A DNA stretch of 64,000 nucleotides from Puniceicoccaceae bacterium (lineage in GTDB: Bacteria; Verrucomicrobiota; Verrucomicrobiia; Opitutales; Coraliomargaritaceae). Below are positions 1 to 64,000 of the stretch, one piece after another (position 1 is the first letter of the stretch; each line of letters begins with the position of its first letter). The stretch spans positions 124,001 to 188,000 of the forward strand of contig JAGYJE010000003.1 in the NCBI GenBank assembly GCA_018402305.1, in the 5' to 3' direction. The notes under the pieces were generated by a model. That model did not search any database and was not told the origin of the DNA. It saw nothing but the letters and a program-made list of their open reading frames with translations. Made by a program: the position numbers and the translations under genes.

Positions 1-727
1 AAACGATTCCAATCATCGATGCGACAAACGATACCCCAAAGCTCACCGCGAGAGCGGCCCCGCTGATCGAGTCCAAGCCACCGGCTTGGAAGTCTCTCAG
101 GGCCAAAAGTGACGAACCAACTAAAACTGGTATAGCCAGTAAAAAGGAAAACCGCACGGCAGTGGGACGTGACATTTTTAGGTAGAGCCCCGCAATCAAA
201 GTGGATCCGGAGCGGGAGACCCCGGGCAAAACCGCGACCGTTTGCGCCAATCCAATCAGGACCGCGTCAGTCCATTTCAATTCCGGCAATTCTCGTTTGC
301 CGATATGCTGTGCCCGCTCGACCAAGACCAACAGTGCCGCGGTGGTCAGCAATCCAATAGCCACGACCGGCATTGACTTGATGGTGTCCCCAAGTTGCTC
401 GGATAAAATGATTCCGAGCACACCTGTGATGAATGTAGCGAGGAGCAAATATATCGAAAAATAAAAAGCGGTCCGATCCTCAGCCCCGCTCGTGCGGTGC
501 ATCAAAACAAATCGCAAGCACCCAAGTGCGAGTTGGAACAGGTCACGCCGGAAATAGATCAAGACGGCCAGCAAAGAAGCGAGGTGCAGGAAAATTTCAA
601 AAGTAAGCCCCGGAGTTTCGAGCTGTAGGAGTTCCCCCACAATCACGATATGCGCGGTGCTGGATACGGGAATAAACTCCGACAAGCCCTGCACCAAACC
701 AAAAATAACCGCCTCCAAAAGTGTCAT
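1..727 (-). CDS. uppP: Undecaprenyl-diphosphatase UppP (BacA), C-terminus cut by window edge
   Basis: Integral membrane phosphatase that recycles undecaprenyl pyrophosphate to the monophosphate carrier used in cell-wall synthesis. Reading the minus strand from the ATG at 725-727 gives an open frame of 242 codons running off position 1. The N-terminus shows the family motif LVQGLSEFIPVSSTAH, and the second conserved motif PGVSRSGSTLIAGL lies near residue 165. Between them are hydrophobic segments such as LHLASLLAVLIYF, as expected for a protein usually about 265-280 residues long, so only the last few dozen residues are missing. The first residues MTLLEAVIFG are typical of the family, which supports the start. 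It stands apart from its right-hand neighbour, a decayed transposase. Both family motifs were read directly; the role is known for the family. Confidence 0.93.
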   Translation of the reverse strand, partial: MTLLEAVIFGLVQGLSEFIPVSSTAHIVIVGELLQLETPGLTFEIFLHLASLLAVLIYFRRDLFQLALGCLRFVLMHRTSGAEDRTAFYFSIYLLLATFITGVLGIILSEQLGDTIKSMPVVAIGLLTTAALLVLVERAQHIGKRELPELKWTDAVLIGLAQTVAVLPGVSRSGSTLIAGLYLKMSRPTAVRFSFLLAIPVLVGSSLLALRDFQAGGLDSISGAALAVSFGVSFVASMIGIV

Positions 728-864
728 GAGTCAGAGTTCATGTTCGCCCAAAGTCTCCTTAGCAATTTTTTTGTGCCTTCCATTTTAAAATCCACTCGGT
801 TTTATAGACTGGAAATATTTTTTAGGTTGACTTGGGTTTTGGTTAGGCGAATCTTAGAATAATC

Positions 865-2070
865 ATGGGAAGACGAATACGGCGATTGGTATCGAAAAAA
901 TCTACAGTTATTCACCATGCGATGAGTCGTATTGTGGGTGGGCAGATGCTTTTGGGTGACCGGGAGAAGGAGGTGCTGCGGCGTCTGCTCTGGCGTGTGG
1001 CGGATTTTCAGGTGGGAGGTGCTGACTGTATCACGATCATGAGCAACCATCCATGTGCTGGCACGGGTGCCGGAAGGACCGGGCGGTCTCGGATGCGGAA
1101 CTTTTGCGCTTTAAGAGGCTCACCGCGAAGCCGACGCGGCAACAGCGTCTTTGCGCGCTTTGAGACAGCTCTGCGAGAGGGCACGGATGAGGCGGTGAAG
1201 TGGTGCGGCGAAGCTTTATTAGCCGGATGCATGATCTATCAGAGTTAGAAAACGCTGAAGCAGCGCTTTTCGATTTGGTATAACCGGAACCAGCGAATCG
1301 TCTGGGGACCTTGTGGATGGACCGTTTTAAGAGTGTACTGGTGGAGGAAGAAGGCAATCCGCGCAGACGATGGCGGCGCCACATCGACCTGAACGGTCGG
1401 GCGGGGCTGGTGGAGGATCCGAAGGATTACACCGCTGGTGCGGCTAGGTGGAGGCGGCGGGGAATCGAAGGCACAGCGTGGGCTGAGGTGGTTTGGGCGA
1501 CCCATGCAGTGGCGCGAGCTACGGGATGCAGGTGGTGAGCTCGGGATGCGGGTGGCGCGACTACGGGATGCGGGTGGCGAGATGCGGGATGCGATCCGGG
1601 GTGCGGGATGCGGGTGGCGAGCTACAGGATCAGTGGGGAATGCGGGATGCGGGTGGTGAGCTACGGATGTGGGATCCGGGGTGTGGGATGGGTAGCGAGA
1701 TGCGGGATGCGGGATCCGGATGGGATACGGGAGAACGGGGCGCGCTGAAGTCGGCTTTGGCGGCACCAGTCGATCTTTGGGCGGGCTTCCCGGGGATTGT
1801 CGGGGAAGCGGATCGACCGGGCAACGGCGGAGCGGGTTTCGAATGAGGAGAATGACGCCGAGACTACCGATTTCATCCATGCGCCGCCAGTACATTATTC
1901 AGACGGAGCAGCTGGGCACAGCAGAGTTTCAAGTCCGTAGCAACGCGAGCTTGGCAGGCGGGACGTGGGCGGCGGCATCCGGTGGCAGTGCGGGCGGCGA
2001 GGGGGGCTCCGTGGGGGGACGTTGCGGTGGTCAATGCTCTGCGGCGTTCTGTATTCGGCTAGTTCAAGCG
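865..2070 (+). pseudogene. Decayed Y1 (IS200/REP-associated-type) transposase
   Basis: Remnant of a Y1 HUH-type transposase of the kind scattered through Opitutales genomes. The N-terminus MGRRIRRLVSKKS followed by VIHHAMSRIVGGQ and LLGDREKEVLRRLLW is readable in one frame. At about 1045 the motif MSNHxHVLARVPEGP can be restored only by shifting frame, so the HUH histidine region is broken. Further pieces appear in other frames: LKQRFSIWYNRNQR near 1255, DRFKSVLVEEEGNP near 1323 and GLVEDPKDY near 1407. The last recognisable traces end near 2070. Several frameshifts and an in-frame stop exclude a working enzyme. The second half is swollen by short GC-rich tandem repeats (1495-1735). End points are approximate because decay blurs them. 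Confidence 0.7.
1495..1735. repeat. Short-period GC-rich tandem repeat, unit like GATGCGGGTGGCGAGCTACG
   Basis: The segment is built from imperfect copies of GCGGGATGCGGGTGGCGAG, alternating with shorter units such as GATGCGGGATCCG. At least eight GATGCGGG-type units can be counted. It lies inside the decayed transposase, which explains the artificial Pro/Arg/Ser-rich and Gly/Arg-rich frames on both strands. It is not coding in any frame with a recognisable family. Confidence 0.75.
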
Positions 2071-2088
2071 AGCGCTTTGTTTGTCGAA

Positions 2089-3462
2089 TTAAGACCGTCC
2101 ACGACTTCGATTACTGCGCTGGCCATTGGCGGCTTTTTGGAAGCCGCCTCGGGGTGCCCGATCACTTTGAGGACGGCCGCCTTGAGGTCTGCCCCGCCCT
2201 CCGCCGCCTTGCCTTTGGCCTCCCTGCCGCGGTGGACGATTACCGCCTCCGCCACCTTGTTTCGGCTTTTGGGCGGGCGCGCCACTGGTGTGGTGCTGCT
2301 CGATGTGGGCGGCATGCCAGTCATGCGGAAAGACGGGCACACTGCGTTTGATAAGCTTTTCAACCTGCCGGAGGAGAGCGACTTCGTCTTCGGAGCAGAA
2401 GGAGAGGGCGCGGCCGCTTTCACCGGCACGGGCGGTCCGACCGATGCGGTGCACGTAAGCATCGGATTCCATGGGGAGGTCGAAATTAATCACCAGAGTA
2501 ATGTTTTTCACATCGATGCCACGGGCGGCCACGTCGGTGGCCACCAAGACACGAACATCGCCGCGCTTATATTGGTCGAGTGTCTTTTGGCGCGCGTTTT
2601 GCGATTTATTGCCGTGGAGGGAGTCGGCCTCGATACCAGCGCTGCAAAGTTTCTTGGCGAGATTCTTGGCCCCGTGCTTGGTCCGGCTAAAAATAAGGCT
2701 GAGCTCATTGGAAGTAGATGCATCCTGGTGCGCCTTGACGAGGTTGAGCAGCAGATCGGGCTTGTCTGCCTTTTTAACAAAGCAGACGTGCTGGTCGATT
2801 TTATCGGCGGTGGTGCCCTGGGGGGCGATGCGAATTTCCTTGGGGTGGTGCAGGAGACTGTTGGCCAGCTCGGTAATTTCCGGGGCCATGGTAGCCGAAA
2901 AGAGTAGGGTTTGGCGCTGTTGGGGGATCGCTGCGGCGATCTTGCGGATGTCGCGGATGAAGCCCATGTCGAGCATGCGGTCGGCTTCGTCGAGAATGAA
3001 GGTATCGACCTGCGAGATATCGACATGGCCCTGTTGCTTGAGGTCGAGGAGGCGGCCGACGGTCGCGACGAGCACGTCGAGGCCGCCATAGAGGGCCTTA
3101 ATTTGTGGCTTTTCCGAGACACCACCGAAAACCATGCCGATCTTTAAACCAAGGCCTTCGCCGTAGGTCTTGAAGCTTTCAGTGACTTGCACGGCGAGCT
3201 CGCGGGTGGGTGTGAGAATGAGGCAGCGCACACCACGGCGAAACGGTTTACGCGGGTTGCGGGCAAAGCCATCGAGGATGGGCAGGGCGAAGGCGGCGGT
3301 TTTACCCGTGCCTGTCTGCGCGCAGGCCAGTAGATCGTGCCCCTCGAGAAGCACGGGGATGGCCTGGGCTTGAATGGGGGATGGTGTGGTGTAGCCCTTG
3401 GCAAGCAAGGCGCGTTGGATTGGTTCTGCCAAAGACAGATCCTGAAAGGTGATTTCGGACAT
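2089..3462 (-). CDS. rhlE: DEAD-box ATP-dependent RNA helicase, RhlE type
   Basis: Cytoplasmic RNA helicase that remodels RNA duplexes or ribonucleoprotein using ATP. The chosen start is the ATG at 3460-3462 (MSEITFQDLSLAEPIQRAL), which sits right before the Q-motif; MRLHT five codons upstream (3477) is also possible, while the long extension beyond that looks non-coding. Motifs in order: TPSPIQAQAIP, Walker A AQTGTGKT near residue 46, PTRELA, DEADRMLDMGF near 150, SAT, and HRIGRTARAG near 330. The tail after the helicase core is Gly/Arg/Gln-rich (GGGGGNRPPRQGGQRQGGGG), an RNA-binding tail typical of RhlE-like proteins. The protein is 457 residues long, normal for the subfamily. It is transcribed away from ebfC, with about 290 bases between the two starts. 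The exact subfamily name is inferred from the tail and core. Confidence 0.9.
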   Translation of the reverse strand: MSEITFQDLSLAEPIQRALLAKGYTTPSPIQAQAIPVLLEGHDLLACAQTGTGKTAAFALPILDGFARNPRKPFRRGVRCLILTPTRELAVQVTESFKTYGEGLGLKIGMVFGGVSEKPQIKALYGGLDVLVATVGRLLDLKQQGHVDISQVDTFILDEADRMLDMGFIRDIRKIAAAIPQQRQTLLFSATMAPEITELANSLLHHPKEIRIAPQGTTADKIDQHVCFVKKADKPDLLLNLVKAHQDASTSNELSLIFSRTKHGAKNLAKKLCSAGIEADSLHGNKSQNARQKTLDQYKRGDVRVLVATDVAARGIDVKNITLVINFDLPMESDAYVHRIGRTARAGESGRALSFCSEDEVALLRQVEKLIKRSVPVFPHDWHAAHIEQHHTSGAPAQKPKQGGGGGNRPPRQGGQRQGGGGRGRPQGGRPQSDRAPRGGFQKAANGQRSNRSRGRS

Positions 3463-3578
3463 AGTGTGTAAGCGCATCGTTTGGGCAGAGACCTTGCCGA
3501 CGCAGGAGCAATCGATGAGAGTTGTGTGTGCGTTTCCTAAAATCAATCGCTCATCGATACAGACCGAAAACAGGGTGG

Positions 3579-3598
3579 GTTCGGGCGACAGCCCGAAC
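3579..3598. other. Perfect 8-bp hairpin GTTCGGGC-GACA-GCCCGAAC
   Basis: Two perfectly complementary 8-base arms flank a GACA loop in the spacer between rhlE and ebfC, which are divergently transcribed. There is no following U-run on the plus strand. On the minus strand it would lie in the rhlE leader about 115 bases before the start codon. It may be a leader structure of the helicase mRNA or a REP-like palindrome; a REP origin would fit the transposase remnant 1.5 kb away, but a single copy cannot decide this. Confidence 0.5.
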
Positions 3599-3754
3599 GG
3601 AAAGCAGCGGAGAGCGACAGGAAAACCACGGACTTGCAAGATTCTTTTTTTTATTGGACCTGCGGGATGGAGTGCAATCGGCTTGACTTGACGTGGCAAG
3701 TCTCCGGACACTGTCGGTTGGTTTTCTCATTAAACATAAATCCTATTCGTAACT

Positions 3755-4066
3755 ATGGCAGGCGTTGGCAAATTACTGAAACAAGCACAAAAAATGCAGA
3801 AGCAAATGGAGGCCATTCAGGCTGAGCTTGCGGAAACCATACTGGAGGTCTCCAGTGGGGGCGGTGCGGTGCAAGTCAAAATCAATGCGCAGGGTGCCTT
3901 TCAGTCCTTTAAGCTTGATCCTGAGTTTTTGAAGGAGGACCCCGAGTTTGTTGAGGAAACGCTCCTGGCAGCGGTCCAGGAAGCGGCGGAAAAGGCCAAG
4001 GAGACCAGTGAAGCGGCGATGGGATCCGTCACCGGTGGTATGGGCGGTTTCCCGGGCCTCATGTAG
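3755..4066 (+). CDS. ebfC: YbaB/EbfC-family nucleoid-associated protein
   Basis: Small DNA-binding protein of 103 residues that forms dimers and coats the nucleoid; the gene sits next to recR in most bacteria, as here. The N-terminal helix GKLLKQAQKMQKQMEAIQAEL and the following strand region VSSGGGAVQVKINAQG are family hallmarks, and the tail ends in the usual Gly/Met-rich GGMGGFPGLM. Length and start agree with the family. The stop is 22 bases before the recR start, so both are probably one transcript. A recombination-related role is suggested by the conserved pairing with recR but is not established for this family. Confidence 0.93.
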   Translation: MAGVGKLLKQAQKMQKQMEAIQAELAETILEVSSGGGAVQVKINAQGAFQSFKLDPEFLKEDPEFVEETLLAAVQEAAEKAKETSEAAMGSVTGGMGGFPGLM

Positions 4067-4088
4067 TGGCTACGGCTTGACGATTTCG

Positions 4089-4685
4089 ATGACGCCGGCC
4101 TACGACGCGCTTCTGCAGCAGCTCAAACGCTTACCCGGGCTCGGTTATCGCTCGGCCGAGCGCGTGGCCATGCATCTGCTTGTAGAGAAAGCGGAGGCGA
4201 TGGAGGAACTCCTTGCGGCCCTCGGCGACGCTCGTGATGCGGTGAGCCGCTGCGAGTGCTGTGGCAATATGGCAGAGAGTCGGCTTTGCGCGATTTGCGA
4301 AGACCCACGGCGCGACGGCGCGACGCTCTGCGTGGTCGAGCATGTGCCGGATTTGATAGCCATTGAACGTTCCAGTGCCTGGAAGGGAGCGTATCATGTA
4401 TTGCACGGCAAGCTCTCACCAATCCACGGAGTCGGCCCGGAACGGCTTAATCTCGAAACGCTCGAAGCGCGCATCGAAAGCCAGGAGGTGCAGGAACTCG
4501 TGCTGGCCCTTTCGAACGATATCGAGGGGCAGGCCACCTGTCACTACATACAGGAGGCCTTGATTGGAGATCGGCCGATAAAGGTCTCGCGCATCGGGTT
4601 CGGCCTACCCAGTGGCGGTGGGGTGACGTATGCCGATTCCGTAACACTCCGGAGTGCCCTGGAGAGTCGGCGGGCCTACGAATAG
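4089..4685 (+). CDS. recR: Recombination protein RecR
   Basis: RecR works with RecF and RecO to load RecA on gapped DNA. The 198-residue protein has the helix-hairpin-helix stretch KRLPGLGYRSAERVAMHLL at the N-terminus, the four-cysteine zinc finger CECCGNMAESRLCAIC around residue 55, and the Toprim domain from LCVVEHVPDLIAIE to HGVGPERL. The C-terminus GLPSGGGVTYADSVTL is the normal RecR ending. The ATG at 4089 was chosen because it gives the usual MTPAYDALLQQLKRLPG start; the frame is open further upstream but overlaps ebfC. It follows ebfC by 22 bases, giving the classic ebfC-recR order. Confidence 0.96.
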   Translation: MTPAYDALLQQLKRLPGLGYRSAERVAMHLLVEKAEAMEELLAALGDARDAVSRCECCGNMAESRLCAICEDPRRDGATLCVVEHVPDLIAIERSSAWKGAYHVLHGKLSPIHGVGPERLNLETLEARIESQEVQELVLALSNDIEGQATCHYIQEALIGDRPIKVSRIGFGLPSGGGVTYADSVTLRSALESRRAYE

Positions 4686-4689
4686 CTAT

Positions 4690-5106
4690 GCTTCGTATCC
4701 ATCCGGCCGCCTGGACCGCAAGCAGTCGTTTATCGTGACGGCAGCTGGTCCGGGGGTGCAGATTGCTCTGGGGGTGGCGATGATTGGGGTGGGTCGGAGC
4801 CTGGAAATCCCACCGGGATCGCTGTTCGGGCCTTTTCTTACGTATTTAATCTGGGTAAGCATTGTTTGGGCAGTATTAAACTGTCTGCCTATTTACCCGA
4901 TGGATGGTGGGCAGATGCTGGCCACCATCCTTGGGCCGCGCCGACAGCGCCTGGTGCATCTGACCGGAGCGATTGTGGCCGTGGTGATCGGTGTCGCGGG
5001 CTATCTGTTTTTAGGAACCCGACTATCCACTGGATTTTGGGTTCACTCGGAAGTCAGGGTCCAGGTTGAGTGCACTAGGCCAGTTTATTTTGTAACCTTA
5101 AAGTAA
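4690..5106 (+). pseudogene. C-terminal stump of an M50 (site-2 protease type) metalloprotease
   Basis: The frame reads SFIVTAAGPGVQIALGVA, then LIWVSIVWAVLNCLPIYPMDGGQML, the latter being the conserved C-terminal NxxPxxPxDGG-type metal-ligand motif of site-2 protease-like membrane peptidases. The N-terminal HExxH zinc motif, which should lie upstream, is absent because recR begins the adjacent sequence. About 100 residues of family-like sequence are followed by about 30 unrelated residues. No credible start codon is in place. The most economical reading is a truncated gene left after a deletion between recR and the phosphonate operon. Function is therefore unlikely. Confidence 0.65.
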
Positions 5107-5150
5107 CCTTTAATGTCTTGCATGGGGTTTTAAAATAAACAAAAAAACAC

Positions 5151-5170
5151 ATCAGGTTTGCCGACCTGAT
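5151..5170. promoter_or_regulatory. Perfect inverted repeat ATCAGGT-TTGCCG-ACCTGAT in operon leader
   Basis: Seven-base perfect arms separated by six bases lie 41 bases upstream of the first start codon of the phosphonate operon. On the plus strand no U-run follows, so it is not a plus-strand terminator. Read on the minus strand it is followed by a T-rich stretch, but no minus-strand gene ends here. An operator for the LacI-family regulator at the end of the operon, or an mRNA leader hairpin, are both possible; the operator reading is inference. Confidence 0.45.
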
Positions 5171-5210
5171 TAAGTTCTAACAAAAATCCACTAAGAAAAA
5201 TCCACGTTTT

Positions 5211-6278
5211 ATGAACACTGAAACACTCGATACGACCGCAGGCACCGCTGGGCGCCGCATGTTTCCAAAAACTTTCCCTTCCGCCGTCGGCCTGTTGGCA
5301 GCGGGGCTTTTGGCGCCGTCGCTGGCGTCGGCCCAGCTGTTTAGCGACGTCCCGGGTCTTTCGACGGCGGGGCAGAACGCGCTTGTCACGCACTTCGACG
5401 CACGCGTCGGGGTGTCCGTCAATGGAACCGGCGGGGTGACGGCCTGGGAGGGGCGTGATGGCAACGGGAACGTTGTCGTGACGGCGAATCGTTCTGGGAA
5501 CAACGGTTTCAATACCGCTAACAACGTTCAGGATGAGTCGGATTCGAACAACAACATCACTCACAACGCCTCAAAGGGCAGCCTGACGTTTACCGAAAAC
5601 AACGTCTACGAAACGGCTCACCTCTACACTGAGATGGACGGGTTGCTCTCGGGAGGCGCTGTCACTATTTTCTGGAAGGGTTTCTACAGCGGCAGCAACC
5701 CGCAGGGCAATGGAACCCTGGGCCGCTATGCGTATAATCTTACAGCTGGTGAAATTGATGAGCTCAACGGTGGCATGAATCACCAGCGCCGCAATGCTGC
5801 GGAGAACGTCGGTGGTTTTTTTTCACTTGCAGATGGGACAAGCGGCGAAACCGAACTGGGTGATAGCATTAGTGACCAAAACGATGTCTCCACGGTTTAT
5901 CGCTCCGTCTACGATATGGGTGCGACAAGCGCCACAGTCGATTTTTTTGGGAATGGAACCGACCTGAACATCTCCAGTCCAGGCAACGGAACTATTTTTG
6001 GCTCAACTGCACAGCCGAACCTCTATATTGGGACTTTCAGCTTCCCCGTTTGGTATGATACGGCAAGCAACCAGCCGTCCGCCAGCACAAATGGCGGTTT
6101 TTCCTTCATCGGCGAAATGGAGCAGCTCATTATCTTTGAGGGCACGCTCAGCCCTTCAGACATTTCGGCGGTGGAGAGTTATCTCAGCGCCATCCCCGAG
6201 CCCGGCTCAGCGGGGCTTTGGATCAGCATCGCCGCGGTGGTTTGGACTGCATTGGGACGTCGTCGTCTGGCAAAATAA
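5211..6278 (+). CDS. Secreted PEP-CTERM protein with the GVTAWEGRDG module
   Basis: Exported 355-residue protein, probably anchored or sorted at the envelope by its C-terminal PEP-CTERM signal: AIPEPG, a hydrophobic segment WISIAAVVWTAL, then GRRRLAK. The N-terminus carries a signal-like hydrophobic stretch ending LAPSLASA near residue 40. The whole mature part is a module also found in the two other large secreted proteins of this operon: VPGLSTAGQNALVTHFDARV, GGVTAWEGRDGNGN, FYSGSNPQGNGTLGRYAY, GMNHQRR, and GGFSFIGEMEQLIIFEGTLS. The last piece and overall pattern resemble LamG/concanavalin A-like jelly-roll domains, so binding of a carbohydrate or other surface ligand is plausible. It is the first gene of the operon, 2 bases before the next start. 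No enzymatic motif was seen. Confidence 0.85.
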   Translation: MNTETLDTTAGTAGRRMFPKTFPSAVGLLAAGLLAPSLASAQLFSDVPGLSTAGQNALVTHFDARVGVSVNGTGGVTAWEGRDGNGNVVVTANRSGNNGFNTANNVQDESDSNNNITHNASKGSLTFTENNVYETAHLYTEMDGLLSGGAVTIFWKGFYSGSNPQGNGTLGRYAYNLTAGEIDELNGGMNHQRRNAAENVGGFFSLADGTSGETELGDSISDQNDVSTVYRSVYDMGATSATVDFFGNGTDLNISSPGNGTIFGSTAQPNLYIGTFSFPVWYDTASNQPSASTNGGFSFIGEMEQLIIFEGTLSPSDISAVESYLSAIPEPGSAGLWISIAAVVWTALGRRRLAK

Positions 6279-6280
6279 GT

Positions 6281-9200
6281 ATGGGTTTATATTCTAAACT
6301 TGCAGCGCTCCCTCCTTGCGGGGGGGAGCGTCTTTTTTGTTTACGGGGTCGGCTCCGGCGGCTTGGGCTGGGCGTCCTTTGTCTGGTGCCCGCTCTGGCC
6401 GGGGCGGCAGAGTCGATCTTCGCGGGGCTACCGGATCTCTCCGATGCGGCGCGCTCTCAGCTGCTGATCGCCTTCGACGCGCGCACGGGCGTGGCGACGG
6501 ATGCGGACGGCGGTGTGACGGCCTGGGAGGGCCGGGACGGAGCGGGCAATACCCTGCTCACCGCAGAGCGCCTGGGGCAGGGGCCAGCCGGGAATATCAC
6601 GCGGGTGGCGGGCGACTCGCGCCTGCGCTTCACAGAGTCGGCCGTTTCGGAGAGCTCCTTTCTTTATGCCGACCTTCAAGAGCTGCCGCAGTTCAGCGGT
6701 GGTCGCTTCACGATCTTTTGGCAAGGTTTCTACAGCGGGGCGAACCCGCAGGCAGATGGGACACTCGGGCGCTACGCCTTCAACATCGGGATTCGCGGTC
6801 CCGGCGACGACAGCGGTCAGGCTCGGGGGATGAGCCACCAGCGCCGCGACGCGGGCCAGGTGGTGGGGGTGTTTCCCGGCTCGGGCCGCACCTACCGCGG
6901 CGAATCCATCGCGGCCTTCAACGACACGCCGACGGTTTGGACGACCGTCTTCGACTACGTAGGGGATCAGCCCTACGGCCAACACTTTTTCTCGGCGGTG
7001 TCGGCGGACGGCAGTCGCAGTGAGCTCGGGGTGGCGCAGCCCGACGCGCCGACGGTTGAGTATCAGCGTTACCCAGGGCATCTTTACCTTGGTGCCTGGA
7101 ACGACGGCGTCAGCTCCTCGGCGGGGAGCGGCGGGTTTTCCTTTATCGGAGAGATGGGTGCTTTACTCATCTTTGAGGGGCTCCTCAGTCCGGCGGACAC
7201 CGCACGGGTCGAGGCCTGGCTGGCCGGGCGCAGCGCAACGGTGACGGAAGCGGAGCGTCCGGAGCCCGTGGGCCTCTGGGAGTTCAGTGATGGCGCGCAG
7301 CCACTCGCCGCCACCCGGGGCGCGGATTTGACGGCTCTGGGCGCGACGCCCCCGCAGGCAGCGGGCGTGACCGACAGTTGGAGTCTGTATCCCTTGAGCG
7401 AAACGGGTGTCATCCAGGGCCTTCCCGGCAGCGGCGAGGGGCTACGGGTGGCCAACCCCATCGGTGCCAACGGCGGCGGCGCACGAACGAATCAATACAC
7501 CCTCGTCTTCGACCTCCTGGCGACGCCCGACCGAATCTGGCGGGCGCTCTTCCGGACGGACGAATCCGCCTTCGACGGAGACATTTACCAGCTCAGTGAG
7601 GCGGGCGATCTGCTGGGGACGGCCCGTATCGGCTGGTCCCGCTCGCTCTTTCAGCGGGGGAGTTGGCAGCGCGTGGCCATTACCGTGGATGCCGATGAGG
7701 CGGACCGGATCACGGCCTACGTCGATGGCCACCTCGCGGGCATTCAAAGCGCCGGTGGGCGGGATTCCCGCTGGAGTCTGAACCCGCAAAACTTCGATCT
7801 CTTTGCCCATCCCGAAGGGCTCAACGGCAGCGTTTACGTGAGCGCGGTGGCCGTCTATGACCGCCCCTTGACGGCCTATGAGGTGGCGCAGCTGGGAGGG
7901 CCGGGCGCGCGCTTGTTGGCACCGGCGGTCGAAGGCGTGTTGCCGGTAGCGGCGGCCTCCGGTCCGGTGCCGAGTTCGGCCGTGGCGGGTGAGCCCGTCG
8001 AAGTGAGTGCGTCCGCGCTTGCCTTCGAAGCGGCCTCCGTGCAGCTGCAAATTGACTGGGGCGACGGGATGCGGAGCGCCTGGAGTCCAATGCAAGCGCC
8101 GGAGACGGCGGTCGATTTCGACCACGTTTATGTCGGTGCCACGGACCACACCATTCGGGCCCGCGCGCGGGACCGCGACGGACGCCTGTCCGGCTGGACG
8201 CCGCTCGGGACGATTGCGGTTCGGCACGAGCCGACGCCCCCCAACGCAGGCTTCGTCCGCGCGATTACCTACAACGTGTGGAGTGGTTTCAGCGGCATGG
8301 AGACCGTCAATCTCGCCGCCGGGTGGCTGCGGGCGCAAAACCCCGACATCGTATCTTTGCAGGAGCTGCCCGGCATCAGCGAAGACGAGCTGGCCACGCT
8401 GGCGTTGGCCTGGGGGCATCCCCATGCCATGAAAAACGGCGGGGTGGGTATCACCTCGCGCTATCCCATCACCGATCGGAAGATCCATGCCGATGGCTAC
8501 ACCCGCCGGGTGGTGCACGGGCGCACCGGCGGCTTCGACGTCTTCGCCTTTCACAAGGTATTTGGCGACTGGCGCGATGTGTTGGCGGATGCCGAGCGTA
8601 TCCAGCCGATCATCCAAGCCGCGATCGACGACGGGCGCCCGGTCATTGCGCTCGGGGATTTCAACGCCAACAGCCGGGACGACCGCGACTATCTCGACAA
8701 CCAAGCCCCCTTGATCGCGGCCCTGCCCAGCTTCCGCATCGATGGCGACCGCTTCGTTTACGACATCATGGACCGCTTCTTTGAAGCGGGTCTGGTCGAC
8801 GCCACGACCACGCCCGCCCCGGAAAACAGCACCTTTCCCTCGCTCATTCGCCCGACCCACCGCCCGGAGGCTTATCGGGATTCGGTTTCCTACCGGATCG
8901 ACTACGTTCTCGTCGATGCGGCCACGGCTGGCCAGACCGCGATCCATTATCCCAAGGACCCCATCCTGCAGCGCACCTCCGACCACCTACCCGTGATCGG
9001 CGACATCCTCCGCGCGGATGCGGTCTTCCCGGCGGACTATCTGTCCTGGAACGAGGATTTTCCCGAGCTTCAGCTGCGTCATCCCCAGTCGGACCCCGAC
9101 GGCGACGGCATCATCAATCTCTTTGAATACATCCTCGGCGGCGATCCAATGCAGCCCGGCACCGCTCAGGCACCTCGCCTCGCAGGCATAGACAGCGCGG

Positions 9201-9466
9201 AAGGTTCAGAATTTGTTTTCGTCCGCCGTCAGGCGTCTGCGGCGCACAGCGAGCAACGCATTCAGGTCAGCCGCGACCTCGAAGAATGGAGCGATCACAG
9301 CGTGCCGGCGACCGCTTCCGGGCCGTTCACCATCACCGAACTGCCCGACCGGCCCGGTTACGAGGAAGTCTGCTTCGCGGTGCCCGCAGGCTACGAGGCA
9401 CGGCTCTTCGCGCGCTTGCAAATTTCAGGTTCCTGGCTGAGTGCCGCTTACATCCCGGTTGAATGA
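6281..9466 (+). CDS. Secreted LamG-like / endonuclease-exonuclease-phosphatase (EEP) fusion protein
   Basis: Large exported protein of 1061 residues. Start at 6281 (MGLYSKLAAL) is 2 bases after the previous stop; a signal segment ends ALAGAAE. Domains in order: the operon-specific module (about 45-315, with GGVTAWEGRDGAGN and GMSHQRRDAGQ), a LamG-like domain (about 330-540), a PKD-like stretch with QIDWGDGMRS (about 575-650), an EEP hydrolase domain (about 659-910) and a tail with the calcium-type motif DPDGDGIINLFEY near 945. The EEP domain shows RAITYNVWSG, SLQELPG, ALGDFNANSRDDRDY, YRIDYVLVD and TSDHLPVIGD, matching the metal-binding Asn/Glu, Asp/Asn and terminal Asp-His residues. EEP enzymes cut phosphodiesters (nucleases, sphingomyelinases, phosphoinositide phosphatases). 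In this operon, a phosphonate ester is an attractive substrate, but that is inference. Confidence 0.85.
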   Translation: MGLYSKLAALPPCGGERLFCLRGRLRRLGLGVLCLVPALAGAAESIFAGLPDLSDAARSQLLIAFDARTGVATDADGGVTAWEGRDGAGNTLLTAERLGQGPAGNITRVAGDSRLRFTESAVSESSFLYADLQELPQFSGGRFTIFWQGFYSGANPQADGTLGRYAFNIGIRGPGDDSGQARGMSHQRRDAGQVVGVFPGSGRTYRGESIAAFNDTPTVWTTVFDYVGDQPYGQHFFSAVSADGSRSELGVAQPDAPTVEYQRYPGHLYLGAWNDGVSSSAGSGGFSFIGEMGALLIFEGLLSPADTARVEAWLAGRSATVTEAERPEPVGLWEFSDGAQPLAATRGADLTALGATPPQAAGVTDSWSLYPLSETGVIQGLPGSGEGLRVANPIGANGGGARTNQYTLVFDLLATPDRIWRALFRTDESAFDGDIYQLSEAGDLLGTARIGWSRSLFQRGSWQRVAITVDADEADRITAYVDGHLAGIQSAGGRDSRWSLNPQNFDLFAHPEGLNGSVYVSAVAVYDRPLTAYEVAQLGGPGARLLAPAVEGVLPVAAASGPVPSSAVAGEPVEVSASALAFEAASVQLQIDWGDGMRSAWSPMQAPETAVDFDHVYVGATDHTIRARARDRDGRLSGWTPLGTIAVRHEPTPPNAGFVRAITYNVWSGFSGMETVNLAAGWLRAQNPDIVSLQELPGISEDELATLALAWGHPHAMKNGGVGITSRYPITDRKIHADGYTRRVVHGRTGGFDVFAFHKVFGDWRDVLADAERIQPIIQAAIDDGRPVIALGDFNANSRDDRDYLDNQAPLIAALPSFRIDGDRFVYDIMDRFFEAGLVDATTTPAPENSTFPSLIRPTHRPEAYRDSVSYRIDYVLVDAATAGQTAIHYPKDPILQRTSDHLPVIGDILRADAVFPADYLSWNEDFPELQLRHPQSDPDGDGIINLFEYILGGDPMQPGTAQAPRLAGIDSAEGSEFVFVRRQASAAHSEQRIQVSRDLEEWSDHSVPATASGPFTITELPDRPGYEEVCFAVPAGYEARLFARLQISGSWLSAAYIPVE

Positions 9467-11172
9467 ACGTCGTCTCATCAAAACGTCGCTACTTTCCCAG
9501 AAGTGTCCCGCCGACACCGGTCGCCAGGGCGGGGGTCCAGCCGCTGATGGTATTCCGCGCCAAGGTCCACACCATGGACCCAGCGATGCCTATGGCAGAG
9601 GCCTTTTGTCTGCGCGACGGCCGCTTCACCGCAGTCGGCAGCAACGCCGAGATGTTGCTCCAGCACGAAGATGACATGATGGTGATCGACGCCCGCGGGC
9701 AGACCATCGTGCCGGGCTTCATTGATGCGCACATGCATCCCGACCCCACCTATCCGGCGGAGTCCCCGCACTGCATCCTCGACCTCGGGCCGGATCAGGT
9801 GACGAGTCGCGAGGCCCTGATCGAAGTATTGAGTGCCAAGGCAGCTCAGACGCCACCGGGAGAGTGGATCCGCGGCTTCCGTTACAACGACCGCCTGCTC
9901 GGGGGGCACCCCACGCGCGAGCTTCTCGACCGCGTCAGTCGGGAGCATCCCATTCTGTTGACGCACTCCAGCTACCATGTCTTCGCGGTCAACAGCTACG
10001 CTCTGGGAAAAGCAGGCATCGCCGCGCCCGAGCGCGACCCCCAGGGCGGGCGTTTTGATCGTGAGCCGGACGGTCATCCCAATGGCGTGCTGCGCGAGCC
10101 CGCCTGCCGCGACCGCGTGCTGCGCGGGAACGTGCCCTTCCCGAGTGCTTCCCCGGCCGAGGAATCCGCGGCCTACCGCTGCACCTTCGACCGCTTCGCC
10201 GCGCGGGGCATCACCAGTCTGGCCGATGCCGCCTACGAGGTGGGCAAACACGAGCTCTACGAGCGCTTGGCCAAAGACGGCGGTCTCCCCCTGCGGATCA
10301 ACTGCATGTTTCGGGAGGCGACCCTCGACTCCAAGATCGCCCAGGGCGAAGCGACCGGCGACGGCGACGAATTTCTAAAACTCGGCGCCATGAAAGTTTT
10401 TCACGGGAATTCTCTGACGGGGCACACCTGTTGGTTGTCCGAGCCCTACGCAGACCGGGAGGGCTACTTCGGCATGCCCCCCGAGCGCAGTCAGGAGGCA
10501 CTCGATGCGCTCATCCTGCGCGCGCACCGCGCCGGCTTCCAAATCGCCGTGCATGCCAACGGAGACCGCGAGATCGCCATGGTGGTGGCGGCCTTCGAGG
10601 CCGCGCTGGCGGCAGCGCCCCGCGCGAACCACCGCCACCGCATCGAGCACGCCAGCGTGATGACCGCGCTGCTCCTTCGCCGAATTCGGGAACTCGAACT
10701 CGTCCTGGCCCCGCATTCCTACCTCTACGAGCACGGCGAAGCGATGGAGCCCTATGGGGAAGCCCGCTACCCGTGGCTGCACCCGAATCGCAAAGCGCTC
10801 GATGCCGGCATCGTAGTGGCGGGAAACTCCGACTACCCGATCAGCGCGGCGGACCCGCTCCTGCGCATGAAAAGTTTGACCACCCGGCGCTCGGCGGCCG
10901 GCACGGTCTATGGCCCCGACGAGAGTTTGACGAATCAAGAGGCCCTGCGCGCCTTCACACTCGATGCCGCCTATGCGCAGTTTGAGGAGGACCGCAAGGG
11001 CTCCATTACGGCGGGCAAGCTGGCTGACTTCGTGGTTCTCTCGGAGGACCCGCTGACCTGTCTGCCCGAGCAACTCGATCAAATCCAGGTGCTGAGCACC
11101 TTCGTCGGCGGGCGGCAAGTCCACCCGAAAAAGCCCACCAATCCACACGATTCCTTCAGTTTATGCTCATAA
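9463..11172 (+). CDS. YtcJ-like metal-dependent amidohydrolase
   Basis: Predicted 569-residue hydrolase of the amidohydrolase superfamily (Amidohydro_3/YtcJ group), acting on an amide or similar bond of unknown substrate. Visible motifs are the metal-binding GFIDAHMHP near residue 90, GAMKVFHGNSLTG (position of the bridging lysine), FQIAVHANGDREIA near 363, HRIEHASVM near 393 and VAGNSDYPIS near 456; the C-terminus GSITAGKLADFVVLSEDPL is the usual composite-domain ending. Its start overlaps the EEP gene stop in an ATGA arrangement and its end overlaps the next gene by 10 bases, so it is translationally coupled in the phosphonate operon. The N-terminal 25 residues are non-conserved and not a convincing signal peptide. 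A role in deacylating an N-acylated AEP is possible but unproven. Confidence 0.85.
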   Translation: MNVVSSKRRYFPRSVPPTPVARAGVQPLMVFRAKVHTMDPAMPMAEAFCLRDGRFTAVGSNAEMLLQHEDDMMVIDARGQTIVPGFIDAHMHPDPTYPAESPHCILDLGPDQVTSREALIEVLSAKAAQTPPGEWIRGFRYNDRLLGGHPTRELLDRVSREHPILLTHSSYHVFAVNSYALGKAGIAAPERDPQGGRFDREPDGHPNGVLREPACRDRVLRGNVPFPSASPAEESAAYRCTFDRFAARGITSLADAAYEVGKHELYERLAKDGGLPLRINCMFREATLDSKIAQGEATGDGDEFLKLGAMKVFHGNSLTGHTCWLSEPYADREGYFGMPPERSQEALDALILRAHRAGFQIAVHANGDREIAMVVAAFEAALAAAPRANHRHRIEHASVMTALLLRRIRELELVLAPHSYLYEHGEAMEPYGEARYPWLHPNRKALDAGIVVAGNSDYPISAADPLLRMKSLTTRRSAAGTVYGPDESLTNQEALRAFTLDAAYAQFEEDRKGSITAGKLADFVVLSEDPLTCLPEQLDQIQVLSTFVGGRQVHPKKPTNPHDSFSLCS

Positions 11173-11909
11173 ATCCCACACCCTACCGCCTCGCCGTTTT
11201 CGACATGGCGGGCACCACGGTCACCGACCGGCACGAAGTCGAGGCCGCCTTCAAAAAGGCCTGCCTTGCTTCAGGGCTGGCCGACGTTTCGGATGCCCGC
11301 ATCCGTGCCCTGCAAGGCTACTCGAAAAAAGCGGTCTTCCGGCTCCTTTGGAGCGAGCGGCACAAAGACGAGGCCGAGGCCGTCGAATCCGCGGCGACCA
11401 CTTCCTACGAGTGCTTCAAAGAAGTGCTTGAAGCGCACTATGCGGCGCACCCGGTCACCCCGACCGAGGGGGCCGAGGCCTGCTTTGCCTTTCTTCGGGA
11501 CCGGGGCATTCAGATCGCGCTAACGACCGGATTTTACCGCCGCGTGACCGACCTCTTGCTCGATCAGTTGGGTTGGTTGGACGGCCTGGATGAGCGCCGC
11601 ATCGGGACCGGTGAAGACCGCATCATCGACTTCTCGGTGAGCGGCGAGGAAGTGCCCGAAGGGCGGCCCGCGCCCGACATGATTTTTCGCTCCATGGCGG
11701 TGCTCGGTGTCGAGGATGCGGCTCAGGTGCTCAACTTCGGCGACACGCCCGTGGATATCCAGTCCGGCCGCAACGCCGCCTGTGGACAGGTCATCGCCCT
11801 GACCAACGGGACGCACACCCGCGAGGAGCTGGAAGGGAAGGGGGCGGATGTGCTGCTTCCCACCCTGGCCGATTTCCCCGCGCTCTTTAAAACCTGGGAG
11901 TCCGCATGA
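11163..11909 (+). CDS. Phosphonatase-like HAD hydrolase
   Basis: HAD-superfamily enzyme of 248 residues in the phosphonatase-like group. Motif I is FDMAGTTV at residues 13-20, where PhnX has DxAGTT; motif II is ALTTGFYRR near 120; motif III/IV are GRPAPDMIF and LNFGDTPVDIQSG. In canonical PhnX a lysine in an MGLxK-type segment of the cap forms the Schiff base with phosphonoacetaldehyde. Here the equivalent LQGYSKKAVF keeps a lysine, but the nearby Met and His of PhnX appear replaced, by eye alignment. It sits between the amidohydrolase (10-base overlap) and the substrate-binding lipoprotein (4-base overlap). With PhnW in the same operon, cleavage of phosphonoacetaldehyde to acetaldehyde and phosphate is the expected role, though the family member could have a related substrate. 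Confidence 0.85.
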   Translation: MLINPTPYRLAVFDMAGTTVTDRHEVEAAFKKACLASGLADVSDARIRALQGYSKKAVFRLLWSERHKDEAEAVESAATTSYECFKEVLEAHYAAHPVTPTEGAEACFAFLRDRGIQIALTTGFYRRVTDLLLDQLGWLDGLDERRIGTGEDRIIDFSVSGEEVPEGRPAPDMIFRSMAVLGVEDAAQVLNFGDTPVDIQSGRNAACGQVIALTNGTHTREELEGKGADVLLPTLADFPALFKTWESA

Positions 11910-12952
11910 AGCATGCATCGATCCAACCACCCCGGGCTGCCGCCCGCCTTGCCGTGCTCGGTCTGCTCACCGCCCTCGCGCTCCTGCTGAGCGGTTGCGG
12001 GGGCGGGGATGACCGTGAGTCAATCGTTGTCTACACGGCCCTTGAGCCCGATGAATGGCCGCGGATGATTGAGAAATTCAACGAACACCACCCCGACGTC
12101 GAGGTCCGGGTGCTGCGCGACTCGACTGAGATCATCGCCTCCCGCTTTCTCAACGAGCGGAACAATCCTCAGGCCGATGTCATCTGGGGCCTGGCGCTCT
12201 CCCGGGTGGCTTTCTTCAAATCCGAGGGGCTGTTGGCACCACTCGGTGGGGTCGATACCAGCCACCTGCGGGCGCGCTTTTTGGACCCCGAGGCGACGCC
12301 CTACTGGGCGGGCCTGAGCGTGTGGATGAGCGCGATCATCGTCAACGCCATCGAGCTCGAAGGGCAGGGTCTGGCGATGCCGCATTCCATGGCCGATCTG
12401 ATTCGCCCCGAATACAAGGGCAAAATCGCCATGCCGGATCCCAACTCCTCGGGCACTGGCTACATGTTTGTCAATGCCATCCTCCAGCAAATGGGCGAGG
12501 CGGACGGGTGGGCCCATCTGGAGGCGCTCGATCGGAACATCCTGCGCTACACCCACTCCGGTGCCCGGCCCACCAGCATGGCGGCGCGGGGCGAAGTGCC
12601 GATCGGGCTTTCCTTCGGTGCCTGGGGCTTCCGGCACGTCGCGGCCGGGGACCCGGTGAAAGTCATCTTCCCCGCCGAGGGCTCCGGCTGGGATATGAAC
12701 TCGGTCGCCCTCGTGCAAAAGGATACTATTCAGCCCGGTGCGAGGAAGTTTCTTGAATGGACGCTCACGCAGGAGGCCATGGAGCACTACGCGAAGACCT
12801 ATCCCGTGGTGGCCGACCAGCGCGTGACCGAGATTCCCAACGGCTACCCCGAGGATCCCGAAGCGCAAATGATCGAAAACGACTTCACCTGGCTGGGCGC
12901 AAACAAAGACCGGATCCTCGACACCTTTCGAACACGCCTGTCCGCCGACTAG
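11906..12952 (+). CDS. ABC transporter substrate-binding lipoprotein, AEP type
   Basis: Envelope lipoprotein of 348 residues that would capture the phosphonate for import. The signal peptide ends in a lipobox LLSGC with Cys31. The body starts SIVVYTALEPDEWPRMIEKF and includes NPQADVIWGLALS and PNSSGTGYMFVNAILQQMG, typical of the iron(III)/2-aminoethylphosphonate (PhnS-like) periplasmic-binding group. It overlaps the HAD gene by 4 bases and is followed 11 bases later by the ATPase. The substrate is inferred from the neighbouring AEP transaminase; by sequence alone the family also includes ferric-ion binders. Confidence 0.85.
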   Translation: MKHASIQPPRAAARLAVLGLLTALALLLSGCGGGDDRESIVVYTALEPDEWPRMIEKFNEHHPDVEVRVLRDSTEIIASRFLNERNNPQADVIWGLALSRVAFFKSEGLLAPLGGVDTSHLRARFLDPEATPYWAGLSVWMSAIIVNAIELEGQGLAMPHSMADLIRPEYKGKIAMPDPNSSGTGYMFVNAILQQMGEADGWAHLEALDRNILRYTHSGARPTSMAARGEVPIGLSFGAWGFRHVAAGDPVKVIFPAEGSGWDMNSVALVQKDTIQPGARKFLEWTLTQEAMEHYAKTYPVVADQRVTEIPNGYPEDPEAQMIENDFTWLGANKDRILDTFRTRLSAD

Positions 12953-12963
12953 TTCCGCACCGC

Positions 12964-14061
12964 ATGAAACTGGAATCCGGCAGCGACGGCATCACTCTAG
13001 CGGAGGTCTCCAAGTCCTTCGGGTCGACGCGTGTTTTGGAGGATCTGGACCTGGTTTTTCCGAAGGGCGATTTCTGCACCCTGCTCGGGCCCTCCGGTTG
13101 CGGGAAGACGACGCTGCTGCGCCTCATCGCCGGTCTCGAAAATCTGGATACGGGGCGGATCGCGTTTTTTGGCCGCGACGTCAGTCGGCTACCGGTGGCC
13201 CAGCGCAACTGCTCCATCCTTTTCCAGTCCTACGCGCTCTTCCCCAATCTAACGGTGGCGGCCAACGTCGGCTACGGCCTGCGGGCACGAGGCGTCCCGC
13301 GGGCCGAAGCGCATAAAAAAGTGGGCGACCTGCTTGCGCTGGTGGGGCTGGGTGGCTACGAGCAGCGCTTGCCGGCGCAGCTCTCGGGCGGTCAACAGCA
13401 ACGGGTGGCCCTGGCCCGGGCGCTGGCTGTGGAGCCCGAGGTGCTGCTCCTCGACGAGCCCTTTTCCGCCCTCGACGCCCAGGTCCGGCTCCACCTGCGC
13501 ACAGAAGTTCGACGGCTGCAAAAGCGCCTCGGCGTGACCACCGTGATGGTGACCCACGATCAGGATGAAGCGCTCTCGGTCTCCGACCGGATTTTTCTGC
13601 TGCTCGACGGCCGGGTGCGCCAAAGCGGCAGCCCGCAGGAAATCTACGAGCACCCCGTCGATGCCTTTGCCGCCGACTTTATCGGCACGGCTAACTGGCT
13701 GCGCGGCTGGCACCCTTGCGCGGACGGGCGCTTCACCAAGGGCGACCACTCGCTACGGGTGGCAACTCCGGAGGCCGTCCCTGAAGGCCCTGTGGCGCTG
13801 ATGGTCCGGCCCGAGTCCTTTCGAATCGTGAAGGCAGGCGAGGAAAGCGGGGAGGGGCTACCCGCCCAAATAGAATTGATCGAATACCGCGGCGCAACCG
13901 AGCGGGTGGTGGCCCGAATCGACGGTGCCGACGCGGATGACGGCGACGGCGGTGAGGTGCAGATCGACCGGGCGCAGTCCGATGAAGTCATTGCCGTGGG
14001 CGACCGCGTGCGCCTGATTCCCGACCCCGCGAGCATCCGTATTTTTTCCGAGCAAAGATGA
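12964..14061 (+). CDS. ABC transporter ATP-binding protein, AEP type
   Basis: Cytoplasmic ATPase of 365 residues powering the importer. Walker A LGPSGCGKTT is at 41-50, the signature LSGGQQQRVALARAL starts near 140, Walker B is VLLLDEPFSALDA, and the switch histidine is in MVTHDQDEA. The C-terminal region from about residue 280 (VALMVRPESFRIVK) is a TOBE-type domain as in PhnT/PotA-like ATPases. The ATG at 12964 was chosen because sequence upstream overlaps the binding-protein gene; the next gene overlaps its end by 4 bases. Confidence 0.9.
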   Translation: MKLESGSDGITLAEVSKSFGSTRVLEDLDLVFPKGDFCTLLGPSGCGKTTLLRLIAGLENLDTGRIAFFGRDVSRLPVAQRNCSILFQSYALFPNLTVAANVGYGLRARGVPRAEAHKKVGDLLALVGLGGYEQRLPAQLSGGQQQRVALARALAVEPEVLLLDEPFSALDAQVRLHLRTEVRRLQKRLGVTTVMVTHDQDEALSVSDRIFLLLDGRVRQSGSPQEIYEHPVDAFAADFIGTANWLRGWHPCADGRFTKGDHSLRVATPEAVPEGPVALMVRPESFRIVKAGEESGEGLPAQIELIEYRGATERVVARIDGADADDGDGGEVQIDRAQSDEVIAVGDRVRLIPDPASIRIFSEQR

Positions 14062-15848
14062 GCGAGCGTGGACAGAGAGGGTTGTTGTGGGACCGCGGCG
14101 AGCGTATCGAGGCCAGCGTGCTGTGGGTGCTCTTCGCGTTCATGGGCATTTTCCTGCTCCTGCCGCTCTTCGTCCTGCTCCTGCAGGGGTTCTTCAGTCC
14201 GCAGGATGGTGCCTGGACGGGGTTTTCGCAGCATGTGCAAATGCTCTCGGATCCCCGCATGCTGGGGATTTTGCTCAACTCGTTGGGAGTGGCGCTCGTC
14301 TCGGCCCTGCTTTCAACCAGCGCGGCCTTTTTGTTCGCCTATGGACTCGGGCGCACGCAGATGGCGGGGATTCGGTTCTTTCGCTACATCGCCATGCTTC
14401 CGCTCTACGCGCCGACCATGCTGTTCGGCATCTCCGTGATTGTTCTCTTCGGCTCGCAGGGGCTCCTGAGCAGCGGGGTGCTGCCGGGCCTGCCCACTTT
14501 CGATGCGCCGACCCACGGGCCGGTGGGGATCATTGCCGCCCTATCGCTCTTTTGCCTGCCGCCCGCGCTGATCATTCTCACGAGTGCCATGCGCCAGTCC
14601 GACGCCCGCCTCTACGAGGCCTCCGAGAGCCTGGGTGCCGGGCCCGTGCGCACCTTTTTCGCTGTGACCCTGCCGACTTTGAAATTCGGTTTGATCAGCG
14701 CGTTCTCGTTGACCTTCATTTTGGCCTTCACCGATGTGGGCATTCCGCTGCTCCTGCCCTCGCGTGATTTCACGCTGCTCTCGGTCGAGATCTACCAGCA
14801 GGTGGTCAATCGCAACAACAACGCCATGGGGGCGACCATCGCGCTGGTCCTGCTCATGCCCGCCTTTCTCGCCTTCGGTGCGGACCAGTTGGCCAAGCGG
14901 CGGCAGCACGCCGCGCTCTCGGCCAAGGCCGTGCCCTACCGCGCCAAGCCCAACCCGCTCCGCGACCGCTTGTATTTCATCTTCTGCGCCGGCCTCTCCA
15001 CCCTTCTCATCGTCTTCATTCTGACCCCCGCCTTCGTCGTCTTTGTCGATACCTGGCCCGCCTCGCTCTTCAACCGCGAGCAGCTCGCGGCCTTTCGCGG
15101 GGTCGAGCCCTCGGAGGTCAAAATGTTCAGCCTGCGGCACTTTTCGGCAGGGGGCACCGGGCAGGCCGGATCGCCTTATCAGACCAGCCTGTGGATGGCT
15201 CTGGGCACCTCCCTGATCGGCACGGTGCTGGTCTTCTGCACCGCCTGGGTGGTGGAGCGCTCCCAGCGGCTGCCGCAAATGAGGCGCGGGCTGCAACTAC
15301 TCGCGACCCTGCCACCGGCCGTGCCGGGTCTCATCCTCGGCTTGGGCTACCTGCTCTTTTTTGTCCAACGGGAGGTGTTCGGCCTGCCCAACCCCTTGCA
15401 TGCCTTGCACGGCACGCTGCTGCTTTTGATCCTGTGCAATCTGGTCCATTATTTCGGGATCGGCTATCTCACCGTGACCACGGCCCTGCGCCAGATTGAT
15501 CGGGAGTTTGAAACCGTCTCGCGGGCCCTGGGGGCATCGCGCGGCACGCTCATCCGCCGGGTCATTCTCCCCGTGCTTGCACCCACCCTGGCGGAGGTCG
15601 CGCTCTTCTTTTTTGTCAGCACGATGGCCGGGGTCTCCGCCATGCTCTTTCTGCGGACCCCCGAGTTCACCCCGGCCACGGTCGCCATCATCAGCCTGGA
15701 GCACGAGGGCCAAACCCAGGCCGCGGCTGTTTTTGCCCTGCTCATCGTGCTGACGAATATCGCCGCCCGTCTGCTCTACGATCTGGTCGTGCGGGCGACC
15801 GCTGCGCTCCGCCTGCAGTCGCGCGAGGGCGTCCCTGCGCCCGCCTGA
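14058..15848 (+). CDS. ABC transporter permease, two fused permease domains, AEP type
   Basis: Inner-membrane permease of 596 residues with about twelve hydrophobic segments, equal to two MetI-like domains fused in one chain, as in the PhnU/PhnV-like and ferric-iron (FbpB) permeases. The two EAA-loop motifs are visible: EASESLGAGPVRTFFAVTLP near residue 187 and SRALGASRGTLIRRVILPVL near 489. Each is the docking site for one ATPase subunit. It overlaps the ATPase gene in an ATGA junction. The following gene starts 46 bases later, the longest gap inside the operon except at the ends. Confidence 0.9.
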   Translation: MSERGQRGLLWDRGERIEASVLWVLFAFMGIFLLLPLFVLLLQGFFSPQDGAWTGFSQHVQMLSDPRMLGILLNSLGVALVSALLSTSAAFLFAYGLGRTQMAGIRFFRYIAMLPLYAPTMLFGISVIVLFGSQGLLSSGVLPGLPTFDAPTHGPVGIIAALSLFCLPPALIILTSAMRQSDARLYEASESLGAGPVRTFFAVTLPTLKFGLISAFSLTFILAFTDVGIPLLLPSRDFTLLSVEIYQQVVNRNNNAMGATIALVLLMPAFLAFGADQLAKRRQHAALSAKAVPYRAKPNPLRDRLYFIFCAGLSTLLIVFILTPAFVVFVDTWPASLFNREQLAAFRGVEPSEVKMFSLRHFSAGGTGQAGSPYQTSLWMALGTSLIGTVLVFCTAWVVERSQRLPQMRRGLQLLATLPPAVPGLILGLGYLLFFVQREVFGLPNPLHALHGTLLLLILCNLVHYFGIGYLTVTTALRQIDREFETVSRALGASRGTLIRRVILPVLAPTLAEVALFFFVSTMAGVSAMLFLRTPEFTPATVAIISLEHEGQTQAAAVFALLIVLTNIAARLLYDLVVRATAALRLQSREGVPAPA

Positions 15849-15894
15849 ACTCTTTCAACTCAAGGCAATCCGAACCCGAAACCAGGTTAAAACC

Positions 15895-18800
15895 ATGAAA
15901 GAACCACAAAAAAACCGCCGCGCTATCTTGCTGAAAAGCGCGCGTTTCGCTCTGCTCGGCCTCGGCTCCCTCGCTCTGTCTGTATCCCCGCTGCAGGCGG
16001 CGCTCTTTGATGATGTGCCGGGTCTCTCGCAAGCGGGCCGCGATGCGCTGCGCATTCACTTCGATGCGGGCGTGGGTGTGTCACTTGACGGGAACGGCGG
16101 GGTAACGGCTTGGGAGGGCCGCGACGGCAGCGGGAATCCGGTTTACACCGCGCAGGCCCAAGGCAGCGGCCCCTCGACCAATATCAGTGTAAACGCGGCA
16201 GGCGATGCGCTCGTCTTCACCGAATCGCAGGTCGCCGACACCCGCTTTCTTTACACGGACCTGTATGCTATTGACGACAAATTGATCTCCAGTGGCGAGG
16301 TCACCGTCTTTTGGCTCGGGTCCTACAGCGCAGGCACCCCACAGGGCGATGGCACCCTTGGGCGCTATGCCTACAACATCGGGATCCGCGGTCCCGGCGT
16401 CTCCGGGCAAGCCCGTGGGATGAGCCACCAGCGGCGCGATGCCGGCCAGGTCGTGGCGGTCTTTCCCGGGTCGGGTGTGACCTATCGGGGGGATTCCATT
16501 CTCACCCGCAACGATACGCCGACGGTTTGGCGCACGGATTACGACTACGTGGGCGGGAGCCCCTTTGGCACGCATGCCTTCTTTGCGACAGACGACGAGG
16601 GCACGCGCACCGATCTGGGTATGGCACCCCTGACGGCCACAACGATCGAGTTTACCAGCTTCGATCCGCACCTCTACATCGGCGCATGGAATGACGGGGT
16701 GGTTAGCTCGTCGGGCTCTGGAGGCTTCACCTTTATCGGAGAAATGTCGCAGCTCCTGATCTTCGAGGGCGATCTCGACCCCGCCGATATTGACGCGATT
16801 GAGGCTTGGTTAGTGAGTCAGGCCGAGCAGGTGGAGGCACCGCTAACCGACTTTGCCTGGACTGGATCGGTGGACGATCAGTGGGATGCCACGAGCTTGA
16901 ATTGGACGGAGCAGGCCAGCGCGGCCGCTTGGGGGAGTGATGGGCAGGGCCAGCAGGCCATCTTTGGCGCGGTGGCCGAGCGAAACCCCTCCATCGCGGG
17001 CAACATCACGGCGGAGGCGCTGCGCTTCGACGCGGCGGGCTATACCGTGGACGGCCCGGGAACACTGGCACTCGCTGGCGAGAGAACTGTGGACACCATC
17101 GCCGATGCCACCATCGCCGCCGAGCTAGTGGGCAACTCCGGTCTCACAAAAAACGGTGACGGCCAGCTAACACTCACCGGGGCCAACAGCTACACCGAAA
17201 GCACGGTCATCAACGCGGGCGAGCTTCTTTACACCGGATCCGGTTCGAGCAGCGGAGCGGGGACCCTGATCCTGGCACCGCTGGCCGACCAACGGGCGGG
17301 ACTCGTCGTCGATACCAGCGAGTCGCTCAGTTTTGGCGGTGCCTCCCTGATCGGGGCAGGCGAAAATGCCGCCGGGTTCATTCGACTGGTCAACGGCACA
17401 CTCACCACCAACGGACCGACCAGTCGAAGTTTCCTGGAGATCGGTGGTGGGATTCCGGGTAACGGGTCCTATGGTGCCTTTTTAGTCGAGGGCGGACGTT
17501 ATGTGTCCGATCTCGGGGATACCACCTCAGGCGTGCGTGTCGGCAACGACGGGCTCGGCTACCTCCGCCAGACCGGCGGCGAAATCTTCAGCGCTGGATT
17601 TTTTGGGATCGGCGGCTTCGGGGAAAGCAGCGGTGAGGGCGTGGTGGACCTGCTGGGAGGGGAGCTCGAAATTGCTCCCGAGCTTCGTCTCCAAATCGGA
17701 TTCCGCGCGGGGGCCGTGGGCACACTGAACCTCGGCACGCAGGCCGGGGGTAACGCCACGATCCGCCACCTGAATGAGGGTGGCTTCGCGGTGGCGGGAA
17801 ATTCCGCGACGGATCGCGCCACCCTCAACCTGAACAGTGGACGCCTCATTTTGGGCGGACCCCTTTTCCGCGCCGGCAGCACAGCTGGTTCGGTCGTCAA
17901 TTTCAATGGCGGCACCCTCGTGGCTGGATTGGATGCTGTTCAACTAACCGATGACAGCCTCCCGGTAATTCGCCTCTACGCCGGCGGACTGACGGTCGAT
18001 ACGGCTGGGCTGACGGCCACCTTGGGGGATGATTTGACCACGCCCGCAGGCGAGGGGATTTACCCCAGCGGCGGGACGATTGCCGTCGCCGACGGCGGCT
18101 CGGGCTACCTCGGCGCACCGCTGGTCACCGTGACCAGCAGCGGTCTCGGGAATGCGGCCACCGCGACGGCTGAGATGGTCGACGGGCGCATCAACGCCAT
18201 CGTGATGACCGCTCCGGGGCAGGAATTCAGCGACGGCGACATCGTGACCTTCAGCTTTCGCGGCGGTGGTCCCGAAGTGTCGGCGCCGGACTTTAATTAC
18301 ACACTAACCAGCGCTGACCTCGCGCCGAACGACCAGGGCGGGCTCACCGTCGATGGGGGGGGCCGCCTGGTGCTTTCCGGCAATGCCGATTATGCCGGAC
18401 CCACGCAAGTGCTCTCGGGGACCCTGCAAAGCGACGCGCTTCTGGGTGCCACCACCGTGACGGTGGCGGCGGCCGGCGAGTTGACCGGTGCTTTTGACAC
18501 GTACGGCGATGTCGTGATCGAGGGTGCACTCGCTCCGGGGAATGGAGTCGGTCTCGGCCGTGGCCTCGGCGACCTAGAGTTTCGCCCCGGTTCCCACTAC
18601 GAATTTCAGATCAGAGATTGGCTTGGTTTTGCCGGCGTTGGTTTCGACTCGACCGAATTTGACGCCACCGTGATCACCGCGACGTCGGCCGAACCGTTGA
18701 CTATTGTGGTGGCGCCCGTCGGCCTCTCCAACTTTAGCGAGAGCAATCGTGATTTCGTGCTGGTGGATTCTTTCGAAGTCTCGGGCTTGGCGGCCGACAA

Positions 18801-19308
18801 CTGGACGGTTGATGCCAGTCAGTTCTCCGGCACCGGAACGTGGGCGTTGGCCGCTGAGGATGGACGCTTGATCCTGCGATACACGGCGGGCGCTGGCACG
18901 GCCTATTCCAACTGGGCCGCATCCTTTTCGGAATTGACGGACACTGCGCCCGGCGCCGATCCGGACGGTGACGGCCTCTCCAATCTGCTGGAATTTGTCT
19001 TCCGTCGCGACCCCACGCAGCCGAGCGACAGTGCGCTGACCGAGGCGACGCTCAACGAAGCCGGTGCCTTTGTCTTCACCTTCGTGCGCCGCAGCGATTC
19101 GAGTGCGTCAACGACGCAGATCTTCGAATATGGAAGCGACCTTGCGAGCTGGACCTCCTTGCCCATCCCCGCCGCCAGCGAGGGAGCAGTGGTCATCGAG
19201 TCCGGCGTGCCAGAATCCGGAGCAGAGACGGTGCAAATCACCATCCCTGCTCAGGACCCACCTCAAACCCGCATGTTCGGTCGCCTCCGCGTCGAATTCA
19301 CCAACTAA
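15895..19308 (+). CDS. Secreted protein: GVTAWEGRDG module plus autotransporter-associated beta-strand repeats
   Basis: Exported 1137-residue protein. After a signal segment ending SVSPLQAA (about residue 38) comes the operon-specific module (about 40-305) with DVPGLSQAGRDALRIHFDAG, GGVTAWEGRDGSGN, GTLGRYAYNIGIRGPG and GMSHQRRDAGQVV. The middle is beta-strand rich with an autotransporter-associated (PATR) repeat, GLTKNGDGQLTLTGANSYTE near 420, and a second, PNDQGGLTVDGGGRLVLSG, near 815. The C-terminal part has a calcium-type motif DPDGDGLSNLLEFVF near 1025 and the F-type strand region seen in other verrucomicrobial exoproteins. No autotransporter barrel is visible. It lies between the permease and transaminase genes, 3 bases before the latter, so its expression is tied to AEP use. 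A surface adhesin or scaffold is plausible. Confidence 0.85.
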   Translation: MKEPQKNRRAILLKSARFALLGLGSLALSVSPLQAALFDDVPGLSQAGRDALRIHFDAGVGVSLDGNGGVTAWEGRDGSGNPVYTAQAQGSGPSTNISVNAAGDALVFTESQVADTRFLYTDLYAIDDKLISSGEVTVFWLGSYSAGTPQGDGTLGRYAYNIGIRGPGVSGQARGMSHQRRDAGQVVAVFPGSGVTYRGDSILTRNDTPTVWRTDYDYVGGSPFGTHAFFATDDEGTRTDLGMAPLTATTIEFTSFDPHLYIGAWNDGVVSSSGSGGFTFIGEMSQLLIFEGDLDPADIDAIEAWLVSQAEQVEAPLTDFAWTGSVDDQWDATSLNWTEQASAAAWGSDGQGQQAIFGAVAERNPSIAGNITAEALRFDAAGYTVDGPGTLALAGERTVDTIADATIAAELVGNSGLTKNGDGQLTLTGANSYTESTVINAGELLYTGSGSSSGAGTLILAPLADQRAGLVVDTSESLSFGGASLIGAGENAAGFIRLVNGTLTTNGPTSRSFLEIGGGIPGNGSYGAFLVEGGRYVSDLGDTTSGVRVGNDGLGYLRQTGGEIFSAGFFGIGGFGESSGEGVVDLLGGELEIAPELRLQIGFRAGAVGTLNLGTQAGGNATIRHLNEGGFAVAGNSATDRATLNLNSGRLILGGPLFRAGSTAGSVVNFNGGTLVAGLDAVQLTDDSLPVIRLYAGGLTVDTAGLTATLGDDLTTPAGEGIYPSGGTIAVADGGSGYLGAPLVTVTSSGLGNAATATAEMVDGRINAIVMTAPGQEFSDGDIVTFSFRGGGPEVSAPDFNYTLTSADLAPNDQGGLTVDGGGRLVLSGNADYAGPTQVLSGTLQSDALLGATTVTVAAAGELTGAFDTYGDVVIEGALAPGNGVGLGRGLGDLEFRPGSHYEFQIRDWLGFAGVGFDSTEFDATVITATSAEPLTIVVAPVGLSNFSESNRDFVLVDSFEVSGLAADNWTVDASQFSGTGTWALAAEDGRLILRYTAGAGTAYSNWAASFSELTDTAPGADPDGDGLSNLLEFVFRRDPTQPSDSALTEATLNEAGAFVFTFVRRSDSSASTTQIFEYGSDLASWTSLPIPAASEGAVVIESGVPESGAETVQITIPAQDPPQTRMFGRLRVEFTN

Positions 19309-19311
19309 ACT

Positions 19312-20421
19312 ATGGATAATCCCTACCTTCTCCTCACCCCCGGACCACTCTCCACTTCGCCCACTGTGCGCGACGCCATGCTGCGCGACTGGTGCACCTG
19401 GGACGATGATTACAACCTCGGCGTCGTCACCCCGATTCGCGAAAAGCTGGTCGCCCTGGCCAGCGCGGAGCGGCCGGAGGACTACACCTGCGTTCTCATG
19501 CAGGGAAGCGGCAGTTTCGCCGTCGAGTCGATGATTGGATCGGTCGTGCCACCAGGCGGACGTTTGCTCGTGCTCGCGAATGGCGAATACGGCAACCGCC
19601 TGGCCCGCATCGCCCGAATGGCGGGGATCGATACAACGGTCCACGACAGCGGCGAGTTGGTCCCGCCGGATCTCGGCTTGCTCGAGCAACGCCTGACTGA
19701 CGAGCCGGACCTCTCGCACGTCGTTTGCGTGCACAACGAAACCACCACCGGAATGCTCAACCCCCTCGCCGGGATCGCCCGGATTGTCAAAGCGCAGCAG
19801 CGTATCTTCATGGTCGATTCGATGAGCGCCTTTGGGGGCATCCCCCTCGATATGGCCGCGCTGGAGATCGACTTTCTCGTCTCCTCGGCCAACAAGTGTA
19901 TTCAGGGCGTGCCCGGTTTCGGATTCGTTCTGGCCAAGCGCTCCGAATTGGCCGCGTGCGCGGGCTATGCCCGCTCGCATTCGCTCGATCTTTACGACCA
20001 ATGGAAGGTCATGGAGGCGGGTAAGGGTAAGTGGCGATTCACCTCGCCCACGCACACCGTGCGGGCCTTTTTGCAAGCCTTGAAGGAACTCGACGAAGAG
20101 GGCGGGGTGGCAGCGAGACACGCCCGCTATGTGGAAAACCAGCGCCGTCTCGTTGCCGGGATGGAGTCGCTGGGCTACCGCTGCCTGCTGCCAAAAGCCC
20201 TGCACAGCCCCATCATTACCGGCTTTTACGAGCCCGAGGGTGCCTTTGCCTTCAAGCCCTTTTACGACGCGCTCAAGCAACGGGGTTTTGTCATTTACCC
20301 CGGAAAAGTCACCCAGATCGCCTCTTTCCGTATCGGTACCATTGGCCATGTTTTCCCCGAAGACATTGACCGCCTGCTGGATGCCATCGCCGACTGTGGG
20401 AGTCATTCCCAGGGTGGGTGA
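19312..20421 (+). CDS. phnW: 2-aminoethylphosphonate--pyruvate transaminase PhnW
   Basis: PLP enzyme of 369 residues that converts AEP and pyruvate to phosphonoacetaldehyde and alanine, the first step of the phosphonatase pathway. The N-terminus [20 protein letters not shown] and the segment [15 protein letters not shown] are characteristic, as is the PLP-lysine motif [20 protein letters not shown] with the lysine near residue 195. Length matches the family. It is the last structural gene of the operon, directly behind the beta-strand-repeat protein. A related alanine-glyoxylate aminotransferase is less likely given the [11 protein letters not shown] motif and the neighbours. Confidence 0.95.
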
Positions 20422-20432
20422 AGGCGGGTTGA

Positions 20433-20460
20433 TTGACATGAACGCTTTATCAACTATAAC
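20433..20460 (+). promoter_or_regulatory. Sigma70-type promoter for the LacI-family regulator
   Basis: TTGACA at 20433-20438 and TATAAC at 20455-20460 are separated by 16 bases, a near-consensus pair. It lies just after the phnW stop and 22-46 bases before the regulator start, so the regulator can be made independently of the operon. Confidence 0.6.
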
Positions 20461-20481
20461 GGTTTGTCTTCTTGACGAAGG

Positions 20482-21570
20482 GTGGGTAATCACTTGGATA
20501 AGCAAATGTTTCAAAAAACACCTACCCAGCAGGAAATTGCGGAAAAGCTCGGCGTTTCTCCGACCACCCTTTCGTTGACATTGAAGGACCCGGATACGAC
20601 GCGGGTTTCGGAGTCGCGCCGCAGGCAAATATTGGATTTTGTCCGAGAACACGCGCCCCGGCTTTACCCGACGAAAATCCGCTGTCGTATCAGCCTCTGC
20701 CTGCCCGAGATAGGGACCTATGCGGGTCCCGTCTATGGTGCCATCGTCGAGGGTGTGCAAAAAGCCTGTCGCGAGCGCGATTGGAGAGTCGATATCCGCA
20801 TGGGAGCGGGCGGTCAGAGCCGGGAAGAGATTTTGGGGGATTCACCGCCGGACGGTGTCATCGCGATTGTCGGTCGTTCACCGTTTGAGCCGCTGCAGGA
20901 GTTGTCGGAGTTCGTCCCGGTCATCCTCCTAAACGGTCGCGCCGGAGGCGAGGTCTGCGACACCCTCGATCTGGATAACGGCAGCGGCGTGCGGCAGCTT
21001 TTGAATGTGCTCCACCGTGAGGGGCATCGCCGTATCGCTTTTCTCTTCGACCACGAAACCGGAGAGGAATACCGGCACCACCTGCGCGACCGCGCTGAGA
21101 CTTTCTTTGGGGCTTTGCTTCTCCAGGGTGTGCCTTTCTCAAACGAGGACTTCATCAATGTGCGCGATTTGAGTGCTGCCCAAGCCGCGCCAGCCTACGA
21201 CGCCGCTTTGGCAAAGTTGCTGGCTCGGGAAGACCGGCCGACCGCCGTATTCTGCTTCAACGACTACTGTGCGGCCAATTTTATCAATGCGGTGCAGCGC
21301 GCCGGTCTGCGGGTGCCTGAAGACTTCAGTGTGACGGGTTACGACGACCACTCGCTCTCGCGGCAAACCGATCCCCAGATCACCACGGTTCGCCATGATC
21401 GTGAGCAAATGGGGGTCGAAGCGGTGGAAGCGCTGGCCCATCGCATCGCCCGCCCCGATTCGCCTCGCTTGATTCTTTCCCAGCCCGCGCAGCTTGTCCT
21501 CCGTGGTTCTCACGGAGCTCGGGCAGAAGTAGCGTTTAGCGACGTTTCGGCTGCGGGATCATCGAGGTAG
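20482..21570 (+). CDS. LacI-family transcriptional regulator
   Basis: DNA-binding regulator of about 362 residues. The helix-turn-helix TQQEIAEKLGVSPTTLSLTL is near the N-terminus, and the rest is a periplasmic-binding-protein-like sensor: YAGPVYGAIVEGVQKACRER, REGHRRIAFLFDHETGEEYR, TAVFCFNDYCAANF, FSVTGYDDHSLSRQTDPQIT. The frame begins at a GTG (20482); the ATG at 20506 (MFQKTPTQQ) is an equally good start and keeps the whole HTH. It follows phnW by 60 bases and reads the same way. It is the likely local controller of the AEP operon; a sugar-like ligand is usual for the family, so the effector here is unknown. Confidence 0.88.
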   Translation: MGNHLDKQMFQKTPTQQEIAEKLGVSPTTLSLTLKDPDTTRVSESRRRQILDFVREHAPRLYPTKIRCRISLCLPEIGTYAGPVYGAIVEGVQKACRERDWRVDIRMGAGGQSREEILGDSPPDGVIAIVGRSPFEPLQELSEFVPVILLNGRAGGEVCDTLDLDNGSGVRQLLNVLHREGHRRIAFLFDHETGEEYRHHLRDRAETFFGALLLQGVPFSNEDFINVRDLSAAQAAPAYDAALAKLLAREDRPTAVFCFNDYCAANFINAVQRAGLRVPEDFSVTGYDDHSLSRQTDPQITTVRHDREQMGVEAVEALAHRIARPDSPRLILSQPAQLVLRGSHGARAEVAFSDVSAAGSSR

Positions 21571-21640
21571 CTTTCAATCTACTGGCTGGCCATCCTAGAA
21601 ACGCCTTGACTAAACGTGCCATATGACGCAATATTACACC

Positions 21641-21862
21641 ATGAAAACTGCAAAAATATTTGCCAACGGCCGAAGCCGCGCGGTGCGAATCCCCGGCGAA
21701 TGGCTGAGAGGAGCCGACGAGGTGGAAATGCGCCGGGAAGGCGACTTAATTATATTGGCACCGATGCGACTCAGCCTCGGCGAGCTAGCGCAGGCCTATG
21801 CGAAAGAACCTGTCTTCCTCGAGCGCAAGGTTCAGACGACGACAGCACCGAAGCACCTTTGA
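21641..21862 (+). CDS. vapB: VapB-type antitoxin (AbrB fold)
   Basis: Antitoxin of 73 residues from the ATG at 21641. MKTAKIFANGRSRAVRIPGEW is the standard swapped-hairpin AbrB DNA-binding N-terminus, and the C-terminal part would wrap the toxin. An ATG six codons upstream (21623) is also in frame but leaves an atypical extension. The toxin gene starts 2 bases after this stop. Antitoxins of this type repress their own promoter; a TTGACT at 21606 may be the -35 box. Confidence 0.88.
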   Translation: MKTAKIFANGRSRAVRIPGEWLRGADEVEMRREGDLIILAPMRLSLGELAQAYAKEPVFLERKVQTTTAPKHL

Positions 21863-21864
21863 CC

Positions 21865-22242
21865 ATGATTCTCCTGGATACGTCCGCCGCTATTTTGCTG
21901 CTTCGGGGCGCAACACCACCCGCTCCTATAATTGATGAAAGGGCTGGCATTTCATCGGTGGTTGAGATGGAATTATGGATTGGAGTTTATCACGGCGGCG
22001 GAAGAAAAGAGAGACTGAGGGTCGAGTCGTTCTTAAATAACACGCAAATCTTTGATTTCAACCGCCAAGCGGCTCTGCAAAGCGCCAAGATTATCGCAGA
22101 GCTTTGGAAGATTGGGAAACCCATTGGAGATTTTGACTCTCAGATCGCCGGACATGCCTTGCATCTGAAAATACCCTTGGTTAGCGACAATATTCGACAT
22201 TTCGAGCGGGTACCCGGCTTGGAGTTAATCCCGTGGGAATAA
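21865..22242 (+). CDS. vapC: VapC-type PIN-domain toxin
   Basis: PIN-domain ribonuclease of 125 residues, toxin partner of the preceding gene. MILLDTSAAILLLRG carries the first acidic residue, SSVVEMELWIGVY the conserved Glu, and PIGDFDSQIAGHAL and PLVSDNIRHFERVPGLEL the later acidic residues of the Mg-binding pocket. All PIN acidic positions appear intact. The ATG at 21865 gives the canonical N-terminus; the frame is open further upstream but overlaps the antitoxin. Confidence 0.92.
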   Translation: MILLDTSAAILLLRGATPPAPIIDERAGISSVVEMELWIGVYHGGGRKERLRVESFLNNTQIFDFNRQAALQSAKIIAELWKIGKPIGDFDSQIAGHALHLKIPLVSDNIRHFERVPGLELIPWE

Positions 22243-22400
22243 GTTTGAAAACTTCTGTACGATTGGAAGCAGAAGGGATTCAATCATAGTTTACAGCCCC
22301 CCTGCGGGGATTCTCCCTTTTCCCTTCCCACTCATTATTCTCAACGCGGAAGCTTCCCACTCCGACGGGATCCCAGAGACTTGGATCAATTGGTCACTTT

Positions 22401-23981
22401 TCAATTCGCAGCATGGTTCGTTGGCTCCGTCTCGACCTGCCAGTTGAGCAAGGCGCGCTTCGTTTTGCTGAATTCGATGCCAATGAGGTGGATGGGCTCG
22501 CCTTTTCCGCGGTAGGGGGCGGCGTAGTCCTTTTCCTTGATCTGCCGCAGCGCAGAGCCGTCCGCCTGGTCGCCGACGAGTTTGAACTCGAAAATATAAA
22601 CCTGCCCCTGAAAGCGCATCATCATGTCGAGTCGACCGGGATTGCTGGAGGCCTCGACAGTGATCTCCAAGCCGAGCGAGGCGAAGAAAGCGTAAAAGAC
22701 GCTGGCGTAGTAGCCCTCATATTGGGCGATGGGGTTGTTGGTGAACCACTCGTTGGGCAGGCTGGCGTAGAAGGCCTTCATGTGCGCGCCCATCCCTTCG
22801 AGATCGTTGGCCAGGAGGCAGTCGCCGAGGCGGGATTGGAAGTGTAGGCTCTCGTTCGGCTTCGGCGTCCAATCGCGAAGCAGACTGTCGTTGAGACTTT
22901 GCTGCACCTCCCGGTTGGGGTAGCGCAGGCGGTAAAGGTATTTACCGAAGCGATTGACTTCCTCAGCGATGGTCAAATAGCCCGCCTGAAACATGAGTGC
23001 CTCGGTCGGGATGTTGCCGACATCGAAGGTGCCGAGCAGGGCGGCATCGGTTTGCAGGTGACTGAGCTCAGGCAGAAACACCTGGCGTTGGGAGAGTAGT
23101 TTGATTAGAAAGGTCGGCGTGCCGGTTTCATACCAGTAGGGGCGGAACTCGCGTTTATTGAAGAGCAACAGCAGGTCGAAGGGATTGTAAACCGCCTGGC
23201 CAGTCCAGTTGTAGCCGTTGTACCATTCGCGGATCTGCTCGCGGTCGAGATCGCCGACAGCGAGTTCGGGGGCAAAGACCGAATCGATGTCCGCATCGGT
23301 GTAACCGCAGAGGGCACTATACTCACGGTCCACCGTAATATCGTTGAGGTTGTTCAGCCCCGAAAACAAACTGACCTTGGAAAACTTGCTGACCCCGGTG
23401 AGGAAAACGAACTTGAGGTGCGGGTCGGCATCCTTGAGCACGGAGTAGAGATCCTTCAGACCCTCACGCATGACAGTGGCCCGCTCCGCATCCTCGATGT
23501 TGTCGAGGATGGGCTTGTCGTATTCGTCGATAAGGACGACGACTTGCTGGCCGCTGAGGCCGGCCGCCTCGCGGATCAAAGCCGAAAAGGTCCCCGACAA
23601 ATCATCTTCGATCCAGGCATCTAGCCCGAGACGCTCTTTGTTTTGAAGCAGATGGTCCTTCAGGCGCTTGTTTAAATCCTCTTTGGTTTTGAGCACCCCC
23701 GAGCCGAAGCTGATACGAATGACCGGATACTGGACCGACCAATCCCAGCGCTCCTCGGCGTAGAGGCCGTCGAAGAGCGGCTGGTTGGCCTCGAAGAGTT
23801 CCTTCAGCGTATCCAGAAAGAGGCTTTTACCGAAGCGGCGGGGGCGGGAGAGGAAGTAGTATTTGCCTTGGTCGATCAAGCGCAGGGCAAACTCCGACTT
23901 ATCCACGTAGTAGTAACCCTCTTCGCGGATTTCACGGAGATTTTGAATGCCGATGGGCAACTTTTTACGCGGTGGACTCAT
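22401..23981 (-). CDS. AAA-ATPase-like / PD-(D/E)XK nuclease-like protein
   Basis: Intact 526-residue protein of the AAA-ATPase-like plus PD-(D/E)XK-9 type, common in multiple copies in Bacteroidetes, Verrucomicrobia and others. The N-terminal half opens LPIGIQNLREIREEGYYYVD, has the Walker A-like region YYFLSRPRRFGKSLFLDTL and the Walker B-like VVVLIDEYDKPILDN. The C-terminal half has EASSNPGRLDMMMRFQGQVY followed by IFEFKLVG, matching the D...ExK core of PD-(D/E)XK nucleases. Its biological role is not settled. A closely related decayed copy lies at 25033-26550, with a toxin-antitoxin pair between the two. Sequence similarity of the copies extends about 70 bases upstream of the start codons. 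Confidence 0.88.
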   Translation of the reverse strand: MSPPRKKLPIGIQNLREIREEGYYYVDKSEFALRLIDQGKYYFLSRPRRFGKSLFLDTLKELFEANQPLFDGLYAEERWDWSVQYPVIRISFGSGVLKTKEDLNKRLKDHLLQNKERLGLDAWIEDDLSGTFSALIREAAGLSGQQVVVLIDEYDKPILDNIEDAERATVMREGLKDLYSVLKDADPHLKFVFLTGVSKFSKVSLFSGLNNLNDITVDREYSALCGYTDADIDSVFAPELAVGDLDREQIREWYNGYNWTGQAVYNPFDLLLLFNKREFRPYWYETGTPTFLIKLLSQRQVFLPELSHLQTDAALLGTFDVGNIPTEALMFQAGYLTIAEEVNRFGKYLYRLRYPNREVQQSLNDSLLRDWTPKPNESLHFQSRLGDCLLANDLEGMGAHMKAFYASLPNEWFTNNPIAQYEGYYASVFYAFFASLGLEITVEASSNPGRLDMMMRFQGQVYIFEFKLVGDQADGSALRQIKEKDYAAPYRGKGEPIHLIGIEFSKTKRALLNWQVETEPTNHAAN

Positions 23982-24245
23982 TTTGATCAGATCATGGCTA
24001 TGCGTCCCGGGAAGTCAATTCAAGCAATGGAGCTGCCCGGACGCGCCGGGGGTCGCGGTTTTTGACCCGCAGAAGCGCCACTTCAGGCGCACCGTTCCCT
24101 TCCTCTATCCCATTTCGTAGGCGCTTGTTAAAATAGTTCTTTTTGGGACGGCGATAGGGGCGGTTTTTCCACAACCGCTGTCGCTAGAGGGGCCCTGGCG
24201 GGCAAGGAGGGGAGGATGAAATTTATGGATTGAGTGCCACCCGAC

Positions 24246-24647
24246 CTAGAGCCTCGCATCAAAGGTTTTGGCTGATGGGTATTCAAGGATTCTGCGATCG
24301 GCTGTCAGCAGGGTAAACCCTTCAAGGCGAGCAGTGGCGACGAGTAATCGGTCGGCTGGGTCGGGATGGAAGTTGCCGGGGAGGTGGTAGGCAGCAACGG
24401 CGATCCTGTGATCCATGTCGAACTTTTTGAAGCGAAATCGGCGGAGCGAATCTTCAAACCATTTATCGACAGACATCGGAAGTGTCAGCCGACCCTTAAA
24501 AGAAAGTTGGGCGAGCTCCAAGGCGCTGACCGAGGAAAGCATACAAAGTGACGTTGGCTCGCGAATGAGACTTAAGGTCTTTTCACCGAGTTGAGTGGGA
24601 TCGGCACGAAACCAAATGAGTACGTGTGTATCGAGCAAGTAAGCCAT
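24246..24647 (-). CDS. PIN-domain toxin (VapC-like)
   Basis: PIN-domain protein of 133 residues and likely ribonuclease toxin. MAYLLDTHVLIWF supplies the first Asp, SSVSALELAQLSFKG the conserved Glu, and HPDPADRLLVATARLEGFTL with LLTADRRIL the later acidic residues. This DTHVLIW type pairs with Phd-like antitoxins, and one lies directly upstream with 3 bases between the genes. It sits between the two copies of the AAA/PD-(D/E)XK gene. All PIN acidic positions look intact. Confidence 0.9.
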   Translation of the reverse strand: MAYLLDTHVLIWFRADPTQLGEKTLSLIREPTSLCMLSSVSALELAQLSFKGRLTLPMSVDKWFEDSLRRFRFKKFDMDHRIAVAAYHLPGNFHPDPADRLLVATARLEGFTLLTADRRILEYPSAKTFDARL

Positions 24648-24650
24648 TCT

Positions 24651-24890
24651 TTACTCGGCGAGCGTTTCCCACTCACTCGTCAAATCAGAGTATACGATGT
24701 CTCCAGTGAATGAAACAGAGTCCACACAGTCTCCGGGCTCACGGAAACCAGGCGTCGAAGGGGTAACCGGCAAAACCCGGGCGAGCGGCACCCCTCGTTT
24801 GGTTACCAATAATTCTTCGCCACTATCTGCAACTTCGTTCAAGAGCTGAACACAGTGGGTTTTGAATTCAGAAACGAGCTTGGCTTTCAT
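24651..24890 (-). CDS. Phd/YefM-type antitoxin
   Basis: Antitoxin of 79 residues from the ATG at 24888-24890. MKAKLVSEFKTHCVQLLNEV and GEELLVTKRGVPLARVLPV are Phd-type features. A longer frame exists, but its extra N-terminus would read through the palindromic operator, so the shorter start is preferred. It is transcribed with the PIN toxin and probably represses the pair through the palindrome just upstream. Confidence 0.88.
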   Translation of the reverse strand: MKAKLVSEFKTHCVQLLNEVADSGEELLVTKRGVPLARVLPVTPSTPGFREPGDCVDSVSFTGDIVYSDLTSEWETLAE

Positions 24891-24900
24891 AATCCAAAAA

Positions 24901-24919
24901 TGACCATAATTTATGGTCA
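24901..24919. promoter_or_regulatory. Perfect palindromic operator TGACCATAA-T-TTATGGTCA
   Basis: Nine-base perfect arms around a single central base, 11 bases upstream of the Phd-type antitoxin start on the minus strand. A TTGACT read on the minus strand overlaps its upstream edge, so antitoxin binding here would block the promoter. This is the classic position for toxin-antitoxin autoregulation. Confidence 0.7.
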
Positions 24920-24996
24920 AGTCAAGGAGTTTCCATTGAATCGGAAATATAGAGGATACCAATGGGATAGAAATAGAATAAAACGTGACGCGACGG

Positions 24997-25029
24997 AACC
25001 ACAGAAGGCGCAGAAATCACAGAAAACAC
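24997..25029. repeat. Dispersed short-period intergenic element (AACCACAGA...CACAGA type)
   Basis: The stretch reads AACCACAGAAGGC, CAGAAATCACAG, AAAACAC, with ACA/CAC steps at roughly 10-base intervals. A related copy in the opposite direction is at 55164-55192. Such elements are frequent between genes in this phylum; no function is known. It directly abuts the broken downstream end of the AAA/PD-(D/E)XK duplicate. Confidence 0.5.
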
Positions 25030-25032
25030 GCC

Positions 25033-26550
25033 TCAAACCGTCTCGACCTGCCAGCTGAGCAAGGCGCGCTTCGTTTTGCTGAATTCGATGCCAATGAGGT
25101 GGATGGGCTCGCCTTTTCCGCGGTAGGGGGCGGCGTAGTCCTTTTCCTTGATCTGCCGCAGCGCGGAGCCGTCCGCCTGGTCGCCGACGAGTTTGAACTC
25201 GAAAATGTAAACCTGCCCCTGAAAGCGCATCACCATGTCAAGTCGACCGGGATTGCTGGAGGCCTCGACAGTGATCTCCAGCCCGAGCGAGGCGAAGAAA
25301 GCGTAAAAGACGGCGTAGTAGCCCTCATATTGGGCGATGGGGTTGTTGGTGAAACCACTCGTTGGGCAGGCTGCGAAGCCTCTCGTGCGCGCGCCCATCC
25401 CTTCGAGATCGATCGTTGGCCAGGAGGCAGTCGCCGAGGCGGGATTGGAAGTGTAGGTCTCGTTCGGCTTCGGCGTCCAATCGCGAAGCAGACTGTCGTT
25501 GAGACTGCTGCACCTCCCGGTTGGGGGTAGCGCAGGCGGTAAAGAATTTCGAAGGATTAACCCTGCTCGTCGATGGTCAAATACCCTGCCTGAAACATAA
25601 GTGCCTCGTCGATACCGACATCCAGGTGCCGAGCAGGGCGGCATCCGGTTTGCAGGTGACTGAGCTCAGGCAGGAAACACCTGGCGCTGGGAGTAGCTTG
25701 ATTAGAAAGGTCGGCGTGCCGGTTTCATACCAGTAGGGGCGGAAGGTGCGTTCGGAGAAGAGCAACAAGAGGTCGAAAGGATTGTAAACCGCCTGGCCGG
25801 TCCAGTTGTAGCCGTTGTACCATTCGCGGATCTGCTCGCGGTCGAGATCGCCGACGGCGAGTTCGGGGGCAAAGACCGAATCGATGTCGGCATCGGTGTA
25901 ACCGCAGAGGGCGCTGTATTCGGGCAGGAGTCCGTTTTCAGACCGGAAAAACAAGAGAACTTGCCCAGCCCGGTGAAAAGGAAGAACTTGAGGTGCGGGT
26001 CGGCATCCTTGAGCACGGAGTACAGATCCTTCAGACCCTCACGCATGACGGTGGCCCGTTCCGCATCCTCGATGTTGTCGAGGATGGGCTTGTCGTATTC
26101 GTCGATTAGAACAACGACTTGCTGGCCGCATTTTCGAGTTGTGGCCGCAATCAGGTCAGCAAAACGGCCGCATATATCGGACGATTGCGTTTCAAGGTTC
26201 CACTTTTCTTCGTGCAGGCGCAGGGTCCGATGCAGGGTCGTGTGAAGATCCTCTTTGGTTTTGAGCACCCCCGAGCCGAAGCTGATACGAATGACCGGAT
26301 ACTGGACCGACCAATCCCAGGCTCCCTCGGCGTAGAGGCCGTCGAAGAGCGGCTGGTTGGCTCGAAGTTCCTTCAGCGTATCCAGAAAGAGGCTTTTACC
26401 GAAGCGGGGGGGGCGGGAGAGGAAGTAGTATTTGCCTTGGTCGATCAAGCGCAGGGCAAACTCCGACTTATCCACGTAGTAGTAACCCTCTTCGCGGATT
26501 TCACGGAGATTTTGAATGCCGATGGGCAATTTTTTACGCGATGGATTCAT
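25033..26550 (-). pseudogene. Frameshifted duplicate of the AAA-ATPase-like / PD-(D/E)XK gene
   Basis: Near-copy of the gene at 22401-23981, with the same start MNPSRKKLPIGIQNLREIREE and the same end GIEFSKTKRALLSWQVET. Nucleotide identity is very high over long blocks, but small insertions and deletions (for example near 25354, 25415, 25575, 25690, 25950 and 26362) shift the frame many times, so the protein is split into at least three frames. One block, about 26128-26247, is not homologous at high identity: it encodes DICGRFADLIAATTRKC where the intact copy has DLSGTFSALIREAAGLS. That block seems to come from a different paralogue. The conserved VVVLIDEYDKPILDN is still readable. It cannot make a full-length product. 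Confidence 0.88.
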
Positions 26551-26677
26551 CTAGATCTGATCATGGCTATGCCAAGCGAGAAGTCAATCCAAGCCATGGA
26601 GCTGCCAGGAAGCGCCTTTATCCTATGGCAGAGCCATTGAGATTGACTTGATCGTTCGTGCCAAGCAGGCTCCGTTT

Positions 26678-27139
26678 ATGAACTTTTATGGTATCCTGGC
26701 TGGTCTGATTCTCTTTAGTTTATCCACTTTGTTTGCGGATGATGGAAGCGTTCCCGATACTTCGAGAGGTCCCGTTGTGTCGGGAGAACTGCCAACGGTT
26801 GAAGCGCTTTGGGCCGGCTACTTGGACTCGAATGGAGGGCGTCGAAATATTGAAGCGGTGCAGTCGATTCAGGTTGAGGGCCACATCCGTTTGCCGGGTG
26901 AGGCCCCGGCGGAGAGCTCCGCCTTTCGCGTCATACGCAAACGGCCCGGATTACTGCGTCAGCATATTACCTTCCCCAATGAGGTGGTTCGGCAGGTTCT
27001 AGTCAACGATCGCGGTGCGTGGGCCAAACTTATTTTTTCGAATGGTGAGGAACGCAGCCAAGAGGTGAGCGAACGCGAGCAGGCAAGCCTGCGCCAGGCA
27101 GTCCGTATGGAGTCACCTTTTTTGCAGACGGAGGCCTGA
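26678..27139 (+). CDS. Small exported protein, LolA-like fold possible
   Basis: Hypothetical 153-residue protein with a signal peptide (MNFYGILAGLILFSLSTLFA). The mature part has LWAGYLDSNGGRRNIEAVQS, then short beta-type stretches (IQVEGHIRLPGEA, FRVIRKRPGLLRQHITF, AWAKLIFSNGEERSQ). This order, a helix with NGG followed by antiparallel strands, recalls outer-membrane lipoprotein-sorting/LolA-like periplasmic proteins, but it is only half their usual length. The ATG at 26678 was chosen as it starts the signal peptide; 26648 is in frame upstream. It is a single gene next to the decayed duplicate, with no clear partner. Confidence 0.6.
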   Translation: MNFYGILAGLILFSLSTLFADDGSVPDTSRGPVVSGELPTVEALWAGYLDSNGGRRNIEAVQSIQVEGHIRLPGEAPAESSAFRVIRKRPGLLRQHITFPNEVVRQVLVNDRGAWAKLIFSNGEERSQEVSEREQASLRQAVRMESPFLQTEA

Positions 27140-27273
27140 GTTAGTATATGTGCATCAATATGTTACAAACTCCAAGACTGTCGCCCTTTTGACGAAACAA
27201 AAAAGGCCATAACTAGATGACTATCCATACTGGCCTCTGACTTCTGTCTTCTGACTCATCCTTTTAGGTTTAT
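27140..27273. other. Intergenic stretch with short CTTCTGACT-type repeats
   Basis: No gene is supported. The part at 27234-27256 repeats CTGACTTCTG/TCTTCTGACT, a short-period pattern often seen between genes in this group. It leads directly into the tRNA-like fold. Confidence 0.4.
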
Positions 27274-27379
27274 GGGTGTCATGGCGCAACCGGGAATGAA
27301 TACCGGCGAGGCTGCGAAGCCGGAGAGTAGCCTCGCCCGTTTAGGCGGGGAGATATGGGTTCAAATCCAACTGGCACCC
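27274..27379 (+). ncRNA. tRNA-like cloverleaf candidate with enlarged central arm
   Basis: An 8-bp acceptor-like stem is formed by GGGTGTCA (27274-27281) and TGGCACCC (27372-27379), with one G-T pair. Inside it come a D-arm-like hairpin CCGG/CCGG (27290-27306), a 7-bp arm CGAGGCT/AGCCTCG (27307-27335) with a 15-base loop, a small CCCG/CGGG hairpin (27336-27349), and a T-loop-like GGTTCAAATCC (27358-27368). A T-run follows at 27382. The order of arms is that of a tRNA with a variable arm, but the central arm is too large, no anticodon loop of seven bases is seen, and the T-stem has mismatches. It may be a degenerate tRNA gene, a tRNA-like attachment-site relic, or an unusual small RNA. Confidence 0.35.
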
Positions 27380-27503
27380 TCTTTTTTCGAGAGCATCGCA
27401 GGCAAATTTCATTCTGGATAGATTGTTTCTTCGGTTGGGAGATCATGTCGTTAATTGCTCATTCCGGATGGAAGCTTGTGTGGGTATCCTCTGGCTTTAT
27501 TTA

Positions 27504-28349
27504 TCAGGGTAGAATCGCGTCGAGCGCCCGTTTGGTGTTTGCGATCAGCACTTCAGGATGGTGTTTATAGAAAGGCACTGGCGGAATCATTTCGGGTGCG
27601 ACCCAGCCTTCGTAGTCAACTGCCTTGAGAGCTTCGACCACGGCGGGCCAATTGACATCACCGGAGAGGAGGTCGCAAAAACCGTCGACCGTGCCCACCG
27701 CGCGACGGTAGTCTTTGAAATGAACACGATGGACGCGTTTGCCCAATATCGGAATCCAATGCTCGGGATAACCAGTGGCGAGTGCATTGCCGACGTCGAA
27801 ATAGACCGCTACGTTGGGACTGTCGAATTGGTCAACGAACTGCTTCATCTCCAGAGGGCTAAGAAGGAATTTGTTCCAGACGTTTTCCACGCAAATGGTT
27901 ACACCCGCTGCTTCGGCGGCGGGCACGGCCGCTTGTATTAATTCGCTGCCGCGCTCCCAGGCGTTGGCGTAGGGGACGACCTCGCAGTCGGGAATGAAAT
28001 CGGCACCGACGGTGGCCGGCACGACAAGGATGGCCTCGATGCCGAGCACCTTCGCACAATGGATTTGCCGATTGAGAATGGCGGCCGCTTTCTCCCGGAC
28101 CGAAGGGTTTTCGCTGGCTCCATTGGCACCCCAGTAAAGACCAGTGGCGAGGCCGCTGAGTTCCAGTCCGTGCCTTGCGGCGAGGGCTTTGACCTGCCTG
28201 AGTTCATCGTCCGTGCTATCCATCCCGATCGGACCGTCCTCGGTGAGGTCCGGCTCGATGGCTTGGAAGCCGTGTTTGGCGGCAAGTTCGAATTTTTCTT
28301 CCAAGGTCCATGGACCGCAGAATGACCAGATGCTAATGGATTGTTTCAT
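27504..28349 (-). CDS. Sugar phosphate isomerase/epimerase-like TIM-barrel protein
   Basis: Cytoplasmic TIM-barrel protein of 281 residues in the AP-endonuclease-2/xylose-isomerase-like family. It begins MKQSISIWSFCGPWTLEEKF and has AAKHGFQAIEPDLTEDG, VTICVENVWNKFLLSPLEM (the metal-binding Glu), NVAVYFDVGNALATGYPEHW (Asp) and HRVHFKDYRRAVG (His), the normal set of metal ligands for this fold. It lies upstream-to-downstream with two Gfo/Idh/MocA genes on the same strand, a partnership typical of inositol or modified-sugar breakdown, where the pair dehydrogenates and isomerises a keto-sugar. The exact substrate is unknown. Confidence 0.87.
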   Translation of the reverse strand: MKQSISIWSFCGPWTLEEKFELAAKHGFQAIEPDLTEDGPIGMDSTDDELRQVKALAARHGLELSGLATGLYWGANGASENPSVREKAAAILNRQIHCAKVLGIEAILVVPATVGADFIPDCEVVPYANAWERGSELIQAAVPAAEAAGVTICVENVWNKFLLSPLEMKQFVDQFDSPNVAVYFDVGNALATGYPEHWIPILGKRVHRVHFKDYRRAVGTVDGFCDLLSGDVNWPAVVEALKAVDYEGWVAPEMIPPVPFYKHHPEVLIANTKRALDAILP

Positions 28350-28386
28350 GAATGATGGCGGATGAGTGATGAATGATGGCGGATGA
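28348..28386. repeat. 18-bp direct repeat ATGAATGATGGCGGATGA
   Basis: Two perfect copies at 28348-28365 and 28369-28386, separated by 3 bases, in the leader of the isomerase-like gene. The pattern resembles other short-period intergenic repeats in the window. Confidence 0.6.
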
Positions 28387-28435
28387 CGGAGGTCTGTTGG
28401 CGATGTCTAAACAATGATTGAGGAGGACGAACTCC

Positions 28436-29458
28436 CTAGAGTTTTACGCTCACTCCGCTCTGAGCGGATTTAAGTTCGGCGAGGACCACCTTCAGGCTTT
28501 GCGTGGCATCCTCAAGAGTAGCGGTTTCGGGGGGGCGTTTGGCCTCAAGGGCTCGGATAAAGCTTTGCAGTTCGTTGAAATAGCCTCCGAGCGAAGAGAT
28601 GTTGCCCGCACCGGTGGAGGAATTGCCGATCGAGGGTGCCTTAACTGTTAGCGCCTTCCGCCGACCGTTGCCGATGGTGGCAACAAGGCTGGGCGACTGA
28701 CCGCTATCGAACTCTACTGCGCCCTTTTCGAAGACGGCTTGAAAGGCCATTTGAAAGCCCCAATTCGCAGGATAGTTCCAGCCCCCCTCAGAGCTGACCT
28801 CAACTTCCGGATAGCGGTAGTGGGTGGAAATATGGCTGGGGCCATTGCCATCGAACGTAGCTACGGAATGCACCGCCTCGGGCATGCCAAGCAAATAGAG
28901 CACGAAGTCGGTGTCGTGAATGTGTAGATCAATCGCTGCTCCACCTGAACGCTCTGGATCGCGCAGCCAGTGCCCGACGCTGTGGTCGGGCAGAGAGGAC
29001 CGACGCTGTAGCGTCAGGCTTTTCAGCTTTCCGGCACTCCCTTTTCGGATGAAATCACGCAAGGCCTGATACTCCGGCCAGAAGCGGATACAGTGCCCGA
29101 CCTGTGCGGTCACGCCCAAGCGGTTTGCGGTTGTGAGAATTTTTTGCGCTTCGGCATAGGTTAACGCTAGCGGCTTCTCGCAGAAGAGGTGCTTGCCCGC
29201 GCGGATCGCAAGGAGCGCATGCTCCAAGTGTTGGTCGGTCGGTAGGCAGATGTCGACCACCGTTGCCTCGACGGCGTCGAGCGCACTGGGCAAGTCAGGA
29301 AAAAGCGGTGTGTCGACCTTCAGGTCGGCCATTGCTTTCTCCGCTTTTTGCGTATCGCTATCGACCACAGCGACAATACGGGCCTGCTTGAGCTTTTGAT
29401 AGATCTGGGCGTGCATCGTGCCCATGAAACCGAAACCGGTGAGGATTATTTTTTGCAT
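28436..29458 (-). CDS. Gfo/Idh/MocA-family oxidoreductase
   Basis: NAD(P)-dependent oxidoreductase of 340 residues. The Rossmann start MQKIILTGFGFMGTMHAQIY gives the GxGxxGxxH nucleotide site, VDICLPTDQHLEHALLAI and GKHLFCEKPLALTYAEAQK contain the EKP lysine motif, and GGAAIDLHIHDTDFVLYLLG carries the conserved Asp-x-x-x-His active-site residues. It is a paralogue of the gene just upstream (29561-30574), with many shared motifs. The two genes and the isomerase-like gene read in one direction, about 100 bases apart, and likely form one transcription unit that starts at the divergent promoter near 30620. Confidence 0.92.
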   Translation of the reverse strand: MQKIILTGFGFMGTMHAQIYQKLKQARIVAVVDSDTQKAEKAMADLKVDTPLFPDLPSALDAVEATVVDICLPTDQHLEHALLAIRAGKHLFCEKPLALTYAEAQKILTTANRLGVTAQVGHCIRFWPEYQALRDFIRKGSAGKLKSLTLQRRSSLPDHSVGHWLRDPERSGGAAIDLHIHDTDFVLYLLGMPEAVHSVATFDGNGPSHISTHYRYPEVEVSSEGGWNYPANWGFQMAFQAVFEKGAVEFDSGQSPSLVATIGNGRRKALTVKAPSIGNSSTGAGNISSLGGYFNELQSFIRALEAKRPPETATLEDATQSLKVVLAELKSAQSGVSVKL

Positions 29459-29560
29459 TTGATTGGATGAATCATGGATTATTTTGGAGGTCTCCCCGAG
29501 ATGGCGAAGCAGTTATAGCGGGTGGGGTATGGGATTCGGGATTTGAGTGATGGGAGATGA

Positions 29561-30574
29561 TTAAGGAATCAGTCGCACGGGTTGCTTGTTTTTCGCTGAC
29601 TCAACTTCCGCCAGGACGGTGCGGAGGCTGGCCATGGCATCAGCTCCGCTATTAATGGTAACGGGGGTGCCAGACTCGATGCAGTCGGCGAAGTATTCGA
29701 GTTGGCGCCGGTAGGCGAGGAGTCCGTCCGAATTCTCCATCAGTATGGAGCCTTCTTTATTTTCAGGGCCGGTTAGCTCTTCCTGAAGGCACTTGCGAAA
29801 GGGAACCGCCGCACCAGTATCGAAGTCCACGGAGCCTCGCTCAAAAAGAGCCGAATAGCCCATTTGAAATGGACGTTCCTTCGGATAGTTCCAGCCACCC
29901 TCGGCCTGCACAGCGCAGCCCGGATAGTGGTATTGGGTCTGTATATGGTCCAAGCCTGTTGGAAGCCACACCCCTGAAGATGTAACGGCCTCCGGGTTAC
30001 CCAGCAGAAAGTGAATCATATCCGTATCGTGGATATGCAAATCGAGCGCGGCTCCGAGGCAACGCTCGGGAGCGTTCGCCCAGTTGCCGATCGTATAGTC
30101 GGGGTGCGGTGCCCGACGAAAAAGGTTGAGGGCGAGTAGTCGTCCGGCTTCAGCCGAGTCGATCATGCCCTTCAGCGCTGTATACTCCGGCCAGAAACGG
30201 AGGCAGTGCCCGACCATCAACTGCCGTCCGGCACGGGCCGCTGCGGTCCGGATCGCTTCGCCATCGGCCTCGTTGAGAGCGAGCGGCTTTTCGCAGAAGA
30301 CATGGCAGCCCCTGGTGAAGGCCGCTTCGGCGGCCGCACGGTGCAGGTCGGTCGGCAGGCAAATATCCACTACGTCGATCTGTGTTTCCTCCGGCAAGCC
30401 GTCGAGTGAATCGGAGACAGGCAGTTCACCCATTCCCGCCTCGCGCAGAAACGCATCCGCTCGGGCACGATCGGTCTCCACAATGCCCACGAGGGTGGCA
30501 TTGGAGGCCTCCCGCAAGCAGTGCGCATGCACTTGCCCCATGAAGCCCAGACCTTGTATAACAAAACTGATCAT
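29561..30574 (-). CDS. Gfo/Idh/MocA-family oxidoreductase (paralogue)
   Basis: NAD(P)-dependent oxidoreductase of 337 residues. MISFVIQGLGFMGQVHAHCL is the nucleotide-binding start, GCHVFCEKPLALNEADGEA the EKP motif, and GAALDLHIHDTDMIHFLLG the active-site segment. Motif by motif it matches the 28436-29458 protein, so the pair arose by duplication and probably handles two related steps or substrates. It is the promoter-proximal gene of the minus-strand unit; a GTGTTGCAAATA site lies 44 bases upstream of its start and separates it from the divergent dehydrogenase gene. Confidence 0.92.
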   Translation of the reverse strand: MISFVIQGLGFMGQVHAHCLREASNATLVGIVETDRARADAFLREAGMGELPVSDSLDGLPEETQIDVVDICLPTDLHRAAAEAAFTRGCHVFCEKPLALNEADGEAIRTAAARAGRQLMVGHCLRFWPEYTALKGMIDSAEAGRLLALNLFRRAPHPDYTIGNWANAPERCLGAALDLHIHDTDMIHFLLGNPEAVTSSGVWLPTGLDHIQTQYHYPGCAVQAEGGWNYPKERPFQMGYSALFERGSVDFDTGAAVPFRKCLQEELTGPENKEGSILMENSDGLLAYRRQLEYFADCIESGTPVTINSGADAMASLRTVLAEVESAKNKQPVRLIP

Positions 30575-30618
30575 AGTTCTAAGTCAAGCGCATTTTTCTT
30601 TTACTGCAAAGTAATAAA

Positions 30619-30630
30619 GTGTTGCAAATA
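30619..30630 (+). promoter_or_regulatory. Candidate regulon operator GTGTTGCAAATA (site 1)
   Basis: Exact 12-base match, in opposite orientation, to the site upstream of the PL8-type lyase. It lies in the spacer between divergent genes, 44 bases upstream of the minus-strand oxidoreductase start. TTGCAA is itself palindromic. Confidence 0.5.
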
Positions 30631-30784
30631 GGAGGCGGTTTTTGGATATTTCATAAGAATTGGTTGTGGGTCGGCGCAGCGTGAGTTCCTGGATGATACT
30701 TCCAGTTCAACGTTGACAGCATGTTCTCGATGTAAAGACCGAGAGGTGACCGGCTTGATTTTTCCATGTTCCGAATCCTTCGAA

Positions 30785-31807
30785 ATGAAAACGCCAACGA
30801 CTATGCTACGAGCACTCATTGTATCTCCTCCCGATCCTTTATTTTCCCAAGTCTTTGGGCCTGAGCAACTCAGTGCTTTGAATGAGCGATTGGCCTTGGC
30901 TCATCCTCCGGTGACACCTGAGCGTTTGCGTGCCGAACCCGCCCTGTTGTGTGGGGTGGATGTGCTGTTCACGACTTGGAGTATGCCTCGTTTGGATGAT
31001 GTTTTTCTCAACGAGGCAACGGACTTGAAGGCAGTGTTCTATTGCGCAGGAACCATTCGACCTGTGAAAACAGATGCCGCTTATGATCGGGGTATTCGTT
31101 TTTTCAGCGCCTGGGGCGCTAATGCTATACCAGTGGCAGAGTTTACTTTCGCTCAGATCATACTCTCGTTGAAGTCGTTTTTCACAAGGGCCGTAGTCGC
31201 GGAAAAGACGGTGATTTCTTCTTCGGACGGTCGCGATTTCGTGCCAGCGGGGGGATATGGTTCGACTGTCGGTTTGATCTCGATGGGCCAAATTGGACGT
31301 TTGGTGGCGAAGCATTTGCAGTCTATGCAGATTCAGGTTCTAGCCTATGATCCCTATGTGAAAGCGAACGACGCCAAATCCTTCGGTGTTGAGGTCGTGG
31401 GGCTCGAAGAGCTCTTCGAGCGAAGCAACGTGGTCTCGTGCCATGCGCCATGGTTACCAGAGACGGAAGGCCTGCTCAATGCATCCCTCTTTGCTCGAAT
31501 GAAGCCTGGTGCGACCTTTATTAACACAGCCCGTGGCGCGGTCGTCGATGAGGTTGGCATGATCGAGGTCCTGGCCCGTCGTCCCGATCTGACGGCACTA
31601 CTCGACGTGACCCATCCGGAGCCGCCGGCTGCTGATTCGCCTCTGCGGAGTTTACCAAACGTGCTCAGGACGCCTCATATCGCCGGGGCCATGGGGAATG
31701 AGCGACGGCGCCTGACCGATTATATGATCGAAGAGTTCGACCGCTATGAGCGAGGTGAAGCGCCCGATTGGGAAGTCACTCGGGAACGTGCGGACTTGTT
31801 GGCTTGA
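30785..31807 (+). CDS. D-isomer-specific 2-hydroxyacid dehydrogenase-like protein
   Basis: NAD-dependent dehydrogenase of 340 residues from the ATG at 30785 (MKTPTTMLRALIVSPP). The nucleotide-binding motif GSTVGLISMGQIGRLVAKHL, the segment VVSCHAPWLPETEGLLNASL, and MKPGATFINTARGAVVDEVG with the active-site Arg are typical; the catalytic His is in LRTPHIAGAMGNERR. An upstream in-frame ATG (30713) gives an atypical Cys-rich extension and is not preferred. It reads divergently from the oxidoreductase pair and converges on the first XylR-type regulator, overlapping its end by 32 bases. Substrate unknown; a sugar-derived hydroxyacid would fit the neighbours. Confidence 0.88.
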   Translation: MKTPTTMLRALIVSPPDPLFSQVFGPEQLSALNERLALAHPPVTPERLRAEPALLCGVDVLFTTWSMPRLDDVFLNEATDLKAVFYCAGTIRPVKTDAAYDRGIRFFSAWGANAIPVAEFTFAQIILSLKSFFTRAVVAEKTVISSSDGRDFVPAGGYGSTVGLISMGQIGRLVAKHLQSMQIQVLAYDPYVKANDAKSFGVEVVGLEELFERSNVVSCHAPWLPETEGLLNASLFARMKPGATFINTARGAVVDEVGMIEVLARRPDLTALLDVTHPEPPAADSPLRSLPNVLRTPHIAGAMGNERRRLTDYMIEEFDRYERGEAPDWEVTRERADLLA

Positions 31808-32966
31808 AAGTTGGAGGAGCTGCTGCCGAATGCCTGAACGCTGAGGGCTTTTGCCCGGTATGTTCTTTAAAGATCTTGTTGAAGTAGTTGGGCGAACTGA
31901 ACCCGCAGCGGAAGGCGATTTCCTTGACGCTGTCTTTTGTTTCGGTCAGCAACCGCCGGGCGGCTTCGATGCGGACCCGGTTCACCTCTTCGGGGAGGCT
32001 TCGCCCCAGATGTTGGGCGAACAGACGGGAAAGTTGATTGTTTGAGAGGCCAACGGCCGAGGCTAGTTCGGACAGACCGAGTATCCGCGGATAATCAGTT
32101 CGGATGATTTGGAGGGCATTCATCAGACGCGCGTCCTCCACACCCATCGCATCGGTGCTCCTGCGGCAGGTCACTCCAGTAGGCGCGATGACATATTCTT
32201 GTTTCGATCTGCCATCACTGGTGCCGGTAAGCACTTTTTGCAGCATTTCAGCCGCCCGGTAGCCCGCTTCCCGATAATTCATCCCTACGCTGGTGATAGG
32301 CACCGGGGCGTAGTCGCAGACAATTTCGTTGTTGTCCACGCCCACGATCGCGGCATCTTGGGGCACCTGCCAACCTTGGGACTCGGCGCAGCGGCTCATG
32401 TGCAGGGCCAGAATATCCGCCGGGCAGAATATCCCCAAGGGCCTTTTGCATTGCTTGAGCATCCGGCAGATTGGTTCTGCCAATTCATGAGAAGAAATGG
32501 ATTCACCGATCTCGACGGTGCGCAGGGACTTGGCGAGTGGTTCGACCGCTTTGCGGAAGCCATTATAGCGGTCTTCGAACAGAGTACGTTTCGGTTTGCG
32601 CAATACGAAAAAATGGCGGAAGCCGAGTTGGAGAAGGTGTTCGGCCGCTATCTTTCCGCACAATTCTTCATCCCACAAAACCCGATGGCAATTCGCCAGT
32701 AAACCTTCATCGGCATCTGAAATCGTGACGAAAGGAATGTTGAGTTGCAAAACGTAGGCGCTGGCCGTGGGGTGCGGTCCAAGCAGCACGATCAAGCCGT
32801 CGAGCGGTCCCGGTGAGTCCGGCCAGCGATGCACCTGGGCGTAATCCAAAATTAAAGCCCAATTGGCGCTGCGGGCAAAGTCGGCTACGCCCGCGATGAT
32901 CCGTGGTTCATACCAATCCATCAGTATGCCTATTGTTTTTCGGGGAAATTTGGCATTCGATTGCAT
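31776..32966 (-). CDS. XylR-type transcriptional regulator (LacI-like sensor, AraC-type HTH)
   Basis: Regulator of 396 residues from the ATG at 32964-32966 (MQSNAKFPRKTIGILMDWYE). The N-terminal two thirds is a periplasmic-binding-like sugar sensor: WALILDYAQVHRWPDSPGP, ICPADILALHMSRCAESQGW-type segments and AIVGVDNNEIVCDYAPVPIT. The C-terminus is an AraC-type double HTH: LSELASAVGLSNNQLSRLFA and VKEIAFRCGFSSPNYFNKIF. This layout is that of xylose-operon regulators, abundant in Verrucomicrobia polysaccharide loci. A longer frame begins at 33062 but its extra residues are not family-like. It reads divergently from the DUF5107 gene, with a TTGCAA site between them, and is a good candidate to bind the recurrent motif described here. 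Confidence 0.9.
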   Translation of the reverse strand: MQSNAKFPRKTIGILMDWYEPRIIAGVADFARSANWALILDYAQVHRWPDSPGPLDGLIVLLGPHPTASAYVLQLNIPFVTISDADEGLLANCHRVLWDEELCGKIAAEHLLQLGFRHFFVLRKPKRTLFEDRYNGFRKAVEPLAKSLRTVEIGESISSHELAEPICRMLKQCKRPLGIFCPADILALHMSRCAESQGWQVPQDAAIVGVDNNEIVCDYAPVPITSVGMNYREAGYRAAEMLQKVLTGTSDGRSKQEYVIAPTGVTCRRSTDAMGVEDARLMNALQIIRTDYPRILGLSELASAVGLSNNQLSRLFAQHLGRSLPEEVNRVRIEAARRLLTETKDSVKEIAFRCGFSSPNYFNKIFKEHTGQKPSAFRHSAAAPPTFKPTSPHVPE

Positions 32967-33035
32967 GACTGCAGTGGCAAGGGTTTTGTTTCCAGTGCAT
33001 CTAAAAACACAGGCAATGCACTCGGTATGGTGAAA

Positions 33036-33044
33036 TATTGCAAC
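33036..33044 (-). promoter_or_regulatory. Candidate regulon operator GTTGCAATA (site 2)
   Basis: On the minus strand reads AGTTGCAATAT, a weaker match to the GTGTTGCAAATA motif. It lies between the XylR-type gene and the DUF5107 gene, 54 bases upstream of the latter. Confidence 0.35.
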
Positions 33045-33098
33045 TATTAACCATAAGTTCAATAGCTTAATGGCCCGGCAGGTGATATTTTAGCGACA

Positions 33099-35123
33099 AT
33101 GACGCAACTGCACATTACCGAGATCTCTGTTTCAGGCTCGCCCCTTGGGAGCCTGAATCCTTACCCTCAACTTCCGGCGTCTGCCGACAAGGCCTTCACC
33201 CTGAAGGTGGATGAACAAATTCCGGAAAGGCTCCGTGCCCATTTGGGCTATGGCGTGAGCAGTGCACCGATGGATCCTTGTTTGCCCTACCTGCTGCAGG
33301 ATGATTATGGCCGCGAACTTCGGCCGACCACGCTGCGGTGCGCCAAGATCTCGAATGAAAAGATTGAGGCCACCATCCTGCTCGACTATGGAGCGCGCGT
33401 TTGGAAGCTCTGGGACAAAGTCAACCAGCGCGATCTGGTCTATGAGAATCCAGTATTTCAGCCGGCTAACTTTGCGGTACGCAATGCCTGGATGGCTGGT
33501 GGGATCGAGTGGAATGTCGGCGTGCGCGGCCATGGCTCCTTCTCTGCGGATACGCTTTTTGCTGCGACCCTTGAAGGGCCGGACGGCGCACCTGTCTTGC
33601 GGGTTTGGGAATATGAGCGAACGCGTAAGATTGTCTTTCAGATGGATTTCTTTCTCTGTGGCGAGGAGCCCCGGCTGGCGGTTCATATTGGGGTTTATAA
33701 CACGACCGATCAAGTGGTCCCGCTTTACTGGTGGTCCAATATTGCCGTCAGAGAGGAGCCCGGGAGCCGTGTTGTGGCCCAAGGAAAAGAGGCGATTTAC
33801 CACGCCTACGGCGGACGTCTGAGTGTTCTGGGCGTGGATGCACCGATGGATCTGAGTTTCTTGAAGAATCATGAAAATGTAGGTGATTACTATTATTATG
33901 GGCGTGCCAATGAGCAGCCCTGGATCTCTGCAGTTGGGGCGGATGGCTACGGCTTGTATCAAACCTCCACCCGTGCCCAGAAAGGCAGGAAACTCTTCGC
34001 ATGGGGGCGCACTCTGGCCGCGCAAAATTGGCAAAAAATGCTGTCCCATGAGGTAATTCCTTATTTTGAAATCCAGGCAGGACTTGCGCCCACTCAATAT
34101 GGCTCGGAGTCCCTTCATCCCGGACAGCGGATCGAATGGGTGGAAACATATGGTCCCATACAGGTGGACCCCGGATTGGCTGCTTCCGGAGCCCCGGACA
34201 GTCTGCGTCAGTCAGCGGCCGGGAGGATCGACCGGTTTAATCCCGCCGAAGCGCTCGAGGGGCTGCTCTCACAACATCGGTCGACTTTTGACCAGACTCC
34301 GGAAGAAATCATTCAGACGGGCTCAGGGTGGGGCGCACTGGAGCTGCAAGGCGGAGCTCAGCGCGATCATTGGGAATGCATGCCCGGGGCAATTTTCCCT
34401 GATTCGAGCTTGCGCGTCGAGCAAGCACCCTGGATGGAGGTTCTGCGGGGAAAGAAGCCTGATCTGGATCCCGATGGGTCCGCTCCCTCCTATATGATTG
34501 ATACTTGTTGGCTGGATCGCCTGGATGCATCGAGTTCAGAGGAGACCGCCTGGAGTCAACTGCAGAGAGGTATCATCGCTTACACGACGGGTGATACTCA
34601 GAAAGCAAAGCTTCATTTCACCAATTCCCTACAGGAAAAGCCGAGCGCGGTCGCCCATGTTTGTCTCTTTCAGCTGCATCGCAATTTCGGCGAACACGCT
34701 CAAGCACTCTCTCATGTTGAAAAGGCAATGGCCCTCAAGCCAAACGACCCCCGGGTGCGGAACTTGCTGGTCAATGCCCTGATTAAGGTAGGCAACAGTT
34801 CCGCAGCCTTAGACCTTATTGAGCGAGCCACAGGCGGCGCTGAGCCACAAGGCCGACTGCGGATGGCTGCGATTTCCGCCCACCTTCAAGCCGGACAACT
34901 TTTGGAGGCCCGAACGCTCCTCCTGGAAGTCTTTGCAGTGCCGGACCTGCGCGAAGCGGAGTTAAGCCTGAGCCAACTCTGGCAATCACTATCAAGCATC
35001 GAAGGTGAGGCATCCGCAGACCTTCCCGAGCATTTGGTATTCGTGGCAGATCCAAACCTGATGGCACGGGCAGATGACTCTCATTCAGTGAAGCCTCTGG
35101 TGGGAGCCACGGAGTCATGCTGA
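33099..35123 (+). CDS. DUF5107 and TPR-containing protein
   Basis: Cytoplasmic-looking protein of 674 residues with no signal peptide. Residues about 60-370 are the DUF5107 beta-rich domain, related to galactose-mutarotase-like folds: LDYGARVWKLWDKVNQRDLVY, WMAGGIEWNVGVRGHG, VPLYWWSNIAVRE and the conserved YYYGRANEQPWISA. The C-terminal region from about 490 contains TPR-like repeats (IIAYTTGDTQKAKLHFTNSL, HVEKAMALKPNDPRVRNLLV). Full-length DUF5107 proteins are usually over 1000 residues with more TPRs, so this is a shortened version. Its role in sugar metabolism is suggested by regular association with polysaccharide loci. It follows the divergent regulator promoter and precedes the next gene by 53 bases. 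Confidence 0.85.
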   Translation: MTQLHITEISVSGSPLGSLNPYPQLPASADKAFTLKVDEQIPERLRAHLGYGVSSAPMDPCLPYLLQDDYGRELRPTTLRCAKISNEKIEATILLDYGARVWKLWDKVNQRDLVYENPVFQPANFAVRNAWMAGGIEWNVGVRGHGSFSADTLFAATLEGPDGAPVLRVWEYERTRKIVFQMDFFLCGEEPRLAVHIGVYNTTDQVVPLYWWSNIAVREEPGSRVVAQGKEAIYHAYGGRLSVLGVDAPMDLSFLKNHENVGDYYYYGRANEQPWISAVGADGYGLYQTSTRAQKGRKLFAWGRTLAAQNWQKMLSHEVIPYFEIQAGLAPTQYGSESLHPGQRIEWVETYGPIQVDPGLAASGAPDSLRQSAAGRIDRFNPAEALEGLLSQHRSTFDQTPEEIIQTGSGWGALELQGGAQRDHWECMPGAIFPDSSLRVEQAPWMEVLRGKKPDLDPDGSAPSYMIDTCWLDRLDASSSEETAWSQLQRGIIAYTTGDTQKAKLHFTNSLQEKPSAVAHVCLFQLHRNFGEHAQALSHVEKAMALKPNDPRVRNLLVNALIKVGNSSAALDLIERATGGAEPQGRLRMAAISAHLQAGQLLEARTLLLEVFAVPDLREAELSLSQLWQSLSSIEGEASADLPEHLVFVADPNLMARADDSHSVKPLVGATESC

Positions 35124-35176
35124 TGGTGAAATAGTGTAAGAAATTTAACAATTAATATCACAAAGAGAGAAGGATT

Positions 35177-37684
35177 ATGAACCGAATCAATAACCCAAAA
35201 TTTATGACAGATACCCTGTTACTTGGAAAAATTCTCTTAGCTCAGTCACATAGAGCAGGGAGGATTTCACTTTTTGCAGTTGCACTCCTTGGTCTTTCAT
35301 CAGCTTCACTACACGCTCAAGCTGTCCAAGCAGAGGCGCTTCAACTCTGGGAAGACCAACTCGTGACTTTGCAGCATACCGGGTATGCGGAAGGATGGAA
35401 TGCGGATAAACCCATTGAGCGAAAAGGCAGTGGCGGGCAATGGCACATAGCCTTTACAAACACAAGCAATCGAACCCTCGTAGCTGAAAATCTCACTTTA
35501 GACGGTGTCTCTTTTCAAGAGCTTAAAGAGAAGTTCCAACTGGTATGGTGGCGGACCCAGCCACCGGTAGTGGAACCCGGGGAAAGTGCCATGTTGATTC
35601 TCCGATGGCGTTCATCGCCGTCAAAAGGTCAAGTTGAAGTTGGTTTTCGTGACGGTTCTTCTTTGGAAGCGATGCTGCCGGCAGAGCCGAAGTCGGTTGC
35701 TTTCCGACTCAGCTCATATAGCTTTGATCCTGAGTCTGGAGAATTGTTGCTCTACTGGCTGTCCAAGGACTCTGAGGCCTCTCCACTTTCCAAAGTAGTG
35801 TTGAACGGTAAGGTTTTTTTAGAGGGCGACCGCCGCAGTCAGAGTCGATGGATCAGTCAAAACTTTGATCACGGTATGTCGGTGGCCCGACTTCAATTGC
35901 CGCCGGAGCTATCGTCTTCGGACTATGTGCATGTGGTGGCTAAGAACGAGGACGGCGAGGAGTCGTTTTTCAATTTCCGCCTCGGAGATCGCTTCTTCCC
36001 GATCGGCACCTATGACATGCCTGGAAAAGTTCGTATTCCCGAGCTTGTCGAGGCTGGAGCCAACATGGTCGCCGCGCACTCTCAATTTTCCGTGTCGGAG
36101 TTAGCGCAGCTTCATTCGGTTGGATTGCAGGCTTTGGAGTATACCCAATTGAAGGGACCGACCGAACAGCAGCTGCGCACTGAAGCGATTCATACCCTGA
36201 TCACCGTCGATGAGCCGGATGTGAAGGATTGGAGTTTTTGGAATAGGCAAGAAAATCAGCCGAAGCCACGCTATGCGCTACAAGCGGGACAGTTTGGGCA
36301 GGCGGTCGTTGACGAAGCGCTAAGAATCAAAGAGGCCAAGTCAACGATGCAGTCCGCAGTGCTGGTCAACCTGACTATTCGTCCATGGAACTGGTATGAA
36401 TATGGTCAGACAACGGATGTCTTCATACAGGACAACTACGTGCTTACGCACGGGGATCCCATAGACTTTATAACGACCGTGCAGCGTGAATCACTCTCTG
36501 CCGCCGCGCCCTTTCCCGTCTGGCACGTCTACGACAACGCTTTCCAAGACGAAGAGAACAGGGGGATTAGTCGCCCAAAGACCGCATCTGAAATGCGCCG
36601 AATCATGCAATTAGCGGTGGGTTCAGGTGCGCGGGGAATGCTCGGTTGGTGGAATGTTGACTACAAGGAGTCGGAGAAACGCACTTATTTCGCGACGCGA
36701 AATTATCCGGATAAGTGGGCGGCGCAGTCAAAGATGTGGCGAGAGTTGGATCTACTGTCTCCTCTGCTGTCCAAGTCTTTTCCCTGGGATGGAATCCAAC
36801 GCCGGAAAGGGGTGCAGCTGGATGCCTTGGTTGCGGGCGATGAAGCGCTTGTTCTGTCAGCCGTTAACATGCAATTTGAATACTCTCTGACAAAATCTTT
36901 GCTCAAACCGATCCAGGACCTGGTCATTGAATGTGTTTTGCCTGGGTGGATCGAACCCACTCACGCCTGGAAGGTACATGCCGGAGGTGCACTGAGTCGA
37001 ATCGAATTCACCGTTGAAGGTGGCAGGGTTGTGCTGCCCGTGGGGGAGCTGCATGATGCCGGACTATACATTTTAACCTCTGTCAAGGAACTCGCCGACA
37101 ATCTTACAGATCGTTTCGAGAAGAATCAAAGGCTGACCGCCTCTCAACTCCTATTTTTGAAACGTGATCTGATCGATAGCGAGGGTGCAGCGGCCGGATT
37201 ATTGCATGATCTGAAACTCAACCGGTCCTCCAATCTAGTAGCCGGGTCATTGCTTCGCGGCTCAAAGGGATGGGAATATACCCGGGATTCGTTGCCGACG
37301 ACCGAGCCTGGTGCACCGAATGCGCTGGATTGGTATGAAAAGCCGGCGACCTCAAATCCGATGGGCGTGGAATGGGAGCTTGGTATGCTACCCGAAGGGC
37401 GTTCCATGTTCTGTGTGATAGGAAGTGCCTGGGGGGGGGATATCGAGCCTGTTTTAAGCACCACCGAAGAAGATGGCGCAACTGCGGCCACTATAGTTTC
37501 ATCCAGCGTTATCGATGGCCGGATGTGGGTCGTTGAGATCGAGAGCCCTATCCCGCAAGCTGCAGAAATTTCGATGCTTCAAGCAAAAGGCCGGGGATCA
37601 GAACGCGGGGGGCAATTTGCCAGGTTTGCCTGGTTCGTTCCTGGCTATAATCACGGAGATTTAATTCAGAATTTGCATCGCTGA
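35177..37684 (+). CDS. Exported protein with TIM-barrel, glycosidase-like region
   Basis: Secreted 835-residue protein. A good ribosome site AGAAGGA stands 4 bases before the ATG at 35177; a signal segment FAVALLGLSSASLHAQA ends near residue 51. Residues about 60-260 are beta-rich, Ig-like. From about 270 (FFPIGTYDMPGKVRIPELVE) a barrel-like run follows, with VDEPDVKDWSFW near 345, VLVNLTIRPWNWYEYGQ, VFIQDNYVLTHGDP, VWHVYDNAFQDEEN and GARGMLGWWNVDYKES near 490. This strand-by-strand pattern with acidic residues at strand ends is that of retaining glycosidases, but I cannot place it in a named family. It sits between the DUF5107 and PL8-type genes and would be exported with the latter. The C-terminal third is again beta-rich. 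Confidence 0.75.
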   Translation: MNRINNPKFMTDTLLLGKILLAQSHRAGRISLFAVALLGLSSASLHAQAVQAEALQLWEDQLVTLQHTGYAEGWNADKPIERKGSGGQWHIAFTNTSNRTLVAENLTLDGVSFQELKEKFQLVWWRTQPPVVEPGESAMLILRWRSSPSKGQVEVGFRDGSSLEAMLPAEPKSVAFRLSSYSFDPESGELLLYWLSKDSEASPLSKVVLNGKVFLEGDRRSQSRWISQNFDHGMSVARLQLPPELSSSDYVHVVAKNEDGEESFFNFRLGDRFFPIGTYDMPGKVRIPELVEAGANMVAAHSQFSVSELAQLHSVGLQALEYTQLKGPTEQQLRTEAIHTLITVDEPDVKDWSFWNRQENQPKPRYALQAGQFGQAVVDEALRIKEAKSTMQSAVLVNLTIRPWNWYEYGQTTDVFIQDNYVLTHGDPIDFITTVQRESLSAAAPFPVWHVYDNAFQDEENRGISRPKTASEMRRIMQLAVGSGARGMLGWWNVDYKESEKRTYFATRNYPDKWAAQSKMWRELDLLSPLLSKSFPWDGIQRRKGVQLDALVAGDEALVLSAVNMQFEYSLTKSLLKPIQDLVIECVLPGWIEPTHAWKVHAGGALSRIEFTVEGGRVVLPVGELHDAGLYILTSVKELADNLTDRFEKNQRLTASQLLFLKRDLIDSEGAAAGLLHDLKLNRSSNLVAGSLLRGSKGWEYTRDSLPTTEPGAPNALDWYEKPATSNPMGVEWELGMLPEGRSMFCVIGSAWGGDIEPVLSTTEEDGATAATIVSSSVIDGRMWVVEIESPIPQAAEISMLQAKGRGSERGGQFARFAWFVPGYNHGDLIQNLHR

Positions 37685-37748
37685 GATGACTCTTCTGTTG
37701 GAGCGAATCATGATTTATGACTTTCCACATTAAACAGTTGTGAACTCT

Positions 37749-37760
37749 TATTTGCAACAC
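37749..37760 (-). promoter_or_regulatory. Candidate regulon operator GTGTTGCAAATA (site 3)
   Basis: Exact 12-base inverse copy of site 1, 44 bases upstream of the start of the PL8-type lyase gene. The same distance is seen at site 1. Confidence 0.5.
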
Positions 37761-37804
37761 GAGTTTACATTGCATTATTGGCGGAGCTGTGGCATGCATT
37801 CTAC

Positions 37805-40174
37805 ATGAACTTGCGAATGGCAATCATCTTACTGGCTTCCCTCCATTTGATCGTCGCGTGCAGCGTCGGAGGGGGCGAACAAGCTGAGGAAAAAACAGAC
37901 GCAGCGCATCCGCCGCCCCTCGTGCCATGGGAGATTAAAATAGGGCCCCAGTTGCTTTCCATAGCAGATAGTATCCGAGAACAATCAATCAGGCACTGGC
38001 GGGTGCAGCGCGACATTAACACAAAAAAGCATGAGCTTTACGCTGAGGCCTGGGATGAAAACGGTCGCTTTGAAGATTTGGCCTCTGACAAGGTGCAGGC
38101 GTCGCTTCATCGATGCTGGGTTTTGAGTCAGATGGCACTTCAATCAAACAACTTTGATTATGATTTTAAGAAAAAGCTATATACTGAATTAGCGCGCGTT
38201 TTAACTATAGAAGCCAGTAATCCCAGTCCTTTTCCATCCGGGTCCTTTGATATACCAAGAGGATTCTTTGGCGTTTGGTATACAATTGAAGGCAAGCTTC
38301 GATCTGACTGGTCTGATCCGGAATTGCGCCCTCTAATCGAAACTATTTATTATCAAGGCAGGCAGGTAGCCCGCCATGCCTGGACACAGCCTTACAAAAA
38401 TGATCCACCCATTACTTCGGAGATGGGGCCGGACATTGATCATTTTCGCAAAGGAGGCCATTACATGGTCGCCAATTTTTTCCCTTACCGTCCGCTATTT
38501 GCCTACGCACTCTTTGAAGGGGATGATCGTTATCTGGAAGTTATTGCCAAAACAATTCAACGCTCACTCAGAGAGCCGGTTAACTTTCCCTTTCCGGAGG
38601 AAGGGTTTTGGACAGAAGGCATCAATTTGGATCGGACGGTCAGTGCCCATGGACGGCAGTCCTACCTTTTTGGGTATGGCATAGACTACTTGCGAGGAGT
38701 CTTGCAGGCAGCGCCACTATTAGCTTCCGGCCCCCATGCGTTGGAGAGAAAGGATTTTGATATTCTCGCAGAGATTATTTTGGATGGCTTGCAATGGTTC
38801 GTTCATCGCGGGCAGGCCGACTACTCGATTTTTGGGCGTCATAATTTGTATCCCAGTTCTGGAACTAATTTCAATGACCAGCTGATTAAATTAGCAGAAC
38901 AGCTTTTGAACGTTTCTGGCGGGAAGATCACTCGTGGAAATGAACTGGAGCAGATGATATCCCGATTAAAAAACAACAATGACTTTACCGGCAGTCGCTA
39001 TTTTTGGAACATGGAGGATTATGTGCATCGCGGTGAAGGATTCTCCGTGGTGCTCAACATGAATTCCACCCGCACCGCCGGACCCGAGAATGTTAAACCA
39101 TGGGCTGAGCAAAATTTTCACTTCGGAAATGGAGCGATGCTAATCTATCAGAGTGGAGACGAGTATCAAAAAACCAGGGGGGCATGGAATCTGCGGGCGA
39201 TCCCCGGAATTACCGCAGAATACCTGGAAACGCCACCTCCCTACATCCGTACCTGGGAAGGGATCCGGGGAACGGAGCCGTTTGCCGGAGGAGTGAGTGA
39301 CGAATCCTCAGGGGTGGCTGCTTTTATTTCAGCTCTCAGTGGTGAGAATGCGCAATCCCGCAAGGCGTGGTTTTTTCACGATAACATGGTCGTCACGCTT
39401 GGTTGTGACCTCCGGAAGCACGCAGCAACAGGACCGGTCAGGAGTAACTTGAACCAAACCCTTTGGCGCGGGCCGATTCATATCCAAGAAGGCCATCCAA
39501 GTCACGCGAATCATTTCCCGGAAAAGCCTCAAGAAAATCAAGAGCGAAGTCGTTCCTATAATGGCCCAATCAGCCTATGGCATGATCGGATCGCATACGT
39601 TATCCCGGAGAATGAGGTTACATTTCGTGCGGAAATACGCAACACCGACTGGTTGAGACTTTCTGAATTGAATAAAAATAGAACGGTGGCGCATGACGAA
39701 GATGTCCCTGTGTTTTATCTTTATATCGACCATGAGGAGGGGGATTCCTGGTATTACGGTGTCCATCTTAATGAAGACCCGGAAGCGCTCGCTAATCTAC
39801 ACGATAATCCGGGTTGGAAGGTACTTGAAAACAGCAGAGGGGTTCAAGCTGTGGAATTTGAGCACGAGAAGTTAATCGGCGCAGTCTTTCATCAAGCGGG
39901 TCAAATTAGCTCCGGGCAAATCTCCATAAGTGCGAATAATTCCATTGTTCTTTTGCTGAAATCCGACAAAGACCGTGGCTGGATGCTCACTTTCCAGGAC
40001 CCATTACATCGACACGAACCTCCGCAGGTGGAACTGTCCATAATATTCACATCTGAAACAGGCGATCATTCAAAGTGGGATGGCAGTGTCGACTTTCCCA
40101 CCGGTGTCGCTACAGGTAAACCAACCCAGATTGTCCTCTCGCCCGTCTCTGCGACCCTAAGCCCAAATGAATGA
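37805..40174 (+). CDS. Polysaccharide lyase family 8-type lipoprotein
   Basis: Exported lipoprotein of 789 residues from the ATG at 37805; the signal ends in a lipobox LIVAC. The N-terminal half is the all-helical toroid of PL8 lyases: FFGVWYTIEGKLRSDWSDPE, ARHAWTQPYKNDPPITSEMG, then FWTEGINLDRTVSAHGRQSY with His282 and Tyr291, whose 9-residue spacing matches the catalytic His/Tyr pair of chondroitin AC and hyaluronate lyases. SIFGRHNLYPSS would supply the Arg. The second half is the beta-sandwich part with NMNSTRTAGPENVKPWAEQN and FGNGAMLIYQSG, a PL8 signature. It should cut uronate-containing polysaccharides by beta-elimination; the exact substrate cannot be read. The upstream in-frame ATG (37778) was not used because the lipoprotein signal begins at 37805. 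Confidence 0.88.
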   Translation: MNLRMAIILLASLHLIVACSVGGGEQAEEKTDAAHPPPLVPWEIKIGPQLLSIADSIREQSIRHWRVQRDINTKKHELYAEAWDENGRFEDLASDKVQASLHRCWVLSQMALQSNNFDYDFKKKLYTELARVLTIEASNPSPFPSGSFDIPRGFFGVWYTIEGKLRSDWSDPELRPLIETIYYQGRQVARHAWTQPYKNDPPITSEMGPDIDHFRKGGHYMVANFFPYRPLFAYALFEGDDRYLEVIAKTIQRSLREPVNFPFPEEGFWTEGINLDRTVSAHGRQSYLFGYGIDYLRGVLQAAPLLASGPHALERKDFDILAEIILDGLQWFVHRGQADYSIFGRHNLYPSSGTNFNDQLIKLAEQLLNVSGGKITRGNELEQMISRLKNNNDFTGSRYFWNMEDYVHRGEGFSVVLNMNSTRTAGPENVKPWAEQNFHFGNGAMLIYQSGDEYQKTRGAWNLRAIPGITAEYLETPPPYIRTWEGIRGTEPFAGGVSDESSGVAAFISALSGENAQSRKAWFFHDNMVVTLGCDLRKHAATGPVRSNLNQTLWRGPIHIQEGHPSHANHFPEKPQENQERSRSYNGPISLWHDRIAYVIPENEVTFRAEIRNTDWLRLSELNKNRTVAHDEDVPVFYLYIDHEEGDSWYYGVHLNEDPEALANLHDNPGWKVLENSRGVQAVEFEHEKLIGAVFHQAGQISSGQISISANNSIVLLLKSDKDRGWMLTFQDPLHRHEPPQVELSIIFTSETGDHSKWDGSVDFPTGVATGKPTQIVLSPVSATLSPNE

Positions 40175-40256
40175 TAGTTCGGTTCAAAATTCACGAGAAA
40201 ACGTGCGATCGTGATAGGCTGGTTTGAATGAAAAGCTCTATTTACAACGAATTGTT

Positions 40257-43200
40257 ATGATGAAGCCTTCGACGAACGCAAATCCTTCGCCCTCTTCACA
40301 TGTGGAGAAGAGAGGCTTTGCATTGGTTGTCTCTCTGGGACTTATGTCGTTCGTGCTGCTTCTGCTGTTGGCCTTCACCACGCTGACGCAAGTTGAAGTC
40401 GCGAACGCCACAAGATCGAAGGATCTTTTATCGGCCCGAATGAATGCGCTGCTGGCTCTGAACATCGCACTAGGTGAGCTACAGGAAGCAGCCGGAGTGG
40501 ATACCCGAGTGACAGCCAGTGCGGATATTACCGCTTCCTTTGAGAGTGTTGTGAATGATCGGATAAATTTTGCCTCGCTCGCTCATCCACACTACACACT
40601 GGTTTGGGATGTCAGTGGCTCCGAAGGAGCCGCGCCGGGTGACGCGCCCGGGCATGACTTTGCCAGAAAACCCGCGGTTCTCGTGAGTGGCAACGAATTG
40701 TTGAGCCACACGCTAACGCAACCGGGGCCCTATCCCTCGGGATATGTTGAACCCGCGACGGCTCTGTCACCCGCTGCCAGCGTTGAATTGAAATCGAATG
40801 GCTCTTCGGTTCGCGCTCCCTGGGTGAATCTTGACGCCGGAAACCTTGGTGCTTCGGGGCGATATGCCTGGTGGATTGGAGATGAAGGTGTCAAGGCGCG
40901 CATGAACACTCCGGGTCCCGTGAATCGCGTGGATGTGCCCGAGGCTCAATGGCTGACCGCGCATTATTTCCCTGTCCAAGGCGTGGATCCGGCTTTGGCA
41001 AGTCTCAATACAGAGGACCTGCGCACTGTCTTCAACATGAACGCCCTGCCTTTTGCCGATCCCTCGGATGCTCTTCAGCCAAATGATGGAAATGCCTTCT
41101 ATCACGATTTCTCTTTTTTCTCAAAGTCATTGCTGACAAACGTGCGTGACGGCGGCTTGAAAAAGGATCTAAGCTACGGTTTGGATGCGGGCAATCCCGC
41201 CCCCGCGTCAATCTCTGATCGTACCTACATCTTCCCCCGGGATCTGGGAGGCGCAGCGACCGACACAAACGAGAATTTGAACTTCGCCCAATGGGGTTTG
41301 CTTCGTAATTATTATAATCTGCGCGCCGACCTAAATGGGCAGCTTAATAGCCGAGCCAACCGGGCTGGTAGCACCAGTTTTGAAACAGGTGTACATCCAG
41401 TCATTTCCAGTTTCCAAATTGGTTTTTATGCGGATTTTGAAGGGAGTCAAATTCGGCTTTGGTACATGCCTGCCGTGACTCTCTGGAATCCCTACACGCA
41501 AGACCTGATCTGTCCGATTATGCACCTATCGATCATGCAATACCAAGGTGATAATATAATCCAACTGAGGTTTTCGGTGGAAGGTGATCCCGATGTTCAG
41601 GATGTAGAATATAATAGTCGATCAATGCCTTTTACGATCCCATCGACGACAATCCCAGCGGGACAGGCAGTCGTTTTTTCTGCACCGGATGGAATGTCAA
41701 CCTACTATCCTGGAAATAACTTCAACAATTATGCATCGCCGAATGTAAGTAATCGGAATATACTGGCACCTGGTTACCGGCAAGGGTCTGCTTTTATTAG
41801 CCAGACTGGCATTACGAGTAATCTCGTCGATGACGATACTCCGAATACGGACCTGCCTCGTTTGAAGTTTAGTTTTTCTGGGGCTCCACAAATCGAGCTG
41901 TCTTTCAGCGAGGGGTCGGATGAGCTTAGAATGTCTAATCGACGTTATCAGTATCTCTCTGGTTTGCGAGGGAACCGCAATATCGGAACTAGTATGATTC
42001 AATATTACCCACCTCTGGCCGTTTTTCCTGACCCCAAATTGCTCTACAAGTACACGATGCCATTCGCGGATGCGAAAAGCTATGTTTCGGCTGATGCCAA
42101 TCAGCCCATCGCCTGGTCCAGCGTTTTCAATCCCAGGGGCGTCGTACATAGCTTTACAAACGTAGCGCTTGGCTATCGCGATTTGCCGACGTATCCAGGC
42201 GGCTACTACGCGGATAACGACGCAGAATCCTTTAATGCCGTGGAGACTTGGGACAGTGCCGGAGAGAATAGATTTGTCGGAACCTCAGCCTCCTCCTCCG
42301 GAGCGAGAGAGGCTGTGTTGTACAATATTCCGCAGAGCCCTTTATCTGCGATTGCTCAATTGGCACATGCAAATATTGCCGCGCCAGTCGGTTCGGGCAA
42401 TGAAGAGGCGCAAGGCATCGGGCGTGCTCTTGGTGGTCAACCAGATGGTATGACGGACTTGGGGCTTGGCTGGAGTTCGGCAGGCGACCATCATACACCG
42501 AACTATGCGATTGGATCTTCGCAAATGCCGCCTTATCTGCCCGATGCAGGTGAGTATACCCACCTTTATGACGATTCGATCAATCACCTGCAAAGAATTT
42601 GGGATTATTCTTACTTGTTGAACGATGTTTTGTTCGACAAGTATTTCTTCTCCACCATTCCGCAATCAGGAAGCATTACGCTGCCGTTTCTAAATCCACT
42701 GGTTCAACCCATTGGCAATCCATCCACCGCCTCACTGAGAAATTTTGACGATGCGGCACAGCATTTGTTCTATGAGGGTGGGTTTAATATCAATTCGACT
42801 TCAGTGATGGCGTGGGCTGCGTTTCTATCGGCTATGCGGGAGACCGATTTTGCGGGTGATGGTCAGACGGGTGCCTTTTTCACCCGCTTTGACAGACCGG
42901 CGGGCCTTGCATTGCAAGGTGTTGATCTTGGGGTGAATGAGGCGGCTGCGGTTACCGGCTATCATCGTTTAACGGACGACATGATTATTGACCTGGCAGA
43001 GCGCATCGTAGAGCAGGTTAAACTGCGTGGTCCCTTCCCCTCGCTTTCCGCCTTCGTCAATCGAGTCTTGGATACCGATAGTTTGTTACGATCCAGTCAG
43101 ATGCTGGCAGATAATCCCGCACCAGATCCTTATGGAGCGTATGGAAGTGGTTACCGCCTGGAGGATATGGTTCAATTAAAAGGCGCGCTGCACGCCGCCT

Positions 43201-43607
43201 TGGAGCTTTCCGAGGCAAACAAGCCTTTTCATGACAACCCAAATTATCTCATACGTGCGGGGGATCTAGCCGGGGGTCCTGCCGCGGCCAGAGCGTTTGC
43301 TGGTTCTGTCGGAGCGCACCTGCCCGCCTACACTTCTCAGGTCGATTTATTGTCGCGGCTGGGTGCGAGTATGTTTGCTCGTTCGGATAGTTTTGTGATC
43401 CGAGTGGTGGGTGAGAGCGATAACTTGTCAGGTGAGTCGCAGTCCAGGGTCTATGCAGAGGCGCGCGTTCAGCGTACTATAAACTACATCGACCCGGTTC
43501 TGAACGCTCCTGACGAAATTCCTGTGGTTGCAGATGAAGTCAATGAGCGCTTTGGCCGCCGTTTTGAAATCGTTGATTTTCGCTGGCTTCCTGAATCTGA
43601 TATATGA
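40257..43607 (+). CDS. Verru_Chthon cassette protein A-like, pilin-type N-terminus
   Basis: Large 1116-residue protein with a short charged lead and one hydrophobic N-terminal helix: KRGFALVVSLGLMSFVLLLL, resembling a type IV pilin/pseudopilin or Verru_Chthon cassette A start. The remaining ~1050 residues are a predicted extracytoplasmic domain with many Asn/Ser/Pro and no recognised catalytic motif; typical pieces are GRYAWWIGDEGVKARMN, LWNPYTQDL and RAGDLAGGPAAARAFAGSVG-type stretches. Length and the GxYAWWIGDEGVKA signature fit cassette protein A, which in other genomes comes with cassette proteins B-D that are not adjacent here. It overlaps the following gene by 4 bases. Role unknown; secretion or surface display of polysaccharide-active proteins is a fair guess. 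Confidence 0.8.
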   Translation: MMKPSTNANPSPSSHVEKRGFALVVSLGLMSFVLLLLLAFTTLTQVEVANATRSKDLLSARMNALLALNIALGELQEAAGVDTRVTASADITASFESVVNDRINFASLAHPHYTLVWDVSGSEGAAPGDAPGHDFARKPAVLVSGNELLSHTLTQPGPYPSGYVEPATALSPAASVELKSNGSSVRAPWVNLDAGNLGASGRYAWWIGDEGVKARMNTPGPVNRVDVPEAQWLTAHYFPVQGVDPALASLNTEDLRTVFNMNALPFADPSDALQPNDGNAFYHDFSFFSKSLLTNVRDGGLKKDLSYGLDAGNPAPASISDRTYIFPRDLGGAATDTNENLNFAQWGLLRNYYNLRADLNGQLNSRANRAGSTSFETGVHPVISSFQIGFYADFEGSQIRLWYMPAVTLWNPYTQDLICPIMHLSIMQYQGDNIIQLRFSVEGDPDVQDVEYNSRSMPFTIPSTTIPAGQAVVFSAPDGMSTYYPGNNFNNYASPNVSNRNILAPGYRQGSAFISQTGITSNLVDDDTPNTDLPRLKFSFSGAPQIELSFSEGSDELRMSNRRYQYLSGLRGNRNIGTSMIQYYPPLAVFPDPKLLYKYTMPFADAKSYVSADANQPIAWSSVFNPRGVVHSFTNVALGYRDLPTYPGGYYADNDAESFNAVETWDSAGENRFVGTSASSSGAREAVLYNIPQSPLSAIAQLAHANIAAPVGSGNEEAQGIGRALGGQPDGMTDLGLGWSSAGDHHTPNYAIGSSQMPPYLPDAGEYTHLYDDSINHLQRIWDYSYLLNDVLFDKYFFSTIPQSGSITLPFLNPLVQPIGNPSTASLRNFDDAAQHLFYEGGFNINSTSVMAWAAFLSAMRETDFAGDGQTGAFFTRFDRPAGLALQGVDLGVNEAAAVTGYHRLTDDMIIDLAERIVEQVKLRGPFPSLSAFVNRVLDTDSLLRSSQMLADNPAPDPYGAYGSGYRLEDMVQLKGALHAALELSEANKPFHDNPNYLIRAGDLAGGPAAARAFAGSVGAHLPAYTSQVDLLSRLGASMFARSDSFVIRVVGESDNLSGESQSRVYAEARVQRTINYIDPVLNAPDEIPVVADEVNERFGRRFEIVDFRWLPESDI

Positions 43608-44335
43608 TGCGCAACAAAAAAACTTACTTTTTTGCCTATCCCTGCTTCCTGCTGCTCCTCATGCTGCCGGTGTTGTCAGGTTATGCGATTACAGACGTGC
43701 TTAACTCCCGCTTCTTTGCTTTAGTCTGGAGTAACGATGCCCGTTTTTTTGAAAACGCAACCCCGATTGATTACTACTACTTGAGTGCCGGAGATTACGT
43801 GCCGCTTGATTACCAGATGGCTCAGATCGGCAAGCTCAACGAATACCGGGGCACGGCCGAATTTGTTTTGTTTAAGAAAGTTCTGAATGCGGACGAGGAG
43901 GCTCAATTTGTTCCAGTCGGCCAATGTTCCTTAACTAACTCAAAAGCATTTACACTAATCATAGTTCCAATATCTTCAAGCGGCCGCGTCCATTTGATCC
44001 CGATTCAAATCCAAGAGCCGGCGGAAGGAGGTTCGGAGCTCATACTTGTCAATGCGACCCAATATGGCATGGCTGCCCGGATACGTGACAAGCTCCAGCG
44101 TCTGGATCCGATGGCGGTCGATGTTTTCGCGCTGGGTGATTTAAGTGATCCAAATACCCCCGTACGGATCGCTGTCTTTGACCAAGAATGGACGATGGCT
44201 TACAGCATCATCACTCGTTTCGCCCCGGGTCGATCGTATCTGGCGGTTTTTTATAGGGAAGAACAATCACAGTCTTACCGGCTTCGTATCTTCCGCGATC
44301 TGGTCCTCCCGGACGTGGAAACTCTTGAAGAGTAA
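43604..44335 (+). CDS. Exported hypothetical protein paired with the cassette A-like gene
   Basis: Hypothetical 243-residue protein. The first 30 residues (FFAYPCFLLLLMLPVLSGYA) form a signal peptide. The rest is beta-rich with no known domain; the segments IDYYYLSAGDYVPLDYQMAQ and AVFYREEQSQSYRLRIFRDL stand out. Its start overlaps the stop of the cassette A-like gene by 4 bases, so the two are translationally coupled and probably act together. It ends 6 bases before the convergent regulator stop. The last 28 bases of its coding sequence plus stop are duplicated exactly 3 kb downstream (47352-47383). Confidence 0.65.
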   Translation: MMRNKKTYFFAYPCFLLLLMLPVLSGYAITDVLNSRFFALVWSNDARFFENATPIDYYYLSAGDYVPLDYQMAQIGKLNEYRGTAEFVLFKKVLNADEEAQFVPVGQCSLTNSKAFTLIIVPISSSGRVHLIPIQIQEPAEGGSELILVNATQYGMAARIRDKLQRLDPMAVDVFALGDLSDPNTPVRIAVFDQEWTMAYSIITRFAPGRSYLAVFYREEQSQSYRLRIFRDLVLPDVETLEE

Positions 44336-44337
44336 AT
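44306..44337. repeat. 32-bp exact repeat, copy 1 (3' end of the preceding gene)
   Basis: Contains the codons for the final PDVETLEE and stop of the gene at 43604, and a small palindrome ACTCTTGAAGAGT. The second copy is at 47352-47383 in the same orientation. Confidence 0.85.
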
Positions 44338-44358
44338 TCATCATCGAACGCTCTTCAA
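44325..44358. terminator. Inverted repeat at convergent gene ends
   Basis: TTGAAGAG (44325-44332) and CTCTTCAA (44351-44358) are perfect complements 18 bases apart, followed by ATTTT on the plus strand. It lies where the hypothetical gene and the XylR-type gene converge, so a shared weak terminator is plausible. Confidence 0.35.
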
Positions 44359-45609
44359 ATTTTCCTGAATACAGCCTGTGTGAGCTTGAGTGTTGTCCCC
44401 GGATCTTAGTGCGAACCCTCCCTGCGTTCGATTGGGCGTACTCGGAGGGTGACTCGCAGACAGTGTGAACTTCTTTGGTGTCAATCCAAATGCCTGTTTG
44501 AATACATTGTTGAAATAGTTTGGCGTGGTGAAACCGCACATACTTGCAACATCTTGAACCTGGTGGTTGCCTATTGTGAGTAGTTTTTTAGCGCGTTCCA
44601 AGCGAACGCGCTTTAATTCTTCGCCAATAGAAGTGTGGAGGTGCTTCCGGAAGAGCCGCATTAGAGTATTTGCGGGAACCCCGATGTGGGACGAGACTTC
44701 CTGTGGGCCAATTGGTTTTTCGAGATTGTGCCACAAGAACTGTAGAGCATTGGCGACACGAATATCAGGTACGGCTAGGATGTTACTGCTTTGCCGAACG
44801 ACTACCTGAAGAGGTGCAATAGGAGGAAATTCTGTGAGCGGTTCCCTTCCATCGATTATCTGGTGAAGCAAAGCCGCGCTTTCATAACCGAGTTGCGTGA
44901 AATTCAAGCGAACACTTGACAGGGGGACCGGCGCATAGTCACAGATCAGTTCTTCATTATTGGCACCCAGAAGTGCCAATTCTTCCGGTACGCGAATTCC
45001 TATATCCATAGCGCAATTCAAGACATGCACGCAGGTGACGTCCGATGGCGCAAACGCCGCTGCCGGGAACTTGATTTCGCGGAGGGCCTTCTCCACTGGC
45101 TGGCGTAATTGCCGGTGGGTTAGCTGTTCGCCGATGTTGACGAGCCGCGAGTTGTAGCCGTGTTTTTGGCAGGTATCGCTGAAACCTCGCAACCGCTCTC
45201 TGAAAAAAGTTCGATTTTGTTTTCCGACTCCAAGAAACGAGGTAAAACCCAAAGATAAAAGATGCTCGGCGGCCAGTACGCCACAAGTGTAATCATCTTG
45301 CAGCACTCGCGGGCAGTCTGTCAGTTTACCTTCATCGGTAAAGCAGATTCCAACACGGGGAACTTCTGTTTTTTGAAGGTAGTTAATCCACTTGGATTCC
45401 GGGCCGACCATGCAGAGGATACCGTTAAGCCCTGCAGGAAGTGCAGTCCAGCCATGCTCTTGGGCTGAATCCAGTAGTAGTGACCAATCATGCTCCTTGG
45501 CATAAGTAGCAATGCCTTTCAGCATTCGTGGTTCATACCAGCTCAGGATTACGGCTACGACCGTTTGATGAGTGATTTTTGTTTCTGAGGAGCCCGAGTT
45601 TCTTTTCAT
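44341..45609 (-). CDS. XylR-type transcriptional regulator, second copy
   Basis: Regulator of 422 residues with the same layout as the 31776-32966 protein: a sugar-sensing N-terminal part (VVAVILSWYEPRMLKGIATY, LALLGANNEELICDYAPVPL, SVRLNFTQLGYESAALLHQI) and a C-terminal AraC-type HTH pair (EVSSHIGVPANTLMRLFRKH, VQDVASMCGFTTPNYFNNVF). The two are clear paralogues. It begins about 250 bases upstream-divergent from a PEP-CTERM gene and converges on the cassette A-like pair. The tail past the HTH is longer than usual, rich in Ser/Thr. Likely ligand: a sugar or oligosaccharide from the local degradation genes. Confidence 0.9.
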   Translation of the reverse strand: MKRNSGSSETKITHQTVVAVILSWYEPRMLKGIATYAKEHDWSLLLDSAQEHGWTALPAGLNGILCMVGPESKWINYLQKTEVPRVGICFTDEGKLTDCPRVLQDDYTCGVLAAEHLLSLGFTSFLGVGKQNRTFFRERLRGFSDTCQKHGYNSRLVNIGEQLTHRQLRQPVEKALREIKFPAAAFAPSDVTCVHVLNCAMDIGIRVPEELALLGANNEELICDYAPVPLSSVRLNFTQLGYESAALLHQIIDGREPLTEFPPIAPLQVVVRQSSNILAVPDIRVANALQFLWHNLEKPIGPQEVSSHIGVPANTLMRLFRKHLHTSIGEELKRVRLERAKKLLTIGNHQVQDVASMCGFTTPNYFNNVFKQAFGLTPKKFTLSASHPPSTPNRTQGGFALRSGDNTQAHTGCIQENLKSVR

Positions 45610-45862
45610 GATGTTGATTTAGGGATAGGTCGCTTAAGATAGTTTTTAGGGCGGTTGATCTAGTCGGTTGAGAGTTTTCTGCGCACTTAGCAGAACCGAA
45701 TGGTGCTAGAGTGTAAGTTAATGGATGTGAAGTTACAATTGAAATAAAACCTACCACCATGTTAAGTTTTAGTTCTTCGGGATTTTGCCTTTTCGGCATC
45801 GCAAAAAAATGCCCTGCCGCACGCACACCCGCCCACAATAAGTATCAATCAAAAAAAATCCA

Positions 45863-46702
45863 ATGAAAACACTATTCCATGCCATCGGTTGCTCTCTTCT
45901 TCTCGCATGTACTTCTTCAGCACAAGTCGCGATTGATTTTAACGATCAATCCACCGGTCAACTTTTCGGTCAAACGGGGCCTGCGGGAACCACAGGGACT
46001 TGGGCGGGTACCACTGTTACTCAGGTCGAGAGTGGCACACTCAGTTCCACTTATTCTTTACCTCAGAGCGGTACGGACCAAAGACTTACGTCAATAGCAA
46101 CGACGACAACAGCAGTAACTCTTATTGATCTGAGCAGTCCACTTGCAGGGACGGTGTATATCAGTTATCTTGGGATTCTCGGAGATAGCACCAGCCGTTT
46201 AGGCATTCGCCTGAATCCCACGACCATAGGGGGGGTTGCTTCATCCATAGGTGATGGTATTAATATTCTCTCGGTAGCAACCTCTGCGACGGTCGCAGAC
46301 GTACGCGTCCGAAGCGGCGGCAACAATATCGCCGCCGCAAACGGCAGCAGTAATAGTGTAAATATTACCAACCCTTTTGAAACTGGTTTTTATGTTGTGA
46401 AGCTAGATTTTGATGCTTCAGGATCAAATGATCGTATTCAATTATGGGTCAACCCTGACCTGTCAAATGGTCTACTAGGCACGCCTCTGTTTGACTCCGG
46501 CATCGTGGCAGGCGATTTGCTGGGAACGGAGTTATCTTCTATCGGGCTTGGCTTATATTCAACGGGTGCGAACGGGTCGATGGACAACTTGCGAATCGGA
46601 TCTACGCTTGAGCAGGTCGTAATCCCCGAACCTTCTTCTTTTGCTCTAGCCGCAGGGGGACTCGCAGTTTTCGCTCTTCTGCGACGTCGTCGTCGGGTAT
46701 AG
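45863..46702 (+). CDS. PEP-CTERM exported protein
   Basis: Exported 279-residue protein. The signal is MKTLFHAIGCSLLLACTSSA. The mature region is Ser/Thr/Gly-rich and beta-type, with IDFNDQSTGQLFGQTG at the start, a LamG-like flavour seen in many verrucomicrobial PEP-CTERM proteins. The C-terminus has VIPEPSSFALAAGGLAVFAL then RRRRRV, a textbook PEP-CTERM sorting signal (PEP, membrane helix, basic tail). No enzyme motif. It is monocistronic; a strong inverted repeat lies about 85 bases after its stop. Confidence 0.88.
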   Translation: MKTLFHAIGCSLLLACTSSAQVAIDFNDQSTGQLFGQTGPAGTTGTWAGTTVTQVESGTLSSTYSLPQSGTDQRLTSIATTTTAVTLIDLSSPLAGTVYISYLGILGDSTSRLGIRLNPTTIGGVASSIGDGINILSVATSATVADVRVRSGGNNIAAANGSSNSVNITNPFETGFYVVKLDFDASGSNDRIQLWVNPDLSNGLLGTPLFDSGIVAGDLLGTELSSIGLGLYSTGANGSMDNLRIGSTLEQVVIPEPSSFALAAGGLAVFALLRRRRRV

Positions 46703-46786
46703 CAATTGATCGCTAGCCGTACGCGTCGTCAGTCATCGGGGAGCATTTCCTGTTTTCTTCAAACTGTATCTTTTCATCGGGTTAGT

Positions 46787-46824
46787 GCGCGTAAACCACA
46801 ACCAAAGCGTTGTGTTTTACGCGC
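46787..46824. terminator. 16-bp near-perfect inverted repeat after the PEP-CTERM gene
   Basis: Arms GCGCGTAAACCACAAC (46787-46802) and GTTGTGTTTTACGCGC (46809-46824) pair at 15 of 16 positions around a 6-base loop. No T-run follows, so an intrinsic terminator of standard form is doubtful; it may be a transcript-end stabiliser, a protein-binding palindrome or part of a mobile element end. Confidence 0.4.
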
Positions 46825-46859
46825 GCTTCAACTTGAATTTAACTCGCTGAAGATGTGAA

Positions 46860-47150
46860 GTGCGGAGACGCCGAGTGAATTCCTGGAAGGCTGTCGGACT
46901 TAGGCTCGACAGGCTGCTGTGGAAGGAAGTGAATGAAGTAAAAACTCACCTTTCGTCATTATTGCAGGAAGTCAGTGAAGGGGAGACCATTGTTATTTCG
47001 CGCGGTCGAAAGCCGTTGGCTAAGCTAGTCCCTTACGACCTTCCCGTAGTGCGCCCCATGGTCGGTGAAATGCTGAACGAGGCTTCTTCGGTTTCGGAAG
47101 AGGCACTTCAACCGATGGGCAAAGACGAGCTGCGGAGCTGGGGCCTGTAA
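46860..47150 (+). CDS. Phd-type antitoxin-like protein, possibly decayed at its start
   Basis: The readable frame ends with a Phd-type antitoxin: VNEVKTHLSSLLQEVSEGET, IVISRGRKPLAKLVPY and a normal C-terminal tail ELRSWGL. The family consensus begins just before VNxxEAKTHLS. Here that point reads LWKEVNEVKTHLS with no ATG; the frame opens at 46860 with an arginine-rich lead that is not family-like, and a GTG at 46929 is the closest alternative start. The start therefore seems damaged. The cognate PIN toxin directly downstream is truncated, so this is the remains of a third toxin-antitoxin pair. Confidence 0.55.
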   Translation: MRRRRVNSWKAVGLRLDRLLWKEVNEVKTHLSSLLQEVSEGETIVISRGRKPLAKLVPYDLPVVRPMVGEMLNEASSVSEEALQPMGKDELRSWGL

Positions 47151-47172
47151 TTTGATCGATCGCTCCGGCAGG

Positions 47173-47295
47173 TTGCCCGACGGCCACGACGACCCCTTCG
47201 ATCGGCTCCTTGCCGCTCATTCCATCGAGTCGGGCAGCACGTTGATATCACCCGATGCGCCGCTCAGCCTGCTGGGTGCCTCCCGGATCTGGTGA
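47173..47295 (+). pseudogene. C-terminal stump of a PIN-domain toxin
   Basis: A 40-residue frame reads LPDGHDDPFDRLLAAHSIES then GSTLISPDAPLSLLGASRIW and stops. HxDPFDRLLAAHxxxxGxTLISPD is the C-terminal third of PIN toxins of the type that pair with Phd antitoxins. The N-terminal DxHxLxW and Glu segments are absent, and there is no start codon. It begins only 22 bases after the antitoxin stop, so about 90 residues have been lost by deletion. Confidence 0.7.
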
Positions 47296-47351
47296 ATCGA
47301 CGTTTCAGGCGGGCAACGGCGGGATTTGATGGCGGTGAGCAAGGCGCGCCA

Positions 47352-47383
47352 CTCCCGGACGTGGAAACTCTTGAAGAGTAAAT
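47352..47383. repeat. 32-bp exact repeat, copy 2
   Basis: Identical to 44306-44337, which is the 3' end of the hypothetical gene at 43604. Here it is not part of a gene and lies between the toxin stump and the FAD-oxidoreductase stop. Confidence 0.85.
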
Positions 47384-47417
47384 GTTGCCTGTACAGCACT
47401 TGGAGGATAACCGGGAA

Positions 47418-49532
47418 TCACGAACCCGTAAACCAGCCGCGAAACAGGCAGTGATCTTCCATCCACCAGCGCTCGCTGGGAGGGAAGAGCGCGAGGCTTA
47501 GGTCTTCCGCGGGTGTGGGGGCGACGGCTCTGGCTTGGCTCCAGGTGATGGGTCGGGTGGTCCCCGTCATCATGCCCTCAGCGTGGCTCACCAGGGCATC
47601 TGCGAGGATTTGGGCGGCTTCAGAGCGTGTGACCGGTGCTTTAGCCTCTTCAGGCTCCATCTCGAATTGCACGAGCTTTCCTACAAGTTCTGCCAAATGC
47701 TGTCTCGATACTGCACCGACCGAGTCTGAAGTAGATGCTTGTTGGAGCCACGGCAAACCGTTTCGAATTTTTCCCAGATCGAGACTGACCAGGCAGTCCT
47801 CGGGTCGGAACCACCCCAGTGCCGGCTCGATCAGGCCACGTGCGGCGCAGAGCTGGATGGCCTGCCACTCTTGCGAATGAGGGATCACATCGCGCAATGG
47901 CGTCACATAGAGAGGAACCTTCGCCCGGATCAAGGCATCCTGAACAAGGATCGAATCCAGTTTTCGCGGAGCCACAGCATACCGAACCGACAAAGCGGCG
48001 ATCATTCCCGCCGCCTGTCCGGTCTGCATCACCGCCGGCTGCACGCGCGTCGATCCATTGACGAGGCGGGATTGGGAAATGTTTTTCTCGGCCGCCAGCA
48101 GTCCGTCCACGGTCTCGGGGATAAAACAGCCGAATGGGATGGCGTAAGGGCCGTAACCTCGGGCACCGTTGTGCTCCGGCACATCCGCAATGGTATCGAG
48201 CTCTTTTTCGATGACTGCCTCCGTGACCTTTTGATGAATGTCCACCATGTAGTCGCCGATGGCGACCACATCCTTGAATTGAACGGGCGCGCGCGGCTGA
48301 CGCTCGATTTCTGAAGCTTTTAAGCTGTGTTCTCCAACAATCCGTCGGCTTTCTCTAACATAGGGAATGGGCGGAAAATGATAGAGTATTTCCCGGAAAG
48401 GCTCCAGCTCCGGAGCCTCCGCGATCCAGTGATCGACCCATTCCCGATGGGATACGGTATCGTAGCCTTCGTCGTCAGCCACGCTCCAGTTGTATTTTCC
48501 CCAGTGAGTTTGAATATGATAGAGCAGCCGGAGAGCTTCCAGTTGTGCGCTCTTTTCTTTGGCCGAACGGGCGTTCAGGTTTTCCACGTCATCAACAACA
48601 ACCGGCACACCGTGGCCGCGATTCAAGTGGGTCCGCGTTGGACGACATGCGGCCAGCCGGAGTTTCCATTCAGCAGGCTTCGCGGGATCCGCTTGCGCCC
48701 AGGCATTTTCCGGATCGTTCCCCTTGACTCTGGAGTCGGGCATTGCCCGATAGGCCACCAAAGTAGCAAAGTTCCACGGCTGGTTCTGGGGTGCGTAGGG
48801 CGGCACTTGAATGGCATCCGACGCGAGGAAGTCGTAATCATTGACATCGTATCCCGGCGGAGGGGATTTCATCCGGAGCGAGGCGGGTAGATCTTCTGAA
48901 TACTCGCGAACCACCACCGTCGAGTTCATGGTCTGAAGCTCCCGATCTGCGACGGGCGCATCATTCAAGCAATTGCCGACGCGGTAAGCGGCACCGGTCA
49001 TGGGGATGATGTCGCCCCATTCTGTTGCGTCGATGAGAACGGAGCAAGCGATCTTTTTCTCCTTCCGGGACTCCCCTTCACGGAAACACACGCTCACGCC
49101 GGTGATCCGGGTTCCTTCCATGAAAACGTGCGCGACTTTTGCTCGCTTCAATAGAACAAGCGAATCGCCTGCGGGAGATTCCTCGAGCATTTGCTCGAGA
49201 ATTCTGCGGCCCACCCGGGGTTCGAAACTCGGCCAGCGCAGGAAGTAAGCGCGCAAGCACGACTTGCCGAGCTTTTGATAATGGGCGCGAATTCTGTCGA
49301 TGAACTCTTTGTAGATCCCGGATTGGAGCGGCAGGGGCGTGGCGCAGTCCTGTGAGGTCACGCCGGCGGCCGTCGTTTGCCCCCCGATCCATTCGGTCTC
49401 CTCAAGCAAAAGGACGGAGGCACCGCTGCGGGCTGCCTGTAAGGCGGCGCTGACTCCGCCGGCACCGCCACCCGCGACGATGATGTCATACTTGGAGGAC
49501 AAGGCCGAGTGGCTTTCGGACGTTGTGGTCAT
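47418..49532 (-). CDS. FAD-dependent oxidoreductase (FAD_oxidored type)
   Basis: Flavoprotein of 704 residues. The N-terminal dinucleotide site YDIIVAGGGAGGVSAALQAA starts near residue 15, followed by SVLLLEETEWIGGQTTAAGV, the second family motif. Further family features are VLIDATEWGDIIPMTGAAYR and SRLVNGSTRVQPAVMQTGQA with AAGMIAALSV near 530. This FAD_oxidored group is common in Planctomycetes and Verrucomicrobia polysaccharide loci, where the reaction is unknown. No signal peptide was seen. The gene is about 60 bases downstream of the GH13 gene on the same strand and is probably co-transcribed with it. Confidence 0.88.
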   Translation of the reverse strand: MTTTSESHSALSSKYDIIVAGGGAGGVSAALQAARSGASVLLLEETEWIGGQTTAAGVTSQDCATPLPLQSGIYKEFIDRIRAHYQKLGKSCLRAYFLRWPSFEPRVGRRILEQMLEESPAGDSLVLLKRAKVAHVFMEGTRITGVSVCFREGESRKEKKIACSVLIDATEWGDIIPMTGAAYRVGNCLNDAPVADRELQTMNSTVVVREYSEDLPASLRMKSPPPGYDVNDYDFLASDAIQVPPYAPQNQPWNFATLVAYRAMPDSRVKGNDPENAWAQADPAKPAEWKLRLAACRPTRTHLNRGHGVPVVVDDVENLNARSAKEKSAQLEALRLLYHIQTHWGKYNWSVADDEGYDTVSHREWVDHWIAEAPELEPFREILYHFPPIPYVRESRRIVGEHSLKASEIERQPRAPVQFKDVVAIGDYMVDIHQKVTEAVIEKELDTIADVPEHNGARGYGPYAIPFGCFIPETVDGLLAAEKNISQSRLVNGSTRVQPAVMQTGQAAGMIAALSVRYAVAPRKLDSILVQDALIRAKVPLYVTPLRDVIPHSQEWQAIQLCAARGLIEPALGWFRPEDCLVSLDLGKIRNGLPWLQQASTSDSVGAVSRQHLAELVGKLVQFEMEPEEAKAPVTRSEAAQILADALVSHAEGMMTGTTRPITWSQARAVAPTPAEDLSLALFPPSERWWMEDHCLFRGWFTGS

Positions 49533-49592
49533 CAGGAGTTGTGAAAAGGTATGCGTTAAGTAATAGACGGCACGTGTTCAAGACGGCCTTTA

Positions 49593-51236
49593 TCAGGCGT
49601 GGCACGTCCAGACGGCAGATGCATTGGCAGGGAGTTGGATCAATATTTTTCCCTCATTCGGAGCTGCTGCGGCTTCAATGCTGGCATCGCCAACCAGAAG
49701 TTCGGCCGTTTTAGGAAACGCTTCACAAATCACGTCAACAGGCGAGGCAAGGGCATTGATCGCGATCCGATAGAGATCCGATCCCAGACGACGCTCATAG
49801 ATGACGGGATAGGGCTGGCCGGGCGAATTCAGCTGCCGAAGCGAACCGCGGACGCCGAGGGCAGGGTGTTCTTTTCGCAAGTGGAGCAGTGTCTTCAAAT
49901 GATGGAGAAGCGAGTCTTTCCGCTCCAGCTGCTCGCTGACAGTTGGCCGGTCCTGATCCGGGTCGAGCGGCAGGTAGAGCCGGCTTTCCCCAGCCTCTGA
50001 AAAACCAGCTCCCGGGCTGTCATCCCATTGCATTGGAGTCCGGGCACCCGTCCGGCGGTAGGCCCCTTCTTTGCTGGGCAAGTCAAACAGGTGGCGGAGG
50101 CCGATTTCGTCGCCGTAATAAAGCGTAGGCACCGCTGGTAGAGTGAGCAGAAAGGTGAGGATGCATTTAAGCTCCGCCTCGCCGCGATCCACGGAGTAGC
50201 GGGGTAAATCGTGATTGCCGGTGGGCACGGAGAGCAGCCCCCGGTCGCCGATCCTCGCGAGGTGGCCTTGCAACTCGCCAAAAAAGTGCTGCAATTCGCC
50301 CCTTCCGGACGGATCGAAATAGCTGTGATCGCCGGTATTGATAATCGTTCGCCGGTTCTCGCCGCGCAGCACCTTCATGGCCGAAGCCTCCCCGAAGTGG
50401 ATCATGAAGTCGAGATGGAGTCCGGTCTCAATCGCCTCGCTCGGGTTGGACCATTCGGCGATCAGGGCGGCTTCCGGATAGTCGCGGTCAAACCATTCCC
50501 AGATTTCCGCCCAGAACTTAATCCGCTCGGCACGGAGCGCTTTGCCCGCTTCTCCTTTGATCAGGGAAGAAGCCATATCAACCCGAAAACCATCGACTCC
50601 TTTGTCCAACCAAAAACGAAGAATCCGATGCATCTCCATCCGCAAGGCTTTGATCGCAGGGTGGTCGGTCGACAACTTCCAGGGCTGATCGGCTCGTGCG
50701 TCGGCATAGCCATAGTTGAGCGCCGGTTGGAATGCGAAGAAGTTCGCCAGATAGTTGCCGTCCCGCTCGCCGATCCCCTTAATATAATCACCACCGCTTT
50801 CTGAAAATTCCCCGGGCCCACAGAAAGTAGTCGGGCTCCAGATGTAGCGATCCGAGAACTCATTATGATCGTGCCGCGACGATGCCTTGAACCAGGGATG
50901 CTCGTCGGAGGTGTGTCCCGGGACGAAATCGAGGATGAGCCGCATTCCGCGCACATGGACAGCATCGACCAGAGCAGCGAAGTCGTCCATGCTGCCGTAG
51001 CGGGGCGCGATGGCGCAGTAGTCGCTGATGTCGTAACCGGCGTCCCGAAATGGAGACTCGTAGATGGGGCATAGCCAAACCGTATCAAAACCGAGGTCTT
51101 GAATGTAATCGAGTCGCTGGCGTATACCGTTGAGGTCGCCAATGCCGTCGCCATTGCTGTCCTGGAAGCTGGCGGGGAAGATCTGGTAGATGGCTGAATT
51201 GGCCAGCCATGCAGGGTAGGGTGCGTGTTTCATCAT
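49593..51236 (-). CDS. GH13 alpha-amylase-family glycoside hydrolase
   Basis: Glycoside hydrolase of 547 residues, cytoplasmic by lack of a signal peptide. It opens WLANSAIYQIFPASFQDSNG and DGIGDLNGIRQRLDYIQDLG, as in oligo-1,6-glucosidases, with a calcium-binding-like DSNGDGIGDL. Region I is LILDFVPGHTSDEHPWF, region II GVDGFRVDMASSL with the nucleophile Asp near 216, region III LIAEWSNPSEAIE with the acid Glu near 258, and region IV PTGNHDLPRYS near 339. All catalytic residues are present. It would release glucose-type units from alpha-glucosides inside the cell. Reads with the FAD oxidoreductase and divergently from the SGNH hydrolase. Confidence 0.93.
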   Translation of the reverse strand: MMKHAPYPAWLANSAIYQIFPASFQDSNGDGIGDLNGIRQRLDYIQDLGFDTVWLCPIYESPFRDAGYDISDYCAIAPRYGSMDDFAALVDAVHVRGMRLILDFVPGHTSDEHPWFKASSRHDHNEFSDRYIWSPTTFCGPGEFSESGGDYIKGIGERDGNYLANFFAFQPALNYGYADARADQPWKLSTDHPAIKALRMEMHRILRFWLDKGVDGFRVDMASSLIKGEAGKALRAERIKFWAEIWEWFDRDYPEAALIAEWSNPSEAIETGLHLDFMIHFGEASAMKVLRGENRRTIINTGDHSYFDPSGRGELQHFFGELQGHLARIGDRGLLSVPTGNHDLPRYSVDRGEAELKCILTFLLTLPAVPTLYYGDEIGLRHLFDLPSKEGAYRRTGARTPMQWDDSPGAGFSEAGESRLYLPLDPDQDRPTVSEQLERKDSLLHHLKTLLHLRKEHPALGVRGSLRQLNSPGQPYPVIYERRLGSDLYRIAINALASPVDVICEAFPKTAELLVGDASIEAAAAPNEGKILIQLPANASAVWTCHA

Positions 51237-51334
51237 GCGTCTAGCGTCACTGGAAGTTTTATGCTTGTTTCGATTCGTTTCCCGCGTGGCTAAGGGAATA
51301 CGTTTTACGCTATTGATAAATGCAAGATAGAAAT

Positions 51335-51347
51335 GTGTTGCAATAAA
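51335..51347 (+). promoter_or_regulatory. Candidate regulon operator GTGTTGCAATAAA (site 4)
   Basis: Near match to GTGTTGCAAATA in the spacer between the divergent GH13 and SGNH genes, 98 bases upstream of GH13. Only 4 bases separate it from the second shared element at 51352. Confidence 0.4.
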
Positions 51348-51351
51348 ATCT

Positions 51352-51374
51352 GGCCTTTTTGCGACGATTCACAA
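51352..51374 (+). promoter_or_regulatory. Shared 23-bp element containing TGCGACGATTCACAA (copy 1)
   Basis: Matches 60249-60271 at 21 of 23 positions, with the 15-base core identical. Both copies lie in divergent promoter spacers next to a TTGCAA site. Confidence 0.5.
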
Positions 51375-51456
51375 ATCAGGGCGATTGTGAGTTTAGTAGC
51401 TTGTTGTTTTCTGGGGATGCATTAGACAAAAACTCAGTTTATCAAGCCATATTTAT

Positions 51457-52551
51457 ATGATCCACGAAAACATTGAATTGCATAACATTGTGGAGTTGGA
51501 GGAAGCACCCGGCGGCGGTTTGTATCTGCGGCGCATGCCGAAAGCGGTGCGCGATTGCTTGAGTCCCCTTGGCCGGATGGTTTCACAGGAATCCGCCGGT
51601 GGCGAACTGCGCTTTGTGACCGAAGCCGGGAGTATCCGGGTGGCGGTCGCATCGGCTCCCTCATGCCTGGCCCCATGGGAGCAGCACAATCAGGATGTGT
51701 TCATTTTCAAAGGCGCGTTCTTTCATTCGCATTTGCGGCTGGATCCGGGAAAGGTCAATTATCTCAATCTGAACGATATCGGCTTGGGGGTGCAGAATGC
51801 CTTTCTGGATCTAAAGCCGGAGGTGCGGGATACGGATTACTTTGACCACAAGGTTTGGCGGATCATGTTCGGGTGCTACCCGGCGGTGTTTCACGAAATC
51901 GAGACCTACGGCCAGCCGGTTCGCCCGCCGAAACCGGAGGAGCTGCCAAAACAGCGGATTCTATTCTACGGCTCCTCGATCACCAATGGGGCCTCGCCGA
52001 GCCTCTATCACCTCTGCTATGTTCAGCAGGCCGCACGGCACTTGAAAGCCGACGCTCTCAATCAGGGACTTTCGGGATCATGTCACTGTGAGAAGGCCAT
52101 GGCCGATTATCTGGCGGCGCGCGACGATTATGATGCGATATGCCTCGAACTGGGTGTCAATATGCGTCAAGGTTTTACGGTCGACGAATTTCATGCGCGC
52201 AGTCGGTATCTAATCGAACGGGTGATTGATCGACACCCGGATAAACCGGTCTACCTGATTACCATCTTGCCGAACGCTCAGAGCACGCTGAACGCCCTCG
52301 TAGCGGACGAGATACAACGAAATCAGGAAGCCTTCAATCAGATCCTTCGGGATCTACTCACTGATTTGAAACATCGGAACCTACACCTGTTCGAGGGCTC
52401 TAGTTTGCTTAGAGACTACAGCGGGGTCACTCAGGACCTCATCCATCCCGGAGATTACGGTCACACCGAGATCGGTAGCCGGCTTGCGACCCGGATTGGT
52501 GAATTTTCAGTCATGCCCGATCATAAAGCGGACTGGCTTGCAAAGCGATAG
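51457..52551 (+). CDS. SGNH/GDSL-type hydrolase
   Basis: Esterase-like protein of 364 residues with an N-terminal beta-sandwich and a C-terminal SGNH fold. Block I is RILFYGSSITNGASP with the nucleophile Ser near 171, block II QGLSGSCHCEKAMADYL, block III CLELGVNMRQG with the conserved Asn, and block V DLIHPGDYGHTEIG with the Asp and His. All four catalytic positions are intact. No signal peptide. Such proteins deacetylate sugars or cleave other esters; in this locus deacetylation of an oligosaccharide is likely but unproven. It is divergent from GH13 and followed by the heparinase-type gene after 65 bases. Confidence 0.88.
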   Translation: MIHENIELHNIVELEEAPGGGLYLRRMPKAVRDCLSPLGRMVSQESAGGELRFVTEAGSIRVAVASAPSCLAPWEQHNQDVFIFKGAFFHSHLRLDPGKVNYLNLNDIGLGVQNAFLDLKPEVRDTDYFDHKVWRIMFGCYPAVFHEIETYGQPVRPPKPEELPKQRILFYGSSITNGASPSLYHLCYVQQAARHLKADALNQGLSGSCHCEKAMADYLAARDDYDAICLELGVNMRQGFTVDEFHARSRYLIERVIDRHPDKPVYLITILPNAQSTLNALVADEIQRNQEAFNQILRDLLTDLKHRNLHLFEGSSLLRDYSGVTQDLIHPGDYGHTEIGSRLATRIGEFSVMPDHKADWLAKR

Positions 52552-52616
52552 TCCCACATTGAGGCAGCGTGGTCTCTCGATCATCTTCTCAGCCCTAAGT
52601 AAGCACTCTGTAAAAT

Positions 52617-55139
52617 ATGATTTTGATAAACTACAACAAAAAATCCTTGAAAGATGCCTCACGCGTTTCACCACGGTTTGACAGCCCGCGGGCGGCAGGC
52701 TTTTGTGCTTTGGCTTTGATCTTGTTAACCGGATGTGGTCAGTCGGATGAAAATTCCTCGGCGGTCATCCCTGTGGCGGAATCGAATGCGCCGAAGTTTT
52801 CCAAAGAGTTCAGTCCTTCAGATCATCCATACCACGATGCGCGCGTTGTGCCGATCACTTTAGGGGATTCGATTGTTGAGCCCTTCTGGGAGCGAAATCT
52901 GACGGCATGGTCAAAGTGGGAGTTCCACAACGAGCCGGACAACGCTAAGGCGGTTCAACATTTCTCCAGGCTTTCCGTCTCCTGGACTGCTTCGGAAGCT
53001 GGTGAGGGGCCCCGTATGCTTAGGCGCTACGCAGGCGAAGGATTGGATGCCGCGAACCATTCAGATCTTGTTTTCAGTGCGGCTTTCACGAAAGGGACTA
53101 TCATACAAATTCAAGTCTCGACCTCTGAAGGAGTTATTAAAGAGAGATTCGAAGCTGAAGTGAGTCATAACGACCAGTTTCTCGTTCCCCTTTCAGGCGC
53201 GAAGAAAATTGTAGAACTTGAAATCTCTCTCGAAGCCGCGAAAGCAGGAACGGTTCATGGATATTTGATGTGGGTTGGACTCCGGAATTCTATGCTCGCC
53301 GAGTTGGAGAGGGAACGATGGCGGCAATATTCCAACCAGTCCCTGGAGGTCTTTCTGCGGGAAGAGCCTGAACCCCCTGACTTGGGTCCGCTTTTTAATC
53401 TTGTGACGTCCAGACAGGCTTTTGATGAGATCAGAACGAAGCGAGTAGAAGTTGAGCCGGGGGCAGAACTTAATCTAAGGTCCAAGATTGAACTCGAACC
53501 GCATTTAACGAATTCCTCGAATCAGAATCTTTTCGGGCGTCGCACGAATAGTGTTAATCGCCTGCGGCACACATTTGAGTTCTCCCGCTCAGATGGCGCG
53601 ACTGAAACTATTGGATTGGTCGATGCCGCGAAGAAGGCTGCCCTTGCTGGCGATCGGGCGGCCTTGAGGGAAGTGGCCAAAGCCGCTGTGCAAATCGCTT
53701 TGATCCCGCACTGGGACGTGGATTTTATCACCGAATTCTCCGGAAGTTCCTGGGCGCAGGGACCGTTTGTACAATCGGAAGTCTGCGCAGCATTGGCGAT
53801 TTCGGCGGATTTGGCTGGAGCATGGTTGTCTAAAGCAGGTATGGATCTAATCTTGCGCAGACTTGCTGAGGATGGTTTGGGAAACATCAATTTCTACATT
53901 TGGAAAAATCCGGCTATTTTTAAGAATAATCAGCTTCCAGTCTTTTCCCTTGGACGCATCGCAGCCTATACGTTATTGGAAAAACAAAAGTACTGGGACA
54001 ACGTAGGAAGCTACACTGACCTTGCTTATGCTGAATTGGAAATAAGCCTGGGCTATAATTTCTTGCCGGACGGGGGCTATCCGGAAGGCCCTGGATATCT
54101 CGTCTACATGCTTGAGAATGCCTTGCCCGCTATCACGATGTACGGCAATGCACGGGACATTTCTCTCGCTGAGTTAGCCCCATCAGTACTAAATCTAACC
54201 GATAATTACCTAGAGGCGCTTCGTAGCACGGAGCGGTCTACGCAGCTCATTTTAGTGGGCGATGCCCAGGGAGGGCCTTTTGTTCCGGTCAGTCCGTCGG
54301 TCTTGAGTGTGATTGCGAAGATCCAGCCGGATGGCACCGCCGCCCGTATGTTCTTGGATCTCAAAGAATCTTCTCGGCAGGATCTCGAGCTTTGGGCACT
54401 TCCCGAGCCGTTGTTGGATGACGTGATTGCCGATGACTACGAGCCTTTGGTTGTTTTGCCGGAGTCTGGCATTGTGGCTGTGACACGGGAAATCCATGGA
54501 GAACTAATGAAGCTGGTTGTCGTCGGCGGGAGCAAAGGAGCCGGCCACAACCACGAGGATCGAGGAAGTTTCATACTTGAGTACGCAGGCCAAACATTCG
54601 CAGCCGATCCTGGCGGCCTTAGTTACGCAAGTGCAAATGCCCGTGCACTCAGTTTTGCCCAGAATCACAATATGCTTGTTCCAGAGCAGGGGCCGGGAAG
54701 CAGACCGGCCCCACGCAACCCTGCGACGCACGCGGTGATTCCAGACGTGACAGAAACAGCTGATTCAAATTTGGAAGTTGAACTGGATTCAGGTATCCTC
54801 TGGCCCGAGCACTACATTTCGTGGAATCGCCGCTTTACTTTTGAAAGTCAGGACGAATTAACGATCACCGATGACTACGCTTTAACCCAAGGGACTGCGG
54901 TTGAGTTCCTTTTGCATACGCCTCTGCAGATTAAGGAAGAAGCGGGCGAAGTATTCATTGTCGGACAGGACGCGCGCTTGAGGATTGTTCCTGGAGAAAA
55001 CACCGAGATTCGGACGATAGCCGGCCGCCCACTGGGAGGCCGTGAACTCTCAACCCTAATTATCCGCAAACAAGAAGCTGCGGGACGACTTCAAACACGT
55101 ATGTTTTTTGAGCCACTTGTAGTGGGCCCTCATCGATGA
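52617..55139 (+). CDS. Heparinase II/III-family lipoprotein
   Basis: Exported lyase-like lipoprotein of 840 residues. The signal ends in a lipobox LLTGC near residue 41, preceded by a rather long N-terminal region. Residues about 240-580 are an alpha/alpha-toroid (IPHWDVDFITEFSGSSWAQG, LPDGGYPEGPGYLVYMLEN). The C-terminal beta-domain opens LVVVGGSKGAGHNHEDRGSF, the heparinase II/III signature with the metal/active His, followed by FAADPGGLSY. It should degrade uronic-acid-containing polysaccharides by elimination, together with the PL8-type enzyme. Next gene downstream is DUF2264. Confidence 0.88.
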   Translation: MILINYNKKSLKDASRVSPRFDSPRAAGFCALALILLTGCGQSDENSSAVIPVAESNAPKFSKEFSPSDHPYHDARVVPITLGDSIVEPFWERNLTAWSKWEFHNEPDNAKAVQHFSRLSVSWTASEAGEGPRMLRRYAGEGLDAANHSDLVFSAAFTKGTIIQIQVSTSEGVIKERFEAEVSHNDQFLVPLSGAKKIVELEISLEAAKAGTVHGYLMWVGLRNSMLAELERERWRQYSNQSLEVFLREEPEPPDLGPLFNLVTSRQAFDEIRTKRVEVEPGAELNLRSKIELEPHLTNSSNQNLFGRRTNSVNRLRHTFEFSRSDGATETIGLVDAAKKAALAGDRAALREVAKAAVQIALIPHWDVDFITEFSGSSWAQGPFVQSEVCAALAISADLAGAWLSKAGMDLILRRLAEDGLGNINFYIWKNPAIFKNNQLPVFSLGRIAAYTLLEKQKYWDNVGSYTDLAYAELEISLGYNFLPDGGYPEGPGYLVYMLENALPAITMYGNARDISLAELAPSVLNLTDNYLEALRSTERSTQLILVGDAQGGPFVPVSPSVLSVIAKIQPDGTAARMFLDLKESSRQDLELWALPEPLLDDVIADDYEPLVVLPESGIVAVTREIHGELMKLVVVGGSKGAGHNHEDRGSFILEYAGQTFAADPGGLSYASANARALSFAQNHNMLVPEQGPGSRPAPRNPATHAVIPDVTETADSNLEVELDSGILWPEHYISWNRRFTFESQDELTITDDYALTQGTAVEFLLHTPLQIKEEAGEVFIVGQDARLRIVPGENTEIRTIAGRPLGGRELSTLIIRKQEAAGRLQTRMFFEPLVVGPHR

Positions 55140-55163
55140 CGGGATCGGGATGTAGAAGAAAAA

Positions 55164-55192
55164 CCATCCGTGTACCTGTGAATCCGTGGTTT
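55164..55192. repeat. Dispersed short-period intergenic element (opposite orientation)
   Basis: Reads CATCCGTG, ACCTGTG, ATCCGTGG with about 10-base steps; its complement AACCACGGATTCACAGG matches the family of the copy at 24997-25029. Lies in the 82-base spacer before the DUF2264 gene. Confidence 0.5.
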
Positions 55193-55221
55193 AAAAAAGA
55201 TCTTGTTAAAACTCCAGCTGT

Positions 55222-56481
55222 ATGAAAACCAAGCAAAGTAGGGAAAATCAGGGATGCTGGCCTGAACTGGCTCCTCTCCAAGTTGCCCGCAAAGACGGCG
55301 TTGAACAACGGGAATTTTGGGTTCTTCAGGCGGAACGCATTACACGACCTGTGCTCGAGAAAGCGGCTGTCGGGGAACTCCGAAATGCTGGCCTTTCCGG
55401 ACGCTTGGATCGGCTCAGGGGCTTCCATGCCTCGCTTGAGGCGATGGGGCGCATCTTGGTTGGCATTAGTCCATGGCTCGTTTCTGTGGACGCCGGGATC
55501 AGCGAAGCGGAGAGGCGAACGAAGCGTGAATTGCGAGAGTTCGCCTTGGCTGGATTGAGAACAGGAACGGATCCCGAGCACCCTGACCGATGGAATTGGA
55601 GTCAGGCGGATCAAGTGGTGGTCGACGCGTCGAAGGTGGCTATGGCGATCATTCGTGCCCCGGACTTGATTCCGGATGATGACATAAGCCTGCGTAAAAA
55701 CCTGCTGGCTTGCCTGGAAGCGACCCGCGTCGTTACCCCGCATCATAATAACTGGCTCTTGTTTTCTGCCATGGTGGAGGCGGGAATCGATTTACTCGGA
55801 GGCAAGGCGGACGGGATGCGCGTTGATTATGCGCTCCAGCAATTGGAGCAGTGGTATATAGGGGATAGCTATTACAAAGATGGTCCGGAGTTTCACATGG
55901 ATTTCTACAACAGCTTGGTGATACATCCTTTTCTCGTGGTGCTTCATCAATACTTTGAAAAGCACGCAACTATCCGGTTGGGCTGCTACAATGTGAAGCG
56001 ACAATGGGATCGCGCCGCCCGCCATGCAGAGATACTGGAACGCTTTATCTCGCCGGAGGGCTGCTTCCCGGTAGTCGGGCGATCATTGGGATATCGGGCG
56101 GGTGTTCTACACACGCTCGCCTTCGTCGCGGCATCGAACCGGCTGCCGGAAGCCCTTCGTCCGGGGCAAGTGCGGTGTGCGTTGACGGCGGTCATGGAAC
56201 GCTTTGTGTCCGCGCCTGAGCTACAGAATGAGAGCGGATTTTTGAACCCTGGCTTCTGGGGACATCAACCCGACTTTCCGGAATACTATTTGCAGGATTC
56301 GGCGGCCTATTTTATATCCACAACCTTTCAAACCTTGGCCTTATCTCCTGAATCTGATTTTTGGGCAAGCCCTAGTGAAGCTTGGACAAGTCTCAAACTT
56401 TGGTCCGGAGGGACGGCGTCTGCGGACCATGCCTTGGGTCATCACTTAAGGCAGAGAGTGCATCCTTCCCGCATAGATTGA
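55222..56481 (+). CDS. DUF2264 domain protein
   Basis: Soluble 419-residue protein made of an alpha/alpha-toroid: LRGFHASLEAMGRILVGISP, FALAGLRTGTDPEHPDRWNW, VVTPHHNNWLLFSAMVEAGI, QWYIGDSYYKDGPEFHMDFY and RFISPEGCFPVVGRSLGYRA are the conserved segments. DUF2264 proteins are regular members of polysaccharide loci and are thought to be glycan-processing (possibly unsaturated-uronyl or related hydrolases), but the reaction is not established. No signal peptide. It shares orientation with the heparinase-type gene 82 bases upstream, so it probably handles that enzyme's products in the cytoplasm. Confidence 0.88.
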   Translation: MKTKQSRENQGCWPELAPLQVARKDGVEQREFWVLQAERITRPVLEKAAVGELRNAGLSGRLDRLRGFHASLEAMGRILVGISPWLVSVDAGISEAERRTKRELREFALAGLRTGTDPEHPDRWNWSQADQVVVDASKVAMAIIRAPDLIPDDDISLRKNLLACLEATRVVTPHHNNWLLFSAMVEAGIDLLGGKADGMRVDYALQQLEQWYIGDSYYKDGPEFHMDFYNSLVIHPFLVVLHQYFEKHATIRLGCYNVKRQWDRAARHAEILERFISPEGCFPVVGRSLGYRAGVLHTLAFVAASNRLPEALRPGQVRCALTAVMERFVSAPELQNESGFLNPGFWGHQPDFPEYYLQDSAAYFISTTFQTLALSPESDFWASPSEAWTSLKLWSGGTASADHALGHHLRQRVHPSRID

Positions 56482-56524
56482 ATTAGCTCGCAATTTGGGG
56501 CTATCTGTTTCGGATGTCCTTGAA

Positions 56525-57058
56525 ATGCTGCGGATCCTAATAGTTGCTTTGTTTCTCGTGGGCTGTTCGCCGGAATCTGATTTACCTCTGGAAAGCGGAG
56601 GGAGTGAATCTAGAGAGTCGGTTAAAGCAGGGTCGTCGCAATTGGCTGATTACGCAGCTGAATCCAAGGCGGTAAGTTTGACTGATTTAATTGATGCAAG
56701 TGAGACTGCTGCGGCGCAAAGGCAAGAGGCTTGGCGCCTGCTTGTTGGCGACGGGCATGCCGCCGATCCTGATGAGGCGATCAAGTTGGCGACCCGTGCC
56801 GCCACTGCGGGCGATTCAATCGCGATGCTCTGGACGGGACGCGCGGCACTTCACTCCGGGGGAAATCGAATTGAGGCGGCTGCCTGGTTTCTGCTTGCTC
56901 AAGAGGGGAGTAATGCCGGAACTCGCGAGGATGCCAAAGGAGAATACGAAGCACTGGACCTAACGCAAGAAGAGATCGAGTCGGCACTCGTCCGTATGGG
57001 TGAATTACTTGGAAAGATCACTCAATCGACCGGAGGCAGTGTGGAAAATAATCGCTGA
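56525..57058 (+). CDS. Small lipoprotein with Sel1-like region
   Basis: Exported lipoprotein of 177 residues. From the ATG at 56525 the signal MLRILIVALFLVGCS ends in a lipobox, and this start was chosen for that reason over the in-frame upstream ATG at 56495. The middle LVGDGHAADPDEAIKLATRA and AGDSIAMLWTGRAALHSGGN resemble Sel1/TPR-like helical repeats. Role unknown; scaffold for the exported enzymes is possible. Follows DUF2264 by 43 bases. Confidence 0.6.
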   Translation: MLRILIVALFLVGCSPESDLPLESGGSESRESVKAGSSQLADYAAESKAVSLTDLIDASETAAAQRQEAWRLLVGDGHAADPDEAIKLATRAATAGDSIAMLWTGRAALHSGGNRIEAAAWFLLAQEGSNAGTREDAKGEYEALDLTQEEIESALVRMGELLGKITQSTGGSVENNR

Positions 57059-57068
57059 ATCTACATAA

Positions 57069-60000
57069 TTACTCGATCAACACTTTGAGGCGCACGAATT
57101 GCTTTTCTGAACCACCCAGCGTATAGGCGACTGAGTTTGTCGCATTATTGAGTTTAGGGTCAGTTATAAGAATGTTGGTCCACTCAAAGAGGTCACTAGA
57201 AGTTTGTATCACGAAAATGCTGCCGTAGTTGGAACTCGGAATATTGCCACCGTTGGGCCAGACCACAGTGTGGGTGCTATCCAGGCCAGGATTGACAGTG
57301 AAACCTGGGGCAGCGTTCATGAAGTACTCGATTCCATTGAGCACGCCATCGTTATCATAGTCGAGTTCGGGTGATTGCCCATTAGCGTTTTCGGAACTCC
57401 ATAATGCATAGCTTGGTCCAGTGAGTGCATGTATTGAGCCATTCCCAGTGATGTAGCCGCCGGAGTTGGCAGCGTTGTAAATTCCGGCAGGCTGGAGCAC
57501 TTGATTGAACCTCAACTCTGCGACACTGTCGACCGCGTCATGGGTGAGATGAAGCACCGCGCCGGAGGCGATTGAGAGGTTTGATGTATCGTTAAGCCCG
57601 CTTGAACCCATGCTAAGTGTGCCTGCGGTGACGGTGGTCTCACCTGTGTAGCTGTTGACTCCAGCCATGGTCAGCGTGCCCGCGTTACCTTTATGCAAGG
57701 ATAGGTTGCCGGTAATGTTTCCCGTGAATACGAAGTTGCCAGTGTTCAGGATACTCAAAGTTGAGTTCACTTCGGAGCTATTAGTGACCGTCATTTGCAT
57801 ATCCGTCCCTGATGAGCTCAGTCCGGAGACCTGTTGGTTACGACCATTCAGGTCGAAGGTGGCAGAGCCGGAATTAGAGCTGTTGCCCAAGCGTAGTATT
57901 GTGCCGAGCGGAAGGCGGTCATCGCCGCCATCAACTTTCAGTAGACCGACCACGACATCTGTGCTGCCTCCATACGTATTAGCCCCCGAAAGAATTGTCG
58001 TGCCACCGCTGTTGGCATTGCGAATACCCAGAGAGAAAGTGTCTGAGCCATCGTCGACGATACCTGAAATATGCAGTGTTTGACCGCTGCCGTTGGCTCC
58101 GATGCGCGAATTGTTTGCCTTGATCAGGATGTCTCCCGCCCAAGTATTTGAGCCAGCTTGGCTTTGTAGTGCTCCGATAAAGTTGGAGCCCGTGCCATCG
58201 AGGTTCAATGTCGCCTGGTCCACTGTGACGCCTCCAGCCAGCTCCAGTTGCCCACCGCTTGTCACAATCGTGCCAGCCAATGGGCTACCCAAAGCAGAGC
58301 TATTCCTGATTCTGAGTATCCCAGCAATGACTGTTGTGCCGCCCGTGTTGCTGCTGCCGCCTGTGAGCACAAGTGTGCCCGGACCTGATTTGCTCAGGCC
58401 TGCCAGGCCGGAGAGTGTGCTGCCGATTGTCAGAATGCTTTCGCTGGCAACGGTGATGTCCGGCGCAGTTCCGGTAAGATTGATCGTCCCGTTGAGGATG
58501 CTGAAGTTGCTAGAGGGAGCGGAGTAGATAATCCGTTTTGTATTCACTGTCCAATTCACCGACGCCGAACCGGATAGGGAAGTGAACATGGCTGTGTTGA
58601 GAGCGCCGTTGACAGCATCCCATGGCGTTCCAAAGACTCCAGACCAGTTTGTCGCGGTGCTATTCCAAGTGGCTCCTCCGGCACCAATCCATGTGCCCAG
58701 ATGGCCTTGAAAATTCGCGGTGACTTCTTTGTTGGCATCCATTGAGACATCTACCGGATTGTTGCTGCTAGATACGTCTCCGCTCCAGCCTCCGAAGCTG
58801 TGGTTGTCCGCAGGCGTTGCGGTGAGGGTGATGTGACTACCGTCGGGATACCAGGCGACGGAGGGTTCCGCCGTGATGCTGCCGCTGCCCGAGGTAGTTG
58901 CGCTTAGTGTGCGGCGTGTTACGGACGGAATGTCCGTCCTCAAGACATGGAACTGAGTTGTTTGCGAGGTGCTAAAGTTATTGTCAGAAACCAGCACAAG
59001 CGTTCGGAAGCCATCTACATCCCGACCGAAACACATCCCCTCGACGTTGTCCATATTGGATGAGGATTCCCATCGCAGGGTCTTGCTCAGCTTGGTGTAA
59101 CTGGCTCCCTGCAGGGAGTCGATGCCCGCGACGTTGGTGGCATTGGCCTGATTGAAATTCACTTCATATACGCGGATACGGAAGCTGCCCAGGTTCGTAT
59201 TGTTCGCGGTAAGGCCACGTTCCATGACAAACATACGACCGGAATCGTCTATAGGGAGAATTTCGGGGACGGTATTGAAGCGTCTGACGAACCAAAACAG
59301 TGTGCCCTGATCCGCCTGATATACCTTCTCTTCCATCGCCAACGGATTGCCGGGCTCACCCGCAAAACGTACGATGCGGGTCAAACTGTTTTGAGCCTGA
59401 TTCGTGTCGCTGTTATAGTCTCCACTGTAGTCCTGTTTGAGTGCCGCCTCGTTGGAAACGAAAAGTTCTTTACGGTTGGGGCTCATGCCTAGGCTTTCAA
59501 GCGAGAGGTTGGAGCGCACGCCAGTTGTTTGGGCACCGTTGCCCGGTGGCACGAGAGTGCCATTAGTATCCTGAGGCAGGAATTTCACTGGTAAGGCGAT
59601 CGCCGCCTCTTGATGACCTGTCAGTCCATCGAAACGGGCAATCCACGGTGGGATGCTGTAGGTTGCGTCAGTCCCGGATGCGAGACCCTCATGAGATATG
59701 TAAAAAGAGCCATCCAGGTTAACAGCGATTCCCTCCGTATCTGTCGCGGGCATACCACTTCCATTCGGCTTTTTGAGTGCTACCGAAGACAGGGCTGTAG
59801 CCGTGCTAAAGGACGAGCCTGTGTAGTCCAGTTGCAGAGTCCAAAGGCGGCTGCCTACGTCGCTGATTGCATGGAAGTGATCTGTATACGGATCGTAGCT
59901 GATGCCGGAAAGTCCTCCGATCGTAACACCACCAACTTGCGTTCCAGTTGGAATTGAACGTTCACCGACGTAAGTAAGTGTCGTGCCGCGAATGGGGCTC

Positions 60001-60080
60001 GCGAGAGACAGTAGGCTGCAAGAAAATAGTATCGAGCGTGAAAATCGGGTGCGGACGTTTTTTAACACGATACTGGGCAT
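57069..60080 (-). CDS. Phytase-like esterase domain plus PATR-repeat exported protein
   Basis: Exported 1003-residue protein. After a signal segment (FSRSILFSCSLLSLASPIRG) residues about 40-380 show the esterase-like activity of phytase family: GGLSGISYDPYTDHFHAISD, ATDTEGIAVNLDGSFYISHE, RSNLSLESLGMSPNRKELFV and NVEGMCFGRDVDGFRTLVLV. Residues about 390-458 are an InlB-type bacterial repeat (ADNHSFGGWSGDVSSSNNPV). The rest is beta-helix-like with autotransporter-associated repeats (GLSKSGPGTLVLTGGSSNTG, GTLTMAGVNSYTGETTVTAG) and a C-terminal tail with NGQSPELDYDNDGVLNGIEY. A hydrolase activity on a phosphoester is possible but the family is poorly characterised. It reads convergently to the small lipoprotein and divergently from the GH16-like gene. 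Confidence 0.85.
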   Translation of the reverse strand: MPSIVLKNVRTRFSRSILFSCSLLSLASPIRGTTLTYVGERSIPTGTQVGGVTIGGLSGISYDPYTDHFHAISDVGSRLWTLQLDYTGSSFSTATALSSVALKKPNGSGMPATDTEGIAVNLDGSFYISHEGLASGTDATYSIPPWIARFDGLTGHQEAAIALPVKFLPQDTNGTLVPPGNGAQTTGVRSNLSLESLGMSPNRKELFVSNEAALKQDYSGDYNSDTNQAQNSLTRIVRFAGEPGNPLAMEEKVYQADQGTLFWFVRRFNTVPEILPIDDSGRMFVMERGLTANNTNLGSFRIRVYEVNFNQANATNVAGIDSLQGASYTKLSKTLRWESSSNMDNVEGMCFGRDVDGFRTLVLVSDNNFSTSQTTQFHVLRTDIPSVTRRTLSATTSGSGSITAEPSVAWYPDGSHITLTATPADNHSFGGWSGDVSSSNNPVDVSMDANKEVTANFQGHLGTWIGAGGATWNSTATNWSGVFGTPWDAVNGALNTAMFTSLSGSASVNWTVNTKRIIYSAPSSNFSILNGTINLTGTAPDITVASESILTIGSTLSGLAGLSKSGPGTLVLTGGSSNTGGTTVIAGILRIRNSSALGSPLAGTIVTSGGQLELAGGVTVDQATLNLDGTGSNFIGALQSQAGSNTWAGDILIKANNSRIGANGSGQTLHISGIVDDGSDTFSLGIRNANSGGTTILSGANTYGGSTDVVVGLLKVDGGDDRLPLGTILRLGNSSNSGSATFDLNGRNQQVSGLSSSGTDMQMTVTNSSEVNSTLSILNTGNFVFTGNITGNLSLHKGNAGTLTMAGVNSYTGETTVTAGTLSMGSSGLNDTSNLSIASGAVLHLTHDAVDSVAELRFNQVLQPAGIYNAANSGGYITGNGSIHALTGPSYALWSSENANGQSPELDYDNDGVLNGIEYFMNAAPGFTVNPGLDSTHTVVWPNGGNIPSSNYGSIFVIQTSSDLFEWTNILITDPKLNNATNSVAYTLGGSEKQFVRLKVLIE

Positions 60081-60127
60081 AGGAAAAAAGAGTTCCTAAA
60101 AATATGCAAAATTTGCAAATTATAAAG

Positions 60128-60139
60128 ATGTTGCAAATA
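60128..60139 (+). promoter_or_regulatory. Candidate regulon operator ATGTTGCAAATA (site 5)
   Basis: Matches GTGTTGCAAATA at 11 of 12 positions, 47 bases upstream of the phytase-like gene start. An additional ATTTGCAAAT lies at 60111. Confidence 0.45.
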
Positions 60140-60248
60140 GAGTAGGGATGGCTTTCTAGTTCTGAGAATTTAAAAGCTGTAACCTATTAGATGCAGCACG
60201 ATGTATCAATTGCGTAGGGGTTAGTAAACAGTCAGGGACAGAAAAGAA

Positions 60249-60271
60249 GGCCATTCTGCGACGATTCACAA
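60249..60271 (+). promoter_or_regulatory. Shared 23-bp element containing TGCGACGATTCACAA (copy 2)
   Basis: Partner of 51352-51374, in the 280-base divergent spacer between the phytase-like and GH16-like genes, 89 bases upstream of the latter. Confidence 0.5.
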
Positions 60272-60360
60272 GCGGGTGCGGTTGCCGTTTTCGTCATCCG
60301 TATCAGAAGTGGATACTTGGTTATCGTCATTACATATTGGGTTAAACTAAACAAATAGAT

Positions 60361-62043
60361 ATGAAATTCAAAACACAACATCCCGCCTGCGCATTGCTAA
60401 GCATTTTGCTCTTTTCGGTGATCAGCCAAGGCGGCCCGAATCGTGACACCCTCGCCGCTCTATCGGTATCCGTGCCGGATCCTGTCTTTCATGTCTCCGG
60501 TGACTGGCGCTACAGCACGCTTGCGGGTTCCGGGCCGGATCGGACTTCAATTTTTACGACCGATTCGGAAGCTTGGGCTGCCTGGTTGCCGAAGTTCGCG
60601 TCTGAGCAGTTCGTCGAATTAAGCTTCTATTCGATTGCAAGGCCTGGGACAAAACGGAACGGACGTTTTGTTATTCACACGGGTGACGAGGTCACAGAAA
60701 AGCTGGTTCGATTTCCCGCAGATCAGTCCGGTTGGGTATCCCTTGGGCGTCACACGTTCTCAGGAAGCGACAACGAGGGAGTGATTCTTTTGAATGAAGT
60801 TGGCAATGGCTACCTGCGCGCTTCTGAAATGCGGTTCGATGTGATCAGTGAGGCTAATGGTTCAGTTATCCAGAGCTTTGTATTGGCCAGCTTGAACAGC
60901 GGCAGCTTATTTAGCGTGGATCGGAGTGGGCTAGCACCGCCTTCGATACCGGGAGTGTCGGAGCTGGATCCGCTGGTCTTTTCCAAGCCCGGTTTCGTAA
61001 CTTGGCTGCATGATGAGGTTCTTGATGCGCATGAGGTTGAGGACGTAGTTCCGGCGGAGTTGCTGGAGCTGATCGTGCAGCGGTATTTCAATGGGGAAAA
61101 CGAACCCGGGGATCAAGACAGCAGATCCGCATTCGATATTAAACTTTCCGCAGATTTCGAAGCGATGGGCTCTGAACTGACTCAGTATCTCTTGGAGTGT
61201 GCGGCTCTCACTCTGGCTCAAAGGAACGGCCACCCGGTAGTGGATCCAAAGATCAGGGATTTGGAACAGAAGCTTGAGGCCATTCTGGATAATCAGACTG
61301 TGTTCAGCTTGGCGGAGTCGCTGCAGATGCTTGCTGCCTACGCGAACCTCGTTGATCATTCGCTTCCGCTTCCGGGGAGATGGGAGACGACGCTTTGGGA
61401 TAACTTTGAAGATGCATCGGTCTTTGACGAGAACTGGCTTATTCTGGAGGATCAGGCGGGCCATATTCTCTCCTCTCGTTGGCGGGAAAACGTCGAATTG
61501 GAAGACGGAAAATTGAACCTGTTGACAAAAAAGGAGGCGAAAGGCGGGCGTGAATGGACGACCGGGTCCTTGAAAACACGATCCCTCGTTCAAGAATACG
61601 GCTACTTCGAAGCCTCGATCAAAATTGCTCCGGCAACGGGACTGAATAACGCCTTCTGGCTGATGAATCCATTATCCGGTATTCCAGGGGAAGTGCTGTA
61701 TGAACTGGATGTGGTGGAGGCGCATTTTCCGAATCGGGTCAGCACGACCATACATTTTTACGGGCCAGAGAAAACCGCAAGTGGATCGCTCTCCCTTGCA
61801 CCGATCGACCTGAGTGCATCTTACAACGTCTATGGCATGCTCTGGGAGAAAGACCGGGTGGTTTTTTATCTCAATGGCCAGGAAATCTGGGAGCTTGAAG
61901 CCACTATCCCCGGTGCGGTTCCGGTCCGCTTCAGCACAGCCGTCAGTCGATTCGCCGGTCCGATCACCGACGCGCTCGATGGCACTAAGATGTCCGTCGA
62001 TTGGGTAAGAGCGTATCGGTTTGTAGAGGATACCTCAAACTGA
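60361..62043 (+). CDS. Exported protein with C-terminal GH16-like domain
   Basis: Exported 560-residue protein. Signal peptide MKFKTQHPACALLSILLFSV. Residues about 35-165 form a carbohydrate-binding-like beta domain resembling golvesin/xly discoidin types (FHVSGDWRYSTLAGSGPDRT). The C-terminal part from about 341 is a GH16-type jelly roll: WETTLWDNFEDASVFDENWL, VQEYGYFEASIKIAPATGLN, and the catalytic ELDVVE with Glu448, Asp450 and Glu453 spaced as in ExDxxE. NAFWLMNPLSG and VFYLNGQEIWELE fit the family. GH16 enzymes cut beta-1,3/1,4-glucans or galactans; specificity cannot be read here. It begins a plus-strand run that continues with the pseudopilin-like gene. Confidence 0.82.
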   Translation: MKFKTQHPACALLSILLFSVISQGGPNRDTLAALSVSVPDPVFHVSGDWRYSTLAGSGPDRTSIFTTDSEAWAAWLPKFASEQFVELSFYSIARPGTKRNGRFVIHTGDEVTEKLVRFPADQSGWVSLGRHTFSGSDNEGVILLNEVGNGYLRASEMRFDVISEANGSVIQSFVLASLNSGSLFSVDRSGLAPPSIPGVSELDPLVFSKPGFVTWLHDEVLDAHEVEDVVPAELLELIVQRYFNGENEPGDQDSRSAFDIKLSADFEAMGSELTQYLLECAALTLAQRNGHPVVDPKIRDLEQKLEAILDNQTVFSLAESLQMLAAYANLVDHSLPLPGRWETTLWDNFEDASVFDENWLILEDQAGHILSSRWRENVELEDGKLNLLTKKEAKGGREWTTGSLKTRSLVQEYGYFEASIKIAPATGLNNAFWLMNPLSGIPGEVLYELDVVEAHFPNRVSTTIHFYGPEKTASGSLSLAPIDLSASYNVYGMLWEKDRVVFYLNGQEIWELEATIPGAVPVRFSTAVSRFAGPITDALDGTKMSVDWVRAYRFVEDTSN

Positions 62044-62093
62044 ACAGGGTAAATTTTCGTGCTAGAGCTTAATTTTCTTAATTCACTGAATCC

Positions 62094-62822
62094 ATGGCTA
62101 ATTATTTCCCACTTCGAATGAAACATCCGTCTAAAAGTAATGAAGGGCTAGGGGGATTTAGCCTGATAGAACTCCTGGCTGCCATTGCGGTCGTGGCAAT
62201 CTTGGCCGCTATCCTTATACCGGCGTTATCCAGTGTGCGTGAGAGAGGATTATCGGCTAAAAGCATCGCCCATTTGCGGCAAGCTTCGGGAGTCCTGCTG
62301 TTGAGTGCGGCAGATGATGCGAACCGCGTTACTCTGGTCGGCAGGCCAGGCGGGACGCACCGGAGTTGGCTCTTTATGCTACAAAGAAAGGGGCTGATTG
62401 AAGGGAAATCCTATGAGGGATTCCGCTGCCCGAAACAAGCGCCGTTTGATGAGGGCAGCCACTACGAGATATTTGGAATACCGATGAGCAGGACATTAGG
62501 GGAAGCCGTGGAATCTCCTGAGGGCGGGAGCAATCGTGTTTTATATCTCAGTCGCTTGGGAAATCCATCAGAATTTGTCTTACTGGTTGATTCGGTTTTG
62601 AGTACGAACGGTTCGCAATGGCATACAGCATGGGATGGGGGCGAGTCTTCTGGTCCGCATGCCCGTCATCAGGGGCGAATGCATGTAGGCATGGCCGATG
62701 GCAGCGCCCGTTCTGTGTCTCCTGTCGAGTACGCGGAACTCAGAGCAGATATGACGGGCGCTCCAGGGCTTCAGGTCGGTTATTTCACCGAGGCATTGGA
62801 GCGAGTTCCAGCCTCCGAGTGA
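62094..62822 (+). CDS. Type II secretion pseudopilin-like protein (DUF1559-like)
   Basis: Prepilin-type protein of 242 residues. GGFSLIELLAAIAVVAILAA is the prepilin cleavage/methylation signal with its hydrophobic helix; the C-terminal part HARHQGRMHVGMADGSARSV is the typical ending of verrucomicrobial/planctomycete DUF1559-like proteins. Start at 62094; 62118 is also in frame and equally close to the signal. It lies 50 bases after the GH16-like gene. The protein is likely processed by a prepilin peptidase and displayed in the envelope. Confidence 0.88.
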   Translation: MANYFPLRMKHPSKSNEGLGGFSLIELLAAIAVVAILAAILIPALSSVRERGLSAKSIAHLRQASGVLLLSAADDANRVTLVGRPGGTHRSWLFMLQRKGLIEGKSYEGFRCPKQAPFDEGSHYEIFGIPMSRTLGEAVESPEGGSNRVLYLSRLGNPSEFVLLVDSVLSTNGSQWHTAWDGGESSGPHARHQGRMHVGMADGSARSVSPVEYAELRADMTGAPGLQVGYFTEALERVPASE

Positions 62823-62881
62823 TACCGCGTTTTTGCGTGGCACCCGGAAACCAAACATTTACGACCTAAAATACTTATTTT

Positions 62882-64000
62882 ATGAAAAAAATTGGCGAGT
62901 TTACACTGATAAGCAGAACGAAGGCAGCTTCGCTTGGCGGGTTGTTTCTTATCTACGGAACCTTGGCTCAACTTTCGGCCGAGGCCGGTTTGGGTGGAAC
63001 CGATATTGAGGAATTAAAGGATCTGTTATCGGTTCGTGCGGAGCCTCGTCAGATGAGGATTCTTCCGGATACTGGCCGACTTGAGCAGCCGTTGGGCTCG
63101 CGACCGTTTGCTGTCTTAGAGGGTGCGAGAGGTGTTTCTTGGAAGTGGTCGAGGGATCAATTCTTGGAAGGCATCGACTATGAGTTAAGTGTTGAGTTTG
63201 GCGATGTCGACTCACTTGCGAAAACGACAGGGTGGGGTCTGCGGTTTTTTGTTTGGAATTCTTCGGCAGATCCTGCCGGCCCATTTGATGAAGCGGGGAG
63301 TCCCGTGAATTTGGTCTTGAGCCGAGGGGAGTTGAGCACTCTGGGGGGGGAGACCGCAGAAAGAGTCGTGGGCGTCTTCCGTCCGGCCGAATTCGAGGGA
63401 CGCGTCAACGTGGATATTCAAAGTTTCGTGCCCGATCAAATTCTAGAGGCAGGTGGCAACTTCCCGCGCATTTACGAGTTTCGCTTGAGTCCAGTTTTGG
63501 AGGGGAAGACGCAGGCCGAGCTTAATGAAATCGAGCAGCTCTTGGGTGCGAGTAGGCCGCAGAATCTGGAGGCAGGCGTCGAGCCAGGGGTAAAGTTGAG
63601 TGACGAGTGGACGGTATTCGGACCATTCTCGGGAAATGCGGAGGCAGATTGGACAAGCCTGGCTCGCTCAGAGAGGATTCCCGATAGCCTCCAGATCAAT
63701 GGCCGTGCGTTCGAAGCGCGGTCCTTCCGATCCGAGCGCAACCAGATCGACTTTCGCAAGGCGCTGGGAGAGTTTCCTTCAAGGACGGAGGCGCTGATTT
63801 TCATTCCTGTCACAGTGAAGGAAGCGGGCCCGGTTGCTTTCGGCTTTGGTGCGGATTGGTGGTTCGCCGCCTATCTCGGGGGCGATTTGTTGATGGAGAC
63901 CTTTTCCCAATCAGGCGGGAATGTGGCATCGCCTCCGAACCCGAGTAATCATCAGGTCACGCGCTGGCTTCCGGCTGGAGAGCACCTTCTGGCCATTCGA
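62882..64000 (+). CDS. Exported protein of unknown function, C-terminus beyond window
   Basis: The frame from the ATG at 62882 (MKKIGEFTLISRTKAASLGG) stays open to the window end, 373 codons. The N-terminus has a charged lead and a hydrophobic segment LGGLFLIYGTLAQLSAEAGL that looks like a signal peptide. The mature part has beta-type stretches and WTVFGPFSGNAEADWTSLAR followed by GPVAFGFGADWWFAAYLGG, a pattern reminiscent of carbohydrate-binding or PA14-like domains, but no family can be named. It lies 59 bases after the pseudopilin-like gene, on the same strand. Confidence 0.75.
   Translation, partial: MKKIGEFTLISRTKAASLGGLFLIYGTLAQLSAEAGLGGTDIEELKDLLSVRAEPRQMRILPDTGRLEQPLGSRPFAVLEGARGVSWKWSRDQFLEGIDYELSVEFGDVDSLAKTTGWGLRFFVWNSSADPAGPFDEAGSPVNLVLSRGELSTLGGETAERVVGVFRPAEFEGRVNVDIQSFVPDQILEAGGNFPRIYEFRLSPVLEGKTQAELNEIEQLLGASRPQNLEAGVEPGVKLSDEWTVFGPFSGNAEADWTSLARSERIPDSLQINGRAFEARSFRSERNQIDFRKALGEFPSRTEALIFIPVTVKEAGPVAFGFGADWWFAAYLGGDLLMETFSQSGGNVASPPNPSNHQVTRWLPAGEHLLAIR

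Follow-up and report, generated by a model that had tools for sequence, protein, structure and literature searches.

An AEP operon encoding three exported proteins with a common N-terminal domain and a candidate phosphonate-releasing phosphoesterase

Why should an operon for the catabolism of aminoethylphosphonate (AEP), a natural phosphonate, encode exported proteins? Natural phosphonates are often part of glycans and lipids, according to the available portion of PMC8316502, and the available portions of PMC5649143 and PMC8931226 leave it unsettled how they are released from these macromolecules. The question is raised by a locus in a 64,000-nt stretch (the window; contig JAGYJE010000003.1, positions 124,001 to 188,000) from a Puniceicoccaceae bacterium, whose genome comprises 3.1 Mb in 76 contigs and is 90% complete (the contig is C23 in this analysis). 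Weighing the sequence evidence, we see an even chance that this AEP-catabolic locus has an extracellular stage of its own, acting on AEP-bearing glycans or lipids.

The operon consists of ten co-directional plus-strand genes (5211–21570) encoding, in order, the exported proteins A and B, a YtcJ-type amidohydrolase (C), a HAD hydrolase (D), a substrate-binding protein (E), an ABC ATPase (F), a fused ABC permease (G), the exported protein H, PhnW (I) and a LacI-type regulator (J). Neighboring genes range from a 10-nt overlap (C–D) to a 60-nt gap (I–J): B–C, D–E and F–G overlap by 4 nt each, and 2, 11, 46 and 3 nt separate A–B, E–F, G–H and H–I, respectively. The starts of B (6281) and F (12964) are our choice, as longer frames exist in the list of open reading frames. 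Open reading frames together with Pfam and NCBIfam profiles confirmed the genes, coordinates, order and tight or overlapping spacing given in the initial annotation. Its description of all three exoproteins as large fits B (1061 aa) and H (1137 aa), but not A (355 aa), and it overlooked an EEP domain in B, an N-terminal domain common to A, B and H, and a hairpin after A. The operon is bordered on its left by an M50 peptidase gene (4654–5106) that is apparently truncated, with just the final 60 of the 221 profile positions covered, and possibly represents an insertion scar; to the right (21616–23981) follow a PIN-domain gene and an AAA-ATPase_like/PDDEXK_9 gene.

The cytoplasmic part of the pathway is the most readily assigned. 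PhnW, the AEP–pyruvate transaminase (19312–20421), is the sole operon protein to pass its NCBIfam equivalog (TIGR02326; 532 vs. a cut-off of 400.8 bits). Among 14 genomes of the genus, the source genome alone has PhnW over this cut-off; the model also scores, below cut-off, in all 14 control genomes. For D (11163–11909), the best NCBIfam model is the PhnX-like TIGR03351 (183.7 bits, under the cut-off of 218.9), and the protein is not a canonical PhnX (TIGR01422; 88.3 vs. 220 bits). Alignment of D with PhnX places a Lys (LQGYSK vs. MGLLK) in the column of the Schiff-base Lys, while the His three residues on is not matched. The importer subunits E (11906–12952; PF13343, with a lipoprotein-like start as judged by eye), F (12964–14061) and G (14058–15848) have phnS2 (TIGR03261), PhnT2 (TIGR03265) and PhnU2 (TIGR03262) as their best models, each under the equivalog cut-off (355.5 vs. 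392.75, 402.6 vs. 457.7 and 494.8 vs. 593.25 bits, respectively). Because AEP-system models match these proteins best, albeit below their cut-offs, profile evidence renders the AEP route likely for the HAD enzyme and the three transporter subunits, in addition to being well supported for PhnW. As for the remaining non-exported proteins, C (9463–11172) matches Amidohydro_3 (PF07969; 320 bits) and is related to the solved structures 3icj and 3igh, both titled uncharacterized, and J (20482–21570) matches Peripla_BP_3 (PF13377; 114 bits), with the LacI helix-turn-helix model PF00356 below cut-off.

The exported proteins A (5211–6278), B (6281–9466) and H (15895–19308) begin with signal-like sequences, identified by eye, and have in common an N-terminal domain of ~280 residues that is pairwise 46–57% identical. 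This domain lacks a Pfam match, and a genome-wide search revealed three copies, all in this operon. The end of the domain is similar to LamG_3-like repeats found in another bacterium (hhalign 67%, E 5e-5, 78 columns; the same profile scored 0.1% against the EEP alignment as a control), and it may hence be a divergent lectin-like domain. A PDB profile search returned just two chance-level matches (E 0.2), and the AlphaFold2 model from a 4-row alignment was not usable (mean pLDDT 41). Beyond this domain, A has no Pfam or NCBIfam match, including for its tail (IPEP...RRR), which by eye is PEP-CTERM-like; the exosortase family occurs above cut-off twice in the genome. For H, Pfam reports PF12951 (PATR beta-strand repeats) alone, with neither the Autotransporter beta-domain PF03797 nor a recognized catalytic domain. 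In B, the shared domain precedes LamG_3-like and PKD-like modules (both Pfam matches below cut-off), an EEP phosphoesterase domain and a C-terminal domain.

The EEP domain (8240–9034) matches Exo_endo_phos (PF03372) at 58.6 bits vs. a cut-off of 24.5 (residues 664–904 of translation P0002). Alignment of B with four relatives revealed invariant Asn, Glu, His, GDFN and RID positions, presumably the catalytic ones. The nearest solved structures by profile are ExoIII-type nucleases (E 1.5e-13), with sphingomyelinase C trailing far behind (E 0.0069); this PDB search places the domain nearer in sequence to nucleases than to sphingomyelinase. At a position occupied by Tyr in the aligned ExoIII-type sequences, B has a His, as in the DNase I/sphingomyelinase pattern. 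Structure prediction from the single sequence reached a mean pLDDT of 36. Relatives of the domain occur in 12 of 288 genomes (source genome included), at 12 places other than the operon itself. Eight of these neighborhoods were read, none of which had a PhnW, PhnX-like or AEP-importer gene nearby (tblastn, E 1e-3); two relatives, both from one genus, are flanked by sulfatase genes. None of 126 stretches with the EEP pattern in viral contigs encodes a relative. An EEP domain that is phosphonate-specific in itself was accordingly rejected and, given that its relatives elsewhere are not beside phosphonate genes, the domain is best read as a recruited general module. The initial annotation had proposed that the exoproteins gather or break down a phosphonate-bearing polymer or lipid. 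This proposal gains from the phosphoesterase-superfamily domain of B, a candidate enzyme for liberating AEP bound in a larger ester, whose substrate and cutting activity we infer.

The exported proteins might instead act without processing any substrate. A and H, together with those parts of B that are not catalytic, could serve as adhesins on the cell surface or as matrix proteins whose expression is coordinated with AEP use, e.g. in attaching to particles or hosts rich in phosphonates. Such a role would suit the makeup of H, devoid of a recognized catalytic domain, and the reappearance of PATR-repeat, LamG and C-terminal modules elsewhere in the genome, in further proteins that look exported. 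We nonetheless consider it unlikely, as B carries an EEP domain with its presumed catalytic positions conserved and the shared N-terminal domain is confined, within the genome, to this operon.

A parallel locus on contig C1 of the same genome (about 172.7–201 kb; L064, L065) places modules of the H and B types next to phosphoesterases and a mannosidase. It encodes two homologues of the H body, an exported-looking Metallophos protein and a second Metallophos protein carrying H-body sequence; homology to the H body amounts to 50% identity over 820 aa, 33% over 822 aa and 43% over about 400 aa. Also encoded are an SSF symporter, a GH38 mannosidase and a Type I phosphodiesterase in which the LamG, PKD-like and C-terminal modules of B recur in a different order. 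Another GH38 gene lies at 154–156 kb of C1 (L077), some 16 kb off and with other genes between. As circumstantial evidence, the locus hints that this lineage tends to combine such exported bodies with phosphoester chemistry. The C1 locus is possibly a phosphoglycan utilization locus, a theme that would also fit the LacI-type regulator of the AEP operon and the sulfatase neighbors of the two EEP relatives.

The several exported-looking phosphoesterases on C1 could be invoked for a second alternative, as could the similarity of the EEP profile to ExoIII-type nucleases: B may be a secreted nuclease or general phosphodiesterase that scavenges phosphorus from DNA or other esters, the operon as a whole serving phosphorus starvation with AEP as one source. 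We regard this as improbable. The His replacing the ExoIII-type Tyr speaks against it, although the DNase I/sphingomyelinase pattern still allows a DNase I-like nuclease. A scan for Pho-box-like sites also speaks against it, returning three sites (1.67 expected) and none near the operon with an E. coli consensus that may not be this lineage's. A promoter-pattern scan gave two sites (2.8 expected), none upstream of A, and a search for inverted repeats in two regulatory stretches yielded one single 9-nt pair at 89% in one stretch and none in the other. A terminator-like hairpin (6305–6331) with a U-rich tail (6305–6340 in all, plus strand) directly follows A and falls in the initial codons of B. 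Since the terminator-pattern scan of the region was weak (25 sites vs. 17.0 expected from shuffles), the folding energy (–23.9 kcal/mol for 6295–6345, z –4.3) is the better evidence for this element. The hairpin is a possible attenuator: it might leave A as the product present in the largest amount and be opened whenever B is translated.

How far does the exoprotein module extend beyond this genome? Profile searches with the shared N-terminal domain gave no confident match in other genomes among 387 of the phylum and none at E 1e-10 in other genomes among 372 of the order (the two samples overlap), upon which a secreted family spread across the phylum was rejected. The sole further match in the phylum spans 44 residues (E 6.5e-4) of a protein with LamG_3-like repeats. 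Scanning 84,980 species with two short peptide patterns, by which relatives may be missed, uncovered one locus (L004), on a 12.9-kb contig of MAG JAGYLC010000060.1, titled Kiritimatiellae. Its gene order—YtcJ C-terminus, HAD enzyme, substrate-binding protein, ATPase, permease, H and PhnW—is that of the source operon, followed by a GH94-family gene on the opposite strand. The contig ends inside the YtcJ gene (62% identity over 56 aa), and a query with B retrieved H alone from this genome; A and B were thus seen in one genome, the source. H, an intact 1134-aa frame spaced 20 and 3 nt from the permease and PhnW genes, is 66.9% identical to its source counterpart, compared with 72.8–81.5% for the other five complete proteins (dS 1.31–2.37, i.e. 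near saturation; dN 0.13–0.26). As H is kept between permease and PhnW despite near-saturated synonymous sites, its position is more than chance. Within H, the N-terminal domain (78.9%) and residues 471–700 (80.4%) are conserved like the operon enzymes, whereas the rest of the mature protein shows 52–64% identity.

All four confident copies of the N-terminal domain, from two genomes, hence reside in AEP operons; rather than lying mostly away from phosphonate genes, the module was found beside them, on two loci only. This agrees with the initial annotation, which had tied the exoprotein module to phosphonate use, but the module is rare. PhnU2-type permeases at E 1e-80 or better were found in 12 of 387 phylum genomes (source included) and in none of 14 controls. 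All 11 loci other than our own were read (some end at a contig edge, the shortest being 6.4 kb), and tblastn detected PhnW in each of them and A, B, H or YtcJ in none; tblastn was used for these absence calls because the ORF caller masks genes in GC-rich loci. HAD enzymes scanned from four of these loci are canonical PhnX proteins (302–343 bits). TIGR03351 matches occur at nine places outside the source operon, and PhnW was present in none of the three neighborhoods read (four of the remaining six are in genomes whose PhnU2 locus had already been read). Taken together, the N-terminal domain and H look phosphonate-linked, on thin numbers. Inspection of the other AEP loci revealed yet other neighbors. 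Exported-looking proteins of 435–440 aa, without Pfam or NCBIfam match and at a guess perhaps porins, adjoin canonical PhnX–PhnW–ABC loci (L068:5225–6532 and L072:13726–15048), and an autotransporter with Chlam_PMP repeats is encoded ~500 bp downstream of one AEP operon (L068:12506–15649). In L066 (2321–3760), the permease and PhnW genes flank a class III aminotransferase gene, the location one would predict for a PbfA-like accessory enzyme; the name PbfA appears in the available portion of PMC8154272.

The GC content of the operon is 63–66% at 6–20 kb (window positions 6000–20400) vs. 48–58% in the flanks, other stretches of the source genome reaching up to 60–62%. Operon identity to L004 (67–82%) is far above that of EF-G (48%) and a DEAD-box helicase (49%) in the same genome pair, a comparison in which paralogy is possible. 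The L004 contig has a GC content of 62% vs. 54–56% in four other contigs of that MAG, with an ambiguous tetranucleotide profile, and either the cassette moved horizontally or this contig is misbinned. The exoprotein genes might have been carried along on a horizontally transferred segment without contributing to phosphonate use. Such a passenger status would accord with these figures and with the apparently truncated M50 gene next to the operon, but is improbable given that L004 retains an intact H gene between permease and PhnW with dN far below dS.

We therefore return to the extracellular release of AEP. Through the N-terminal domain and the beta-repeat body of H, A and H would keep an AEP-bearing macromolecule bound at the cell surface. 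A further copy of the domain would anchor B to this material, where the EEP metallo-phosphoesterase domain of B would cut the phosphonate ester, liberating AEP or a short AEP ester for the importer. Inside the cell, YtcJ might strip an N-acyl or similar amide substituent, PhnW would generate phosphonoacetaldehyde and the HAD enzyme would split its C–P bond to yield phosphate. The ligand of J is probably a sugar-like moiety, and this tips the balance somewhat toward a phosphonoglycan, over a phosphonolipid, as the source. This scheme is supported by the confinement of the N-terminal domain to AEP operons, the invariant positions of the EEP domain in B, the C1 locus, the sulfatase-flanked EEP relatives and the conservation of H in L004. 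It is weakened by resting on two loci, with A and B not seen in the L004 genome; by the 11 AEP loci without the module; by ExoIII-type nucleases being the nearest solved relatives by profile and EEP relatives elsewhere lying apart from phosphonate genes; by the lack of an outer-membrane transporter recognized by Pfam among the ten proteins; and by the known phosphonate monoester hydrolase (PEH) belonging to another family. A fuller version, in which the three exported proteins carry a new family of locus-specific binding domains that present an AEP glycan or AEP lipid to a phosphonate-ester hydrolase of the EEP fold, the same operon mineralizes the product and the cassette moves between distant bacteria, is more speculative and appears rather doubtful.

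How does this operon compare with known systems? The initial annotation likened it to a polysaccharide utilization locus (PUL). As in a PUL, a single operon would bring together binding and hydrolysis at the surface, import, catabolism inside the cell and a regulator. The likeness is one of analogy, as Pfam recognized no SusC/SusD-type, TonB-type or glycoside hydrolase family among the ten proteins, an ABC importer being present instead. With the EEP phosphoesterases DNase I, ExoIII and bacterial sphingomyelinase C, B shares the PF03372 domain and conserved positions, but its domain sits in a large multidomain exported protein encoded within a phosphonate operon. Our literature search, with most subscription journals outside its coverage, found no report of such an operon. 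Judging by the available portions of PMC8316502 and PMC8154272, the PhnW–PhnX pathway with its AepXVW/PhnS2T2U2-type importer has the same PhnW, phosphonatase-group HAD enzyme, PF13343 substrate-binding protein, ATPase and permease in one operon; here, the HAD enzyme is PhnX-like rather than canonical, and the operon additionally encodes YtcJ, three exported proteins and a LacI-type regulator. The operon is hence a variant of AEP operons rather than a new kind of system. What is new is the N-terminal domain common to A, B and H, without a Pfam match and with its genomic copies confined to the operon. By coupling AEP import and C–P cleavage to a secreted enzyme with a phosphoesterase fold and to proteins that likely bind the substrate, the operon offers a concrete, clonable candidate for the phosphonate-release step. 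For this step, alkaline-phosphatase-family enzymes have been postulated to release phosphonates from marine glycans (PMC5649143; drawn in a model in PMC8931226, each as far as available), and PEH, from a different family than the EEP domain of B, has been characterized as active on phosphonate monoesters (PMC5649143, available portion). The reaction proposed for B, hydrolysis of a phosphonate–glycan ester, would be the same, yet B has the EEP fold and a genetic link to AEP import and catabolism, and the missing release chemistry may be in B.
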